A stretch of 64,000 nt of DNA. It comes from Strigamia acuminata (taxonomy: Eukaryota > Arthropoda > Chilopoda > Geophilomorpha > Linotaeniidae). The DNA lies in contig OX442324.1 of assembly GCA_949358305.1 (NCBI GenBank), forward strand, positions 9,025,601 to 9,089,600, read 5' to 3'. Position numbers and translations under genes: made by a program. The notes under the pieces are model-generated. The model was not told the DNA's origin. It was given only the letters and a program-made list of their open reading frames with translations, and did no database searches. Shown here in pieces: positions 1 through 64,000 of the stretch. Each line of letters starts with the position of its first letter. Within the stretch, counting starts at the first letter, position 1.

Positions 1-1
1 T

Positions 2-2425
2 AAGAATTCCAAGGATATTCAACGATTTCATGGCTTGTCAAATTTCTTCCGGAAATTTATTCCCGAACATGCAAAAATTGCTAGGCCTCTAACTAGCATG
101 ATGCATGATAAAGCAGTGTTCGAATGGGGAGAAGAACAAGAGAAAGCTTTTGAAACAATAAAAAATATTTTATGTGACGAAACACAAGTTTTGTTAATGC
201 CAGATATGATGAAACCATTCGTAATCTTGACAGACGCATCACATGATGGACTTGGTAGTGTGTTATGCCAAGATGTGGAATTCTTCGATGAAGGAAAAAG
301 AGAAATGATCATGACTCCTAGACCCGTAGCTTATGCTAGTCGAGTCTTACGAGGGGCAGAAGTACGCTACTCAACACCCGAACTCGAGTGTTTAGCAGTA
401 GTGTGGGCAGTCGACAAATTCCGACCGTATATCGAATATACGACATTTACTTTGGAATCAGACGCCGAAGCATTAAAATGGCTGATGGGAACACCAGAAC
501 CATCGGGACGATTTGGTCGTTGGGCAATTAAACTTCAATGTGGCGCCTTTAAGATTAAATATCGACGAGGTACCCAGAACCAAGTTGCCGACGCCTTCTC
601 GAGAGCGCCTTTGGAGATCGAAGACATTCCAGAGAATGATTATTGTGAGCCAATCGAGATTACTCAATTCTGGCCGGAATGGGACGGAAATCGAGAAATT
701 ATTCGAAGGAATAATAGAGAAGATTGCCAATTTCTCACGAATGTGCAGCTTCATTTCGATTATTCCAAATTATTATACAATACTTTGGAAAAGGGGGAGA
801 AGATGGATGAAGCTACAGAAGAAACACTATTTAGTGCTTTAACTGAAGTTTTAAAGGAAGTTCCACCGACTCGAGAAGAAATTATAAAAGCTCAACTAGC
901 CGACAAAGAGTGTAGAATAATAATCGATCATCTGAAACGAGATGAAATCGAACAAAGAAAGTTTAAGAAAACTAAAGAATGGATGAAAGCAGTCCAAGGT
1001 TACCAATTAGATTTTCAAGAAGAAAATGGTAATGAAATGCTGATTTATTTCAAACCAACGTTTGAAGAGGAATTGAATGACTCTGGAAACGGATTTAAAG
1101 CTGTCATTCCACCGTCATTAGTACGAAGAGTACTGTTTGCCTGTCACGGACATCCATTAAGTGGACATGCAGGGATGAGTAAGACGCTCGAACGAGCAAA
1201 ACTTATATATTACTGGCCGAAGATGAATAAAGATACTCGCAATTACGTCCGAAGCTGTATTCATTGCCAGCAATACAAGCCCTGTCAACATAAAAAGCAT
1301 AGAGCGAGTTACACTCCTCATAACATGTCTTACCCGTGGGAAGTAATCTGCATTGATTTAATGGGTCCCAAACCGACAGGAAGAAGCCAATACAGATTTG
1401 TATTAGTAATTATAGATCAATGTACTAAATGGGTAGAATTATTCCCTTTAAGTAAGGCATCTAGTGAATCTATTGTGAATAGGTTAGGAGAAGTGATTCA
1501 TAGATGGGGATACCCAAAGAAAATTGTTAGTGATAACGGGAGCCAATTCATATCCACGATTTATGAAGAATTTTGTAAAAAACACAACATCAGAATGGCT
1601 CATGTGAGTCCATATCACGCTCAGGCCAATCCTACGGAAAGGGCCAATAGAGACATCAAAATAATGCTGGCTCTTTATTCAGACATTCACTCCCATTGGC
1701 CGAGATTCTTAAACGAATTTGCATTTGCCTCGAGAACGGCTAAATCAGAAGCTACAGGCGCAACGCCATTCTTATTGAACACAGGAAGAAATGTACCTCT
1801 TCCCTTTGATCCTCGGATCATCCAACATGCAAATGCATTTGACAAGAATAACCCGGAAGAATACGTATATAATTTACTTGGAATTTTACGTAGAGCACAT
1901 CAAGAGATGCATTTGCGTATTCAAGCAAATTATGAGAGACACGACAAGATTCACAGAAATAAATTTCACATTTGTGAATATACTGTCGGTGATTTGGTAT
2001 GGAAAGCCACTCACATCCTTTCAAATAAAGAGAAAGGAATTACTAAAGGTTTCGCCGAGAAACGAGATGGACCGTGGGAAATTACGGAAGTTTTACCTGG
2101 AGGTGCTTATAAGTTGAGAAAATTAGTTGATGGATCAATAGAACCATCCATAAATACTGATGATCTCTCACCTTATATCCCATCTTACCCGATTGAGACT
2201 TGGACACTCGACCAAAAGAGTGGAAGAGTAGAGAATCACCCAAACCCTGATTGGATGAACGAAAGTTCAACCGTAAATAATTCAAGTAAATTTAATATAT
2301 CAAGAGATATTCACGGCTATTTTATATATAAAATTAGGATTTCTACGTTGGCGGAGAACACCTTCGCTAAAAACAACGAGTTTTGTCAATTAGAAAATCG
2401 GCACCACATCATTTTGAATACTTAA
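2..2425 (+). CDS. Ty3/gypsy Pol, C-terminal part (element A), cut by the left edge
   Basis: Reverse transcriptase thumb/RNase H/integrase part of a Ty3/gypsy polyprotein. The frame is open to base 2, so the N-terminal Gag, protease and RT palm lie outside the window. In order: RT connection (RFHGLSNFFRKFIP), RNase H (TDASHDGLGSVL near 230; AFSRAPLE at its end near 600), an H2C2 integrase zinc finger (HGHPLSGHAG near 1145 to CIHCQQYK near 1260), and a DDE core with Asp in CIDLMGPK (~1355), Asp in VSDNGSQF (~1530) and Glu in NPTERANRD (~1635). No stop or frameshift interrupts it. The last ~100 codons, after the SH3-like integrase tail, are not recognisable. It is followed about 200 bp later by a second ORF in the same orientation. 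High confidence in family; a clade is not assigned. Confidence 0.93.
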   Translation, partial: KNSKDIQRFHGLSNFFRKFIPEHAKIARPLTSMMHDKAVFEWGEEQEKAFETIKNILCDETQVLLMPDMMKPFVILTDASHDGLGSVLCQDVEFFDEGKREMIMTPRPVAYASRVLRGAEVRYSTPELECLAVVWAVDKFRPYIEYTTFTLESDAEALKWLMGTPEPSGRFGRWAIKLQCGAFKIKYRRGTQNQVADAFSRAPLEIEDIPENDYCEPIEITQFWPEWDGNREIIRRNNREDCQFLTNVQLHFDYSKLLYNTLEKGEKMDEATEETLFSALTEVLKEVPPTREEIIKAQLADKECRIIIDHLKRDEIEQRKFKKTKEWMKAVQGYQLDFQEENGNEMLIYFKPTFEEELNDSGNGFKAVIPPSLVRRVLFACHGHPLSGHAGMSKTLERAKLIYYWPKMNKDTRNYVRSCIHCQQYKPCQHKKHRASYTPHNMSYPWEVICIDLMGPKPTGRSQYRFVLVIIDQCTKWVELFPLSKASSESIVNRLGEVIHRWGYPKKIVSDNGSQFISTIYEEFCKKHNIRMAHVSPYHAQANPTERANRDIKIMLALYSDIHSHWPRFLNEFAFASRTAKSEATGATPFLLNTGRNVPLPFDPRIIQHANAFDKNNPEEYVYNLLGILRRAHQEMHLRIQANYERHDKIHRNKFHICEYTVGDLVWKATHILSNKEKGITKGFAEKRDGPWEITEVLPGGAYKLRKLVDGSIEPSINTDDLSPYIPSYPIETWTLDQKSGRVENHPNPDWMNESSTVNNSSKFNISRDIHGYFIYKIRISTLAENTFAKNNEFCQLENRHHIILNT

Positions 2426-2611
2426 GTGGATTCCGGAGATTCCTAGTGTAAGTATTCTAAAGATAATTCTATCGAATATTACGAATAGTAAAAAAGCCGC
2501 ACGTAAAATCCCGATATAAAAATATATCGAAACCATCGATAAAGGTGATAAATTTTCACGATAGATGGCGGTATAAATTTTGTTAAATAAATCGTATTGA
2601 TAAGATTCTCT

Positions 2612-2632
2612 ATATTATTTTCTCTAGAAAAA
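2612..2632 (+). promoter_or_regulatory. candidate 3' splice acceptor before the extra ORF of element A
   Basis: A pyrimidine-rich run ends in CTCTAG at 2622-2627, five bases before an ATG in good context (AAAATGG). This suggests that the downstream ORF is expressed from a spliced subgenomic RNA, as errantivirus env is. Element Z has the same arrangement. Inference only; no donor was located because the 5' half is outside the window. Confidence 0.35.
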
Positions 2633-4309
2633 ATGGGAAAAAAGATCGAAAAAAAGAGAAAATACGTGTTGGTCGAATCCTCTTCCTCCGATGAAGAAGT
2701 AACGGCACCTCCTTCGGCCGCTGCCGTATTCGTAGAAGGGTGTCCCAAAACACCCGTGATTATCAACGCCAGAGGCTGGGATATTTTGAGTTGGGCTCGC
2801 CAACATCCCGAATTGCTCCCCGCTGAGCTTGGTCCACCCGGAACCCCCACGTTACAGGAGGAACCGGCCAAAAAAGAATCAACGGCGAAGCCATTTGTTA
2901 TTCCAAAGATAAAAGCGGATGATTTCGCCAGAAATAATCCGCCAATTGCAAAAAACCAGCCGGGTACCAGCAAACCGCGAAAGGTGGAAATTGTGTACAA
3001 CCAAGTCAAGTCGCCCGTACAAAGAAGAAAATCTCTACCAACGGAAGCCAAACGCCGCCGAACCTCGGAAGACGCTACACCTTCCTCTTGTACTGGCCAA
3101 GAACGTTCAAAACGAGAATACGTTAGATTTAACGATTCACCCGACCGAGACCGGAAAAAAAGGTCATATTCCTCCTACCGAAGGTCCGACCAACCTAGGA
3201 ATAGGCCAAATACCAGCGCATGGTCAGATCGCCAAAAGTTGGCAAATAAAGTTCGTCAAATCCAGAAAAGACGGGACCAGTGTAAACAAGATTCAGAGAA
3301 CGGCAAACCACATGACAATATGGTACTCTCGAAGGACGAAGTGCCATGTCCTTTTTGTTCCGCCGTCGGGTGGGTCTCGGGATCGGGAACCGGAGGCCAC
3401 CTGGCGCAATGTTCCAATTGCGAGGGCACAAAGAAGCGGCCCAAAGGCCAACCTTGGCGCCCCAGCTTTCTGCCGTTTGTGGTCATGGGAATTCACCCTC
3501 CCCCGGCCAGGTTGTGGGCAACTTGCCCGGAGTGTAAAATTGTCCTCTCCAGTGACGGAAGATCGCCGTACATCAGCCCGGAGTTCTTGAACGCCATAAC
3601 CACTCCACTAGGAAGGGAAATGCAAAATCTGAGAATTCCGCCAGAAGCTCTAGAGAGTTCCCGAAAACCACAGAGTACGACAGTCATCGATAAAGGATGT
3701 CAAACGGTATCCAAGGAGAACGAAAAAGAAGCCGAAAATGAACTTCTTGTGGAACCCTTTTTCCCTCCACCAGGAGCGAAAATAGCGCATCTATTCGAAT
3801 ACGAAGTGAGCTACTATTTTCCGACGCTTTTTAGAATTGCCGAGAAAATCACGGAACAAATGCGCTCAGACTCTACCGATCCCTCGAATATCAATTATGC
3901 TGTCCATGTGATGAAATTGATATTTAACGCCAATCGAGGCGAATCTTTTGCTGTGCTGGAGCACATATGGACACTGTTAATTGACAGAGTCAACACCGAC
4001 GGAAAAGGATTAATAAACCCTTCATGGTTCTACGGACTCCCCTGCATTGCGGAGATATACGACGCTTCGAAGAAGGCTATTGAAGAAAGTTATGAGTTAG
4101 TTGAGAAGACTCCAGAATATGAACCAAGGTCTCCGGAGTACGCGCCGAAATCTCCACCCGCAGAAGATATAGGTGAAGAACCCAATTTCGTCATCGACCG
4201 AAGACCAGCGGAATTTCTTCCCCTAGAAAAGTCCGAAGTCGGTGAGTCCAGTGAGACTCTTAAGAAAGAGAGTGAAGGATCGGAGTCTGATGAAGAAGAA
4301 GTCAAGTGA
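2633..4309 (+). CDS. post-pol ORF of gypsy element A, cysteine-rich, function unknown
   Basis: 558-codon ORF downstream of pol in the same element, in the position where errantiviruses carry env. I chose the ATG at 2633 because the frame opens earlier only through a TTG. The N-terminal 230 residues are basic and low-complexity (KKIEKKRKY, SSSSDEE, several RRR/KRK clusters), suggesting a nuclear or nucleic-acid-binding protein. A cysteine block follows: CPFC at residues 239-242, CSNC at 260-263 and CPEC at 298-301, likely a zinc ribbon. The C-terminal third has a hydrophobic helical stretch (EVSYYFPTLFRIAEKI) and ends in an acidic tail with EYEPRSPEYAPKSP repeats. No signal peptide or membrane segment is visible, so it is not an envelope protein. 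Element Z has an ORF of similar layout at 49468. I do not recognise the family. Confidence 0.7.
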   Translation: MGKKIEKKRKYVLVESSSSDEEVTAPPSAAAVFVEGCPKTPVIINARGWDILSWARQHPELLPAELGPPGTPTLQEEPAKKESTAKPFVIPKIKADDFARNNPPIAKNQPGTSKPRKVEIVYNQVKSPVQRRKSLPTEAKRRRTSEDATPSSCTGQERSKREYVRFNDSPDRDRKKRSYSSYRRSDQPRNRPNTSAWSDRQKLANKVRQIQKRRDQCKQDSENGKPHDNMVLSKDEVPCPFCSAVGWVSGSGTGGHLAQCSNCEGTKKRPKGQPWRPSFLPFVVMGIHPPPARLWATCPECKIVLSSDGRSPYISPEFLNAITTPLGREMQNLRIPPEALESSRKPQSTTVIDKGCQTVSKENEKEAENELLVEPFFPPPGAKIAHLFEYEVSYYFPTLFRIAEKITEQMRSDSTDPSNINYAVHVMKLIFNANRGESFAVLEHIWTLLIDRVNTDGKGLINPSWFYGLPCIAEIYDASKKAIEESYELVEKTPEYEPRSPEYAPKSPPAEDIGEEPNFVIDRRPAEFLPLEKSEVGESSETLKKESEGSESDEEEVK

Positions 4310-4787
4310 CTCGCGGAGTTAATTTTCGAATTTAAAAGAATTTAAGGAAAAAATGTTAGAATTAACGAAAAACTCAAAAGTATTCTGTTTAGTATTTTAA
4401 TAAGCATTTGTGATATGTAAAAGTCATGTTATTTTAAGAGGAAAATCAAGAGATAATCCTATAATAGAAAACTTTTAATAAGTGTTAATCGAAAGAAATA
4501 ATTTAACCAAAAAATTATGTTGATTTCCGTTATTTGGAATAATAATTGTGTGGAAATTAAGAACACACTGTGTAAACTTCGAATTTTGTTTTATTGTAAC
4601 CAAAATTGTTTTTATTGATAAATATTAAAACAAATTATTGCGAGCATTATAAAGAGATACGAATTTCTTTGAGTCACTCATCCTAGATTAAAATGAAGAT
4701 ATATTTTGTCAGGATATTAATAAAAGTCATTCACGAGAATAACATAAACTTATGAATAAAATTTATAAGTTGAGTAATTAAGGGGGA
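4310..4787 (+). other. 3' untranslated region and polypurine tract of element A
   Basis: AT-rich sequence with no credible ORF. It ends in the purine run AGGGGGA at 4781-4787, directly before TGTATGACGG. This is the expected PPT position that primes plus-strand synthesis next to a 3' LTR. Confidence 0.65.
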
Positions 4788-5459
4788 TGTATGACGGTTT
4801 ATAAGTGCTATTTATTAATAACACGGCCGAATTTTAAGTGTTTTTGGCGAAACCCGCATCTGTCAATGCTCCGAGTCGCCACTAGATGGCGCGATTATAA
4901 TTCAGCGGTAAATTCGAATTGCGAGTTAAGAAAACTGGTAAATAAATATAAGAATATATTTATTTGTATGAAACGACACTTTATTAGGATTAATATAAAT
5001 ATATATTAATAATTATTGTTCACACTAAGTGATGGGAATCTCTAGTTCAGCAGAAATGGAGATTTGATAATCCATCGATCAACCGATCGATGTGATTGGT
5101 GGATCCATTTCCGGTCCTGGGTATCCAGTTCCGGTTGTGGTGTGAATTAGCATATTGCTCCTCCGTATCCACTTCCGGCGATACGGGATTGGAGGGATTC
5201 GTGGAACCCATGTTCCAATTGGTTGATTGGATTAATCTCTAATCCAGTCAGGTTATATAAACCCAAACAACCGGCCATCCGGCGGCTCTGTTTGATTATT
5301 TCTGTTTGGTATTATTACTTAAGAAATATGATTCGTTGTCCATTAAAAAACCTTTTGGTTCTTTGTTGATTTATTCACAAAGAACCGCGGCATGATTCTA
5401 CCGAATCATGCAACCACCGGCAATTGAAGCCGACGTATTGGATTGTTATGTTGCATACA
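4788..5459 (+). repeat. 3' LTR of gypsy element A (end tentative)
   Basis: Starts TGTATG right after the polypurine tract and, in my reading, ends CATACA at 5454-5459, giving a 6-bp perfect inverted terminus and a 672-bp LTR. A TATA-like TATATAA at 5254-5260 lies in the expected promoter position. The partner 5' LTR is outside the window, so the right boundary rests only on the inverted ends and could be later. Confidence 0.5.
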
Positions 5460-6572
5460 TGTTTCAAGTTACGGTCTCGCCGAGGAGAACCTGCCTTCTG
5501 TGCAATTCAGTATCCTCCGGGCAGGACTAAGTGGTCATTTTCGGTATGAACGCATCTCGTAACCGCAAGTAAGCACCGGAACTGTTGAGAGTTGGTTCCT
5601 TCACCTGTTGGTGCAAAAGCAGTCTGTTTCACAGTAACCACGAGTAGCACCAAGTGTTTGGCAAGCTGATTCTCATGGTATTTGGTGCCAAAGCAGTCGT
5701 TTTGTTATTAGTACCGCGAAGGGCTAAACTGCTGTGCGGAGCCGCGAGCTATCGACTCCTGTGTACGTGATACCGTCAATCGCTAGACGAACGACCGTGT
5801 TGCGGCGCAGGGGACGCTTGATACCGTTCTGCATGGCAAGGCGTTTTCTATCGATGGCAATTGTGTGTTGCGACGGGAAGTCTAACATTTATCCTTTACG
5901 TTTATAACAGAACAATATTAACTTGGCCACAAGTTAATTAATCAAAGTCAGGAAGACTTAAAAAAACAAGAATACATTGAACTCAATGTGACAAATAAGT
6001 TGACGACAACTTATCGATGAAATATCCAGTAGAAAAACTCACAACACTTATGAATTAAATATAATTCATAATTGGAATATTGATAAGTAAATGAATACAT
6101 TTACTTACACCAATATCCTCCCAAAGTTGTGGCGGTGCAGACAAAGTCAACCGCAATGCTCAGATCATTCGATTTATCGACGTGCGATAATATTACACAG
6201 CGAACCAAGGAACCAGCGAAGCCGTATCGGACTCCAGGACACAGCCATCCGGCTTAGATGACATCTATAATCAGGTCGAGCGATGGGGAAACCGCTCCCA
6301 TCTCCCAGACCCGTAATGATATTATTTTAGGGCCAGTTGGCCAATTCTTTGTATAATTTAATAGTTGATTTAACTTGCCAAATGTCGGCATTAGTCCTAT
6401 GTATAATTTAGCTCATTTCATATTGTTTGCCAACAATAAACTGTCTTGTATTTATCTCGTATTGTATTCACTGTTTATTTATTGCGATCTCTTCCCGGTA
6501 CCATTGTTAAATGGGAGTTGTGGTCGTCACCGTCACATTAGTGCAAATTACTTTTCGAATACGCCTATCATT
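5460..6572 (+). other. non-coding stretch, probably the 5' leader of gypsy element B
   Basis: No credible ORF on either strand. Two diverged copies of a GGTGC-AAAGCAGTC motif occur near 5610 and 5685. The assignment to B's leader is inferred because B's gag follows at about 6760 and A's LTR precedes. B's 5' LTR and primer binding site are not seen here, as expected if A is itself inserted in B's leader. Confidence 0.35.
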
Positions 6573-7350
6573 GTGTGTTTTATTTGTTAGAGATTGCATT
6601 GTGCTGTATTCATTATATAGTTTGAATTTGCTAATGAATAATTTTGAATTTCAGAATATTTTTGTAAATTGATTGTTGATAGTGTTTTGTTTTTCCCTGA
6701 ATGTTTATTAATAAAAGTTTGAAGAATTTTGAATTATGCCCATGAAGATAAAATTGTTTGATGACCGTGACAATTAGTAACGGATTATCTGTTTTCAAAA
6801 AAGGACCCAGGTGAACTTGATTCACCAAATAAACCACTAGATGATAAAGTGACTGATCGGAGGCAGAGATCAAAATCCAAAGGAGAACAAAAAATTCAAA
6901 AAAGGGAAGATTTTGTAGCAGAGGAGTGCGCAATATTCGGTGGAAATACCGAATGGGAAGCGTGTGTTTTATTTGTTAGAGATTGCATTGTGCTGTATTC
7001 ATTATATAGTTTGAATTTGCTAATGAATAATTTTGAATTTCAGAATATTTTTGTAAATTGATTGTTGATAGTGTTTTGTTTTTCCCTGAATGTTTATTAA
7101 TAAAAGTTTGAAGAATTTTGAATTATGCCCATGAAGATAAAATTGTTTGATGACCGTGACAATTAGTAACGGATTATCTGTTTTCAAAAAAGGACCCAGG
7201 TGAACTTGATTCACCAAATAAACCACTAGATGATAAAGTGACTGATCGGAGGCAGAGATCAAAATCCAAAGGAGAACAAAAAATTCAAAAAAGGGAAGAT
7301 TTTGTAGCAGAGGAGTGCGCAATATTCGGTGGAAATACCGAATGGGAAGC
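6573..7350 (+). repeat. 389-bp direct tandem duplication (two copies)
   Basis: Copies are 6573-6961 and 6962-7350, apparently identical by eye. Each unit carries about 341 bp of element B (leader plus start of gag) and the first 48 bp of copia P's LTR (from TGTAGCAG). Because the unit includes LTR sequence, the duplication arose after P inserted, or is an assembly artefact. The junction falls in a short GTG-rich stretch. Confidence 0.9.
7160..7302 (+). pseudogene. gypsy element B gag, N-terminal piece
   Basis: A frame open from 7160 reads a charged segment (DRRQRSKSKGEQ..QKREDF) that joins exactly, after removing copia P and one GATTT, to ETPEQRNMRLIDP at 21066. There is no in-frame ATG. A plausible start is the ATG at 7150, whose frame differs by one base around the A6 run near 7188, suggesting a one-base frameshift. 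The same piece also occurs in the first copy of the tandem duplication (6771-6913). Confidence 0.55.
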
Positions 7351-7839
7351 GTGCACAAGGCGTCGCAAATGTGCGATGGTTAATTCCGATAACGGAAATT
7401 GACGGGCGTGCTTCTCCGCACAGCTCCGTGTGTGCGGCCTTGTTTGGCACTTATATCCCGTGCCATACACAAAACAAACGATATATAAACTATATTAAAC
7501 TCTTTTATAAACATAATAACTTACATAACTGCAAAATACACATTGGAAAAGGAATGAGTGGCCAACCTTCATGTAGGCTGCCATCTTGGATTGAAAAGGC
7601 AATATCAAGTGGCACCTAGTGCCGGGAATTAACATTATCATAGGATAAATCATTGAATGTAAGAACAAATCATATGAGAATATAAACACTATATGGAATT
7701 ACATATGTGACAGCGCTAAATAAACATGAATATTGAAAACAATCAAATAATAATTAATATACGCTGAATATCTAAATACAATGTGAAAGATAAACGAAAT
7801 AAATATATTCATCGATAATATGTGGTCTTTAGACCAACA
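7303..7839 (-). repeat. 3' LTR of copia P
   Basis: 537 bp; on the plus strand TGTAGCAG ... CCAACA, the reverse complement of TGTTGG ... CTACA. The flanking AATCCCCTCTTCG at 7840 is the complement of a polypurine tract (GAAGAGGGGATT), so this is the element's 3' LTR. Its first 48 plus-strand bases also occur at 6914-6961 because of the tandem duplication. Confidence 0.93.
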
Positions 7840-8055
7840 AATCCCCTCTTCGATGGAAATATTTACAGGAGATAAAAGCAATCGGGTACTGGAATTACAG
7901 TATATAATTGACGAGAGAACTAAACAATAAAGTCGAATCATCGAGCCGGGTACTATGATTGAAGAACTCTTCTCTAAGGAAGCCCGAAAATTTCCTCAGA
8001 AACTCGATGATCCTCGAAATCGGGTGAAAACTAAATTAGGAATGTCACGATAAGT

Positions 8056-10423
8056 TTATGCTCGGAAGATCTTCGAAGTCAGTGATCGTAAACGGTCTGA
8101 TGCGAGCCATTTTGTAAAAATGTCCGCGATGTTAATCTCGCCGGCCACTTTTCGAAGATCGAAGACTCCCGCCGTAAACCACTCCCTGAGCCAATGATAT
8201 TTCACGCGAATGTGTTTCGTTTTCGCGTTTTTGATGTCGTTGGACGTAAATTGAATAGAGGCCAGGGCGTCGGAATATACGATGGGTCGAGACAGTCGAT
8301 TGAGAATCGGAAAATCGGTGTAGACGTGGTCGAGCCAGAAAAGTTCTTTCACACACTCTACTAGGGCGATAAATTCCGCTTCCATAGTAGAGCATGCCAC
8401 TGTCGATTGTTTGCGGCATGACCAGCCGATGGGCACGTTTCCGACATATACAATGTATCCTCCGAAGCTCAATGACGTTTCCGGGTCGCTTGCCCACGAT
8501 GCATCGGTGTAAGCTGATAGTTGGCTGGAAGCACAACCGGATAGTTCGATGCAAAGGTCTGCAGTATTTGCCACGTACTGCAGAACCTGTAACAAAGCGC
8601 GAATGTGGGTTCGATTATAGCACGTGTTGAACTGTGCTAGAGCGATAACGGAATATAGAATGTCGGGACGTGTTCTCGATGCCAGGAACAGTAATGAGCC
8701 GATTAGAGATCGATAAGGAAAATCCTCCAAATTTTCAGTTGACCCTCTGACGAGTGTGGTTCCAGGGGTCACTGGCACTTTAACGAGGTTGTTAGTCGTC
8801 GTCACGAACTTCTTAACAATCTTTGCGATATAGGCACGTTGGGTGATGAACGTGCGTCCGGCGTCGCGGATGAATTCGACGCCCAGGAGCTTCGTGATCG
8901 GGCCAAGATTTACGATGTCGAATTTCGAGCTGATGAGTTGAATCAGTTGTTTAAAAGCACTGTCGGATGCATAAAACAGAACGATATCGTCCACGTAAAC
9001 CAGCATGACAGCTGTATTGCCGAATACGTAGACGCAGTTGCATGCCGGCATCTTTCGAAATCCGAGGGCCCGAAGTGTTTCGTCGAGTTTTTCGAACCAC
9101 TGTCTTCCGGACTGGTGGAGGCCGTAGAGTGATTTGATGAGTAGCCACACATTATTTGGATCGGAACATGTGGCACCTGCGGGGATCTTCATATAGACTT
9201 TATGCTTTAATTCCCCGTATAGGTACGCACATTTCACGTCGAGGTGTGCGTCCTTCCACCCACGTAGCACGACCAGAAGACAGAAGAATAGACGAATGAG
9301 AACAAAGTTGACCACCGGACTAAACACTTCATCGAAGTCGACACCGAGGGTTTGACGAAAACCTTGCGCTACTAAGCGTGCTCGATATCGGGTGACGGTT
9401 CCAGCTGCATCGGTCTTGAGTTTGAAAATCCACTCACAGCCGAGTATCGTTGTGTTCGGTGGTTTCGGAACCTCTTCATAAATTTCTCTCTCTTTAAACG
9501 TGTCTAATTCCTCTTGTATGGCTTCACGCCATTTCGGAGCGTCGTTGAATTTCGGAATCTCCGCGTATGAAGCTGGTTCAGTTCGGCATAAATGAGCAGC
9601 ATGACGAACGCCCGGAAGAGTCGGCAATTTATGTTCGAGGTTACCGAAGAAGAAAAGTTCGGGTTCATAATCGATGTTATTCAACATGCAGTAATCTTCA
9701 ATATCCTTGTAAGATCTGAGTCGAATCTTTGGAGTCGGAAAATAATAAACATCGATTAAAATGGATCCCGGTTTCTGATCTTTCCTAAGATGTTCTTCAT
9801 GGACCCACTCGCTGCACTCCCCGTCGCCACCGACGAATCGCCACATGTGAGTTGTATGGCGAGCAGTTGCTGCAGCAACTTCAGTCCCTAATACAGGTGC
9901 TGGTGACATGGGAGCCGGATCGAAGACTTGTAACGTGTGCGATGTAGGGTCATCAGCACGTTGTTGGCGACGTGTCGTAACAAATCTTAGCGGATCACGT
10001 GGAGGAGAATGAAGCGTTGTGCGTCGAGGTGACGGTGGCGCAGACGGAAGAGGCGTAGATGGAGGTGTTTGACGTGGTGATTGGTCGGGTGATGTGCCAG
10101 TAAATTCGGATGTGCCCGGATACATGGATGCACTCTCAATGGGCTCAACATCATCTGCCGTGTCACCTCCTTCCTCTTCATATAATTTGGGATATGATTG
10201 AGAATATCGCAACGTTGCTGAACCTGGTGGTTGGGTTGCACATAGATCCAACAATAATTGTTGGTGTCGTCGGAGGTGGCAAGAAAATATGCGGGAAAAT
10301 TGGCGGCGTGTGCATTGTCACAGATGTGGAGGTCTGGTTGCCGTTGCTGTCATCGGAATCATTATCCGAACGATTTGATCCTTCGGAGTCAGATCCCCTC
10401 GGCCAAGCGTGATACCTGACATC
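8056..10423 (-). pseudogene. copia P Pol, 3' half: MBD-like segment, RT, RNase H
   Basis: Continues the P polyprotein after the Q insertion point. From 10423 the frame reads DVRYHAWPRGSDSE..., then shifts by one base between roughly 10254 and 10320. The remaining frame runs uninterrupted to the stop at 8056. It holds a proline/serine-rich linker, an MBD-like segment (9640-9807, W in CSEWVHEEH through FFFGN), RT (WIFKLKTD; catalytic YVDD at 8986-8997; SLYGLHQSGRQW) and copia RNase H (YTDASWASD; STMEAEF; IADIFTKW). The closest relatives in the window are F (56345) and Q. The frameshift and the nested insertion both make it a pseudogene. Confidence 0.9.
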
Positions 10424-10923
10424 TGTAGCGTGGTGAAAAAATAAAACGGGCCAGTGGAAGCTATTAATGGCCGAAATGAGCGTAATAATGACGACGTGGC
10501 ACGGGCGCGCTTCTCCGCACGGCCTCGTGAAAACGTGTGTGTTTGCCACTTATCAAACGTGGCAAACAAAGAACAAAAGCTTAATAAAAAGCCTAAATAA
10601 AACGGTTTAATGAAAATATACACTTACATACTGCTATAAATGAAGAGAATACATAAAGGCGACCGTCCTGTGCGGGAGACGCCATGTTGGATAACAAAAG
10701 CAAAAACGATAAGACACCATCTGGTGCTCACTTTACTAAGCGACAATATTTCACATTAAGTGAAAATTAAAGAAAATGATAAAGGGCGCATGGTGCTCAA
10801 TGCTTAAAATACGATATGTATCAAAACTAGATACATAAGTGGGGAAAACAAAACATATACATTATAAATAAATAAAGGAAAAACTCTGTAATTGTGAAAT
10901 AATAAATGATCTCTTGATCTACA
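10424..10923 (-). repeat. 3' LTR of copia Q
   Basis: 500 bp, plus strand TGTAGCGTGG ... GATCTACA. The bases after it (AATTCCCCCTTTTC) are the complement of the polypurine tract GAAAAGGGGGAATT, which marks it as the 3' LTR of a minus-strand element. It looks identical to 16670-17169. Confidence 0.95.
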
Positions 10924-11132
10924 AATTCCCCCTTTTCACAATCACAGGGATGAACAAATAACAAATGAAATAAGAAAGTCGAGACTGTAACCCCGGAAAA
11001 GACATGATTCCAATGTCGTATACAATAATTATAACTAAAGAAAGCGAATTACCGAGCCGGGTACTTTTAGGGCACTTATAAACACAATTCCCAATCTAAT
11101 GCTCAGTAATTCTCAAATTCTGGATAAATAAA

Positions 11133-14100
11133 TTAGGAATGACGTATCCGATGAAAATCAAAAATGTTCGCAATCAGTAGATTAAGCCGGTCCGCACTTA
11201 ACCACTTGGTGAATATGTCAGAGACGTTTATGCTCCCGGGTATTTTCCTCAGTTCGAAACGTCCCTCGGAATGCCACTCCCTGAGCCAGTGGAACTTCAC
11301 ACGGATGTACTTCGTGCGTGAATTTTCCACGTCATTGGTCGAGAACTGGATGGATGCCAATGCGTCCGAAAATATGATGGGCTTGGAAACACGATTGAGC
11401 AATGGAAGCTCGGAGTAAATGTGGTCAAGCCAATAAAGCTCTTTGACGACCTCCATTAATGCTACAAACTCCGCTTCCATTGTCGAAGCTGCGACGCTGG
11501 TCTGTTTTTTACATGACCATCCAATCGGTGTGTTCCCAATGAACGCAATATATCCACCAAAACTCAGGGAAGTAGCCACATCGCTGGCCCACGATGCGTC
11601 CGTGTAGGCCCAGAGTTGTCCCGATGTGCAGTTAGACAGTTCAATACAATAATTCGCGGTGTTAGCTACGTAACGTAGGACTTGAAGCAATGCTTTGATG
11701 TGTGCCGCGGTATAACAATTGTTGTACTGAGACAGAGTAATCACGGAATATAATATATCCGGTCGGGTTCGAGATGCCAAGAACAGAAGGGATCCAATCA
11801 GCGATCTGTATGGGAAATCTGCCAAATTTTCTTTTGGTCCCTTGACTAAAGTTGTTCCAGGTGTGACAGGCACTTTAATGACGTTGTCTGCCGTTATGCC
11901 AAACTTCTTTAACAGTTTCTCGATGAATACGCTTTGAATCATGAAAGTTTGGCCCATATGTCGCACGAATTCGACTCCCAGCAGTTTGGTTATTGGTCCC
12001 AAGTCCACAATCTCGAATTTACTGCTGATCAGTTGGAGTACTTGGGTCAAAATGCTCTTAGACGAATAAAATAGAACTATATCGTCCACGTAGACGAGCA
12101 TGACCGCTGATTTGCCGAAAACGTAGACACAGTTGCAGGCGGGCATCTTGCGAAAACCTAACTCTTTGAGAGTCTCGTCCAATTTTTGATACCATTCACG
12201 ACCGGACTGGTGTAACCCGTATAACGATTTCGTGAGCAACCAAACATTTTCCGGATCATCACACATTGCGCCTGCAGGAATTCTCATATAAATTCGATGT
12301 TTAAGCTCTCCATATAAGTAGGCGCATTTTATGTCGAGGTGAGTGTCTTGCCATCCTTTGAGGACCACGAGGAGGCAAAAGAAGAAACGGATAAGCACGA
12401 AATTTACAACTGGGCTGAAAACTTCGTCGAAGTCAATCCCAATGGTTTGGCGAAAGCCTTGCGCTACTAATCTCGCACGGTAACGATTGATCTTTCCGGT
12501 CGCGTCCGTTTTTAATTTAAAAATCCATTTACAGCCCAGTATTGTTGTATTTGGCGGTTTAGGCACTTCCTGATACACCTCCCTTTTCTTGAAGGTTCCG
12601 AGCTCCTCATCGATGGCTTCACGCCATTTTGGTGCATCAGGGAATTTCCCAGCTTCGGAATAACTGGACGGTTCACGGCGGCATAAATGGATAATGGGTC
12701 GAATTAGAGGAACCTCAGGCAATTGGTGTTCCATGTTGCCGAAGAAGAAAAGGTCATCATCGTAGATAATGCCCTCTTTATCACAATACTCTCGAATGTT
12801 CGGTTTTGAGCGCAGCCGTAAGCCTGGTTTCGGGAAGTAGTACACATCTATCTTTATTTGTCCGGGGAATTGATCTTTCCTCAGATGTTCCTCCCGTTTC
12901 CAGTGGCTACAAGGACCGGTGCCACCTACGTAACGCCATTTATAAGATGTAGTGGCTGTAGGGATGATTGTTGGAACAACAGTGTGAGTTTCAGTCGGCG
13001 CTGGTGGCGGACGATGCGTTGGTCCAGAGCCCCGACGTGCCGTTACGAAAGGATTAGGTGAACCCGGAGGTGAATTGTCCGGGGTATGAAAAGGTGACAC
13101 TGTCGGAGTCAAAACAGGAGACGGTTTCGGAGTTGGAACCCGAACTGGTGGAGAAGGCGGTGGAGAAATACCTCCCACGGCACCTTGGGGTGTTGAATCG
13201 TCCGAATCATAATCACTCGACGTGTTCTGGTCTTCCGAGTCCGACATTCTGGCTGGCCAATCAGAATAACCAACGTTGTCGTCAAAATTCACCCTTGACG
13301 TCGTCGTAGGAACAGACTGGGCATTAAGATCTTCAGTCAATGACGTTTGTCGTCGAGAATTGTGACTCGATCGTCGAAAAGACTGTTTTTCATCAATCTG
13401 TACATGAATTGTTTCGATTACTTTATCATCAATGGGGTTCCAGACACGATATCCTCTGGTTCCTGTCGCATAACCAACGAGAAACCCTTCCCAAGCTCGT
13501 GATTCGAATTTGCTTCTACCAGGGGCTGTGTAGTGGACCCAGCATTTAGATCCAATCTTGCGAAGGTGTCGGAGAGAAAGAGCTCGTTGGCGCCAGAGAA
13601 TGTAAGGGACCTCATTGTTCAATCTGGAATGGGGACTTCTGTTCTTGACGTATGCAAAATTGACGGCAATCTCGGCCCAAAGCTCAAGAGGAAGTTGAGT
13701 TTCATCCAAAATTGCACGAAAATGGTCGGCCATCGTCCTATTTATTCGTTCGGCCGTTCCATTCATCTGAGGGGATGCAGGGTTAGTCCTCTGCGCTTGA
13801 ATTCCAGAATCGTTGAGATATTTGGTAAATTCGTTGGAAATAAATTCCCCGCCTCGATCAGTCCGTATGGCTTTGATTCGAGTATTTGCTACTCGCTCGA
13901 CACGGGAGACAAAGTCTTTAAAACACTGAAAAGTTTGTGATTTCTGGGCGATGGGAATTATCCAAGTATAACGAGTGGCGTCGTCAATAATTGTTAGAAC
14001 GTAGCGAGCACCGCCGAATGATGTCGCAGGTGCTGGCCCCCAAAGATCCATATGCATCAGATCTAATGCCTTAGTGGTAATTGGATGTGGATCTGGTTTA

Positions 14101-15929
14101 TGCGACGCTCGAATTGATTTAGCGATTCGGCAATGATTGCAGGCGAGCTCTTGGCGAACTTCTTCCGGTGTAAAACCATAAACTTGTGGGTTGTTGGCCA
14201 AAAGTCTAATGGCATTGGCGTGTAAATGCCCTAACCGGCTGTGCCAAAGTCCCGTACTGTCCTTCTTTGACGTTGCAGTAGCAATTGGTTTTTGACCATT
14301 CTGCTTAATCTGCTTGCCTGGATTGGATTTGGGAGGAATGCTATTCAGGGCCGTAGCATAGGACGGGACAATGGGGTTGGAATTGGTAAGGACAGGTGTA
14401 GGTACGGGAGGAGGATGGAAAGTCTGAGGAAGGAGATTTTTAGGCACTGGATTTGGCAACTCGATGCGAAAATCAGTAATGTCTCTTGTCTTCGACTTCT
14501 TGGATGCTTTCTTAATTTTTGGAAAATCTTCCTCAATCGTAACCATAGTTTTGGGATTTGTAGATGGCAAAACCTCATTTTGAACTTGAGGATTGTTCAC
14601 AGTAACTGTCGTGGGCGGACGCAATCCATCGACGTAATACAATCCTCCCTTTTGTCTCGCGCGGAGGACGCTGTGTCTAATATCGGTTTCATACACATTT
14701 ATTTCGGAATTAAATATGTGGATGTGGTGTTTATTATTGTCTATCCGCGATACCGAGATGAGGTTCGCCTCGAAGTTCGGAGCATACAAGACTTCGTGTA
14801 GATTCACCACACATTCGCAATTGTCAATAAAGGTCTGAATTCGCACAGTTCCTTTTCCAGTAACCTGTGAATGGCCTTGGCCTAACTCAATGTCAAAAGG
14901 TGTAACTGGTTGAAAATCCGAAAACCAAGCCTTGACGTGAGAAACATGGTCCGTTGCCCCACAATCGACGATCCATTCCGAATTTTGCATGAAGTGTGCA
15001 ATTGGGACCTCAACTTGTGGTGGCGCATTCAAAAAGAAGTTGGACTCTCTTCGAACTTGAGAATTCCCCCTTGGTTTCGAATTATCTTGTTGATTTGCCT
15101 TCTGCTTGCGTTTACGGCTGGAACTGCGTGATTTGCGTTGAAAAGTGGCAGTTGGGCGATTTTTGTCAATTCTATTTGGATTCGGAGGATGTGGACAGCG
15201 ATTCGCATAATGGCCCATGTCCCCGCAGTTATAACACTGAATTTGAGTTAATGGTCGTGAAGGGCGCGATTGGTCCCGTCCACGACGTTCATTGGCAAAA
15301 GCTTGAGATGACGAATTCGGATTATCCCGGGAAGAAATGGATTTGAGCCGGAGATATTCCGAAAGTAATTGGTCAGCTACTTTAATCGGCTTGAAGTCGT
15401 CGTCTGGCCAATGATATATTGCAAAAGAAACTTGGGAATATTCGCTGGGCAACATGTCCAAATACTGATAAGCTTTATGGTCATCTGATATTGTTTCTTT
15501 CACATCAGTCAATTTTCGGACGTGATCGTCCACTCTGCCGATGAAATCTACCATCTCTTCGCCAGGTAAGAGATGAAGACCAAGAAACTCGCGGCGCATA
15601 GCGGCCTTGCGAGCACGAGAAGATGGTGCATACACTTTTGCGAGGGCGTCCCATGACTCCTTTGGTGTATTGCAGGGATCTAAGACGGATCGTTTCGCCT
15701 CGCTCACTTGGCAGTAAATTAAACCCAATGCACGGTCCTTTCTTTTCTTGTACTTTTTCAATTCCTTGTCATTAAATGTCTTAAGGTCGGCTTCCTCGGT
15801 GTCTTCCGTGACGTGATGCCACAATCCTTCTGACTTCAAATACATGCGCATCGATCTGCGCCATGATTCATAATTTCCGATTGACAAAATCGGAATTTTG
15901 CCGACCGACGCGTCTGAAGACTTGGACAT
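11133..15929 (-). CDS. copia Q Gag-Pol polyprotein, complete, with MBD-like domain
   Basis: 1598-codon single ORF; I use the ATG at 15929, since the upstream extension begins at a GTG. Order: UBN2-type Gag (residues ~15-215, YESWRRSMRMYL onward), zinc knuckle CYNCGDMGHYANRC, protease with DCGATDH, GAG-pre-integrase (LWHSRLGHLHANA ... CNHCRIAKS), integrase DDE core (DLWGPAPATSFGG, IRTDRGGEF, NGTAERINRT), a Pro-rich linker, an MBD-like segment (residues 1010-1065), RT (WIFKLKTDATG; YVDD at 12081-12092) and RNase H (YTDASWASD, STMEAEF, VSDIFTKW). All catalytic motifs look intact. The protease has Cys in the usual D-S/T-G, a feature shared with P. It supplies all proteins for the element's replication cycle. 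Confidence 0.97.
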   Translation of the reverse strand: MSKSSDASVGKIPILSIGNYESWRRSMRMYLKSEGLWHHVTEDTEEADLKTFNDKELKKYKKRKDRALGLIYCQVSEAKRSVLDPCNTPKESWDALAKVYAPSSRARKAAMRREFLGLHLLPGEEMVDFIGRVDDHVRKLTDVKETISDDHKAYQYLDMLPSEYSQVSFAIYHWPDDDFKPIKVADQLLSEYLRLKSISSRDNPNSSSQAFANERRGRDQSRPSRPLTQIQCYNCGDMGHYANRCPHPPNPNRIDKNRPTATFQRKSRSSSRKRKQKANQQDNSKPRGNSQVRRESNFFLNAPPQVEVPIAHFMQNSEWIVDCGATDHVSHVKAWFSDFQPVTPFDIELGQGHSQVTGKGTVRIQTFIDNCECVVNLHEVLYAPNFEANLISVSRIDNNKHHIHIFNSEINVYETDIRHSVLRARQKGGLYYVDGLRPPTTVTVNNPQVQNEVLPSTNPKTMVTIEEDFPKIKKASKKSKTRDITDFRIELPNPVPKNLLPQTFHPPPVPTPVLTNSNPIVPSYATALNSIPPKSNPGKQIKQNGQKPIATATSKKDSTGLWHSRLGHLHANAIRLLANNPQVYGFTPEEVRQELACNHCRIAKSIRASHKPDPHPITTKALDLMHMDLWGPAPATSFGGARYVLTIIDDATRYTWIIPIAQKSQTFQCFKDFVSRVERVANTRIKAIRTDRGGEFISNEFTKYLNDSGIQAQRTNPASPQMNGTAERINRTMADHFRAILDETQLPLELWAEIAVNFAYVKNRSPHSRLNNEVPYILWRQRALSLRHLRKIGSKCWVHYTAPGRSKFESRAWEGFLVGYATGTRGYRVWNPIDDKVIETIHVQIDEKQSFRRSSHNSRRQTSLTEDLNAQSVPTTTSRVNFDDNVGYSDWPARMSDSEDQNTSSDYDSDDSTPQGAVGGISPPPSPPVRVPTPKPSPVLTPTVSPFHTPDNSPPGSPNPFVTARRGSGPTHRPPPAPTETHTVVPTIIPTATTSYKWRYVGGTGPCSHWKREEHLRKDQFPGQIKIDVYYFPKPGLRLRSKPNIREYCDKEGIIYDDDLFFFGNMEHQLPEVPLIRPIIHLCRREPSSYSEAGKFPDAPKWREAIDEELGTFKKREVYQEVPKPPNTTILGCKWIFKLKTDATGKINRYRARLVAQGFRQTIGIDFDEVFSPVVNFVLIRFFFCLLVVLKGWQDTHLDIKCAYLYGELKHRIYMRIPAGAMCDDPENVWLLTKSLYGLHQSGREWYQKLDETLKELGFRKMPACNCVYVFGKSAVMLVYVDDIVLFYSSKSILTQVLQLISSKFEIVDLGPITKLLGVEFVRHMGQTFMIQSVFIEKLLKKFGITADNVIKVPVTPGTTLVKGPKENLADFPYRSLIGSLLFLASRTRPDILYSVITLSQYNNCYTAAHIKALLQVLRYVANTANYCIELSNCTSGQLWAYTDASWASDVATSLSFGGYIAFIGNTPIGWSCKKQTSVAASTMEAEFVALMEVVKELYWLDHIYSELPLLNRVSKPIIFSDALASIQFSTNDVENSRTKYIRVKFHWLREWHSEGRFELRKIPGSINVSDIFTKWLSADRLNLLIANIFDFHRIRHS
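12735..12902 (-). other. MBD-like segment of copia Q
   Basis: 56 codons between integrase and RT: W-K-R at the start, LRKDQ loop, then D-V-Y-Y, P-x-P-G, L-R-S-K, YC, and FFFGN at the end. Compared with the MeCP2 MBD, the Trp, both Arg of the first strand and loop, the Asp, and the RSK triplet line up with one extra residue in the loop. Function in methyl-CpG recognition is inferred from this pattern only. Confidence 0.6.
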
Positions 15930-16669
15930 CGTGAAAAGAAGCACTGACACAGGGAATGACTAAATTTGATTGAAGCACTGAGACTGGACGTCTCGAAGCA
16001 CAAAACGTCGCACTGAGAATCGGAGCACTGTCAAGGCGGAAACCACGATGGGGAACCGATGCTACAATCGGTTTAAAAACCTTAGGCAAGTATCCCCCTA
16101 ACGTCCTTTGCAAGCCACCTGGGGCCACGGGAGTGTTAGGTGGCGCAGGGATAGCCTTGCCCAAGAATACTAGCTTCACGTGCCCGAATGGACGAAGGGT
16201 GAAGCCGAATCTAATTGACCCCCAAAAACTTAAACCTATCTTAAAATTAACAAAGTATATTGCGACTACTGTAGGGAGAGAATGATTAGTGATATGTTGA
16301 GATGAGATGAGCGACGACGGCGAGTTATCACGTCGAAAATCGTCGGTTTGCATCAAAACTCGTCGATTTACATCAGAACGCGAAAATCGTCGCGAAAACT
16401 TCAAAAATCGTCGTAAATCCTGGAAAAATCGTCGAAAATCTGTGTAACTCAAGTACCGACACGCCGTACAAGGTGCACTGCACGTGGGAAAATTCCAAAA
16501 TCGTCGAAAAATCGGTTGAAAATGATGAAAATCGTCGAAAATGGCGGCCGTCGGGTGAAAATCTGAAAATACACAAACTCGGCGCGAATTTTCGCGAATT
16601 TCGCGAAAATGGCGTCGATAATTAGCAATAAATAACACGATGGGTCGTCCCCAGCTCTCTGCTACCACT
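15930..16669 (-). other. 5' leader of copia Q with PBS
   Basis: 740-bp untranslated leader. Directly beside the 5' LTR the minus strand reads AGTGGTAGCAGAGAGCTGGG; its TGGTAGCAGAG matches the complement of an initiator Met tRNA 3' end for 11 bases and then diverges, so the PBS is partial. The plus-strand motif AAAATCGTCG recurs about six times between 16330 and 16540. The minus strand is open across leader and LTR (15868-16869, 333 codons), but I do not consider this a gene. Confidence 0.6.
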
Positions 16670-17169
16670 TGTAGCGTGGTGAAAAAATAAAACGGGCCAG
16701 TGGAAGCTATTAATGGCCGAAATGAGCGTAATAATGACGACGTGGCACGGGCGCGCTTCTCCGCACGGCCTCGTGAAAACGTGTGTGTTTGCCACTTATC
16801 AAACGTGGCAAACAAAGAACAAAAGCTTAATAAAAAGCCTAAATAAAACGGTTTAATGAAAATATACACTTACATACTGCTATAAATGAAGAGAATACAT
16901 AAAGGCGACCGTCCTGTGCGGGAGACGCCATGTTGGATAACAAAAGCAAAAACGATAAGACACCATCTGGTGCTCACTTTACTAAGCGACAATATTTCAC
17001 ATTAAGTGAAAATTAAAGAAAATGATAAAGGGCGCATGGTGCTCAATGCTTAAAATACGATATGTATCAAAACTAGATACATAAGTGGGGAAAACAAAAC
17101 ATATACATTATAAATAAATAAAGGAAAAACTCTGTAATTGTGAAATAATAAATGATCTCTTGATCTACA
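16670..17169 (-). repeat. 5' LTR of copia Q
   Basis: 500 bp, apparently identical to 10424-10923. It adjoins the leader and gag start on the minus strand. After it comes the second copy of the ACATC target duplication (17170-17174), then the resumed P coding sequence. Confidence 0.95.
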
Positions 17170-19304
17170 ACATCATCACTGAATGAAACTGACTGTTGTC
17201 CGGGACTGGTAAATGATTCCTCAGGTCGTTGGGTCGAAGTTCTGATGGATTTACGATACGACTGTCGTTCGTCGACCTTGACATGGATAGATTCATAGAC
17301 TTTGTTATTGACCGGGTTCCAAATTCTGTATCCACGGGTCCCTGTGGCGTAGCCGACTAAATACCCCTCCCAGGCCCGCGGATCCAGCTTCTTGCGGCCT
17401 GGTGCGGTGAAATGCACCCAGCATTTAGATCCTAGTTTGCGTAGGTGTCGTAATGACAAGGCTCTCTGCCGCCAAAGGATGTAAGGGACTTGATTGTTTA
17501 GCCGTGAATGAGGACTCCGATTTTTGATGTAAGAAAACGAAACTGCAAGTTCGGCCCAGAGCGCTTCCGGTAATTTGGTTTCGGATAGGACTGCACGAAA
17601 GTTGTCGGCCATTGTCCGATTTATGCGCTCGGCCGTGCCATTCATCTGTGGCGATGACGGGTTCGTTCGCTGTCCCTGAATACCCTTGTCTTGAAGGTAG
17701 CGGAGAAACTCATTCGACAAAAATTCGCCGCCTCGATCGGTACGTATCGCTTTGACGCTTGTTTCTTGTATTCGCTCGACTCTTGCCACAAAGTCTTTGA
17801 AAGATGCGAAAACCTGCGATTTCTGGGCTAATGGAATGATCCAACAATAGCGAGTGGCGTCGTCAATGATAGTGAGTACAAAACGCGCTCCTCCGAATGA
17901 TGGGGCGGGAGCCGGTCCCCAAACATCCATGTGGAGAAGGTCCAATGGTTTAGACGTAGAAGGGTTCGGGTCGGGTTTATGTGATGCTCTCGTAGACTTT
18001 GCGATACGACAGTCATTGCAGGCCAGCTCTCGTTGAACTTCTCCCGGTTCCATCCCGTAGACTTGGTCGTTAGCGGCCAAAAGTTTCATCGCGTTGGTAT
18101 GTAAATGGCCTAAGCGACTATGCCATAAACCGGTGGCATCCTTGACGGAAGTCGGATTGGCGATGATCTTCTTTTGTGATTGAGAATTGCCACCAAGCGG
18201 AGGGAAGGCGTTCATGGTCGGAATAGATTGTAACGCAGTTGCATAGGATGGGAGGATAGGCGGGTTGGTGAGGGTGTGTGTGAGTGTAGGAACAGGAGGA
18301 GGGATAGAATTGACTGGGATAGGAACTTGTTGGTTAGGAATTGGCTTCGCATTCTCAACAGGTGGCATCACTATCCGAAAGTCTGTGATCGGTCTTTTCC
18401 CCTTTCTCTGTTTTGGGATGTTGATAAAATCCTCTTCGGTCGTTACGAATGTTTGGACCGGTGGGGTGGTCGGTTCGGTCGCCGCAATATTTATCGGTTG
18501 AGCTGGCGTAGAAATCGTCGTCGCAAATGTCGGTGTCGAACACAAGCCGTCCACGTAATATAAACCGCCTCTCTCTTTTGCACGAATGAGAGGGCTACGA
18601 ATGTCTGTTTGATAAACATGAATCTCACTGTTGAAGATGTGAATGTGATGTCGAGCCTTATCTATCTTCGAAACCGAAATCAAGTTTGCCTCGAAATTCG
18701 GCGCGTATAAGACATTTGTCAAGTTCACGGTGCAGCGGGTCTTATCGATGGCTAAAAGAAGTCGGACGGTTCCCTTTCCTGTTACTTGGGATTTCCCCTG
18801 CCCGAGTTCGATATCGAAGGGAATGCAATCGGCGAAATCGGTGAACCAGGCACGGACATGCGAAACATGGTCTGTGGCACCGCAGTCCAGTATCCACTCG
18901 TTGGATTGCATAAAATGGGCGACTGGACGATGAATAACTTGCGGTGCATTGACGAAAAATGTCCCCTCTCGATGCGGATGGGAACTTTCGCAGGGCCGGT
19001 TGGGATTTGATTTCGTAGCGGCGTTCTTGTTTCGTTGTCGACTCTTACTGCGTGACGAGCGTTGCACTGAAACCATTGGCTGATTCGGATTTTGACGACG
19101 TGGGAGCGGACATCGATTGGCATAGTGCCCAAATTGTTCGCAATTAAAACATTTGATAGTCGACAGATCACGAGGGCCAGATTTATTGCGTTGACGGAAT
19201 TGCCCTTTTTCAGAAGCGTGAGCCGTCGATGGAGTTGTCCCGAATAGTCCAATCGATTTCATGTCGGGAATCAAATCACTCGAAGAATGGGCTGGTTTCT
19301 GCAT
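17170..19304 (-). pseudogene. copia P Gag-Pol, 5' half: truncated Gag, protease, integrase
   Basis: Minus-strand reading from ATG 19304 (MQKPAHSSS). Compared with Q, nearly the whole UBN2 Gag domain (about 200 residues) is missing: the start runs almost directly into the zinc knuckle CFNCEQFGHYANRC. Protease (ILDCGATDH), GAG-pre-integrase (LWHSRLGHLHTNA, CNDCRIAKS) and integrase DDE core (DVWGPAPAPSFGG, IRTDRGGEF, NGTAERINRT) follow without stops, until Q interrupts at 17169 in SFSDDV. Removing Q and one ACATC joins it in frame to DVRYH at 10423. The Gag deletion alone would make P dependent on Gag from other copies. Confidence 0.9.
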
Positions 19305-20504
19305 CGCTGAACGAAGAACAAAACACGACGCGGAAAACACAAAGGCTCAGAGAATGGCACTGTCGAAAGGCACTGAATCGGAGCACTGAACTGGCGCACT
19401 TCACTAGCACTTGAGGTTCGAAGCGGAAAGACCAGAATTGGGAGGCAATGCTACAATTGCCTGATAACCCGTGATAAGTGTCCCCCTGACGTCCTTTGTG
19501 ATCGCCTAGGATCGCGGGAGTGTCAGGTGGCGCAGGGCTCAGCCTTATCACAGAATACAATGGCGCGGTGCTCGGAATCGAGCGTAGGGCACCAAGGATA
19601 CTAAATGACCCACCAAAATCCCCTCTTAAAACTAACAAAGTAAAATCGAAAAAGGCGAAATAGGTGAATCGATTGCGGCTGCAATCCTCGTGCAAATGAG
19701 GGCACGGCTCGGCTTTCTCGAAAAGCCGGAGAAAACGCAGTTCGGACGTTAATGTCCGAACTCTTCTCGATAAATCGAGGCTCTTCTTCCACTTGAGAGA
19801 TCGCAGATAACCGCCGTTCACCGGGGAACTAAGCGGCGAACAATCGAGTGTTCGATTCTCGTTGTAACTGCCGCTCTTTGCTAAGCAGTGTCGTGAATCG
19901 AAAATGGCGTGAAATCTGCGAAATAAAGAAATTTCTCTCGAAATTTGCGAAACCCGCGTAATTTCGGAGAACATTAACGAAATAATGATGAGACAGACAA
20001 CCCCGGTTGTCTGTGAACGTCGGTGGGACGTCGCCGACGTAATTGAAACGAAAATCGATGATTAATCTACAAATAAATAACGTTTGCCTCGAAATTTGCG
20101 AAGAACGCACAAAATCGGGCAAAATTAAACGAAAAATGGCGAAATAAACAGCCCCAGCTGTCTAAATCGTCGGTGACACGTCTGGGAATGTAGCAGAGGA
20201 GTGTATTGCACGAATTGTGCAATCCACAGGAAACAAGTCGGAAATCGTCGAATCCTACAAATAAGCAAAATTTGTCTCGAAATTCGCGAATCCTGCGGAA
20301 TTTCGGACAAAATTAAACGTTGAATCGTGAGATAAGCAGCACAGGCTGCTTGTGAACGTCGGTGAAACGTTTTTGGACGTTCGTACGACGAAAATCAAAC
20401 CGAAAATGACCGCAATCTGAAACGAAATTAATTTCGGCGCAAAAATCGCAAATTTCGCGAATTTCACGTCGAAAATTAACAAAATAAATGTGGAATTGGG
20501 CAGC
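19305..20504 (-). other. 5' leader of copia P with three hairpin repeats
   Basis: About 1.2 kb without a credible gene. It holds three diverged repeats, each with a short palindrome followed by a conserved CGTCGGTG: AGACAACC/GGTTGTCT at 19995-20012, ACAGC/GCTGT at 20148-20161, and AAGCAGC/GCTGCTT at 20334-20351. Each is preceded by an AATTTCGG..AAATTAACG-like stretch. Structured leader repeats suit genomic RNA packaging or dimerisation, but that is inference. Confidence 0.55.
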
Positions 20505-20522
20505 AACCATCCTCTGCTACCA
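20505..20522 (-). other. primer binding site of copia P (initiator Met tRNA)
   Basis: On the minus strand TGGTAGCAGAGGATGGTT lies one base from the 5' LTR. It is fully complementary to the last 18 bases of a metazoan-type initiator methionine tRNA including CCA. This identifies the likely minus-strand DNA primer and confirms the element's orientation. Confidence 0.9.
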
Positions 20523-20523
20523 A

Positions 20524-21060
20524 TGTAGCAGAGGAGTGCGCAATATTCGGTGGAAATACCGAATGGGAAGCGTGCACAAGGCGTCGCAAATGTGCGATGG
20601 TTAATTCCGATAACGGAAATTGACGGGCGTGCTTCTCCGCACAGCTCCGTGTGTGTGGCCTTGTTTGGCACTTATATCCCGTGCCATACACAAAACAAAC
20701 GATATATAAACTATATTAAACTCTTTTATAAACATAATAACTTACATAACTGCAAAATACACATTGGAAAAGGACTGAGTGGCCAACCTTCATGTAGGCT
20801 GCCATCTTGGATTGAAAAGGCAATATCAAGTGGCACCTAGTGCCGGGAATTAACATTATCATAGGATAAATCATTGAATGTAAGAACAAATCATATGAGA
20901 ATATAAACACTATATGGAATTACATATGTGACAGCGCTAAATAAACATGAATATTGAAAACAATCAAATAATAATTAATATACGCTGAATATCTAAATAC
21001 AATGTGAAAGATAAACGAAATAAATATATTCATCGATAATATGTGGTATTTAGACCAACA
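20524..21060 (-). repeat. 5' LTR of copia P
   Basis: 537 bp, matching 7303-7839 with about three differences by eye. It is followed by the second GATTT target copy (21061-21065) and the resumed gag of gypsy B. Plus-strand bounds are TGTAGCAG and CCAACA. Confidence 0.94.
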
Positions 21061-21065
21061 GATTT

Positions 21066-21740
21066 CGAGACCCCCGAACAGCGCAATATGAGATTAATAG
21101 ATCCATGTGTGTATGGTTTACTATTACCTAACGAACTTACGGAATTAGGCGATCTTTTGGAAAGTGTACAGATAAATTTGGACAACGCATTTGAGGATGC
21201 AGCCAAAGATATTGAGGAGCAAAAAGAATTAATTCAACCAAAAGAGACAATTAAAATTGAACAATCTCCTACTACAATGGCAAGTGTTTCACCAGAATTA
21301 GTGGCAATACAAACGATATTACAAAATTTAGTGGTTAATAGAAGAAATCCAGTTGACTTTGATCCAGCTACAGGAAATATTGACACATGGTTAATTGGAT
21401 ATGAAGATACAATAGCTGACGACACCGAGAGAATTAAACATCTATCAATTGTGCTGAAATCTTCCGCATCATCGTGGTATTTAGATCAACTTCCACTACA
21501 TCCGACTAGAACTTGGATTCAATGGAAAGATGCGTTGAAAACAAAATTTAGACGACAGATAACAACAATTTTGTCGAAATTACAGGCAATGCAGCACAAG
21601 GATGGAACAGCTTTGGAACATATGCAAAAAATATTAGAATGCTTTTTTGCGAGACCATCGTTCACTGAAGAACAAAAGATATTTCATGTGTTCCAGGGAC
21701 TCAAAAAGGTGACTAGAGACAAATTGGTAGTCAACTTTCC
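21066..21740 (+). pseudogene. gypsy element B gag, central piece
   Basis: Reads ETPEQRNMRLIDPCVYGLLL ... to VVNF, a Ty3/gypsy Gag (capsid-like segment with IDTWLIGYED, WYLDQLPLHP, FRRQITTILSKLQ, FFARPSFTEEQK). It is cut at 21740 by BEL element R and continues at 27907. No stop occurs in this piece. An in-frame ATG at 21089 could be an internal start. A near-identical second copy of its 3' part begins at 29001. Confidence 0.85.
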
Positions 21741-22200
21741 TGTGAAAACTGACCGTTTTACAAGTGTTTGTTTTTTGCTATTTTTATAGTTTGCTTCACA
21801 TTCCCTTTAATGTGTCATTTTATTGCATTTATTTCGTTTTTATTTTGTGTTATCGATTTTAAATATCTGTATTTAATATCTGCATTATTGATTTGATTTT
21901 ATAATATTTAGTAATACTAACCTTTATTTTATATTTAGACATTAATTAAATATGTTAGATTTATTTTCTTATTTGGTTTGAGTTTGGCCTCAGCCCCCAA
22001 CTTTGGAATGTGGCTGGGGCAATAAAGTGAGGAGTGTTTGCTCCAATGGGAGCATGTGTTGTATATAGAAGGCAATAAAAACCAGTGTATATTTCATCTC
22101 CAAGCTGTGCAGTCGCATTTTTCTTGACTCTCTACACCATTTTTTGACATTTATATTTCATCACACCTTCAGAACAACAATTTTAATCACAGATTTTAAA
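21741..22200 (+). repeat. 5' LTR of BEL element R
   Basis: 460 bp, starts TGTGAAAACTG, ends ATTTTAAA just before the primer binding site. It lacks the usual terminal CA; the end is set by comparison with the 3' copy and the empty target. It contains AATAAA-like signals near 22022 and 22074. Confidence 0.88.
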
Positions 22201-22202
22201 TT

Positions 22203-22220
22203 TGGTGCCGAAACCCGGGA
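22203..22220 (+). other. primer binding site of BEL element R (Phe tRNA)
   Basis: TGGTGCCGAAACCCGGGA begins two bases after the LTR and is fully complementary to the 18-base 3' end, with CCA, of a eukaryotic phenylalanine tRNA. The identification is from my knowledge of tRNA-Phe ends. Confidence 0.8.
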
Positions 22221-22238
22221 ATACCCCACTATCAAAAA

Positions 22239-25200
22239 ATGGTTCGAAATTACGAGTTAAAAAGAAGAGCTTTCACTGCAGCAATTAGGGTTAGTGAAAC
22301 CCTGATAGGCACAGTGACTGAAAGCCTAGCCGGCGCGCAGACGGTCCCCAAGGACACACTCACCGTATGGAATGACCAACTTGATACAAAAATAGAGTGG
22401 GTGAAAAAGGCGTTTGAAATCGTTATGGACCTCGCCAAAACGGACACCGAAATCGACGAGAACACTGACGGAATGGACGCACTAGAAGACCGCCTTGTAA
22501 CAGTAAGAAATTCCATAAAAAATTACAACAATAGACATCATGCACCCGCTCCAATTCCGCCTCCCATCGCCGCCGCTGCACTCGTACACAACGCTCAATC
22601 AACAATCAAGAGAAAAGCGTTAGAAGTGCCGACATTTGATGGAAAAAGACCGGAAGACTGGACTAGTTTTTGGAAAACTTTTGGAGTGCAATATGGGGAC
22701 GATCCAACGTTGAATAATGAACATAAATTATTACATTTACGAAATTATTTAGTAGGAGAAGCCCTAGATGACATCCGTGCGCTCGAAATAACCGCGCAAA
22801 ATTATACCACCGCTATTGAACGACTTAAAAAGAAATATGGCGACAAAATCATCTTGGAAAACAAGTTTTTGAGTAATTTGACCGTTTTACCTGCAGTAAA
22901 GGACGATAAGGACTATCAAGGACTCCAAAAACTGCATAGATTTGTCGAAATTAATATCGAAAATTTAAACAATATAGGCGTGGTATTGGATGAATATAAA
23001 CGAACATTATTTCCAGCTTTAGCAGCAGCTCTACCGAGAAGCCTCATTCGCGAATACGATCGAATGAACAATGGTGAGCGATCTGTTGCATTATTAATGT
23101 CATGGTTACAGGAATTCGTCATAAAGGAGGCAAAATACGAAATGATGATTACCCAAGCGAAACCAACAAATCCGAATGCAAGGCCAAATCAATCGAATAA
23201 CTTGGAGAAACACTTGGACAAGAAGCAAAAATTCGATAAAAGGGGAAAATCTACTCGCGAAAGTTCATTGGCGGTGCTATCGGTGACTATAAAATTGTGT
23301 CAATTTTGCAACTCAAAACAGCATGATAGGAAAATTTGCCCACTAACCGGAGAGGAGCGTAGAGAAAAACTAAAATTGAAAAACATCTGCTTGAAGTGTT
23401 TAGGACGCGTACCTCACAAAACTGAAGACTGTAGGACAAAGATGAAATGTTATAGCTGCTAAGGGGAGCATCACACATATGTATGCATCGAGAAGGAACC
23501 CACCAAAGAAAACCAAAAAATCAGCCATGCGAGTGCAATAATAAACAAAAAGGAACCCGAATTCGAATTTCTAAAAATAGCAATGACAAATCTGCATGGG
23601 AAAAACGAATCAACGACTGGCATTGCTTTCTTTGATGGAGGCGCACAAAAAACATTTATTCGGACCGATATTTCAAGGAGACTCCAACTAAAACAGGTGG
23701 GCACTGAAAAATTAAACCTTGAAGTTTTTGCACAGGATCCGACGTCTGAAGTGTGTCGTCAAGTACGAGTCAGCTTGCAATCAACAATCGACGCGTCCCA
23801 AACGATAGAAATAATAGCGATCGAGTCAACAAAGATGACGTCAACTCCGACAGAAGTCCCAAATGACAAACTGATGCACAAATTAAAGAAGAAAAATATC
23901 AACGTGCATTACAGGCAAGCCGTACTGCACTCAGATAAAATTGCACTTCTCATTGGTACAGATAATTACTGGAAGCTAATGACACAACGTACAGAGGTCG
24001 TCGAGGACAATTTAATAGCAGTTGAAACGATGCTGGGATGGACACTGCATGGCCAAACAACAAATGGAGTTCAACTAATAGCAACCCCAACACACCGTGC
24101 AAACCAAATTTGAATCATCCCATCAAGCGACGAAATACTACGAAAATTTTGGGAATTGGAAGCCCTTGGCATCCAACATGAGTCCCTAAATCAACCTGAT
24201 GACAAAGAAGTTTTAGAAAAATTCCAAAACAGCATCAAATGGACGGGTGACCATTATCAAGTGGAGTTGCCATGGGTAGTCAACCCAACTGAACTCGAGG
24301 ATAACAGGCAAGTTGCAGAACAGAGATTTTTGAATTTAATACGTCGTTTTCGCAAGCAACCAGACCTATACCTCGAATATAAAAAAGTAATTGATGCACA
24401 GCTAGAACAAGGAATTGTAGAGACACTACAGCCAAGCGACACAACAGGCCCCATTTATTACATGCCCCATCGCCCAGTTGTGAAGGAAAATAGATTGACC
24501 ACTAAGCTTCGCATCGTGTTTGACGCATCCAGCCATAAAAGAGGCCAACTCTCATTAAATGACTGCCTTTCAAAGGGCATCAATTTTCTGCCCTCCATAA
24601 TATTTGTGTTGTTAGGATTTCAACTTCATGAGATTGCCATAGTGAGTGATATAGAGAAAGCTTTCCACATGATAGAGATTGCAGCAAAGGACAGAGATGT
24701 CACTCGCTTTTTGTGGATTGAAGAGGACTGGGACGGCATTGGCAAGGCAGTAATTCGTATATTACGCCAAACACGTGTGCTTTTTGGAGCAGCGCCCAGC
24801 CCATTTCTACTCAGCGCCACCATAAAGCATCACATAAAAAAATTCAAACATAAGTATCCATTAGCATTTGAACTCTTGAATAGATATCTTTTTATGGATG
24901 ACTTTATCACATCGCTAATCAATGAAATGAAAGCAATTGAAGTTTTTCAGCAATCAAGATGGATGTTGGGCAGCGCGGGAATGCAACTCATCAAATGGCA
25001 ATCAAATTCCAGCAACGTGAGAGAATTTTTTCGACAAGAAATTCCGTCCGACGCCCAGCTAACCGATGACGACAACACAAAAATACTTGGTCTGAAATGG
25101 AAACCCAAAATGGACACACTAGGGTTGGACGTGGAGAACTCAACAAACCAAAAGACCAAACAAATCACTAAAAGAGAGGTGATAAAAATTACCGCACAAA

Positions 25201-27446
25201 TATTCGATCCACTTGGATTTGCAAGCCCCTTCACGATCACAGCAAGAATATTTTTTCAATCACTATGGTTACGAAATCTGCCATGGGATGTACAACTGCC
25301 AGAAGAACTTGAAGTTACTTGGAAGAAATGGGCAAACCAAATAGACAGTTTATCAAAAATTGAAATCCCAAGATTTATGCATGGCAGTGACCCAAACAAT
25401 TATGAAATCCACATATTTAGTGATGCGAGCCCAAAAGCATATGGCGCTGTGGCATATTTAAAGAAGAAAGAAGTGTTTAACAATATTTTTTTTATTTTTT
25501 CCAGGGGTAAGGTCGCTCCAGTTAAGCAGCTAACATTGCCCAAATTAGAACTTATGGGTGCAATTGTGGCAGTTAAGATGGCAGAGCAAATTCGAGAGGT
25601 GATGGGAAATCCACCAATTCATTTCTGGACAGACTCACAAATCTGCCTCCACTGGATCACCAATACGGGAAAAAGAGCGCCTACATTCATCAACAACCGA
25701 GTCATCGAGATCCGAGAGAAGTCCAACATCGAAATGTGGCGACACATTGCTGGTGTGGACAACCCAGCAGACCGACTGACCCGAGGTTTGGACGCCGACG
25801 AACTCATCGCCGACCAACTCTGGTGGAGGGGACCAACTTGGCTGAAGGGAGATGAAGCGGAATGGCCAGACAGCAAAATAGAGTTCGCAGACAGCGAGGA
25901 CGAGCAGACCGAACCCGTCCATATCGAAGCGTCGCAGATGAACTGCATCGAAATTAATATTGCAAAATTTAGCTCTTTTCAGAAATTATATCGAGTTAGG
26001 GGATGGATCAACCGTTTCATTCACAACACTCGATGTGGAAAGCAAAAAGATAATCGTCAAGAAGGCCCGCTGACCGCAGACGAATTACAGCAGGCGCAAC
26101 TCGATTTGATCATCACTGCCCAACATCAATTTTACGGTGCGGAAATGAGGAGGTTGAGCGAACAAAAACCCCTGCCAACAGGATCCAAACTACGAAATTT
26201 GAATTTGTTTGTCGACCAACAGGGAGTACTTCGCTTAAAAACCAGACTGCAAAACTCACACGACTTCAACACCAGCATAAAACCAATTGTTTTGCCGCTT
26301 AAAGACATTTTGACTAATTTGATTTTGCTTTTTTGCCATTCGCGGGTCCTCCACTGCGGATTGACAGCCACACTAGCCTACTTTCGGGAAAAATATTGGA
26401 CTTCATCAGCTAGGAGGACTTTGAAATTGCTTTTGGCCAAATGTGTAACTTGCAAACGTGTGCAGGGAAGACTGATGTCAGAAGTACCAGGTCAACTCCC
26501 CTCAGACAGAATTTCGCGATGCCAACCATTTGCCGTGACAGGAGTAGACTTTGCGGGACCCATTCTCATCCGAGGAAGAAAGACAAAGGCATACATTGCC
26601 TTATTTACCTGTGCAACCATTAGAGCCGTGCATTTAGAATTAGTGCCTTCATTGAACACCGAGGATTTCGTCGGCGCGTTCGAACGATTTATTAGCCGTA
26701 GAGGGATTCCACACACCATCTACAGCGATAATGGCACGACATTCCGACGAACGGACTGAGAATTGGCTGTACTACTCATAGGATCTAAGGACCATGAACT
26801 GAAAAACTATTTTTCTGAAAAAGGGATAAATTGGAAATTTATTGTAGAACACGCTCCATGGTGGGGTGGATTTTGGGAGAGAATGGTCAAGACAGTGAAA
26901 AATTGTTTAAAAAAAATCATTGGAATGGCCTCACTCAATTTCTTCCAACTCGGGACGTTTCTCACACAAGTTGAAGCCGTAGTGAATGCACGTCCTATCA
27001 CCTACATTTATGAGACACCTGATGAGCCTCTTCCTCTCACACCAGCTCATTTTTTCATGGGCAAACGATTGACCACTCTGCCAGATTCTGCCCATTCAAC
27101 ATTGCAACCAACCCAAACTGAATTTGTTAAGCAGTGGAAACACCGTCAAAAAATTTTGATGGCCTTTTGGATGAGGTGGAGTTGTGAATACCTCGTGGAA
27201 CTTAAAACTCAATCCTCCCGTGCTAACAAAGTGGACATTTGTGTCAATGACGTCGTTTTGATCGAGGAATTGTTTAAACCTCGATTGAAGTGGAAGTTAG
27301 CTCGAGTAACCGATGTAGGATTGGGTCGAGATGGAAAGATTCGCTCTTGCGAGCTCATTACTAAAGATGGTACAAGAATGAGACGCCCAATTCAACGTCT
27401 TGTGAATTTGGAAGTGAATCCGTCCAATTCACCCGCGGGATTGTGA
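22239..27446 (+). pseudogene. BEL/Pao Gag-Pol polyprotein with three in-frame stops
   Basis: One frame of 1735 codons from ATG 22239, broken only by nonsense codons: TAA at 23460 (inside the second zinc knuckle), TGA at 24111 (after the protease) and TGA at 26757 (inside the integrase core). No frameshift is needed. In order: Pao-type Gag (VPTFDGKRPEDWTSFW), knuckles (CLKCLGRVPHKTEDC, CYSC), protease with FFDGGAQKTF, RT (LRIVFDASSHKRG; YLFMDD with both Asp), RNase H (FSDASPKAYGA; DNPADRLTRG), integrase zinc region (HSRVLHCG ... CVTCKR) and DDE core (GVDFAGP, YSDNGTTF, WERMVK). The final stop at 27444-27446 lies inside the first bases of the 3' LTR. Family assignment is secure. Confidence 0.94.
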
Positions 27447-27901
27447 AAACTGACCGTTTTACAAGTGTTTGTTTTTTGCTATTTTTATAGTTTGCTTCAC
27501 ATTCCCTTTAATGTGTCATTTTATTGCATTTTATTTCGTTTTTATTTTGTGTTATCGATTTTAAATATCTGTATTTAATATCTGCATTATTGATTTGATT
27601 TTATAATATTTAGTAATACTAACCTTTATTTTATATTTAGACATTAATTAAATATGTTAGATTTATTTTCTTATTTGGTTTGAGTTTGGCCTCAGCCCCC
27701 AACTTTGGAATGTGGCTGGGCAATAAAGTGAGGAGTGTTTGCTCCAATGGGAGCATGTGTTGTATATAGAAGGCAATAAAAACCAGTGTATATTTCATCT
27801 CCAAGCTGTGCAGTCGCATTTTTCTTGACTCTCTACACCATTTTTTGACATTTATATTTCATCACACCTTCAGAACAACAATTTTAATCACAGATTTTAA
27901 A
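27442..27901 (+). repeat. 3' LTR of BEL element R
   Basis: 460 bp, near-identical to 21741-22200 apart from one extra T near 27533 and one missing G near 27720. The polyprotein stop codon overlaps its first five bases. B gag resumes after it at the TTTCC target copy. Confidence 0.9.
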
Positions 27902-28549
27902 TTTCCAAAGACATTGGATCAACTAACATCTCAACTTGGATTACTGGAAGCTCATGCATTCAGTGAGGACCCTGCAGAAGTTTTACTAACCCTACTGCAA
28001 AAAGCTGTTGATACAACAGGCGAGGTGAAACCAAGCTTGTTAGTTGAACCGAGCGACGTCAATAAAACCAAAGACGAGTTGTTAGCAGAGGTCAAAGTGC
28101 TAAGACAACAGCAGCAGTTTGGGGAAGTTCAATATGCAGAGGTTACTCCTGTCTTCTTCCAAAATCAATGGTACACACCACATCCAAACCAGGCCCAGTT
28201 CTACAATAGAGGTAACTTTAGAGGACGATCTGGACAACAACGTGGATGGTGGAATAACAATAATTGGAACCAAGGAAGAGGATGGAACAATAATAGAGGT
28301 CAAAATAGAGGCAATTGGAATAAGCAGTGGAATCCACCACAACAGCAGTGGAATCCACCACAACAGCAGTGGAATCCACCACAACAGCAATGGAATCCAC
28401 CACAAGAACAAAGACAACAGGGGAACCCGAACAACCAAGGCCATCCACAAAATCCAAATTATAAAGGTAAAAATTTCATTGAAAATTACCGAGGCCGAGG
28501 AAATCGAGGAGCCCCACGTGGTGGACCACCTAATCCATCGGGAAACTAG
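27902..28549 (+). pseudogene. gypsy element B gag, C-terminal piece (first copy)
   Basis: Resumes gag after BEL R (PKTLDQLTSQLGLLEAHAF). The tail is nucleocapsid-like: rich in Asn, Gly, Arg, Trp and Gln, with no CCHC knuckle, RG-type motifs (GRGNRGAPRGG) and an 18-bp tandem repeat encoding QQWNPP four times (about 28326-28404). It ends at TAG 28547, with the slippery heptamer G GGA AAC immediately before it. Confidence 0.85.
28540..28546 (+). promoter_or_regulatory. -1 frameshift heptamer G GGA AAC at end of B gag (first copy)
   Basis: In gag frame the codons are TCG GGA AAC TAG. A -1 slip gives GGG AAA CTA GAA and continues into the protease frame, which is open from here to 28999. The second copy has the same site at 34383-34389. 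GGGAAAC is a known retroviral slippery sequence (for example in FIV). Confidence 0.7.
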
Positions 28550-29000
28550 AATGGCCACAAAGACGGAAAAACAAGAAGAAATTCAAAAAGAGAAAATTAG
28601 AAATCATCGAGTTGAACGCCATGGATGAACTTTTGCAGATTCCAGTAGTATTAAATGGTATGGAAATCACTGGTGTCTTGGATTCTGGAGATTTTCGTAA
28701 CATCATTAGTGAAGATTTGGTGAGAACTCTGCAGCTCAAATATCAACCCTGTCCACGTGTTCGATTGAGAGTTGTGGATAGCTCATTGATAATTCCAGAA
28801 GGAAAAACCAGGATAACCATTGACGTTGGACAACAACAACACACCATCGACGTATTGATCGTTAATGGATTTGGCCGCCATTTACTGCTGGGAGATAATT
28901 TCTTAAGATCTGCAAGGTGCCAACTCGATTATGACCAACAAAAGATCTTTGTAGGCCCAAAAAATGAACAACAAGAAGTTTTTCCAATGTCTAAGAATTA
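28547..29000 (+). pseudogene. gypsy element B protease, first copy, cut by the duplication junction
   Basis: In the -1 frame after the slip site: a basic linker, then an aspartic protease (MDELLQIPVVLNGMEITG; active site VLDSGDF; GFGRHLLLGDNFL). It stops after FPMSKN because the sequence switches back into gag at 28994-29000. It is therefore an isolated protease fragment without RT. Confidence 0.85.
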
Positions 29001-29721
29001 AACATCTATCAATTGTGCTGAAATCTTCCGCATCATCGTGGTATTTAGATCAACTTCCACTACATCCGACTAGAACTTGGATTCAATGGAAAGATGCGTT
29101 GAAAACAAAATTTAGACGACAGATAACAACAATTTTGTCGAAATTACAGGCAATGCAGCACAAGGATGGAACAGCTTTGGAACATATGCAGAAAATATTA
29201 GAATGCTTTTTTGCGAGACCATCGTTCACTGAAGAACAAAAGATATTTCATGTGTTCCAGGGACTCAAAAAGGTGACTAGAGACAAATTGGTAGTCAACT
29301 TTCCAAAGACATTGGATCAATTAACATTGCAACTTGGATTACTGGAAGCTCATGCATTCAGTGAGGACCCTGCAGAAGTTTTACTAACCCTACTGCAAAA
29401 AGCTGTTGATACAACAGGCGAGGTGAAACCAAGTTTGTTGGTAGAACCGAGCGACGTCAATAAAACAAAAGACGAGTTGTTAGCAGAGGTCAAAGTGCTA
29501 AGACAACAGCAGCAGTTTGGGGGTGTTCAATATGCAGAGGTCACTCCAATCTTCTACCAAAATCAATGGTATACACCACATCCAAACCAGGGCCAGTTCT
29601 ACAATAGAGGAAACTTTAGAGGACGACCCGGACAACAACGTGGATGGTGGAACAATAATAATTGGAATAACCAAGGTAGAGGATGGAACAACAATAGAGG
29701 TCAAAATAGAGGTAATTGGAA
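29001..29721 (+). pseudogene. gypsy element B gag, duplicated second copy (left of Merlin)
   Basis: Starts inside gag (KHLSIVLKSSASSWY) at the duplication junction and repeats the gag sequence of 21431-21740 plus 27902-28320, without the BEL insertion. It is cut at 29721 by Merlin S inside GNW; the gag tail resumes at 34170. The frame is open throughout but has no start codon of its own. Confidence 0.88.
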
Positions 29722-29839
29722 GGAACAATTTTACTTTATGGGCACCCTCTCAGATCATCTCCAAAATTTGGTTCTAGGGGTAACCAAGTGTGGGAAAACG
29801 AATGGCGTTGACGGTTTTGGGGGCAAACGAAAACGGAAG
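29722..29839 (+). repeat. left terminal inverted repeat of Merlin S
   Basis: 118 bp. Inverted match to 34044-34161 with a handful of mismatches, including the outer GGAACA versus GGTATA. A 20-bp direct repeat (CATTGTTATGCACGTGC) further inside is shared by both ends (about 29931 and 33876). Confidence 0.92.
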
Positions 29840-30088
29840 TAGAAAACAGCAGTTTAATGACCAGCGATTAACGCTTTCACATTTTTAAAATGTTAATTTG
29901 ATTGTTAGCAGCCAGTCATTTTCTCCCAGCATTGTTATGCACGTGCGCTCTGATTGTCAGCCATCTTTGTTTTTGCATCAGTTTTACACCTGATTTCACG
30001 TAATAAACACGTTTCATTTCACTCAACGATTCGTCCTTTTTTCATCATCCTCGCACCTAAAAGAAGTGTCCATTTCACCCCTGGTTCG
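29840..30088 (+). other. Merlin S 5' subterminal region
   Basis: Non-coding sequence between the left inverted repeat and LTR element T. Presumably it includes the transposase promoter; no specific site was recognised. Confidence 0.5.
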
Positions 30089-30408
30089 TGTTGAATCCGG
30101 AGTTAATTAAAATCGAGTCTGTTGCACAACTAAATATCGTGTTTATTTGCCACTTGATCACAATTATACTTGCGTATTAAATACACTGATTTTGACAGTT
30201 CTGTTCGTTCGCTTTCTCGCTTATAAATTGCTACGTGTTTACATTTCGAGTTCGTTTGTAATTCTAAATTCTTACAATTCCACATATTATTATAACACGT
30301 TTCATTCTTATGTTACAATCAAAGACTCTTATGCATAACTTTGATTATTCTATACAATGACGGAATTTATAGATGGTTTTTACAATTAACTCGGTTCAAT
30401 ATCCAACA
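30089..30408 (-). repeat. 3' LTR of element T
   Basis: 320 bp, nearly identical to 32077-32396 (one visible T/C difference near 30120). Termini TGTT ... AACA. Confidence 0.93.
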
Positions 30409-30462
30409 TCTCCCCAGACATTTGACACATTTCAAATTTCTTTACGAATACGACGACGCCAC

Positions 30463-30536
30463 TTAGCCGTGCTGGACATCGGGTATGGTTGATAAGCTTT
30501 CGTTGATGCAATTGTTGTTGTTGTTATAGCTGATGC

Positions 30537-30588
<52 letters not shown>

Positions 30589-31893
30589 CTCCGTGTTTGC
30601 TTCAGGCATCCAATTAATTGGTATCCTACGTTGATTGAACGACGTTGCTTCGTTCACAGGACGTTGTCCAAGCTCGCGTTGTTGCGTATTGATACTCCGC
30701 ATGCATACCCTCGCTAGGTGGCTGACGCCGCCACACGAGCAGCGTTTGGCCTTGATAAATGGGCATCGCACGTCCTTGTGGTCACCACCACAACGTATGC
30801 ATTTTCCTGCCAATTGGTCAACTGTCACCGATGGACACCCATCAGTGCAAACAGGGCCAGATACGTCAGCGAATCTCCTGGACCTCCCTCTTCCCGGGGG
30901 GAAAAAACCTCTGCCACGACCGGGATCAAAGGGATATTGTCTGGAGTTTGCATCGACTTGATAAACGCCCGCCGACACCACTTGCGATGACCTCTGCAGA
31001 TCCGCAGAAGCCGAACCAAGCTCAGTGTTGCGTACTTTCTTGTAAATTAATTGCAGTTGTGTTTCCTTGTAATGGTCTAATCCCAATACCAACTCATGGA
31101 CCTCTTCGCCGAGACTTCCTTCGTTTATTTTCATCTGCGTGACAATTTCCTTCATCTTGTTCTCCAAGTCTGCATCTTGGTTGATATTTTCAATCAATTT
31201 TCTCTGCAATTCGCTCATCTCATTATCATATTCGTTTTTTACTTTCTCCGTTTCTATTTGCTTCTGCTCAAGCTTCGTCTGCATGGCTTGAAGTGTTGAA
31301 TGCATTTGGATTTCCACATGTTTCGTTTCAAAACTCCGTTCTTGTTGTAATGTTTCTAGCTGACCACTCTTAAACTTCATTTGAATCTCGAGGTCTTGTA
31401 CTTTGGCTTGGTGTATTTTACGTTCTGCATCCAATTTGCTCAGCAACTTGGGCGCGTCTTTGATGCACGATTCCTCTATTCTGTGTTGCTCGTCTTGGAA
31501 TTTCATCGCGTCGCCCATCAAATTGTTGGTCAAGCTTCGTTTCTCTTTGGCGTGTTCCTGCATGTCTTTGCGGATGGTTTTCATCCGTTTGTCCGTCAAT
31601 TCCTTCTCGTTGCTCGAATCCACGTCCTGCTCGCGTTTCAAACTCTTTTTCGGTTGCGCCAGGCAGTTCGTGTTGTTGTTTTTGAATCCTTCAACGAGCG
31701 CCACGAGGAATTTCGTTCGTTCGCGTTGCACCATTCGGTTGTGTTCGGTGAAAACCTGCGCAATTTCCGCGAGCAGTTGGTCCCGTTCTAATTGGATTTG
31801 CAGGACAAGTTCGTTGCGCTTGCGGTTAAGCATGTCGTCCAGTTTTTTACGCTTGGAGTCCATAAACGAATTGGGTTCAATCGTGGCCACCAT
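30463..31893 (-). CDS. Gag-like coiled-coil zinc-knuckle protein of element T
   Basis: 476 codons from ATG 31893. Residues ~15-280 are highly charged with heptad-like spacing (DDMLNRKRNELVLQIQLERDQ; QQERSFETKHVEIQ), strongly suggesting a long coiled coil. A Gly/Arg/Pro-rich stretch follows (DPGRGRGFFPPGRGRSRRF), then two zinc-knuckle-like motifs, CIRCGGDHKDVRC (CX2CX3HX4C) and CSCGGVSHLARVC (CX1CX4HX4C), and a poly-Asn tract encoded by an AAC repeat (about 30536-30590). Nucleic-acid binding and self-assembly would fit a Gag, but it resembles neither the copia UBN2 nor the gypsy capsid proteins here. The frame is intact; I do not recognise a named family. Confidence 0.8.
30536..30590 (+). repeat. 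(GTT)n microsatellite
   Basis: Nearly perfect trinucleotide repeat inside the T gag gene, encoding the poly-Asn run on the minus strand. It is likely to vary in length between copies. Confidence 0.95.
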
Positions 31894-32076
31894 TTTTGCT
31901 CGTTCGTAATTTGATTCGTTTGTTGCTTTGGTCAGCTATAGATGCAAAGAGTAGTACATCAGTTTCGAATATTAAACGCAATTAAATTAAAATTGATACA
32001 TATCTCGACCAAAAACGAGCTTCGATGCGGCCCGTGAGTTCGTCCTCAATCGAACGTGTTCGACTCGTCGCCAACT

Positions 32077-32396
32077 TGTTGAATCCGGAGTTAATTAAAA
32101 TCGAGTCCGTTGCACAACTAAATATCGTGTTTATTTGCCACTTGATCACAATTATACTTGCGTATTAAATACACTGATTTTGACAGTTCTGTTCGTTCGC
32201 TTTCTCGCTTATAAATTGCTACGTGTTTACATTTCGAGTTCGTTTGTAATTCTAAATTCTTACAATTCCACATATTATTATAACACGTTTCATTCTTATG
32301 TTACAATCAAAGACTCTTATGCATAACTTTGATTATTCTATACAATGACGGAATTTATAGATGGTTTTTACAATTAACTCGGTTCAATATCCAACA
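32077..32396 (-). repeat. 5' LTR of element T
   Basis: 320 bp, followed on the plus strand by the GTTCG target duplication. On the minus strand the internal side begins AGTTGGCGACGAG; TGGCGACGAG matches the acceptor end of a Ser(GCT)-type tRNA for about 10 bases, a tentative PBS. Confidence 0.9.
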
Positions 32397-32501
32397 GTTC
32401 GTACCATCGTTTTTCTACCTTAGTTTTAGGGTTCCCTAATCTACACGAAACCACTTCACTGAACCCAACCTCCGGTTGTACATCTGTTCAAACCAAACAA
32501 A

Positions 32502-33693
32502 ATGGCCCAAAAAACGGAACATTTAAATTTATTGGATTTATTCCAAAAATTTAAAACAACAGAAGACGACAATGAGGAAGTCAAAATAGACAGAATCAAA
32601 ATCTTAATGGAATGGAAGTTGATACCAAAAGAAGGGGAATACAAATGTCCGAATGGCCATATGATGCGTTTGCGGAGCGATTCAAACCGTATTGACGGAT
32701 ACAAATGGTACTGCACTGCAAAAAAATCTAAAAAAAAACGGACCAAGTGTTCATATAGGTATATTTGCACAACATATCCCCCTAAAATTACATAACATTT
32801 ATTTTGAATTTATAGTTGTTCGTTAAGGAAATCAACCTTCTTAGCAAAATCACACTTATCCCTTTTTGAGATTGTGGCCTTTGCAAATTTATGGATGGAT
32901 AACGTACCGTTAAATTTTATTATAAAACAATTAAGAATTAGTTCCAAAACAGCTGTCGACTGGTCCAGTTTCAGCAGGGAGGTTGTCTTTGACGCGTTAC
33001 TAAACCAGTCGCAAAAAATTGGAGGCGAAGGATCGATCGTAGAAATTGATGAATCAGAATTTGGTAGAAGAAAATCCTACAGAGGTTCCAGTTATTATTG
33101 TTTCTTTATGATACACCCATCTAATTTTTGCTAATCCTTTAGGACAAAGAGTCGAAGGTCAATGGGTGTTTGGTGGGATTGAACGAGGGACAGGAAAACT
33201 ATTTCTGGTCCCTGTGGAAAAAAGAGACACCCACACCCTTTTAAAAATTATACAGCAATATATACTGCCAAAAACGACCATTATTTCCGATTGCTGGAAA
33301 GCTTATAATTGTCTGGAAGAGAAAGGTTTTCAACATTTAACAGTAAATCATTCAATAAACTACAAAGATCCAGAGACCGGTGCCCACATCAACACAATCG
33401 AAAGTACATGGCGGCATGCAAAACAAGTTTTACCAAATTATTCTCGCAAGAAAGCGTTCTTTGCAGGTAAATATAAGAAAATTCTCTTTTTAAATAAACA
33501 ATCAATAAACAACAGTATATTTCCAGGTTATTTAGCAAAATATATGTTCATGAAAAGTTGTAAAATGGAAAAAAGGGACCCAACACTAGCATTTTTAGAA
33601 GCTGCAGGAAAGTTGTACAACCCATTGAACCCGATTGAACCTGATATTGAAGAAGAAGAAGAAGTTGAAAACTTGGAAATTAATTTTGAATGA
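32502..33693 (+). CDS. Merlin (ISXO2-like, IS1595/IS1016-type) DDE transposase, four exons
   Basis: Exons 32502-32758, 32816-33084, 33143-33466 and 33527-33693, with three short GT-AG introns of 57, 58 and 60 bp that restore one frame. Exon 1 carries a zinc-ribbon-like motif (CPNGHMMRLR ... WYCTAKK ... KCSY). Exon 2 has an HTH-like stretch and the first catalytic Asp (VEIDESEFGRRK). Exon 3 gives QWVFGGIERGTGKLFLVPV, the second Asp (IISDCWKAYNC) and NTIESTWRHAK with the third acidic residue. An acidic tail (EPDIEEEEEVE) ends it. No stop or frameshift remains, so the gene may be functional, although T lies just upstream (32396) and could disturb its promoter. Confidence 0.88.
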
Positions 33694-34043
33694 CTTTTCA
33701 TTATTCCATTTAATCTGTTTAACATTCATTATTTCATTTAATCTCTTTTATATTCATTTTCTCAGTTGCTTTTTTCACTTTTTAGAATGTTTCTGGAATA
33801 AATGTTAGAACCGTTAATTCTTCCATTTTTATTCTTTTATTTTAAATTTTTAAATTGCATTGTTAGCTGTCAGCATTGTTATGCACGTGCTTTTTCTTTT
33901 CTTATTCAAACCCCCCCTTCCCGCCCCACCCTTCCCCGACCCCCTGTCCGCTAACACTGTGAACCAGCGACGACAGCAGCAGCAACAACAATGGGCCATA
34001 TGATTCCCAGCTTAACTTACAGCCATTAATCTCCTGATTTCCG
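33694..34043 (+). other. Merlin S 3' subterminal region
   Basis: Non-coding. It contains AT-rich sequence after the transposase stop with AATAAA near 33798, then a C-rich run (about 33908-33944), before the right inverted repeat. Confidence 0.5.
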
Positions 34044-34161
34044 CTTCCGTTTTCGTTTGCCCCCAAAACCGTCAACGCCATTCGATTCCCCACCCTTGGT
34101 TACCCCTAGAACCAAATTTTGGAGATGATCTGAGAGGGTGCCCATAAAGTAAAATTATACC
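34044..34161 (-). repeat. right terminal inverted repeat of Merlin S
   Basis: 118 bp, inverted match to 29722-29839, ending TATACC next to the second AATTGGAA target copy. Confidence 0.92.
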
Positions 34162-34391
34162 AATTGGAATAATCAGTGGAATAATCCAGGCCAGGGATTC
34201 CAACAACAACAACCACAACAGCAATGGAATCCACCACAAGGTCAAAGACAACAGGGGAATCCAAATAACCAAGGCCACCCATTAAATCCAAACTACAAAG
34301 GTAAAAATTATATTGAAAATTACCGAGGCCGAGGTCAACGAGGAGCCCCACGTGGAGGACCACCCAATCCACCAAATTCATCGGGAAACTA
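34162..34391 (+). pseudogene. gypsy element B gag tail (right of Merlin)
   Basis: Completes the second gag copy after Merlin: Gln/Asn/Pro-rich tail with QQWNPPQ and GRGQRGAPRGG, ending at TAG 34390-34392. The heptamer G GGA AAC precedes the stop at 34383-34389. Confidence 0.85.
34383..34389 (+). promoter_or_regulatory. -1 frameshift heptamer G GGA AAC, B second copy
   Basis: Gag codons TCG GGA AAC TAG; the -1 frame is open from here into protease and RT (to 35663). Same position and sequence as at 28540. Confidence 0.7.
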
Positions 34392-37300
34392 GAATGGCCA
34401 CAAAGACGGAAAAACAAGAAGAAATTCAAAAAGAGAAAATTAGAAATCATTGAGCTGAACGCCATGGATGAACTTTTGCAGATTCCAGTAGTGCTAAATG
34501 GAATGGAAATTACAGGTGTTTTGGATTCTGGAGGTTTTCGTAATATCATTAGTGAAGATTTGGTGAGAACTCTGCAGCTCAGATATCAACCCTGCCCAGG
34601 TGTTCGATTGAGAGTTGTGGATGGCTCATTGATAATCCCAGAAGGAAAAACCAGGATTACCATTGATGTTGGACAACAACAACACACCATCGAAGTGTTG
34701 ATTGTCAATGGATTTGGCCGTCATCTGCTACAAGGAGATAATTTTTTAAGATCTGCAAGGTGCCAGCTTGACTATGACCAACAGAAGATCTTTGTAGGCC
34801 CAAAAGATGAACAACAAGAAGTTTTCCCAATGTCCAAGAATTACACTGATCAAAACTACATAGCCCGTGTTTTAAAACCAATAACGATACCAGCTTTACA
34901 TGAATGTGTAGTTCCAATAAAGATTGCAAAGAAAGTAGATGATGAACTTTTTATAGAACCACTCAGCGGAGTAATTGACCGATTTGGAATAATTTGTTGT
35001 AAGACATTGACTAAATTCAGAAAAGGTGAAGGAGTTCTGCGTGTTGCGAATCCAACTAAAAAGACAATCTATTTAGGACGAAACTCAGCAATTGCAAAAG
35101 CTTTTTATGTAATTGAGTCTGACGTGTTAGATGAAAAACAAGCTAATAATTTTGACTTTAGCACGGCCATGGCAAATGAGAACATGACGTCATCACAACA
35201 GGAGCTGATGCGACAATTGCTTGAGAAGAATTCGGATAGGTTTGCAACATCTGATAGCGATTTAGGCAGAGCCCAAGCGATCAAACATCGGATCGATACA
35301 GGAGATTCTCTTCCAATCCATCTACAACCTTACCGACGATCTGTTAAGGAAAAAGAAATCGAGGATGCTGAAACAAAGAAGTTACTCGAGATGGGAGTAA
35401 TAAGAGAATCCGAGAGCCCATGGAGTGCTCCAGTACTACTCATCAAGAAAAGAGACGGCAAACGGAGATTTTGTGTAGATTGGAGACGCTTAAATGCAGT
35501 AACAAAGAAAATGGTTTATCCCTTACCGCGCATCGACGACACCCTAGACCAACTAGCGGGTGCAAAGTATTTTACAATGATGGATTTAATCCAAGGATAT
35601 TTCCAGGTAGAAATCGATGAAGCGGACAAGGAAAAGACTGCATTTTCAACGAATTCAGGCCATTAAGAGTTCAACGTCTTAGGACAAGGCCTTTGTAACA
35701 GCCCAGCCGCCTTTCAAAAATTGATGAACAAAGTGCTTGGAAATCTCTTGGGAAAAGTATGTATAGCGTACCTTGACGATTTGATAGTGTTTTCAAAGAC
35801 TTTCGACCAGCATCTCGTCGATTTGGAGGCAGTTTTCCAAAAGCTTAGAACAGCTAATCTTAAAGTTAAGCTGAGAAAATGTACGTTTGCGACAGACACC
35901 ATTCGATACCTCGGACATGTGGTTGATGCTGAAGGTATTTCACCGGATCCCAGGAACCTGGATTCTGTGGCCAAGTTTCCAATTCCTGTGAACGTTAAAC
36001 AACTACGTGGTTTTCTTGGATTATGCTCGTATTACCGGAAGTTCATCGCTGGTTTTGCGGACATTTCCAAATCTCTGGTGAATTTAACCAAAAAGGATGA
36101 AAAGTTTGATTGGGGACCCTCCCATGATAAAGCATTCCACACTCTCCGAACAGCATTAATAACAGTGCCGGTGTTAGCGCATCCAAACTTCGCTCAGCCC
36201 TTCATGATCTCATGTGACGCAAGTGCCTACGGCTTAGGAGCTATCCTAAAACAAAAAGTCAACAACCAAGAGTAAGTTATCGCCTATGGAAGTCGTTTGA
36301 TGAGCACAGCGGAACAAAACTACACCGCAACTGAAAGAGATATGTTAGCCATCATTTTTGCAATAGAGAAATTTAGACCATACTTGTATGGACAGAAATT
36401 CCAAATCATCACTGACCATTCGACCCTCCAATGGCTGAAAGGATTTTGAAATATTTCATAAAAGCTGGCAAGAAACATACAGATGCCGATGCTTTAAGTA
36501 GGATCCAGGAAGAATTAAGTGAAGAAGAAATCAAAAAATTATCTTCGCTTTTCTTAGAAAATTTGGACCTCCCTGCCGAGCAGAGGAAGGATCCCAAACT
36601 ACTGTACCTCATAACAGCGCTAGAAAACCAAGAGCAACTTCCAAGAAAAAGAAGACAACCTCTAAAGCAGTTCGTCCTTCAAAACAAAACGTTGTTCAGG
36701 AAGAAAAAACTTAACAGTTCCCTGAACATGGAAGATTTATTACTAGTAGTTCCAAAACAACTGCAAAAAGATGTATTGTATGAAATGCACGATGGATTAC
36801 TAGGAGCTCATTTGGGATTGGCAAAAACATGGAAACGAATAAGAACACGATTCTTTTGGACAAGAATTTATAAGGACGTTAGAAATTACGTCTTGTCCTA
36901 CCAACATTGCACAAAAGCGAAAACGATGACAACACCAGCAAAAGGACTAATGCAGCCCTGGTCAACAGTCTCAAAACCTTTTGAGCGAATTGGAATAGAT
37001 ACACTTGGACCTTTTCCATTATCACAACTTGGAAATAAGCATGTTTTTGTTGTAACTGATTATATTTCTAGAAATGCAATAGCTAGACCAGCAGCAGCGT
37101 GCACAGCTTTAGAAGCAGCGAAAACATTGCTTTATGAAGTTATTCTGAAAGAAGGCAGCCCAAGAGAAATCCTAAGCGATCGTGGAACGGAATACAGGAA
37201 TAAAATGGTTGAAGAAGTCTCAAATCTGTTTAAAAGTTTGCATAAAACAACGTCAGGATATCATCCAAGGACAAACGGATTGACCGAGAGATTTAACGCG

Positions 37301-37629
37301 ACATTCGCAAAAATGTTGCAAAGTTACGTTAATGAAGAACACACTGACTGGGACGAGTTTCTTCCATTTCTTCTGTTTTCTTACAACACGGGCGTTCATG
37401 AAACAACAGGTTACACACCACACTATTTACTACGTGGATATGATGTGGATTTGACAGTAGATGTTAATTTGGACTTGCCACAGAAAGAATATACATTACA
37501 CACAGCAAAATTTATTCAAGAAGCCAGGAAAATTGCAAATGAGAGACTTGAAAAACAATCTGCAAAGAGCAAGAAAAGGTTTGATGAAGATAGAGTCAAC
37601 AAAGAGTTTGAACCAGGTGAATTGGTTTA

Positions 37630-37852
37630 CAGTGGGGGGCAAAAGTAAGTTTACAACAGCTACTTTCAAAGTTAAGGGCTTATATCTTTAAAAATAATAA
37701 TGCTAGAACCATGAAAATTTAATCCTGTATTCATTAAATGTGTACCATTATTCAATTAAATTTTCAGAATTTTTATTCTATTGGTTTTTAAATAAAAAAA
37801 AAATTTCAAAACCAAACCGAAAAATGATGGGCAAAATTAAGTTTACAAATGA
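37630..37852 (+). repeat. left inverted repeat of Tc1-like U
   Basis: About 223 bp, near-perfect inverted match to 39608-39831. The first ~35 bp (CAGTGGGGGGCAAAAGTAAG) is likely the outer transposase site; the related GGCAAAATTAAGTTTACAAA near 37830 looks like an inner copy of the same binding motif, as in long-IR Tc1 elements. Confidence 0.92.
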
Positions 37853-39583
37853 CATTAGAGGGCAAAAATTATCAAAACACACAAACTGAGGATGTGGAAA
37901 ATGAACACACGCAGTCTAATTTGCATATTAGACACACTGTAGACGTTTTGAATGCAGCTCTAAAAGTTTTACAGAGAAAAATGGTGAAAACAAGAGAGTT
38001 ATCACTGACTGACAGAGCAGCTCTAATAAAAGACCGCTTGGACTTTAATTTGACCTACAGGCAATTAGAGAAGAAGTATGAAATAACAGCAATGGGTGTC
38101 CAAAAGATAATTAAAAAGTTTGAAACCACTGGACAGATTATTAGTGCAAAGAGAAGTGGTAGAAAACCAAAGTTCACTGAGAGAGAGCGGAAAACTGTTA
38201 TAAGAGCAATAAAAAAAATCCAAGCACAACTCGAAGAGAAATTCGAGAGGAATTTAAAGATCAATTCAATAAAGACATATCAAGGAGGCAGATTACAAGA
38301 GAATTACGAAAGGAGGGATATAAAGGAAGAAGAGCACGCCAAAAATTCTACATCTCTCCTAAAAACAAAAAAAGGAGATTGGAATTTGCTCTCAAATATG
38401 TTGATAAACCACTCAAATTTTGGGAGTCTGTGATGTGGAGTGACGAAAGCAAGTTTACCCTGTTGAAACAAAGGAAGAAAACAGTGTACAGAAAGGATGG
38501 GACTGCATTCAACAGAAAGCATGTGCAGCCAACAATTAAGCATCCACCCTCTGTCATGGTCTGGAGTTGTTTTGCCAACAGTGCAACTGGAAATTTGCAG
38601 TTCATTGATGGAATTATGGATAGTAAGAAGTATAAAGACATTTTAGAAACTAATTTGGCTCCATCCAAGATAAAGCTGGGGTTAAAAAGATGGTGGCATT
38701 TTCAACAAGACAATGACCCCAAGCATAAATCGAAACTTCTGACTGCCTATTTTGCCTCTAAGAAGATTAGTGTGCTTGATTGGCCCTCCCAGTCACCCGA
38801 TCTCAACCCCATCGAGCATCTATGGAAGATTTTGGACAATCGGGTGCCTTTAGCAAGTCGCACAAACATTCCTGCATTCAAAGTTGCTTTGCAGGATGTT
38901 TGGAGTAAAATCCCTCCCAATGTGTTGCTGAATCTGGTTCACAGTATTGTCACGCGTACGGACCGTCCTGATTGGTCGGCGATCCGTAGCGCATAATTCG
39001 GAACATAATTCATTAATAGTTGCTAAATTTCGGTCACAGGTGGCGCTGACGATTGGAAATCGTCACCGCCATGTGATAAGACCGATCAATTCGACCACGG
39101 GGGCGATAGGTGATTTCCTATAAATACGCTACCCATTCTAAGACAAGGCTCTTAATTTTCAAGTTACTTCTCAGGTAAGAAACACCCTCCAATCCCGTCC
39201 GATGCTAACCCGCTACAGGGCTTGGCTGAGGACCTTTGCCCAGTTACACAGTTTGACACACAGATGTTTATTTGAATCGTTAATAAAAACTTGTAATTGT
39301 TTAAAGTGTCAAATGATAATTCATTCATTCATAACAATGATTAAAGGTGTATTTGAGTAATTGTACCATGCAATTTAACAGGGATTGAACAAACTTTGTT
39401 TGTCCGGTCTAAATAAAGAACTTGGATTTGAAACTAAAAACTCATTCTCTTCATTTCCTATCACTCACAAATAAAAACACCATGTTGTGTGGATTTCATT
39501 TAGAGACCCATAATCCACATAACAGTATGCCACGACGACTCCGAGATGTTCTTAGGGCCAAGGGAGGCCCAACAAAATATTAA
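37849..39583 (+). pseudogene. Tc1-like DD34E transposase, frameshifted and split by solo LTR V
   Basis: N-terminal paired HTH region (LSLTDRAALIKDRLDFNLTYRQLEKKYEIT; SGRKPKFTERERK). The likely start is ATG 37981 or an upstream ATG at 37849. A one-base frameshift in the A8 run at 38211-38218 separates it from the catalytic part (WSDESKFTLL; QQDNDPKHKS; PDLNPIEHLWK). There are 34 residues between the second Asp and the Glu, so DD34E. At 38947 the C-terminus is cut by V and resumes at 39529 with PRRLRDVLRAKGG, ending at TAA 39581. The homopolymer frameshift could be a sequencing error, but the LTR insertion disables the gene regardless. Confidence 0.93.
38948..39524 (+). repeat. solo LTR V of the element-B gypsy family
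   Basis: 577 bp, TGTCACGCG ... CATAACA, with a 4-bp TSD GTAT (38944-38947, 39525-39528). Clearly related to B's 3' LTR at 54443-55012 (shared GCTAAATTTCGG..CACAG.TGGCGCTGAC, TATAAAT promoter near 39119, TTTGTCCGGTCTAA). No internal sequence is present, so it arose by LTR-LTR recombination. Confidence 0.92.
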
Positions 39584-39607
39584 GTGTATTATTTATAAGT
39601 TTTTTAT

Positions 39608-39831
39608 TCATTTGTAAACTTAATTTTGCCCATCATTTTTCGGTTTGGTTTTGAAATTTTTTTTTTTATTTAAAAACCAATAGAATAAAAATTCTGAAAA
39701 TTTAATTGAATAATGGTACACATTTAATGAATACAGGATTAAATTTTCATGGTTCTAGCATTATTATTTTTAAAGATATAAGTCCTTAACTTTAAAAGTA
39801 GCTGTTGTAAACTTACTTTTGCCCCCCACTG
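39608..39831 (-). repeat. right inverted repeat of Tc1-like U
   Basis: About 224 bp, inverted copy of 37630-37852, ending in CCCCCCACTG before the TA target. Confidence 0.92.
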
Positions 39832-40338
39832 TATTTGAAAACCATTAACAGAAAAGTTGGCTTGTCAGAGAAGCTTTTACCGCAATTTTCCGGCCCTTAC
39901 AAAATCGTGCGAAGAACCGCACCTAATGATTACGAAATCATCAATTCTACAAGAAAGAAAAGTGATATAGTGAATGTGGAACGATTAAAACCTTATAAAG
40001 AACGAGTTGAAACAGAAATAGACGAAGCTTTGAAAGAATTGCCAGAAAAGAAAGTGAAATTTGCTGATAAAGTTAAGAAAATCAGTAAAAAAGGTGAAAT
40101 TGTAGTTGAAAGCACAGAAAAAATTGTTAAAAAGACGAAAATCAAACCAAAAGAACGTTATATAGATGATACAGAACAAATCTCACTGAAATCGCTGTTT
40201 GAACCGCAACCAACGATAGAAACGAATGAAAACCAACTTAAAAACCCGCCACTAGATGGTGCGAGCCCACAAACCAACGATTTCCGGTCGCGCAGACTCA
40301 GACCTTGTAAACGAAGAGATTATCGTCTTTTCTACTGA

Positions 40339-41087
40339 CTTTGCTACGGTGAACGCGAACTAATACAAGTAGCGTGACCCGAATTCAAAGCCTTTCTGAT
40401 CAGTTATTGAAATTTTGTTTATGATATTGAGTTTCAAAAGGTTTGTGTGAACGTTGTGAATAATTTTAAGTGATTTTTGGGATAAAATGTAAAGTTTTAA
40501 ATGTTTGTAAAAGCGATTTCGCAAACAGAAACTAATCGCGATCTTCGTCAATTTGCTTCAAATTTTTATTAGGTTTAATAAGTTAAGTAAAATTTTGGAA
40601 TAAATTAAAATTGAATTTCGTAGTGTAATAGGTTAATTTAAAAATAGTTTTAGAGAGAAAATTGGGAAAATTTAATTTGGATAATGCAAACCGACTGTGG
40701 ACGCGAGAGGAATCTATTGCGAATTTCGTTTGAAAATTTAATATGTTTGAATTATGATAAATTTGATGTAAATATTTCACGGCATAGTTCTGACTGAATA
40801 TTAATAAGAGTTAATTGTTGTAATTAGTTGAAAAGAGTTGATGTTTTAACGGTATTGTTAATTTTAAGGAAAACTTAGAGAAATGAGAGAAAAAATTTAT
40901 TTTTGAATTTGTATTTTTTTCTTAGTAAAATGGTAAGAGTTGAAGTTTATTATGGAAAACATTTGTGTATAATGAGAATAATTTTGATTGAAGTGCAAGA
41001 AAATAATTTACATTTCTTTAATCTTATTTTTGATTTTTTTTCCCTCTTTTCAAATATGTAAAAGTAAACAGTGGAAAAGCAAACATT
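40339..41087 (+). other. 3' UTR of gypsy element B, left of Z
   Basis: AT-rich, no credible ORF. Interrupted at CATT (41084-41087) by gypsy Z and continued at 54211, where it runs to a purine-rich AAAAAAGGGAG next to B's 3' LTR. Confidence 0.7.
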
Positions 41088-42127
41088 TGTCACGGTCCTG
41101 ACTTTGAGCAGTAGAAATTTTCAAAATTTTAAGCGCATTTTGCGTCTTTCCTTTAATTTTCCCCTAATTTTATTGAGAAATTGTTCCAGTTTCCTTAAAT
41201 CATTTTATTTTTCCCAAATCTAAATTTATTATTTTATTTTATATTCTTTTCCTTATTTTTGACATTTATCTTTGATTTGGCCTGGTTTTAATCACCCCAT
41301 CCAGACAATTCATGAGAATTCTGCAATAAGTTGATATAATCGCGCTCTAAATTTGCATATTTCACCCCTGATCGCCTGTTTTCTGCCCAGTCCCCATTGG
41401 GAATTGACTTGGCCTTTGACATGTGATCAGAGGTGACTTGTTCTGTCAAGACATTTTTGACAGAGAGAATAATTTTCGCCTTCGACTGGACAACAGCTCC
41501 TGTCTCAACTAGGAGATTTCCAAGTGCGATTATGTTGCGTCTCAACGCATACGGTCATTATGCAGCCCGAATTCTCATGTTAGTCTAACTAACTGCAACA
41601 TTTATTATTTGCCCATTATTTGCGTACGAATTGCTGGAAAAACGGCGTATTCGACGGTCTTAATTCGTCAATACATTTTATGCCACGACTGTGACTTCCT
41701 CCTCAGCCTAGACATTTTGAACTCATACTCGTCTCAATTGCGTATTCATTTCATTATCGACGGTTCGACGACGTTGTCTGCGGTTTGGTACCTGTTTGCG
41801 CGTTCACCCAACGTTTGCGCGTGTTCAGGAGAAGAAACATACTCTTCGTAAGTACGCCTAGCATATGACGACATTTTCCCTAGTGAAGAACGATATTTGG
41901 TCTTAAAATTCGAGTATCAACGTTCGCCATTTTGTACGGCGCCCGAATTGAATCCTGCACCCATAAAATACAGATTTCACGAATAGACGCTGTCTTAACC
42001 TAGCTACCACCCCCGGCAAAGTTTTAAGAGTTGCAGCGCCTGCGAACCTAAATTTTCTGGTTATTACAATCCCTGGAAATTCTTAAATTTCCGAAACCAT
42101 TGTTAAAAAGTCGACTACGACGTGACA
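41088..42127 (+). repeat. 5' LTR of gypsy Z
   Basis: 1040 bp. Differences from the 3' copy are seen near 41147 (T/C), 41591 (T/C), 41641 (A/C) and 41801 (G/A). No clear TATA box; short ORFs on both strands look accidental. Confidence 0.95.
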
Positions 42128-42131
42128 ATCT

Positions 42132-42151
42132 TGGCGAGCTAGACAGGATTC
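42132..42151 (+). other. primer binding site of gypsy Z (probably Arg tRNA)
   Basis: TGGCGAGCTAGACAGGATTC starts four bases after the LTR. The TGGCGA..GACAGGATTC pattern resembles the Arg-tRNA PBS used by several insect gypsy elements; the exact tRNA was not checked. Confidence 0.6.
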
Positions 42152-42277
42152 AACTCGAAACGTGTTCTAAGAGAACACAAACCACCATTTTCTTCAGTGA
42201 AGACTACGCAAGTATAGGTCGTTATATTTATTTAATTAATTACTTATTTTTGCCGGCACACATATTATTGTTTCAAC

Positions 42278-44194
42278 ATGGCTTCACGCGACACTTTGTC
42301 GCAATCCAGTGTTTCGGACGTAGAAGCCGAACAAGCGCATACTTTGCCACTTCCAGACTCACCTATCCATGAGCCAGACCAACAGCAAGATCTACTAGTA
42401 CAACCAATTTCTACAGACGTACCATTTTCCAATCCTTGGAGGACATACGCTCAAATGGAAGCGGATCAACTCCAACATGAACAGGAAGCGGCTGCGGCAC
42501 GAGAGCAATGGGAGGAAAATAGACGCCATTTGCAGGACTCACTCATGGAGAGAAGACAGATTGTGGACGGGATGCGAGCGGTTCGAGAAGAAATTCAACG
42601 AGGACCGCCGCCTCCTTACCAACCTGCGTTTATGCAACCGGAACCACAACAACATCGAAGGAATCCACCTGCATTGACGATGGAAGCATTGATGAGAGTA
42701 TTACGAGAGGATAGAAGGGAGTTACAACACGAACTTCGCCAGGAGTTGCTCGAATCGATGAGGCAAATTAGGCGCGAGCTGAACGACAGAGTGGAGGAAT
42801 TTATCCATTCGCACAACGAGCGAACTCAGCCTGAACCACCAGCACCTGAAGCAGGTTCGGGGGCCACACGTCGTGGTCAAGAGGGCGCTCGGGGAGCCGA
42901 CTTTTCTTTTGGAGATGCTGGACGTGCGTCAGGACCACGACGCACTGGCTCTTATTCTCCGAGACGACGCCAACAACATTCACAACAGGGTGACACGACT
43001 TCCAATGTTCCACGGGACCCACCATCGAATCCTGACCCGGATTCCGCTCAAAGAGGTAGCCAGGGCATGCCACTCAGCGCCTCAAGACAGCAGCCTCACA
43101 CGAGATCTCAACTCTCGTTGGAGTCGGAAGATCAGCGTCAGGCCGCTCAGGTTGGAAGGTATAAACTTAAAGTTGAAAAAATTCCATACTTCGACCCGGA
43201 TGAAGCTACTTTCGACACAGTGGACTTGTTCCTGGGTAAGCTATATGCGCACATGTTTACCATGGGAGCACCGGAAGGAATATATTTGAAAGTATACGTG
43301 GTTCTCGCGCTTCGAAATAGAGCGCAACGTTGGTGGATGGCTCTAACTCCAAAACCAAACAATTGGGAGGACTTTGAATTAGTTTTCAGGCAGGTATTTT
43401 CCATTAATTCAGCTTTAGCTAATGTTAAGTTGTCTCAGCGCAAACAAAAGCCAGGGGAATCAACTATGTCGTTCCTCAGCGAGATGATTCATTATTTAAA
43501 CATTGCTGGATACAAGGACAAGGGCTTGCAGTGGGAACGAGTTCAGGGCATGATGCAAACTCAGGTCGTACAATTAATGCGCTCTTGGTGCATCAGGACG
43601 ATCGACGACGCAGTCAAAATGGGCAACGATGTCGATAATCGCCTTCAGTTGGATTCGTTGCGGACTTTTGAGTACAAACAGTGCGGAGTTTCGGACCAGG
43701 AGATGCCTTTACCCGCAGGAGTGGGTCCTGCCACACGTACCAAAACAGAGGAGGAGAAGTTAAATCAACAATCTACTTCGTCCAGGTCTGGTCGTTTTTC
43801 AAGATTCAACAAAGTATTTACAGCATTGCTCGAGGACATGTCGGCGTGCGCACTCGATCCAGAGGATCCCAACGGCGAGGAAACCAATAAGGACCCGCCA
43901 AAGGAGTCTGCATCAGCGGCAGCACAAAAGTCTGATGTCCACGCCATGACTGCGACTACTGCGCCAACACCTAGAACGGATACACAGCACACATGTCCCA
44001 AGGACGTTGTCATTTTTCCAGCCGCTAAAGAAGCGCCTTCAGAGCCAAAGCTCCCGAAGAATGCTATGTGGAGAAAAACACCAACGGACAAATGGTTCAT
44101 GTCCGACAGGCAATCATGGAGGCCTGTGTGCCCCGTTTGTGGCAAGGAATGGAGTCGTCAGTCGGGAAACGCAAGCGGCCTGCTCAAAGCATGA
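42278..44194 (+). CDS. Gag of gypsy Z
   Basis: 638 codons from ATG 42278. The N-terminal half is a Gln/Glu/Arg-rich helical region (LQHEQEAAAAREQWEENRR; LRQELLESMRQIRRELNDR), probably coiled coil, then a disordered Arg/Ser/Pro stretch. The capsid-like core follows at residues ~290-460 (VEKIPYFDPDEATFDTVDLFLGKL; RNRAQRWWMALTPKPNNWEDF; SFLSEMIHYLNIAG), typical of Ty3/gypsy retrotransposon Gag. The C-terminus has CPVCGKEW but no CCHC knuckle. The last ~10 codons overlap the pol frame and contain the slip site. Gag would form the particle and bind genomic RNA. Confidence 0.92.
   Translation: MASRDTLSQSSVSDVEAEQAHTLPLPDSPIHEPDQQQDLLVQPISTDVPFSNPWRTYAQMEADQLQHEQEAAAAREQWEENRRHLQDSLMERRQIVDGMRAVREEIQRGPPPPYQPAFMQPEPQQHRRNPPALTMEALMRVLREDRRELQHELRQELLESMRQIRRELNDRVEEFIHSHNERTQPEPPAPEAGSGATRRGQEGARGADFSFGDAGRASGPRRTGSYSPRRRQQHSQQGDTTSNVPRDPPSNPDPDSAQRGSQGMPLSASRQQPHTRSQLSLESEDQRQAAQVGRYKLKVEKIPYFDPDEATFDTVDLFLGKLYAHMFTMGAPEGIYLKVYVVLALRNRAQRWWMALTPKPNNWEDFELVFRQVFSINSALANVKLSQRKQKPGESTMSFLSEMIHYLNIAGYKDKGLQWERVQGMMQTQVVQLMRSWCIRTIDDAVKMGNDVDNRLQLDSLRTFEYKQCGVSDQEMPLPAGVGPATRTKTEEEKLNQQSTSSRSGRFSRFNKVFTALLEDMSACALDPEDPNGEETNKDPPKESASAAAQKSDVHAMTATTAPTPRTDTQHTCPKDVVIFPAAKEAPSEPKLPKNAMWRKTPTDKWFMSDRQSWRPVCPVCGKEWSRQSGNASGLLKA
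44164..44170 (+). promoter_or_regulatory. -1 ribosomal frameshift site G GGA AAC between gag and pol of Z
   Basis: Gag codons CAG TCG GGA AAC GCA; slipping back one base gives GGG AAA CGC AAG, continuing in the open pol frame. The gag stop lies 22 bases downstream at 44192. The frame relation (pol is -1 to gag) and the heptamer agree. No downstream pseudoknot was evaluated. Confidence 0.75.
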
Positions 44195-47100
44195 GTCCAG
44201 AGAGTGGGTCGGACATAAACATCAAGGACTCTACTGAGAAGAAGACTGAAGAATCACCAGACGTCGATAGAAGTACAACACCGTCTACTCCGACACCAGA
44301 GGCGCCATCTGCTGTTCGAGAAGACAACAACAAATCATTAACACCGTCTACTGACATTAAATTAACTACATCAATCAAATCAGATTCAAGTAAATCAAAA
44401 ACAAAAACACCCGGTGTCGTAACACCACAACCAACAAAATCAGCGCAACTTTCGTCTGTGAAAGCCAAGGAAACCCCCAAAAAATCAACTTCGTTGACAA
44501 CGCAGAGTGAGACGTTGCAAACAAACTTCGTTCTTTTGTCGCCCGAGGAATTGCAAAAATCCGAAGAGCCGAGAATCGAAATTACGAAGACTGATCGCTT
44601 CAACAGAGAAGCACCATATATCAAAATAACATGGGCCAACGTGAGTTTTGTCGCACTTCTGGATTCAGGCGCTCAGACATGTGTGATGTCGGAGTCATTA
44701 TTCAACAAACTTAAAGCCAATATGGGTTTGGAATTGCTCGAACTTCACGAAACAGTGCGTACAGCGGCCGATGACAAAATTCCAGTTAAGGGATCTGTTA
44801 AACTGTCAGTGCGCGCACCTTTGGCCGTTATTGCTTTCATTTGCTTAATTATACCCAAAACATCAGAGGACCTTCTGCTGGGAAGAGATTTCTGCAGAGC
44901 GGTTGGTCTGTGCACAGACTTTGAATTGTGCCAGTGGTATTTGAAGGGATCGCCGGAGCGAAGACAATTCATGACTTTAGAACAAACTAACAAGTCAGAA
45001 TCTGTTCTTTTATTTCCCATCAGGAAACCCGATGATACAAAGGACAGCACTAAGGATGTACCCAAGGTATTAATTAACAACATTAATTGTATTCTTCTAG
45101 AACATCGACCTTTGTCGCAAGAGATTTTCGAATATCCAAATGATGATGCTCAACACCAAATCAAGAGGATTCGGAATCGTACACGAGATCAATGGTCATT
45201 GATATGGTCACCAAAGAGGAAGGATTCCATTAAAAAATCAAGAAAATTCAATTCATCATTGTTTTCGACGCTTAGCCAACGCAGACGTGCAAGACGACAG
45301 CGGAGACGCCTTTGTGAATTGTCACCAACAATAAAACAACTTAACACACAAGGAAGACAGCTTTTGCGTCGTGTGGATGAAAATGCGCTCATGGCCAGAG
45401 TACACGATCATTCGACGATTTCGGAGCCGCCTTTGGATGTTAATGTACTACAATATCAACCAAGCAGTGATCCAACACAGCTGGATTGGATTTACGACCA
45501 GCTGTGGTCATCATTGACGGTACCCCAAATTCGTTTATTAATTCAGACTCTTCGACCAATTTCGAAAGTATTTCGCGAGGAGGTTGGATTATGTAACAAC
45601 ACTCAGTTTGAAGTAAATTTAAAACCGGACTTTAGACCAGTTCATGTGCCTGTAAGACCCGTTGGCCCAGCAAAGAAGATGGTAATTGACGCTTATTTGG
45701 ACCAGAAACTAAAACAAGGCATTATTCGTCGATCAAAAAGTGATTGTGCGGTGGCGCCTGTTGTTGTTCCAAAGAAAACTGGAGATTGGCGTACAGCTAT
45801 GGATTTTAGACCGATGAATGCTCAAACTTTACCCGATGTCTACCCACTACCCGACATCGATAATATATTTTCTTATTTAGGAGGATCAAATTGGTTTTCG
45901 ATCATAGATGGACGAGAAGCTTTCTACCAGATTGGAGTGCGTCCAGGTGACGAGAGATTTCTCGCATTTATTACGCACAGAGGACTTTTCGAATATGTGA
46001 GAATGCCGTTTGGACCCATTAATGGCCCAGCAACCCTGCAGAGAGCCATGAACAAAACTTTGTCGAAATATCTTTACAAGTTCGTGTTCGTTTATCTCGA
46101 TGACGTCATAATTTTCAGCAAGACTTTCGAGGAGCATGTGCAACATCTCAAAATAATTCTTCAAGCCTTGGATGAAGCGGGATTCACGATGAACGCCAAC
46201 AAGACGGAATTGTGCAGAACATCGCTCGAGGTTTTAGGACATATTGTAGAGGCTGGACACATTAAACCAAACCCAAATAAGGTGACGGCAATTCAATATT
46301 TTCCGGCGCCTACCAACATCAAAGAATTACAAAGATTCAAAGGAATGATTGGTTATTATCAGTCATTTTTCCCAAACTATTCAAAAACATGCGAGGTGTT
46401 TCGCCCTTTACTCAAAAAAGATTCTGAGTGGAATTGGACGATTCAACACCAAGAGGCATTTAATTCACTCAAGAGAGGATTGGCAGAACCAACTCTACAT
46501 CGAAGATTCCCAGATTGGACCAAGCCATATATACTACAAACAGACGCCAGCTATTCAGGTTTGGGCGCTGCTCTCATGCAACTAAATGATCAAGGTGAAC
46601 GAACACCAATCGCCTTTGCATCACGTGCATTGAATTCTGCAGAAAAGAATTACAGCGTTACCGAAATTGAGTGCTTAGCGGCGGTTTGGGCGGTCAAAAG
46701 ATTTCGTGTGTATCTTGAGATGATGAATTTTTATTTAGAAAGCGATCATTTGTCGTTAAAGTGGCTTTTCCAGCAGCGAGAACCAAAAGGACGCCTGGCA
46801 CGATGGGTTCTGTCCCTCAGTGAGTACAAATTTACATTTCTTTACTGTTCAGGAGCACAGAATCGTGTTGCGGATGCCCTTAGCCGTGCGCCTGTGGAAC
46901 CATCGGAACCATTGGATGCGGACGACTCGCCTCTCGTTGATGAAACATGCTACATCGCTTATTTTGACGATTCAAATGATTGGCCAAAATTACCAATAAT
47001 CAACATTATTGGAGTTGGATTGGCTGCGGCACAACAACGAAATAACGCAGCTGTGATGACAAGAGCGCAAGGACGACAACAGCGGATCAAACCAAAATTG

Positions 47101-48936
47101 GGTAGGCCAAAAGGTTCTAAAAATAAGAAGAGACCGCCACCAAATTATCAGGTATTGACTCGAGCCAGAGCACGTCAACAAACACAAGTTTCGACGCCTC
47201 CTGGAGCTGTTGCACCATTACCACCTTTAATGCCGCCTCTGCCATCGCCAAATGTGCCGACTGCATCATTTCCGACCCCTAATGTGTTGAGCCCACCTGC
47301 AGGACCATCTGGAGCTGTGCGACCGAATTTTGACGGATATGGAGGTCCGGATTCGGATTCGTCGGACGATTCAACAACTTATCGACCAACGTGGATGGGA
47401 CGTGCTGGATTTATGCCACAACAAGTGCGTCAAGATCGATCACAATTTCAAAGAAATGCATCGAGACGCCCTGTTGCTGATGAACAACAAGACGAAGAAG
47501 AAGATGAGGCCGAACAAGCACATGATGCGCCGCAAGACCACCATCCTTTTCGTCTAATACCAACTATTAACGAAATAATTCGTCGACAACACGAAGACAC
47601 GTGGAGCGCCGAATTAATCGAATATCTTGATCAAGGACATTTGCCCAACGACCAAGTACAAGCAGCGCGTATCAGGTATCGTGCCGTAGATTTTGCTATG
47701 TATAAGGGAATGTTATGTTGTTATCCACCGATCGACATAAATAAAATTCGCCGTAGAAGACAAATCTATTTGCCCTTAATGTTACGCGAACAATATTTCA
47801 AGGCTCTGCATTACCCGCCGAGCTGCGGACATTTAGGAGTTGAAAAAACACTTCATCGACTCCGGGCCCGAGTTTATTGGCCAAAAATGAAGGAGGACGT
47901 TTTGCTTTGGATTCAAAAGTGTGAACCATGTCAACGAGCTAAGCCGTTAAATCGCCTTCCATATGGACCAATGGTCATGGCCAAACCACGACATTTGTTT
48001 CACACAATTTACATCGATTATTATGGTAAAAAGCCCCGATCGATTGGAGGACATTGTTACGCATTAGTAATTGTGGATGCCGCCAGTCGGTGGTTGGATG
48101 TAAGATTGACCGAGACATCTGACTGGAAAACAACAATCAAACAATTGCAAGGATTTATTCAGCGATGGGCATTTCCAAAAGTCATTATAAGTGACAATGC
48201 GCCGGCTTTCCGTTCAATGAAGTTCCAGGCCGCATGTCAGAGTTTTGGCGCCATTAATCGCTACACGGCTGTTTATCATCCGCAGGGGAACTTGGCCGAA
48301 AGATTAAACCAAGCATTGAAAAACTGCATTTTAGCTTATATTGAGGAGCATGTGCGCTGGGACGTTCACATTGGATATTTTGTGCTAGCAATCAACTCAG
48401 CCTATCAAGCTTCACTTCAGTATTCTCCTTATCAAATGGTGACGGGACAAGAGGCGCGTTATCCAGGTGACTTCGATTCGGACACCGACGATGGACAGCC
48501 GCTGCCACCGGCACGAGCGCGAGAGACGCATGAATTGATGAGAGAATTACGAAATAATGCCACTGCAAATTTACAAAAAGCTCAAATTAGACATAAACGT
48601 TGGTTCGATCGAAAAAGAAGACCACACGATTTCAAACCAGGCGATTTTGTGTCTATTAAAAATTGACAATTGTCATCAGCGGACCGACAGTTTGCTGCAG
48701 GACTTCGACAGAGGACGGAGGGCGTTTATGTAATCCATAAATTAACTGGACCCAATACTGTCATTCTGATGGACAAGGATGGTCGTCGAATGCTGCCGTA
48801 TAATGTCGTAGAATTGCGCCATTGGTTCAATAATGATGATGATTTAGACCAAACGGACGCAACAATGATCGAAAAACATGTTGCTGCGTTTGCATCGGAA
48901 ATTGAAACCATCATCGCTTCATTTTCGATAAAATAA
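44171..48936 (+). CDS. Pol of gypsy Z: protease, RT, RNase H, integrase; one in-frame TGA
   Basis: The -1 frame is open to TGA 48664-48666 and continues in the same frame to the stop at 48936. Protease (LLDSGAQTCVM; LLLGRDFC), an Arg-rich linker, RT (WRTAMDFRPMNAQT; IIDGREAFYQI; YLDD at 46092-46103), RNase H (QTDASYSGLGAAL; VADALSRAPVE), a disordered Pro/Asp-rich spacer of about 200 residues, integrase zinc finger (HYPPSCGHLGVEKT ... CEPCQRAK), and DDE core (IYIDYYGKK, IISDNAPAF, NLAERLNQA). The TGA falls in the C-terminal DNA-binding tail, just after KPGDFVSIKN; the 88 codons beyond it (FAAGLRQRTEGVYVIHKL) are the normal tail, so truncation would remove it. All catalytic residues are present. 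Confidence 0.93.
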
Positions 48937-49467
48937 CTTAATTTCTTTTCATTTTATAATTTTATTTCTTTCTTTACTTTACCCAACCTTCTTTCCTTCT
49001 TGTGTTTATAATTTTCCCTGCTTTAAACCAAATATTTACGGAGGATAGACGCTGAAAATAGTAAGTAAAGATTAGTTTAGGAATTTGAAATTCATCAATT
49101 TAAAATGATGATACGAAAATTTACTAAGTCCAAACTCATGCTTCTTCGAAGTGCGTGATTAAATCTCGTTCACGCGAGAGGTCCGTGTCATATTTTATGA
49201 CGAGGCGACCCCGTAGCGAGACCGCGTGTATTAAAGACATGTGAGGGCACGACTTAGCCACATTTTAATTTGCGTCTGAATAGTCGCGCCTCAAAAACTT
49301 AACAATCACTTAAATTGGATAAATATTGTTAAAAATTGTGCGTCTATCACCCGTAAGTACTTTCTATCTCACAACAATTCATTTTTAATTGAATATTTTT
49401 GTTAAAAATAACTTTTTCTTCGTGGAAAATTTCCATTTCTTTTAGTTTCACTTTACGATAATTTATT
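48937..49467 (+). other. non-coding spacer between pol and the extra ORF of Z
   Basis: 531 bp without an ORF. It ends in TTTCTTTTAG (49436-49445), a good 3' splice acceptor, 22 bases before the ATG of the next ORF. A region near 49165-49240 with GAGACCGC/CGCGAGAGG-like segments may fold but was not resolved. It supports expression of the downstream ORF from a spliced RNA. Confidence 0.5.
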
Positions 49468-52332
49468 ATGGCGTCCTACGATCCAAAAGTAACGATTACG
49501 ATTCCAAAACCAACCCAAAAAGGCTATCCAAAGTACCTGCCGATGCCACCAATCGAAGCGTCGGGCGAAGGACTGGTGCCACGCTTTCATCCTGACCACC
49601 CAAACGACCAAAGTTTTCCAAACTATGAACTGTGTCCAGTTTGTAGCGGGACAGGATTTGAAATTTATCAACTGCGGGCGCCACGAGAATGCCGAGCGTG
49701 TCGGGGCGGCGGTGACTTGCGCCGTTGCAAATTTAGGAAATGGATGCGCCTCATGTTTGCGTATGTGCTTGGTTATGAATCGATAGACAAAACATCGTTG
49801 GCTGGAGTGGATTTTCCGCCGCCGAGGATTCCGTTTGGCAGTGCAAACGCCATCGCTCGTTTTCGTCATGCGCACGCGTCATATTTGGCACGCATAAAGC
49901 AATTGGCAAAAGAGAAGGGAATCCGACCTTTAACTTGGAAATATCCGGAGGGAGCGTACATAATAGCTGGTGAACAGCCTGCCGAACTTCCGGACCAGTT
50001 TGTGACGCCTGAAGGAAAGACCTACGATGTGGAATCGGGTATAGAGCTGTGTTTGACGGCGCCTAATGTGATCGCGGATGCGAAAAGAGCATATTCGGAA
50101 CCAGAGAAAGTTGCAGCCGACTTGCCATTTCAACATTCAAATCTGCGCCCACGACATACGTACGAGGAGCGAAGCACGCATCGTTTGAAGGAGTACACGC
50201 AGAAAGTAACGAAAAGGATTGGAGCGGAGGCGAATCGAGACACTCACTTCGTGACGGGACGATCCAGACCAACGTTGGACGCATCATCAGTCATTGTCGA
50301 GGAAAATGGAGCGGTTGGAGGAGCGCCTGCCGCCTTGCCTGTCGTTGGACCAACAGAAGAACTTTCGTTGGGCGATCAAGTGATTAAAAAGGTAAAGAAG
50401 AATGAAGAAAACAGAAGAGAGAGAGAGAAAATTGGTAATCTCAGCACGATGTCGACCCCGATCATCAAAACGGAATCGAGTGTGACGGCGGCGGAGGCGA
50501 AGTCAACCAACGTTACAACGGTGACCACTGCTGCACCAATCGTCATTCCTTATTTTTATGTCGTAAAAAACAAATCATCTTCGATTGAGACGTCCGAATC
50601 GAGTCAAGCTGCCCGACCTGTCGATGCCACCACTGTGACCCAATCGAATGTGACGCCCAAGATGATGACTTCAGTTGCTGCGACATCGGTGCCGATTACG
50701 TACTCCAAAATTGCAACTTCAAACACACAAATGGACACAGTTGCTGATTTTAACAAAAAACTAATTAAAGCTGATTTTTCCCCACAGGTTGACCGAGATA
50801 TTAAGGCGTTGTTGAATTTCACACCGTCTTCATCCATCGCGAATATCGCTGCCGAAATTGCGAGAGATGCAGGAGAACGCGCGAAAATCCACGACATCAA
50901 GAAATTGGAGAGCAAGATTTCGAATCCAATTGCTAAAGCCATTTCAGCGGTCTCGAGCGGATCGACGTCGTCGGAAGGATGCGCGTCCCTGAAGCCACGA
51001 TATCTCCAGGGATTCGACCGAAATGGATGTACGATGCGCCCAGACCGTATTTTCACCCAGATGTCCGAAATATTCCGGCGCCACGAGCTCGAGATACTGT
51101 ACCCCATGGAGAACAGGGGTCAAGGACGAATCAACCTGAGATCGGAGGGATGGAGCGAACTTTTTAAGATGTCGATCAATTTGGACTTCAATGTTAGCGC
51201 CTCAGACTTCAAGACGGTCGTCGGAACGATTTTCGGACGCCTCGGAAACATCGCGAAGGAAATTGAAGCGAAAATGACAAAGGACTGTACCGGAGACGAG
51301 CACGCGGTGCAGCACCTCATTGTGCACGCCGTGCACTTTAATTTAAAAAAGATCATCACCCAAATGCATCAGAGTCGTCGCGACGCCGTTAAACGATTTC
51401 GTGAGGCCGACGCGCTCAGGGAGGCCCAGAGACTTGAGGACGAGAAAAATGCGCCCGCTAAGCCACCACTGGACCCAGAGTTGATCATGACGGAGGATGA
51501 AATTAAGAACTTTTCAGAAAAGATTCTCATCGAGTTGGCGCCTGAAAAATTGGTGCAACAATTTCAGTATGCAGTTGCCGAGAATCCGAAATTGGCAGAT
51601 CCCCGAACCAAATATTCATTCCGATACGACCCCGTAATTGTGGCGGACACAGGAATGCTCGCCTCGGAGTTATCATCGGATGTGGATTATTCGATGTCGG
51701 ATGTCGAGTCGCTTCGCGAGTCAACGGGCGACGAGGAGAACCACAAAGCATTCCTGGCGGCGCGAGAACACAACAAAATTGAGGTAATTCAGGCCGACAA
51801 GCCCTTCAGACTTCCTGGAGTTGGACGGGGCGGTGCAAAGGCTGGACGTCGATCGCCATTGATGTCAAAGATGCCTAAGATGATTTTGACGCCGCCGAAG
51901 GAGAGTGACGACAATACAAGCGAGGTTGTCACACGTGAGAGTTTGCGCGAGCCGGTCGAGCCGAAGCCTAAGAAGAAACGTCTCGTGGAGCCAACTTGCG
52001 CATTAGCAATTATGGAAGAGATTATCCCAATTGATGATATTTTCTACTCATTGCCGTGGGAGCCCAAAATCGAATTGGTCGTGGATTGGAGTGTTCTGAC
52101 GCGCCTCTTCGAAACGATCATCTTTTCGGACTTGCAACTTGACCACAGCGCGGGCGAAAGGTTGTTGTCCATCATTAAACAATATTACGTCAGACATTTC
52201 CTTTGCCGAGTAAACAGAATTAGCCAGAAGTGCTACGCGACTTCTAAACAACAGGTGAGAGTGATCCTCGTGAAAACCGCGCTTAGACTGGTCTATTATG
52301 CGATGGACGGTCAAGGCGCGTCTGCATTTTAA
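49468..52332 (+). CDS. post-pol ORF of gypsy Z, 954 residues, paired CxxC motifs, function unknown
   Basis: ATG 49468 to TAA 52332, uninterrupted. Residues 56-59 are CPVC followed by GTG and residues 75-78 are CRAC followed by RGGG, a single DnaJ-type or zinc-ribbon-like pair. Residues ~290-420 are Thr/Ser/Val-rich and disordered. A predicted helical domain (~510-650; ILYPMENRGQGRINLRSEGW, FGRLGNIAKEIEAKM) follows, then acidic and basic tails (PKPKKKRL resembles a nuclear localisation signal), and a final helical segment (VLTRLFETIIFSDLQ; YYVRHFLCR). There is no signal peptide, furin site or membrane segment, so it is not an env. Element A has a shorter counterpart at 2633. I do not recognise the family; a chaperone-like or RNA-binding accessory role is speculation. 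Confidence 0.8.
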   Translation: MASYDPKVTITIPKPTQKGYPKYLPMPPIEASGEGLVPRFHPDHPNDQSFPNYELCPVCSGTGFEIYQLRAPRECRACRGGGDLRRCKFRKWMRLMFAYVLGYESIDKTSLAGVDFPPPRIPFGSANAIARFRHAHASYLARIKQLAKEKGIRPLTWKYPEGAYIIAGEQPAELPDQFVTPEGKTYDVESGIELCLTAPNVIADAKRAYSEPEKVAADLPFQHSNLRPRHTYEERSTHRLKEYTQKVTKRIGAEANRDTHFVTGRSRPTLDASSVIVEENGAVGGAPAALPVVGPTEELSLGDQVIKKVKKNEENRREREKIGNLSTMSTPIIKTESSVTAAEAKSTNVTTVTTAAPIVIPYFYVVKNKSSSIETSESSQAARPVDATTVTQSNVTPKMMTSVAATSVPITYSKIATSNTQMDTVADFNKKLIKADFSPQVDRDIKALLNFTPSSSIANIAAEIARDAGERAKIHDIKKLESKISNPIAKAISAVSSGSTSSEGCASLKPRYLQGFDRNGCTMRPDRIFTQMSEIFRRHELEILYPMENRGQGRINLRSEGWSELFKMSINLDFNVSASDFKTVVGTIFGRLGNIAKEIEAKMTKDCTGDEHAVQHLIVHAVHFNLKKIITQMHQSRRDAVKRFREADALREAQRLEDEKNAPAKPPLDPELIMTEDEIKNFSEKILIELAPEKLVQQFQYAVAENPKLADPRTKYSFRYDPVIVADTGMLASELSSDVDYSMSDVESLRESTGDEENHKAFLAAREHNKIEVIQADKPFRLPGVGRGGAKAGRRSPLMSKMPKMILTPPKESDDNTSEVVTRESLREPVEPKPKKKRLVEPTCALAIMEEIIPIDDIFYSLPWEPKIELVVDWSVLTRLFETIIFSDLQLDHSAGERLLSIIKQYYVRHFLCRVNRISQKCYATSKQQVRVILVKTALRLVYYAMDGQGASAF

Positions 52333-53166
52333 GAAAATAAAACTCATTGATTGACTTTAAGAACCTACAGTGACTTTGCGCCTTCTAAAAACCCATATAC
52401 GAACTGTTGTGTGTGTGGACTTTATTGTGATAATTGTGATACAAACGATAAGTGTTATAATTATTTAAAATGTGATTGTTGTGCGCCTCGATGAAGATTT
52501 TTTACGTAAAATTCCGTGAAAATCCAAACGCCTACGAAAGAAGATAATATTCGTTTGCAAACTTTTTATTTTTTGATATTTATATTTTACTAATCATTTT
52601 TGCTAATTATTTTCATTAACCATTTGTGATCATTGAAATTTTACTATCCTTATATTGTGACAATTGACGCCAAATCAGCGCCTAATCAATATTTTTATTT
52701 GCTAATAATTTACATTTTCATAGAAATTTTGCCACTTATATGCATTGTTAATTAATCTTAAATTATTTTATTTTCTGGTCATAACAAAAAATACCATTGT
52801 TAATTTCAAGTGTTATCAAATAATTTAACAAATTTTATTATTTTATTTAGAATTTAGTCGTAATTAGCGCCTAAACGTCTATTGATTTTGTTAATTTTTA
52901 ATCAAACAATTTTTTACAATATTCCTCTCCTAAACCCATTTGTTTGTGTTTTGTTTGTTCTTGTCTGTAATTACGCCAAGTTGTGCGCCTGTTGCGTCTG
53001 TCCAAATAAATCCCTACCTGTGTTATATGTTTATTATGAGATTAATGTTGTTGATTCATTATTTTTATTTATTTATATGTTCAAATTTTTATCAATCATG
53101 TTTGTTAACTCCATTTAGATGTTGATTATATAGAAACCATATAATAAACATCTAGGTGGGGGGGAA
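52333..53166 (+). other. 3' UTR and polypurine tract of Z
   Basis: AT-rich, 834 bp, no credible gene. Ends in the purine run AGGTGGGGGGGAA at 53154-53166, the PPT adjacent to the 3' LTR. Confidence 0.85.
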
Positions 53167-54206
53167 TGTCACGGTCCTGACTTTGAGCAGTAGAAATTTT
53201 CAAAATTTTAAGCGCATTTTGCGCCTTTCCTTTAATTTTCCCCTAATTTTATTGAGAAATTGTTCCAGTTTCCTTAAATCATTTTATTTTTCCCAAATCT
53301 AAATTTATTATTTTATTTTATATTCTTTTCCTTATTTTTGACATTTATCTTTGATTTGGCCTGGTTTTAATCACCCCATCCAGACAATTCATGAGAATTC
53401 TGCAATAAGTTGATATAATCGCGCTCTAAATTTGCATATTTCACCCCTGATCGCCTGTTTTCTGCCCAGTCCCCATTGGGAATTGACTTGGCCTTTGACA
53501 TGTGATCAGAGGTGACTTGTTCTGTCAAGACATTTTTGACAGAGAGAATAATTTTCGCCTTCGACTGGACAACAGCTCCTGTCTCAACTAGGAGATTTCC
53601 AAGTGCGATTATGTTGCGTCTCAACGCATACGGTCATTATGCAGCCCGAATTCTCATGTTAGTCTAACTAACCGCAACATTTATTATTTGCCCATTATTT
53701 GCGTACGAATTGCTGGAAAACCGGCGTATTCGACGGTCTTAATTCGTCAATACATTTTATGCCACGACTGTGACTTCCTCCTCAGCCTAGACATTTTGAA
53801 CTCATACTCGTCTCAATTGCGTATTCATTTCATTATCGACGGTTCGACGACGTTGTCTGCGGTTTGGTACCTGTTTGCGCATTCACCCAACGTTTGCGCG
53901 TGTTCAGGAGAAGAAACATACTCTTCGTAAGTACGCCTAGCATATGACGACATTTTCCCTAGTGAAGAACGATATTTGGTCTTAAAATTCGAGTATCAAC
54001 GTTCGCCATTTTGTACGGCGCCCGAATTGAATCCTGCACCCATAAAATACAGATTTCACGAATAGACGCTGTCTTAACCTAGCTACCACCCCCGGCAAAG
54101 TTTTAAGAGTTGCAGCGCCTGCGAACCTAAATTTTCTGGTTATTACAATCCCTGGAAATTCTTAAATTTCCGAAACCATTGTTAAAAAGTCGACTACGAC
54201 GTGACA
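53167..54206 (+). repeat. 3' LTR of gypsy Z
   Basis: 1040 bp, about four visible differences from 41088-42127. Followed by the CATT target copy (54207-54210). Confidence 0.95.
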
Positions 54207-54210
54207 CATT

Positions 54211-54442
54211 GTGATAATAATACCATTATGATTTGATTGAGATATTAATATTGGAATAAAAGGGAGTAAACTTAAAACTCCAATATGGTTTAGTTTTGAA
54301 TAATAATTGTGAAACAGCTGAGTGATGACTTTTGGTATGAAGAAAGTAATCGAACATTCCTTAAGAATGTCCGATTGTAAAAAACACCTGTCTGGAACCG
54401 AAATTTGTATTTTGGGGTCCAAAACACAGCAAAAAAGGGAGT
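54211..54442 (+). other. end of gypsy B 3' UTR and polypurine tract
   Basis: Continuation of 40339-41087 after Z. It ends GGGGTCCAAAACACAGCAAAAAAGGGAGT, where the purine run serves as PPT. The GGGGTCCAAAA motif is shared with element E's 3' end (about 55094). Confidence 0.65.
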
Positions 54443-55012
54443 TGTCACGCGTACAGACCGCCACGAATTATAAGCGATCTGTAACGCGCAATTTAACTTA
54501 CAATTCGATTAATGTTGCTAAATTTCGGCCACAGATGGCGCTGACAATGGGAATTCGTCATCGCCATGTGATGGACCGATCAATTCGATTATGGGATTTA
54601 TGGCAGATTTGCTATAAATAAGGAGCCCGCTCTAAGACAGGGCTTTTGGCCATTTTGCTTTTCAGGTTACTAGAGAGTCTGATGTCGTCTCGATACTGAG
54701 CGCGGCTGACTGACTATAAACCAAACCATTCACATCGGATTGAGTTATCACACAGTTGTTCTATTAAACCAGTTTATAAAGATTAAAGCATTTAATAATT
54801 GTAAAAATGATGATTTATCCAGTGAAAGTTCATAACTGTAAAGAATAAAATGTACACTGACTTTAATGAAGGTCGAACAAACTCTGTTTGTCCGGTCTAA
54901 TAAATACATCTGTTGAATTTAAAAGCATAAACAAAAGCCTCATTTCTTCCTCTCATTCATAAACCAAAACAGTTATGTGGAAATCCAATTGGCACCTGGA
55001 ATCCACGTAACA
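54443..55012 (+). repeat. 3' LTR of gypsy B
   Basis: 570 bp, TGTCACGCG ... CACGTAACA. It has a promoter-like CTATAAATAAGG (about 54611) and the TTTGTCCGGTCTAATAAATA end of R. Homologous to solo LTR V. The next bases, ATAT, would be B's target duplication; the partner is outside the window. Confidence 0.88.
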
Positions 55013-55121
55013 ATATTATTGTAAATGAGCATGGATAACACATCCCAAGAGAATGAATAATACGTTATTGACTAGATTTATTATATTGTTTTTGGGGTCC
55101 AAAAAAGCTAAAGGAGGGGGC
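55013..55121 (+). other. 3' internal end of gypsy E with polypurine tract
   Basis: About 109 bp ending in AAAGGAGGGGGC, the PPT of element E. B is inserted here. The rest of E lies beyond B, left of the window. Confidence 0.65.
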
Positions 55122-56344
55122 TGTTACGCGGTAGGCGAGCACACTGTCGCCACTACGTTTCCGTACTTGTTTGATTTGAAATAACTCATTAAATTCTCAG
55201 TAGAGTTTGCCTTAAGCGAATGAGGTAATTAGTTTACCTATCAATCATTAATAGAACAGCCCAAACCTATTTAAGTCTGAGTTTGGCTTAGAGAGGACAC
55301 AGAGGTTGTCAGGCAGTTATTGCGGTGGCATCTCAAGGTTTTGATTTGATTGTTTTCAGTGTTATTCATGCTCATAGTCTAAGTTAGTTTTAAGTTAGTC
55401 TTAAGTTGATTATTCTTTGAAATTGCCTTTATGTTTTATAACTGAATAAATATATTTTATACAGGGTGAACCCTGTTCCCCTCAAATATTTCCTCAGCAA
55501 TTGCATCTAGGCCAACTTTGATATAGGGATCGTATAGGAAGTTAAGTGAGAGCAATCCAATGATGTCATCAAATTTGACCTTAAAGGCCATTTTCAAGGT
55601 CATTCACTTGTTAACTTCTAAACCAATGAGGTTATAGCAAAAAAGTCAATTACAAAGTTGTAGAGCATCATCAAATTAGTACTATCCAAATTATCTTAGT
55701 CATCTTAAGTTAAATGTTTTCCTTTTAAGAAGGAGACAAATCAGCTGAAATAAAGCCAGCCGTTGTGACAAAACATAAATTTCTATTGCAAAAATACTGA
55801 ATTACGAAAATAAACGTATTTAAATGTGCATCATTATGCAAGTAAACAAGAAAAACCACTGCCTTTTTTAATGCCTTAATAATTATTTTATCACAAGAAT
55901 AAAAAATTTCAGTTTACTGGTTTTTTTTCTGATTTGTCGCCTTTTTAAAAAGAAAACATTTAACTTAAGATCACTAATATAAGTTGGATAGTACTAATTT
56001 GATGGTGCTCTACAACTTTGTAATTGACTTGTTTGCTCTAACCTGCTTGGTTTAGAAGTTAGCAAGTGAATCACCTTGAAAATGGCCTTCAAGGTCAAAT
56101 TTGATTACATCATTGGATTGCTCTCACCCAACTTCCTATACGATCGCTTCATCAAAGTTGGCCTAGATGAAATTGCTGAGGAAATATTTGAGGGAAACAG
56201 ACTTTTGGTTCACCCTGTATAATTTAAACATAATCAATGAGTCCTTCTTATTTACACCCCAAGTCATTAATTAAATGCAATTAGAGTCCCGTTTGGGGAT
56301 AGGTTATTTACGTGGTTAAACAGTGGAGTTTTAGCCACGTAACA
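55122..56344 (+). repeat. 3' LTR of gypsy E, carrying MITE W
   Basis: TGTTACGCGG ... CCACGTAACA, with inverted ends TGTTACG/CGTAACA. 1223 bp including W; about 465 bp without it. It lies in the RNase H region of copia F; ATAC directly follows as the probable TSD. Confidence 0.85.
55462..56217. mobile_element. inverted-repeat MITE W (Tc1/mariner-type ends)
   Basis: 756 bp flanked by TA on both sides, starting CAGGGTGAACC and ending GGTTCACCCTG. The two arms are inverted copies for about 280 bp each (shared CTCAAATATTTCCTCAGCAATT, CAATTACAAAGTTGTAGAGCA), leaving a short central loop. It has no ORF. The whole unit could fold into a long hairpin, a possible small-RNA source. Confidence 0.9.
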
Positions 56345-56952
56345 ATACTCTATATTCCGTCATCGCTCTAGCACAATTCAACACGTGTTATAATCGAACC
56401 CACATACGTGCACTGTTACAGGTCCTGCAGTATGTGGCGAATACTGCAGACCTCTGCATTGAATTATCCGGTTGCGCTTCCAGCCAACTGTCAGCTTTCA
56501 CCGATGCATCGTGGGCAAGCGACCCGGAAACATCTTTTAGTTTCGGAGGATACATTGTTTATGTCGGAAACGTGCCCATCGGTTGGTCATGCCGCAAACA
56601 ATCGACAGTGGCATGCTCTACTATGGAAGCAGAATTTATCGCCCTAGTAGAGTGTGTGAAAGAACTTTTCTGGCTCGACCACGTTTATACCCACTTTCCA
56701 ATTCTCCACCGATTACATCGACTCATCGTATACTCCGACGCCCTGGCCTCTATACAATTCACGTCTAATGACATCGAAAAAGCGAAGACAAAACAAATTT
56801 GCGTGAAATATCATTGGCTCAGGGAGTGGTTTACGGCGGGAGTCTTCGATCTTCGAAAGGTAGCCAGCGAAGTCAATACCGCAGATATAGTTACAAAGTG
56901 GCTATCTTCAGAACGTTTACGATCATTGACTTCGAAGATCTTCCGAACATAA
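56345..56952 (+). pseudogene. copia F RNase H, 3' end of pol
   Basis: Plus-strand fragment starting in LYSVIALAQFN and ending at TAA 56950 (SLTSKIFRT). Copia RNase H motifs: FTDASWASD, STMEAEF, TADIVTKW. Very close to the corresponding part of copia P, so the same subfamily. The 5' part was separated by insertion of E and lies left of the window. Confidence 0.9.
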
Positions 56953-57164
56953 ACTTATCGTGACATTCCTATTTTGTTTTCACCCGACTTCGAGGATCAT
57001 CGAGTTCAGTGGGAATTTTCGGGCTTTCGTAGAGTTTTACAATTACAGTACACGGTTCGGTGATTGGAAATTTAATTGTTTCCATTTTTCAAGTTATTAT
57101 ATACTGTAATTCCAGTACCCGTATATCTCGTCCCGTGAAAAATATTTCCATCGAAGAGGGGATT
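56953..57164 (+). other. copia F 3' UTR and polypurine tract
   Basis: Non-coding, similar to the P 3' UTR. It ends GAAGAGGGGATT, the PPT, next to TGTAGGTCTAAAG. Confidence 0.8.
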
Positions 57165-58266
57165 TGTAGGTCTAAAGACCGTCTATTTAGTCGATATCAA
57201 ATATTTACAGTTTATTTACATCATATTTATCGGCCAAATGATTGTATTTCTTATTGTTTATCCTTATTCGACAATTGTGTTTTGTTCACACTGTTCCATA
57301 TGTAATTCCGTATGGTTATGTCATTGCAAAATGATTTGTTCTGTTATATGATATGATTTATCCTATATTAATGTAATTCCCTGGCACCAGAGTGCCAAAC
57401 AGTACTCCTTACTTTTCCAATATGGCGCTACACATCGCATATGTGCAGCTTTGCTGTTTTCACCTTACTGTATTTTGGAAACCATATGTAAAGTATTCTC
57501 GTTTTTATTAAAGTGTTTATTATTTTAAGTGTTGCTTGTTATTTAGAGCACCTTAAGTGCTAGTTGGGCGAATATAAGCGGCAATTTCCGCGCGCCCGTA
57601 TCGCATTCAAACGACACGTCGTCTGTTAGACTTTGGAACCATTTTTCACCTAATTAAATCGTTTTTTGATGCCAAATGACGTTGGAACATTTACTTTGTC
57701 GTTTATTTACTGGTGGTTATTTTTCCTGGGTTTCTAGTGTATTATTTCATATGTTTTTATGATTATATTGTAAAGGGAGTGCATGATGCTGTTTAGATGT
57801 GTTTTATCCATCTGGCATCATGCATCCTCTATCCTGAAAGTATCTTTTGTCTTTTGTTACCAATTTCGGCCACCAGATGTCTCTGGTTCTCTGAAAATGG
57901 CCGGGCACACGGACAGTGTGCTTTATCATGTTTTCCCAAGGTTTTTAGACCTTTTCATGTAAGTTTATGTCGAATTAAAGTTATATTTTGTTTTAATATA
58001 GTTTAGTTTAGTCCTACACGTTGGTATAAGTGTAGCACACATGTATTTGACCGTCAGTCCGCTCAAATACACGTACAGGCATCGTGCGCATTTTTGTCCG
58101 CACTTAGAAGTGCGTTTGACACGTTTTACACGCTTCCAATCGCCTTTTCGGCGATATTTTTGCGCCACAGAGCTACATCGTCGTCACGTCCGTGCGCGCA
58201 GCACGGCCCCGTTAATTCACGCTTCTCGGCGATATTTCGCCGGTATCTGCGCTCTCCTCTGCTACA
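57165..58266 (+). repeat. 3' LTR of copia F (apparently enlarged)
   Basis: Starts TGTAGGTCTAAAGACC and ends CTCCTCTGCTACA, the same ends as P's LTR in this orientation, but is 1102 bp versus 537. The first ~490 bp and the last ~200 bp resemble P's LTR; the middle (about 57650-58020, including a GCATGATGC...GCATCATGC palindrome near 57781-57826) does not and may be an insertion. Followed by CGCTA and copia G coding sequence. Confidence 0.65.
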
Positions 58267-58471
58267 CGCTATACAGTTTACTTCCAACGATGTCGAAACT
58301 TCGAAAACTCGACACATTCGTGTGCGATATCACTGGCTCAGGGAGTGGTATACGGCGGGACGCTTCGAACTCTGCAAAGTTCCCGGCGATCTTAACGTCG
58401 CCGACATCTTCACGAAGTGGCTCGGATCGAAACGTTTGCAATCGTTGATTCCTCGGATTTTTCGATTGTAA
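58267..58471 (+). pseudogene. copia G RNase H C-terminal fragment
   Basis: Reads IQFTSNDVETSKTRHIRVRYHWLREWY ... ADIFTKWLGSKRLQ to TAA 58469. It is the copia RNase H end, interrupted on its left by F. The family is close to P and F but distinct. Confidence 0.88.
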
Positions 58472-58739
58472 CTTTATCGTGACATTCCTATTTTTAGTTT
58501 TTCCCGATTGTGAGAGTCATCGAGTTTCTGTGGGAATATTCTCGGCTCGGTTATTCGACTTTATTATTTATCTTTTGAATTAATGTTTACACTGTAATTC
58601 CAGTATGTATTTATCTTTCCCCTGAACATTTAAGATCGAAGGAGGGATTTGTTGGTCTAAAGACCTTGTTGTATCGATATCAAATGTTAGTTCTCTATAT
58701 ATTTAGTTTTCAAATGTATTCCCAGGTAGCACAGATGAT
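58472..58739 (+). other. copia G 3' UTR, PPT and start of its 3' LTR
   Basis: Purine run GAAGGAGGGATT ends at 58649; TGTTGGTCTAAAGACC starts the LTR at 58650. The recognisable LTR is lost after about 58735, where the tandem repeat array begins. Confidence 0.7.
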
Positions 58740-59219
58740 CGAATTTACATAGAATCTATATAGACCGCGCTGTGTTGAATCTGCATAGACCTGTTGATGT
58801 AGATGCGATGTTAAATCTATGTCAATGTTCTATCCCAATTTAATTTAACATAGATTTAACATAGACTACTCTATGTTGAATCAACATAAAGCGATTGATG
58901 TTGAATCTGTGTCGACCGCTCTTTGTTGAATCTGCATAGGTCTGTTGATATCGATGCGATGTTAAATCTATGTCACAGTTCTATCCCAATTTAATTTTAA
59001 CATGGATTTAACATAGACCGCTCTATGTTGAATCAACATAGACCGATTTATGTTGAATTAACATAGAAGGCTCTGTGTTGAATCTATGTAGACCGTTAAT
59101 GTCGATGCGATGTTAAATCTACGTCTCTGTTCTATCCCAAAATAAATTTAACATGGATTTAACATAGACCGCTCTATGTTGAATCAACATAGATCGATTT
59201 ATGTTGAATTTGATAGGTT
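58740..59219. repeat. tandem repeat array with ~151-bp period
   Basis: GATGCGATGTTAAATCTA recurs at 58802, 58953 and 59104, spacing 151 bp, with TTCTATCCCAA following each. Inside the unit a ~30-bp subrepeat (CATAGACCGCTCTATGTTGAATC) alternates and is partly palindromic. It has no coding potential. It replaces or extends the end of copia G's LTR and is bounded on the right by copia H. Confidence 0.85.
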
Positions 59220-59667
59220 TGTAGGCGCCGGACATCAATGAAAAGGAGCTGACACTCGATTTAAACGGTGCGGGAACTCGCATTATGCGACCGCCATCTT
59301 TATTCATCGTGATGAGAAGAGAGAGAACATAAAAGCGCACCTCTTTCGAGGCTACAAAGCTTAAAGTAGAACAAATCACTGTTAACAAGCAATGATTTGT
59401 CCTTTACATGATAAACAATAAAGGAGGAGCAAATAATCGATAAACAACTTAAAAGCAATGGAATAACTAAACGAATATTGCTCATTTGAGCGGACGACGA
59501 GAAGGCACATCTTTACAAGTAAATAAACTAGTTGCGGCACATAACAAGCAGGGTAAAAATCGGGATCAACTAGTTTAACTAAGTCACAGCAAAGTAAAGA
59601 CATGCACGTTGCATTTAGCCATAAATATGCAACTAATAAATCTCAAACAGTTGGGCATTTCCCAACA
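59220..59667 (-). repeat. 3' LTR of copia H (outer end tentative)
   Basis: Inner edge is certain: CCCAACA at 59661-59667 beside AATCCCCCTTTGCGC, the complement of the PPT GCGCAAAGGGGGATT. The outer edge TGTAGGCGCC at 59220 is inferred from the loss of the tandem repeat and the TG start, giving 448 bp. Confidence 0.75.
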
Positions 59668-59684
59668 AATCCCCCTTTGCGCAA

Positions 59685-62600
59685 CTATTTGACTACAACA
59701 AAAATATGCTCACAGAGCTGACATAATCTGGGGCGCGGCAACCATTTTGTCATCAAATCCGCGATGTTCAATTCGCCAGGCACATGTTTAATACTAAACA
59801 CGCCTTTTTCATACCAATCACGAAGAAAGTGCAATTTAACATCTATATGTTTATTTGCACGGTTCTCGATCTTGTTTTTCGCATAGTTGATTGCCGGCAT
59901 GCTATCGGCGTAGACGCAAGGGACATTTCGGTTGAAACATAAGATGACATCAGCTTCGTACAAACGTTCAAGCCATATCACTTCTCTCACGCCATCGACA
60001 ACTGCGAGAAACTCGCTTTCCATTATACTCAGTGAAGTCATGGATTGTTTTCGACAATTCCATGAAATCGGAACCCCTCCTAAATAAACTATGTGACCAC
60101 CAAAGCTTCTCCTACTGTCTTGGTCCAAAGCAAAGGATGCGTCGGTGTAAACCGTTAAATTGTTGTTCTTACAATTTGCTAGGTTGATAACATAGTTGGG
60201 GGTATTCGCCAGATACCTTAACACTTGTACTAACATTTTAACATGTCTGTTAGAGTGGGTCTCATTGTATTGAGACAATACAATAACGCTGAAGAGGATA
60301 TCTGGGCGCGTTCTATTCGCGATAAAAAGTAAACTCCCTACTAGGGACCTGTATGGGAACGTCGAGTTCACTTGTTCACCCGGTTGTACCTTCTGTATCA
60401 TGGTACCAACTGTGACTGGGATTTTAATCTTATGGCACGGATCAATGTCGTATTTCTCGACTAATTTCGCAATATAACTCTTTTGATGTACTAAAATGTC
60501 CCCATTTTTCCTCTCAAAATGAATCCCTAATAGTAGAGTTACTGGTCCAAGGTTGACTATTTCAAAGCTCTCTTGAATCCACTCGATGATACATTGTTCA
60601 ACGAAAGCGTCACGACTGAACAAAACAATATCGTCGACGTAAAATAAAAGGACGGCATCTGAGCCGTAATTATACACACAATTCAATCCTAAGACTGGAG
60701 TAAATCCTATTTCTAACAATCGTTCGTGGAGCTTGAAATACCACATTCTTCCGGACTGGTGAAGTCCGTACAAGGATTTGACCAATCGCCAACATTTGTG
60801 TTGGTTCTCTTTGGTCCGGAAGCCCTTCGGGATATTGATGTATTGTGGCACGTCAAGGTCTCCGTATAAGTACGCAGACTTGATGTCGAGATGTGTATCT
60901 CGCCAGCCTTGCAGAACCACAAGAGAACAAAAGAATATCAGTACGAGAACAAAGTTGACCACTGGTGAAAATATCTCAGTGAAGTCAACTCCTTCTTTCT
61001 GCCCAAAACCTTGCGCAACTAAACGTGCTCTCCACCGTTTAATTGCCCCAGTGTAGTCACGCTTGATCTTATAAATCCATTTTGTTCCCAGTAAATTCAT
61101 CCCTTCGGTTTTGTCAACTTCCTCGTAAACTTTTCTGTCATTAAAGATATTAATCTCGTCATCCATGGCATCCTGCCAGTCGGATTTATTGGGATTGGAC
61201 ATAGCTTCTTCAAAAGTATCCGGTTCAACGGATGCATGACCGGCGAACCCAATGGTCTCATCTGTTGCCTTAAAGTCGAAACAACCCCCATCGTACTGAT
61301 AGTCTTCTTCTTTGCACCATCGTACAACATCAATCCGACTGCGGATTCTATCGCCAAGTGGTGTTATGTAGATCACATCCACCTGCCCAGCAGTTTCACC
61401 ATTTTGCCTAACGGTTTCTCTCCGTTGCCATTGTGTCATGTCCAAAATTTTTAATTCCTCAGGAGCGGTCATACGTTTTCTTATTATATCCCCCTTTAAC
61501 TTAGCACCGCGTGGCGGATTCCTCCTAACTGGTGGAGGTGTGAGAGTCCGATTTGGAGGCCGAACTTCCACTTGTTGTTCCTCCTCTTCTTCAATCCCAC
61601 CAACAGCTTGAGCGATTTCTTCCACAATTTCAGGCTCGACCGCCTGTTGGACTAATTGGGGATTCGGAATCGCATGTTTCGGGGCCTGAAACAACTGCTG
61701 TATGATAGGGGGAACCTGTTGCTGAACAGGAGCCACTTTCTGTGGTATTCCCCCTTGTGCCACTGGAATTTCTTCTTCATCCGAATCTTCATAATTCAAA
61801 TTTCCCATATAATTAGGTTCGGACGGAATTTCACTCAGTTGCACCGACTCGTGCCAAAAGACATTCTCATTAATCTTCACATGTTTTGAAGCAATCACTT
61901 GGTTGGATTTGGGGTCCCAAACTCGATACCCCCGCGTCCTAATCGCGTAACCGACTAGGGCCCCAGGCCACGCCCTTTCTTCCAACTTGCTTCTCCTTGT
62001 TTGCGAAGGAATGTGCACGAAAACTTTGGAGCCGATACATCTTAAATGTCTCAACGACATTTTCTTGTTATAAAACAAGTTATAAGGGGTTTTCCCACTT
62101 AAGCTTGCATGTGGGAATCTATTTTTAAGATAGACAACTGTCACGGCTAATTCTGCCCACAAACCCTTTGGAAAATTGTTTTCGAAGAGCATGGCTCTAA
62201 TTCCCCCAACAATTGTTCTGTTTGCTCTTTCGGCCACGGAATTCATTTCTGGGGAGTAGGGGTTTGTTTGGATGCACTTAAGCCCAATAGAAGCCGCATA
62301 GTCATCCCACTTTTTCGACACAAACTCCCCGCCGTTGTCTGTCTTGATGCATTTGACTTTTTTCCCGGTGCTGCGCTCAACTTGTGTTTGCCATCGTTTG
62401 AAACGCTCAAAAGCATCCCCCTTGTTTTTAATAATTTCCACCCACATAAAACGTGAGTAATCGTCCACGATTATCAAGTAATAGCTGGCCCCACCAAGAG
62501 ATTTAAAAGGTTGAGGGCCCCACAGATCCATGTGGATTACTTCCAAAATTCCCTTTGTAGAAATTTCTGGGATGGGGGAAAAGGTTGCCCTAGTACTCTT

Positions 62601-64000
62601 TGCCTTCGAACACGCGTCGCAAGGCGAAAGTTCTTTGTCGGAGAGTTTAACTCCGAAAATGTCGGGTGAAACTTCCATTTTTGCAATTCCACTTGCATTA
62701 AAATGGCCCATTCTGGAGTGCCAAATATTCATTGGCTGCGGTTTCACTTTGATCTTTTCGATTTTTCCCCCATTCGAAACATTTTGCCCGTTAGTATCAT
62801 TTAAATCGCTTTTCTTAAGATTTGACGCATTTACTAGCGCATTTACGCTCACTTGCTGCTTCGCTGCAGTCTGCACTGCGCCACTCAATGTGTTTAGTAA
62901 TGCTGCCTTAAAATCTACTGTTTTTAGTAAAGGATTAACGACACTTTCCCTTTTTACAACATTTTTGACCGAATTTCCACCCACCGCTGCACTCTGTTGC
63001 GCAGAAGGTGCAGTTGTGTTCACAATATTAGCCTCTAATTTGCAGTTAACTTTGTACATCCGATCATTTGTTCTATCTGCAACAAGAAAAGGCTCACTAA
63101 TTCGGTCTTTAAACATGGTCAACTTTCCATTTTTGATAAAAGTTGTGAAACCAGCTTCATCTGTCCGGCCCAGCGATAAGAGATTCTTCTTAAAATTTGG
63201 CGCAAAATAAACATTTTGCAGTGTGATTTCCCTACATCTGCCTGCATAACAAGATGTGATCAACACGTTTCCAATGCCCTCAATTTTAGATTTACCTTCC
63301 CCCTGCTGGACACTATAGCCGGACAGTGGCTTGAAGGTCACGAACCAACTTCTATTAAATGAAAAGTGATCTGTCGCACCGGTATCTATGTACCAGTGCG
63401 GATCAAAGTCGCAATGCGACATTAGAGACAATGGTGGTGACAAGGTGACTTCCTCTTCAGTTTGATGAACTGCCGCCGAGAACATTGTCAATGGTTCATC
63501 AAAGATGTCAACTTGTCCCAAATTGGCCTTTTTGGTCTTTCCACCACGGCCACGTCCTCGTGCAGTGCCTTTTGCTAGCTGTGCAGAGGTGCCACCTCGT
63601 TGGCTTTGCATATTCGCTTGTTGTTTGGGCGGTGACGGGCACTCTCTCGCAAAGTGACCAGTGCCGCCGCAGGAAAAACAAGTTCGAGGTGTAAATGGTT
63701 GATTTCCGCCTTTTCCGCGTTGGAATCGCCCTTTTCCAAAGAATGCGCCTGCATTATCAGTGGAATCCTGTGTACGCATACCATAGGAGTCTGAAGCTTC
63801 AAATAAACGATTATACTCTCCTAATAATCGCTCTTTCACTTTTGCAGTGGTGAAGTCCAAATCATCCCAGTGGTACATTATCTGCTTAATTGTCTCATAA
63901 GTTGTTGGCAGAAAATCCATGTATTGAAATGCGATTTCCTCATCCGTCGGTATAACTTTGACGTTCGCGAGTTCTGCGACTTTTCTGTCGACACGGGCCA
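59685..64000 (-). CDS. copia H Gag-Pol polyprotein, N-terminus cut by the right edge, with MBD-like domain
   Basis: Frame open from the right edge to TAG 59685, no stops (residue numbers from M at 63920). End of UBN2 Gag (MDFLPTTYETIKQIM), zinc knuckle CFSCGGTGHFAREC (81-94), an RGRGRGG stretch, protease (YIDTGATDHF), GAG-pre-integrase (IWHSRMGHFNAS ... CDACSKAKS), integrase DDE core (DLWGPQPFKSLGG, IKTDNGGEF, NSVAERANRT), Pro/Glu-rich linker, MBD-like segment (831-886), RT (WIYKIKRDYTG; YVDD at 60630-60641), and RNase H (YTDASFALDQ; SIMESEF; IADLMTKW). All catalytic motifs are intact, so the visible part is compatible with an active element. Confidence 0.95.
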   Translation of the reverse strand, partial: ARVDRKVAELANVKVIPTDEEIAFQYMDFLPTTYETIKQIMYHWDDLDFTTAKVKERLLGEYNRLFEASDSYGMRTQDSTDNAGAFFGKGRFQRGKGGNQPFTPRTCFSCGGTGHFARECPSPPKQQANMQSQRGGTSAQLAKGTARGRGRGGKTKKANLGQVDIFDEPLTMFSAAVHQTEEEVTLSPPLSLMSHCDFDPHWYIDTGATDHFSFNRSWFVTFKPLSGYSVQQGEGKSKIEGIGNVLITSCYAGRCREITLQNVYFAPNFKKNLLSLGRTDEAGFTTFIKNGKLTMFKDRISEPFLVADRTNDRMYKVNCKLEANIVNTTAPSAQQSAAVGGNSVKNVVKRESVVNPLLKTVDFKAALLNTLSGAVQTAAKQQVSVNALVNASNLKKSDLNDTNGQNVSNGGKIEKIKVKPQPMNIWHSRMGHFNASGIAKMEVSPDIFGVKLSDKELSPCDACSKAKSTRATFSPIPEISTKGILEVIHMDLWGPQPFKSLGGASYYLIIVDDYSRFMWVEIIKNKGDAFERFKRWQTQVERSTGKKVKCIKTDNGGEFVSKKWDDYAASIGLKCIQTNPYSPEMNSVAERANRTIVGGIRAMLFENNFPKGLWAELAVTVVYLKNRFPHASLSGKTPYNLFYNKKMSLRHLRCIGSKVFVHIPSQTRRSKLEERAWPGALVGYAIRTRGYRVWDPKSNQVIASKHVKINENVFWHESVQLSEIPSEPNYMGNLNYEDSDEEEIPVAQGGIPQKVAPVQQQVPPIIQQLFQAPKHAIPNPQLVQQAVEPEIVEEIAQAVGGIEEEEEQQVEVRPPNRTLTPPPVRRNPPRGAKLKGDIIRKRMTAPEELKILDMTQWQRRETVRQNGETAGQVDVIYITPLGDRIRSRIDVVRWCKEEDYQYDGGCFDFKATDETIGFAGHASVEPDTFEEAMSNPNKSDWQDAMDDEINIFNDRKVYEEVDKTEGMNLLGTKWIYKIKRDYTGAIKRWRARLVAQGFGQKEGVDFTEIFSPVVNFVLVLIFFCSLVVLQGWRDTHLDIKSAYLYGDLDVPQYINIPKGFRTKENQHKCWRLVKSLYGLHQSGRMWYFKLHERLLEIGFTPVLGLNCVYNYGSDAVLLFYVDDIVLFSRDAFVEQCIIEWIQESFEIVNLGPVTLLLGIHFERKNGDILVHQKSYIAKLVEKYDIDPCHKIKIPVTVGTMIQKVQPGEQVNSTFPYRSLVGSLLFIANRTRPDILFSVIVLSQYNETHSNRHVKMLVQVLRYLANTPNYVINLANCKNNNLTVYTDASFALDQDSRRSFGGHIVYLGGVPISWNCRKQSMTSLSIMESEFLAVVDGVREVIWLERLYEADVILCFNRNVPCVYADSMPAINYAKNKIENRANKHIDVKLHFLRDWYEKGVFSIKHVPGELNIADLMTKWLPRPRLCQLCEHIFVVVK
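61263..61430 (-). other. MBD-like domain of copia H
   Basis: Residues 831-886, from W in MTQWQRRETV to FDFKAT. Against the human MeCP2 MBD as I know it, it aligns without gaps from the Trp (W104) through the RSK triplet (133-135): W104, R106, R111, G114, A117-G118, D121-V122, P127, G129, R133 and S134 are all matched, and a C-terminal FDF motif follows. R111, D121 and R133 are the residues that recognise methyl-CpG. Domain identity is strong; methyl-DNA binding is inferred. Confidence 0.75.

Follow-up and report, generated by a model that had tools for sequence, protein, structure and literature searches.

In chromoviruses, which belong to Ty3/Gypsy, a chromatin-reader domain (the chromodomain) lies C-terminal to the integrase at the end of pol, and the elements are associated with TE-rich chromatin. 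In Ty1 and Ty5, the integrase C-terminal tail before the reverse transcriptase (RT) carries a targeting signal; these signals are short peptides that bind a protein partner. The chromodomain is described as an accessory domain in two papers (PMC9289625, PMC6338049), and other captured domains are treated in PMC5890265 and PMC6338049. Captured DNA methylation machinery is represented by the retrotransposons of dinoflagellates and charophytes that bear a DNMT, a methyltransferase enzyme and not a reader; the term MBD (methyl-CpG-binding domain) is absent from the main text of that paper (PMC5890265). A survey of plant LTR elements reports no domain gain in Copia (PMC9289625). We found no description of an MBD in copia among the listed titles and abstract openings of open-access papers on methyl-CpG-binding or captured domains in retroelements and on ant or TE-island genomes.

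Here we describe an MBD inside the polyprotein of a copia element, element H, in a 64,000-nucleotide stretch of Strigamia acuminata DNA (the window). As in chromoviruses, a domain of the chromatin-reader type follows the integrase, but the element is a copia, the domain is an MBD, and it lies inside the polyprotein before RT. It occupies the same slot as the targeting signals of Ty1 and Ty5, which are of the same superfamily, but it is a folded domain of a DNA-binding type.

An MBD between integrase and reverse transcriptase

An earlier note on this DNA had claimed an MBD-like domain between the integrase and RT of element H and had proposed a Pfam search, a structure prediction, and a search of other copia polyproteins as checks. 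We found that the segment matches PF01429 with an E value of 2.2e-10 and 40.4 bits (curated cut-off, 21) and sits in frame between integrase and RT; the coordinates first given for it, 61263..61430, were one codon off the Pfam placement (Table 1). As a single sequence, it matched MBD1 best in the PDB (1d9n, 5e-8), followed by MBD2, MeCP2, MBD3, BAZ2, and MBD4, and a profile of ten such element-borne MBDs (retro-MBDs) matched MBD2 (2ky8) at 5.7e-15. An AF2 model made from the MBDs of the window alone had a pLDDT of 77.7. When this model was used in Foldseek, the first 44 PDB rows were all MBD-type folds, 26 of them at an E value of 0.001 or less. By profile and predicted fold, the segment in the copia polyprotein of element H is a genuine MBD. 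Chance similarity or a low-complexity artifact was ruled out by the Pfam, PDB profile, and fold matches and by the shuffled-linker test described below.

Table 1 Features of the copia frames in the window
Feature	Position	Strand	Details
Copia polyprotein of element H	59685..63998	-	Open frame of 1437 aa in the window, continues beyond the window end
Weak gag match (under cut-off), CCHC zinc knuckle, Pol_BBD, gag_pre-integrs	Element H frame	-	Pfam
Integrase core (rve)	62250..62543	-	Residues 486-583; Pfam
SH3_retrovirus domain	61854..62072	-	Residues 643-715, after integrase core; Pfam
Low-complexity, variable linker from SH3-like domain to MBD	61434..61853	-	Last ~100 residues before MBD compared
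MBD (PF01429)	61266..61433	-	Residues 856-911; Pfam, PDB profile, AF2/Foldseek
Reverse transcriptase (RVT_2)	60414..61133	-	Residues 956-1195; Pfam
3' LTR of element H	59211..59667	-	Coordinates converted from locus L031; 5' LTR outside the window
Second MBD-copia polyprotein	11133..15959	-	1608 aa
Diverged MBD of ORF 11133-15959	12723..12908	-	Pfam 17.9 bits (under cut-off); retro-MBD profile 48.3 bits
Third MBD-copia frame	8056..10317	-	753 aa; integrase part outside frame
Diverged MBD of ORF 8056-10317	9628..9813	-	Retro-MBD profile 35.8 bits; no Pfam match

The Pfam domains of element H follow the order gag, CCHC, Pol_BBD, gag_pre-integrs, rve, SH3_retrovirus, MBD, and RVT_2. The integrase precedes RT, and RT is of the RVT_2 type, as in Ty1/copia. 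A Pfam scan of the frame found no chromodomain, and the superfamily is also not that of the chromoviruses. The complete element (locus L031) extends outside the window; its open frame spans 1547 aa, and its LTR pair is 91.5% identical. Satellite-like repeats with a TGTTGAATC-type motif adjoin its 3' LTR at about 58730-59210 of the window, as judged by eye.

The search of other copia polyproteins found MBDs in the same slot in two further ORFs of the window, both missed by the earlier note, and MBD matches elsewhere in the genome. To score the diverged MBDs of these two ORFs, we built a profile from eight retro-MBDs that included neither of them (Table 1). With the same profile, the best of 2000 shuffled linkers reached 10.3 bits, and four pieces of MBD-free copia reached at most 1.5 bits. 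Because these two MBDs fall under the Pfam thresholds, annotation pipelines may overlook the spread of the MBD-bearing copia lineage (MBD-copia). Two other frames were seen in the window: a copia frame at 17073-19346 (-) that stops after the SH3-like domain and has no MBD or RT, and an open frame of 956 aa at 49462-52332 (+) with no convincing Pfam match.

Copies, selection, and origin of MBD-copia

We searched the 237.5-Mb assembly that contains the window. Its gene content included 54 cuticle-protein matches, which point to an arthropod, and a single odorant-receptor match in an exon-wise search, which speaks weakly against an ant as host. We scored the best 150 of 1092 first-look PF01429 candidates, and all were over the cut-off. 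Among these 150 matches, 149 were stop-free within the match and 119 lay within open frames of at least 1500 aa (hand count). With an MBD2 piece as the query, at least 48 further places were found, which gives at least 198 MBD-copia places in the genome, element H included; these are hand-merged, score-ranked matches, a biased sample in which most places are known from the match alone. We read 20 loci of about 10 kb and found a retro-type MBD in 19 of them, the other (L050) being a host-like exon. The RT motif YVDD lay downstream in the same frame in 15 of the 19. In the remaining four (L033, L034, L037, and L048), the frame is broken at the RT motif by stops or shifts, and L037 is a putative copia. 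The many copies and the 19 loci rule out that the MBD of element H is a single odd copy. At least seven MBD-copia subfamilies are present, with the pair in the window counted. No relatives were found in three single-piece scans of viral contigs and two scans of non-arthropod genome contigs.

Ten of the 19 loci have LTR-like pairs: that of element H noted above and nine that are 98.1 to 100% identical (eight at 99% or more). Target-site duplications of 5 bp were seen by eye in eight of nine elements, element H not being among those read. MBD-copia elements also carry a PBS-like TGGTAGCAGAG, which we take to be a match to the initiator tRNA, and a purine tract precedes the 3' LTR. Thus, LTRs, 5-bp duplications, PBS, and purine tract are all of the Ty1/copia kind. 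The near-identical LTR-like pairs and the target-site duplications suggest that the family was recently active.

Across subfamilies, the MBD is a conserved island whose flanking linkers can barely be aligned. We calculated dN/dS for thirteen MBD-copia pairs, seven close and six deeper. In the close pairs, the MBD gave values of 0.069, 0.089, 0.29 (four changes only), 0, 0.136, 0.104, and 0.062. In six of these seven pairs, the upstream linker had a higher value than the MBD, and in four, RT had a lower value than the MBD. In the deeper pairs, dS was near or past saturation, and the computable MBD values were 0.22 to 0.47. We concluded that the retro-MBD is under purifying selection.

In an RT tree, ten MBD-copia sequences fell on one side of a 100/100 branch and four MBD-free copia sequences on the other. 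This is consistent with a single origin of MBD-copia in a tree with four MBD-free rows; gains or losses may have occurred elsewhere. The retro-MBD shares its fold and its DNA-contact residues with the host chromatin proteins MBD1, MBD2, MBD3, MeCP2, and MBD4. In the PDB and profile matches and in the comparison with the host gene, it resembles MBD1/2 in general, and we infer that the donor was an MBD1/2/3-type protein. The host MBD2/3 gene (L055, G000 C5:5734300-5734600) has a Phe, as in MBD3, at the position equivalent to the methyl-contacting Tyr of MeCP2. Judging from its two frames, the MBD of this gene is apparently split by an intron that is absent from the retro-MBD. Altogether, the findings are best explained by a copia LTR retrotransposon lineage that is old but includes young copies and in which an MBD was captured at the C-terminal end of the integrase region, between the SH3-like domain and RT.

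Genomic distribution of MBD-copia

We compared the 198 MBD-copia places with an MBD-free copia control set of 150 RVT_2 matches among those listed. No listed MBD match lay closer than 2.5 kb to any of the 150; the MBD-free status of the set rests on the listed MBD matches, on their shorter frames (many of 1307 to 1410 aa, the longest listed being 1465), and on four pieces that were read. The positions of the two sets differed on C1 (Kolmogorov-Smirnov [KS] p 5e-5), C3 (2e-5), and C6 (1.5e-5) and more weakly on C5, C8, and C12 (p 0.01 to 0.03). We found no significant KS difference on C4, C9, C11, and C13. Of the 198 MBD-copia, 5 had one of 21 host gene markers within 500 kb, compared with 20 of the 150 places in the MBD-free set (Fisher p 2e-4).

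As a second control, we used 150 Gypsy/BEL integrase matches out of 4147 candidates, counted in 1-Mb bins on eight contigs. MBD-copia co-localized with Gypsy/BEL (rho 0.52). In contrast, MBD-free copia gave a rho of -0.08 with Gypsy/BEL and of -0.16 with MBD-copia. No MBD was found in the two Gypsy/BEL-type ORFs that were scanned. The TE-rich regions common to MBD-copia and Gypsy/BEL were the ends of C1 and C6, both arms of C12, and the first third of C3, where MBD-free copia were fewer or otherwise spread. The co-localization and the marker counts indicate that MBD-copia are elements of TE-rich regions away from the tested genes.

The earlier note had proposed that the domain acts in integration-site choice. 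In favor of this, a tether is plausible and the distribution is unlike that of MBD-free copia. The Gypsy/BEL control, however, weakens a reading of MBD-specific targeting from distribution alone. Since Gypsy/BEL share the regions, TE islands, selection that removes insertions close to genes, or other features of the integrase could account for the distribution. The two copia sets also differ over the whole polyprotein. The MBD is therefore one candidate cause of the distribution, with selection or another integrase feature as alternatives.

The question of methylation reading and a proposed role

We aligned ten retro-MBDs and compared the residues that contact DNA, in MeCP2 numbering. As had been claimed for element H, W104, R111, D121, R133, and S134 are kept: the Trp, the two Arg fingers, the Asp, and the Ser are invariant in all ten. 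The position of Y123, which contacts the methyl group in MeCP2, holds a Tyr in six of the ten. It is Ile in element H, which the earlier note had missed, and Trp, Val, and Val in L047, L042, and L036. In the RT tree, these four group on a single 100/99 branch, so that part of the lineage differs from the 5mC-selective MBDs at this position. Of the 30 top loci, a score-ranked and biased sample, 23 are of the H and B types. In MBD3, a Phe at this position weakens methyl selectivity.

We also looked for traces of methylation in the copies themselves. Among 15 copies of one family, singleton transitions (C-to-T or G-to-A) were found at 6 of 196 CpG positions and at 33 of 765 other C/G positions (Fisher p 0.54); among 8 copies of another, the counts were 15 of 158 and 74 of 711 (p 0.88). 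The CpG o/e across MBD-copia stretches was 0.93 to 1.65. The lack of a CpG-transition excess suggests that MBD-copia copies are not heavily methylated in the germline.

It is unlikely that the retro-MBD is a true methylation reader that binds symmetric 5mCpG and directs insertion to methylated DNA. The invariant Arg fingers and Asp, the six Tyr, and a host with 11 DNA_methylase exon matches (about five loci) and an MBD2/3-type gene all fit such a reader. They are set against the Ile, Val, or Trp of the H clade, the unenriched CpG transitions, and the CpG o/e. MBD-copia also lie away from the tested host gene markers, and arthropod DNA methylation is mostly within gene bodies. A strict 5mC reader is thus weakened by the Tyr replacement in the H clade and by the lack of a CpG-transition excess. 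In the H clade, the domain probably binds either CpG DNA or some partner protein and does not select strictly for 5mC; lineages that have retained the Tyr may be 5mC readers. Of the methylation-reader tether put forward by the earlier note, a true MBD that follows the integrase and is conserved across the lineage has held up; 5mC reading is doubtful.

We lean, by a little, toward a retro-MBD that serves after the integrase as a tether to DNA or chromatin, where we infer the DNA binding, the action with integrase, and any effect on distribution. The MBD would anchor the integrase or the pre-integration complex on DNA or chromatin; the insertion site, or what the element remains bound to, would be biased as a result. 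The mode of action would be that of chromodomains in chromoviruses and of the integrase C-terminal targeting peptides in Ty1/Ty5. A fuller version, which we put forward tentatively, is that the integrase-linked MBD finds CpG-bearing or methylated chromatin, that the element, by inserting into TE islands, leaves genes untouched, and that one clade has shifted to methyl-blind CpG binding. If true, this would be a DNA-methylation-type counterpart to the chromovirus chromodomain.

The MBD might instead serve the life cycle of the element itself, by counter-silencing, by binding cDNA or RNA, or by recruiting or decoying host repressors, with no part in site choice. It does adjoin RT, and other retrotransposons have captured a DNMT, which sets a precedent for the uptake of methylation machinery (PMC5890265). 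Nothing specific favors such a role, and it leaves the distribution bias unexplained; we consider it improbable. That a captured MBD persists as a passive leftover with no function is disfavored and very improbable given dN/dS values of 0 to 0.14 in six of seven close pairs (the seventh, 0.29, has four changes) and five key residues that are invariant across subfamilies with distant RTs.

A conserved MBD on a young and abundant animal copia is a natural experiment in whether DNA-methylation-type readers steer insertion, and the MBD-free copia of the same genome are its built-in control.
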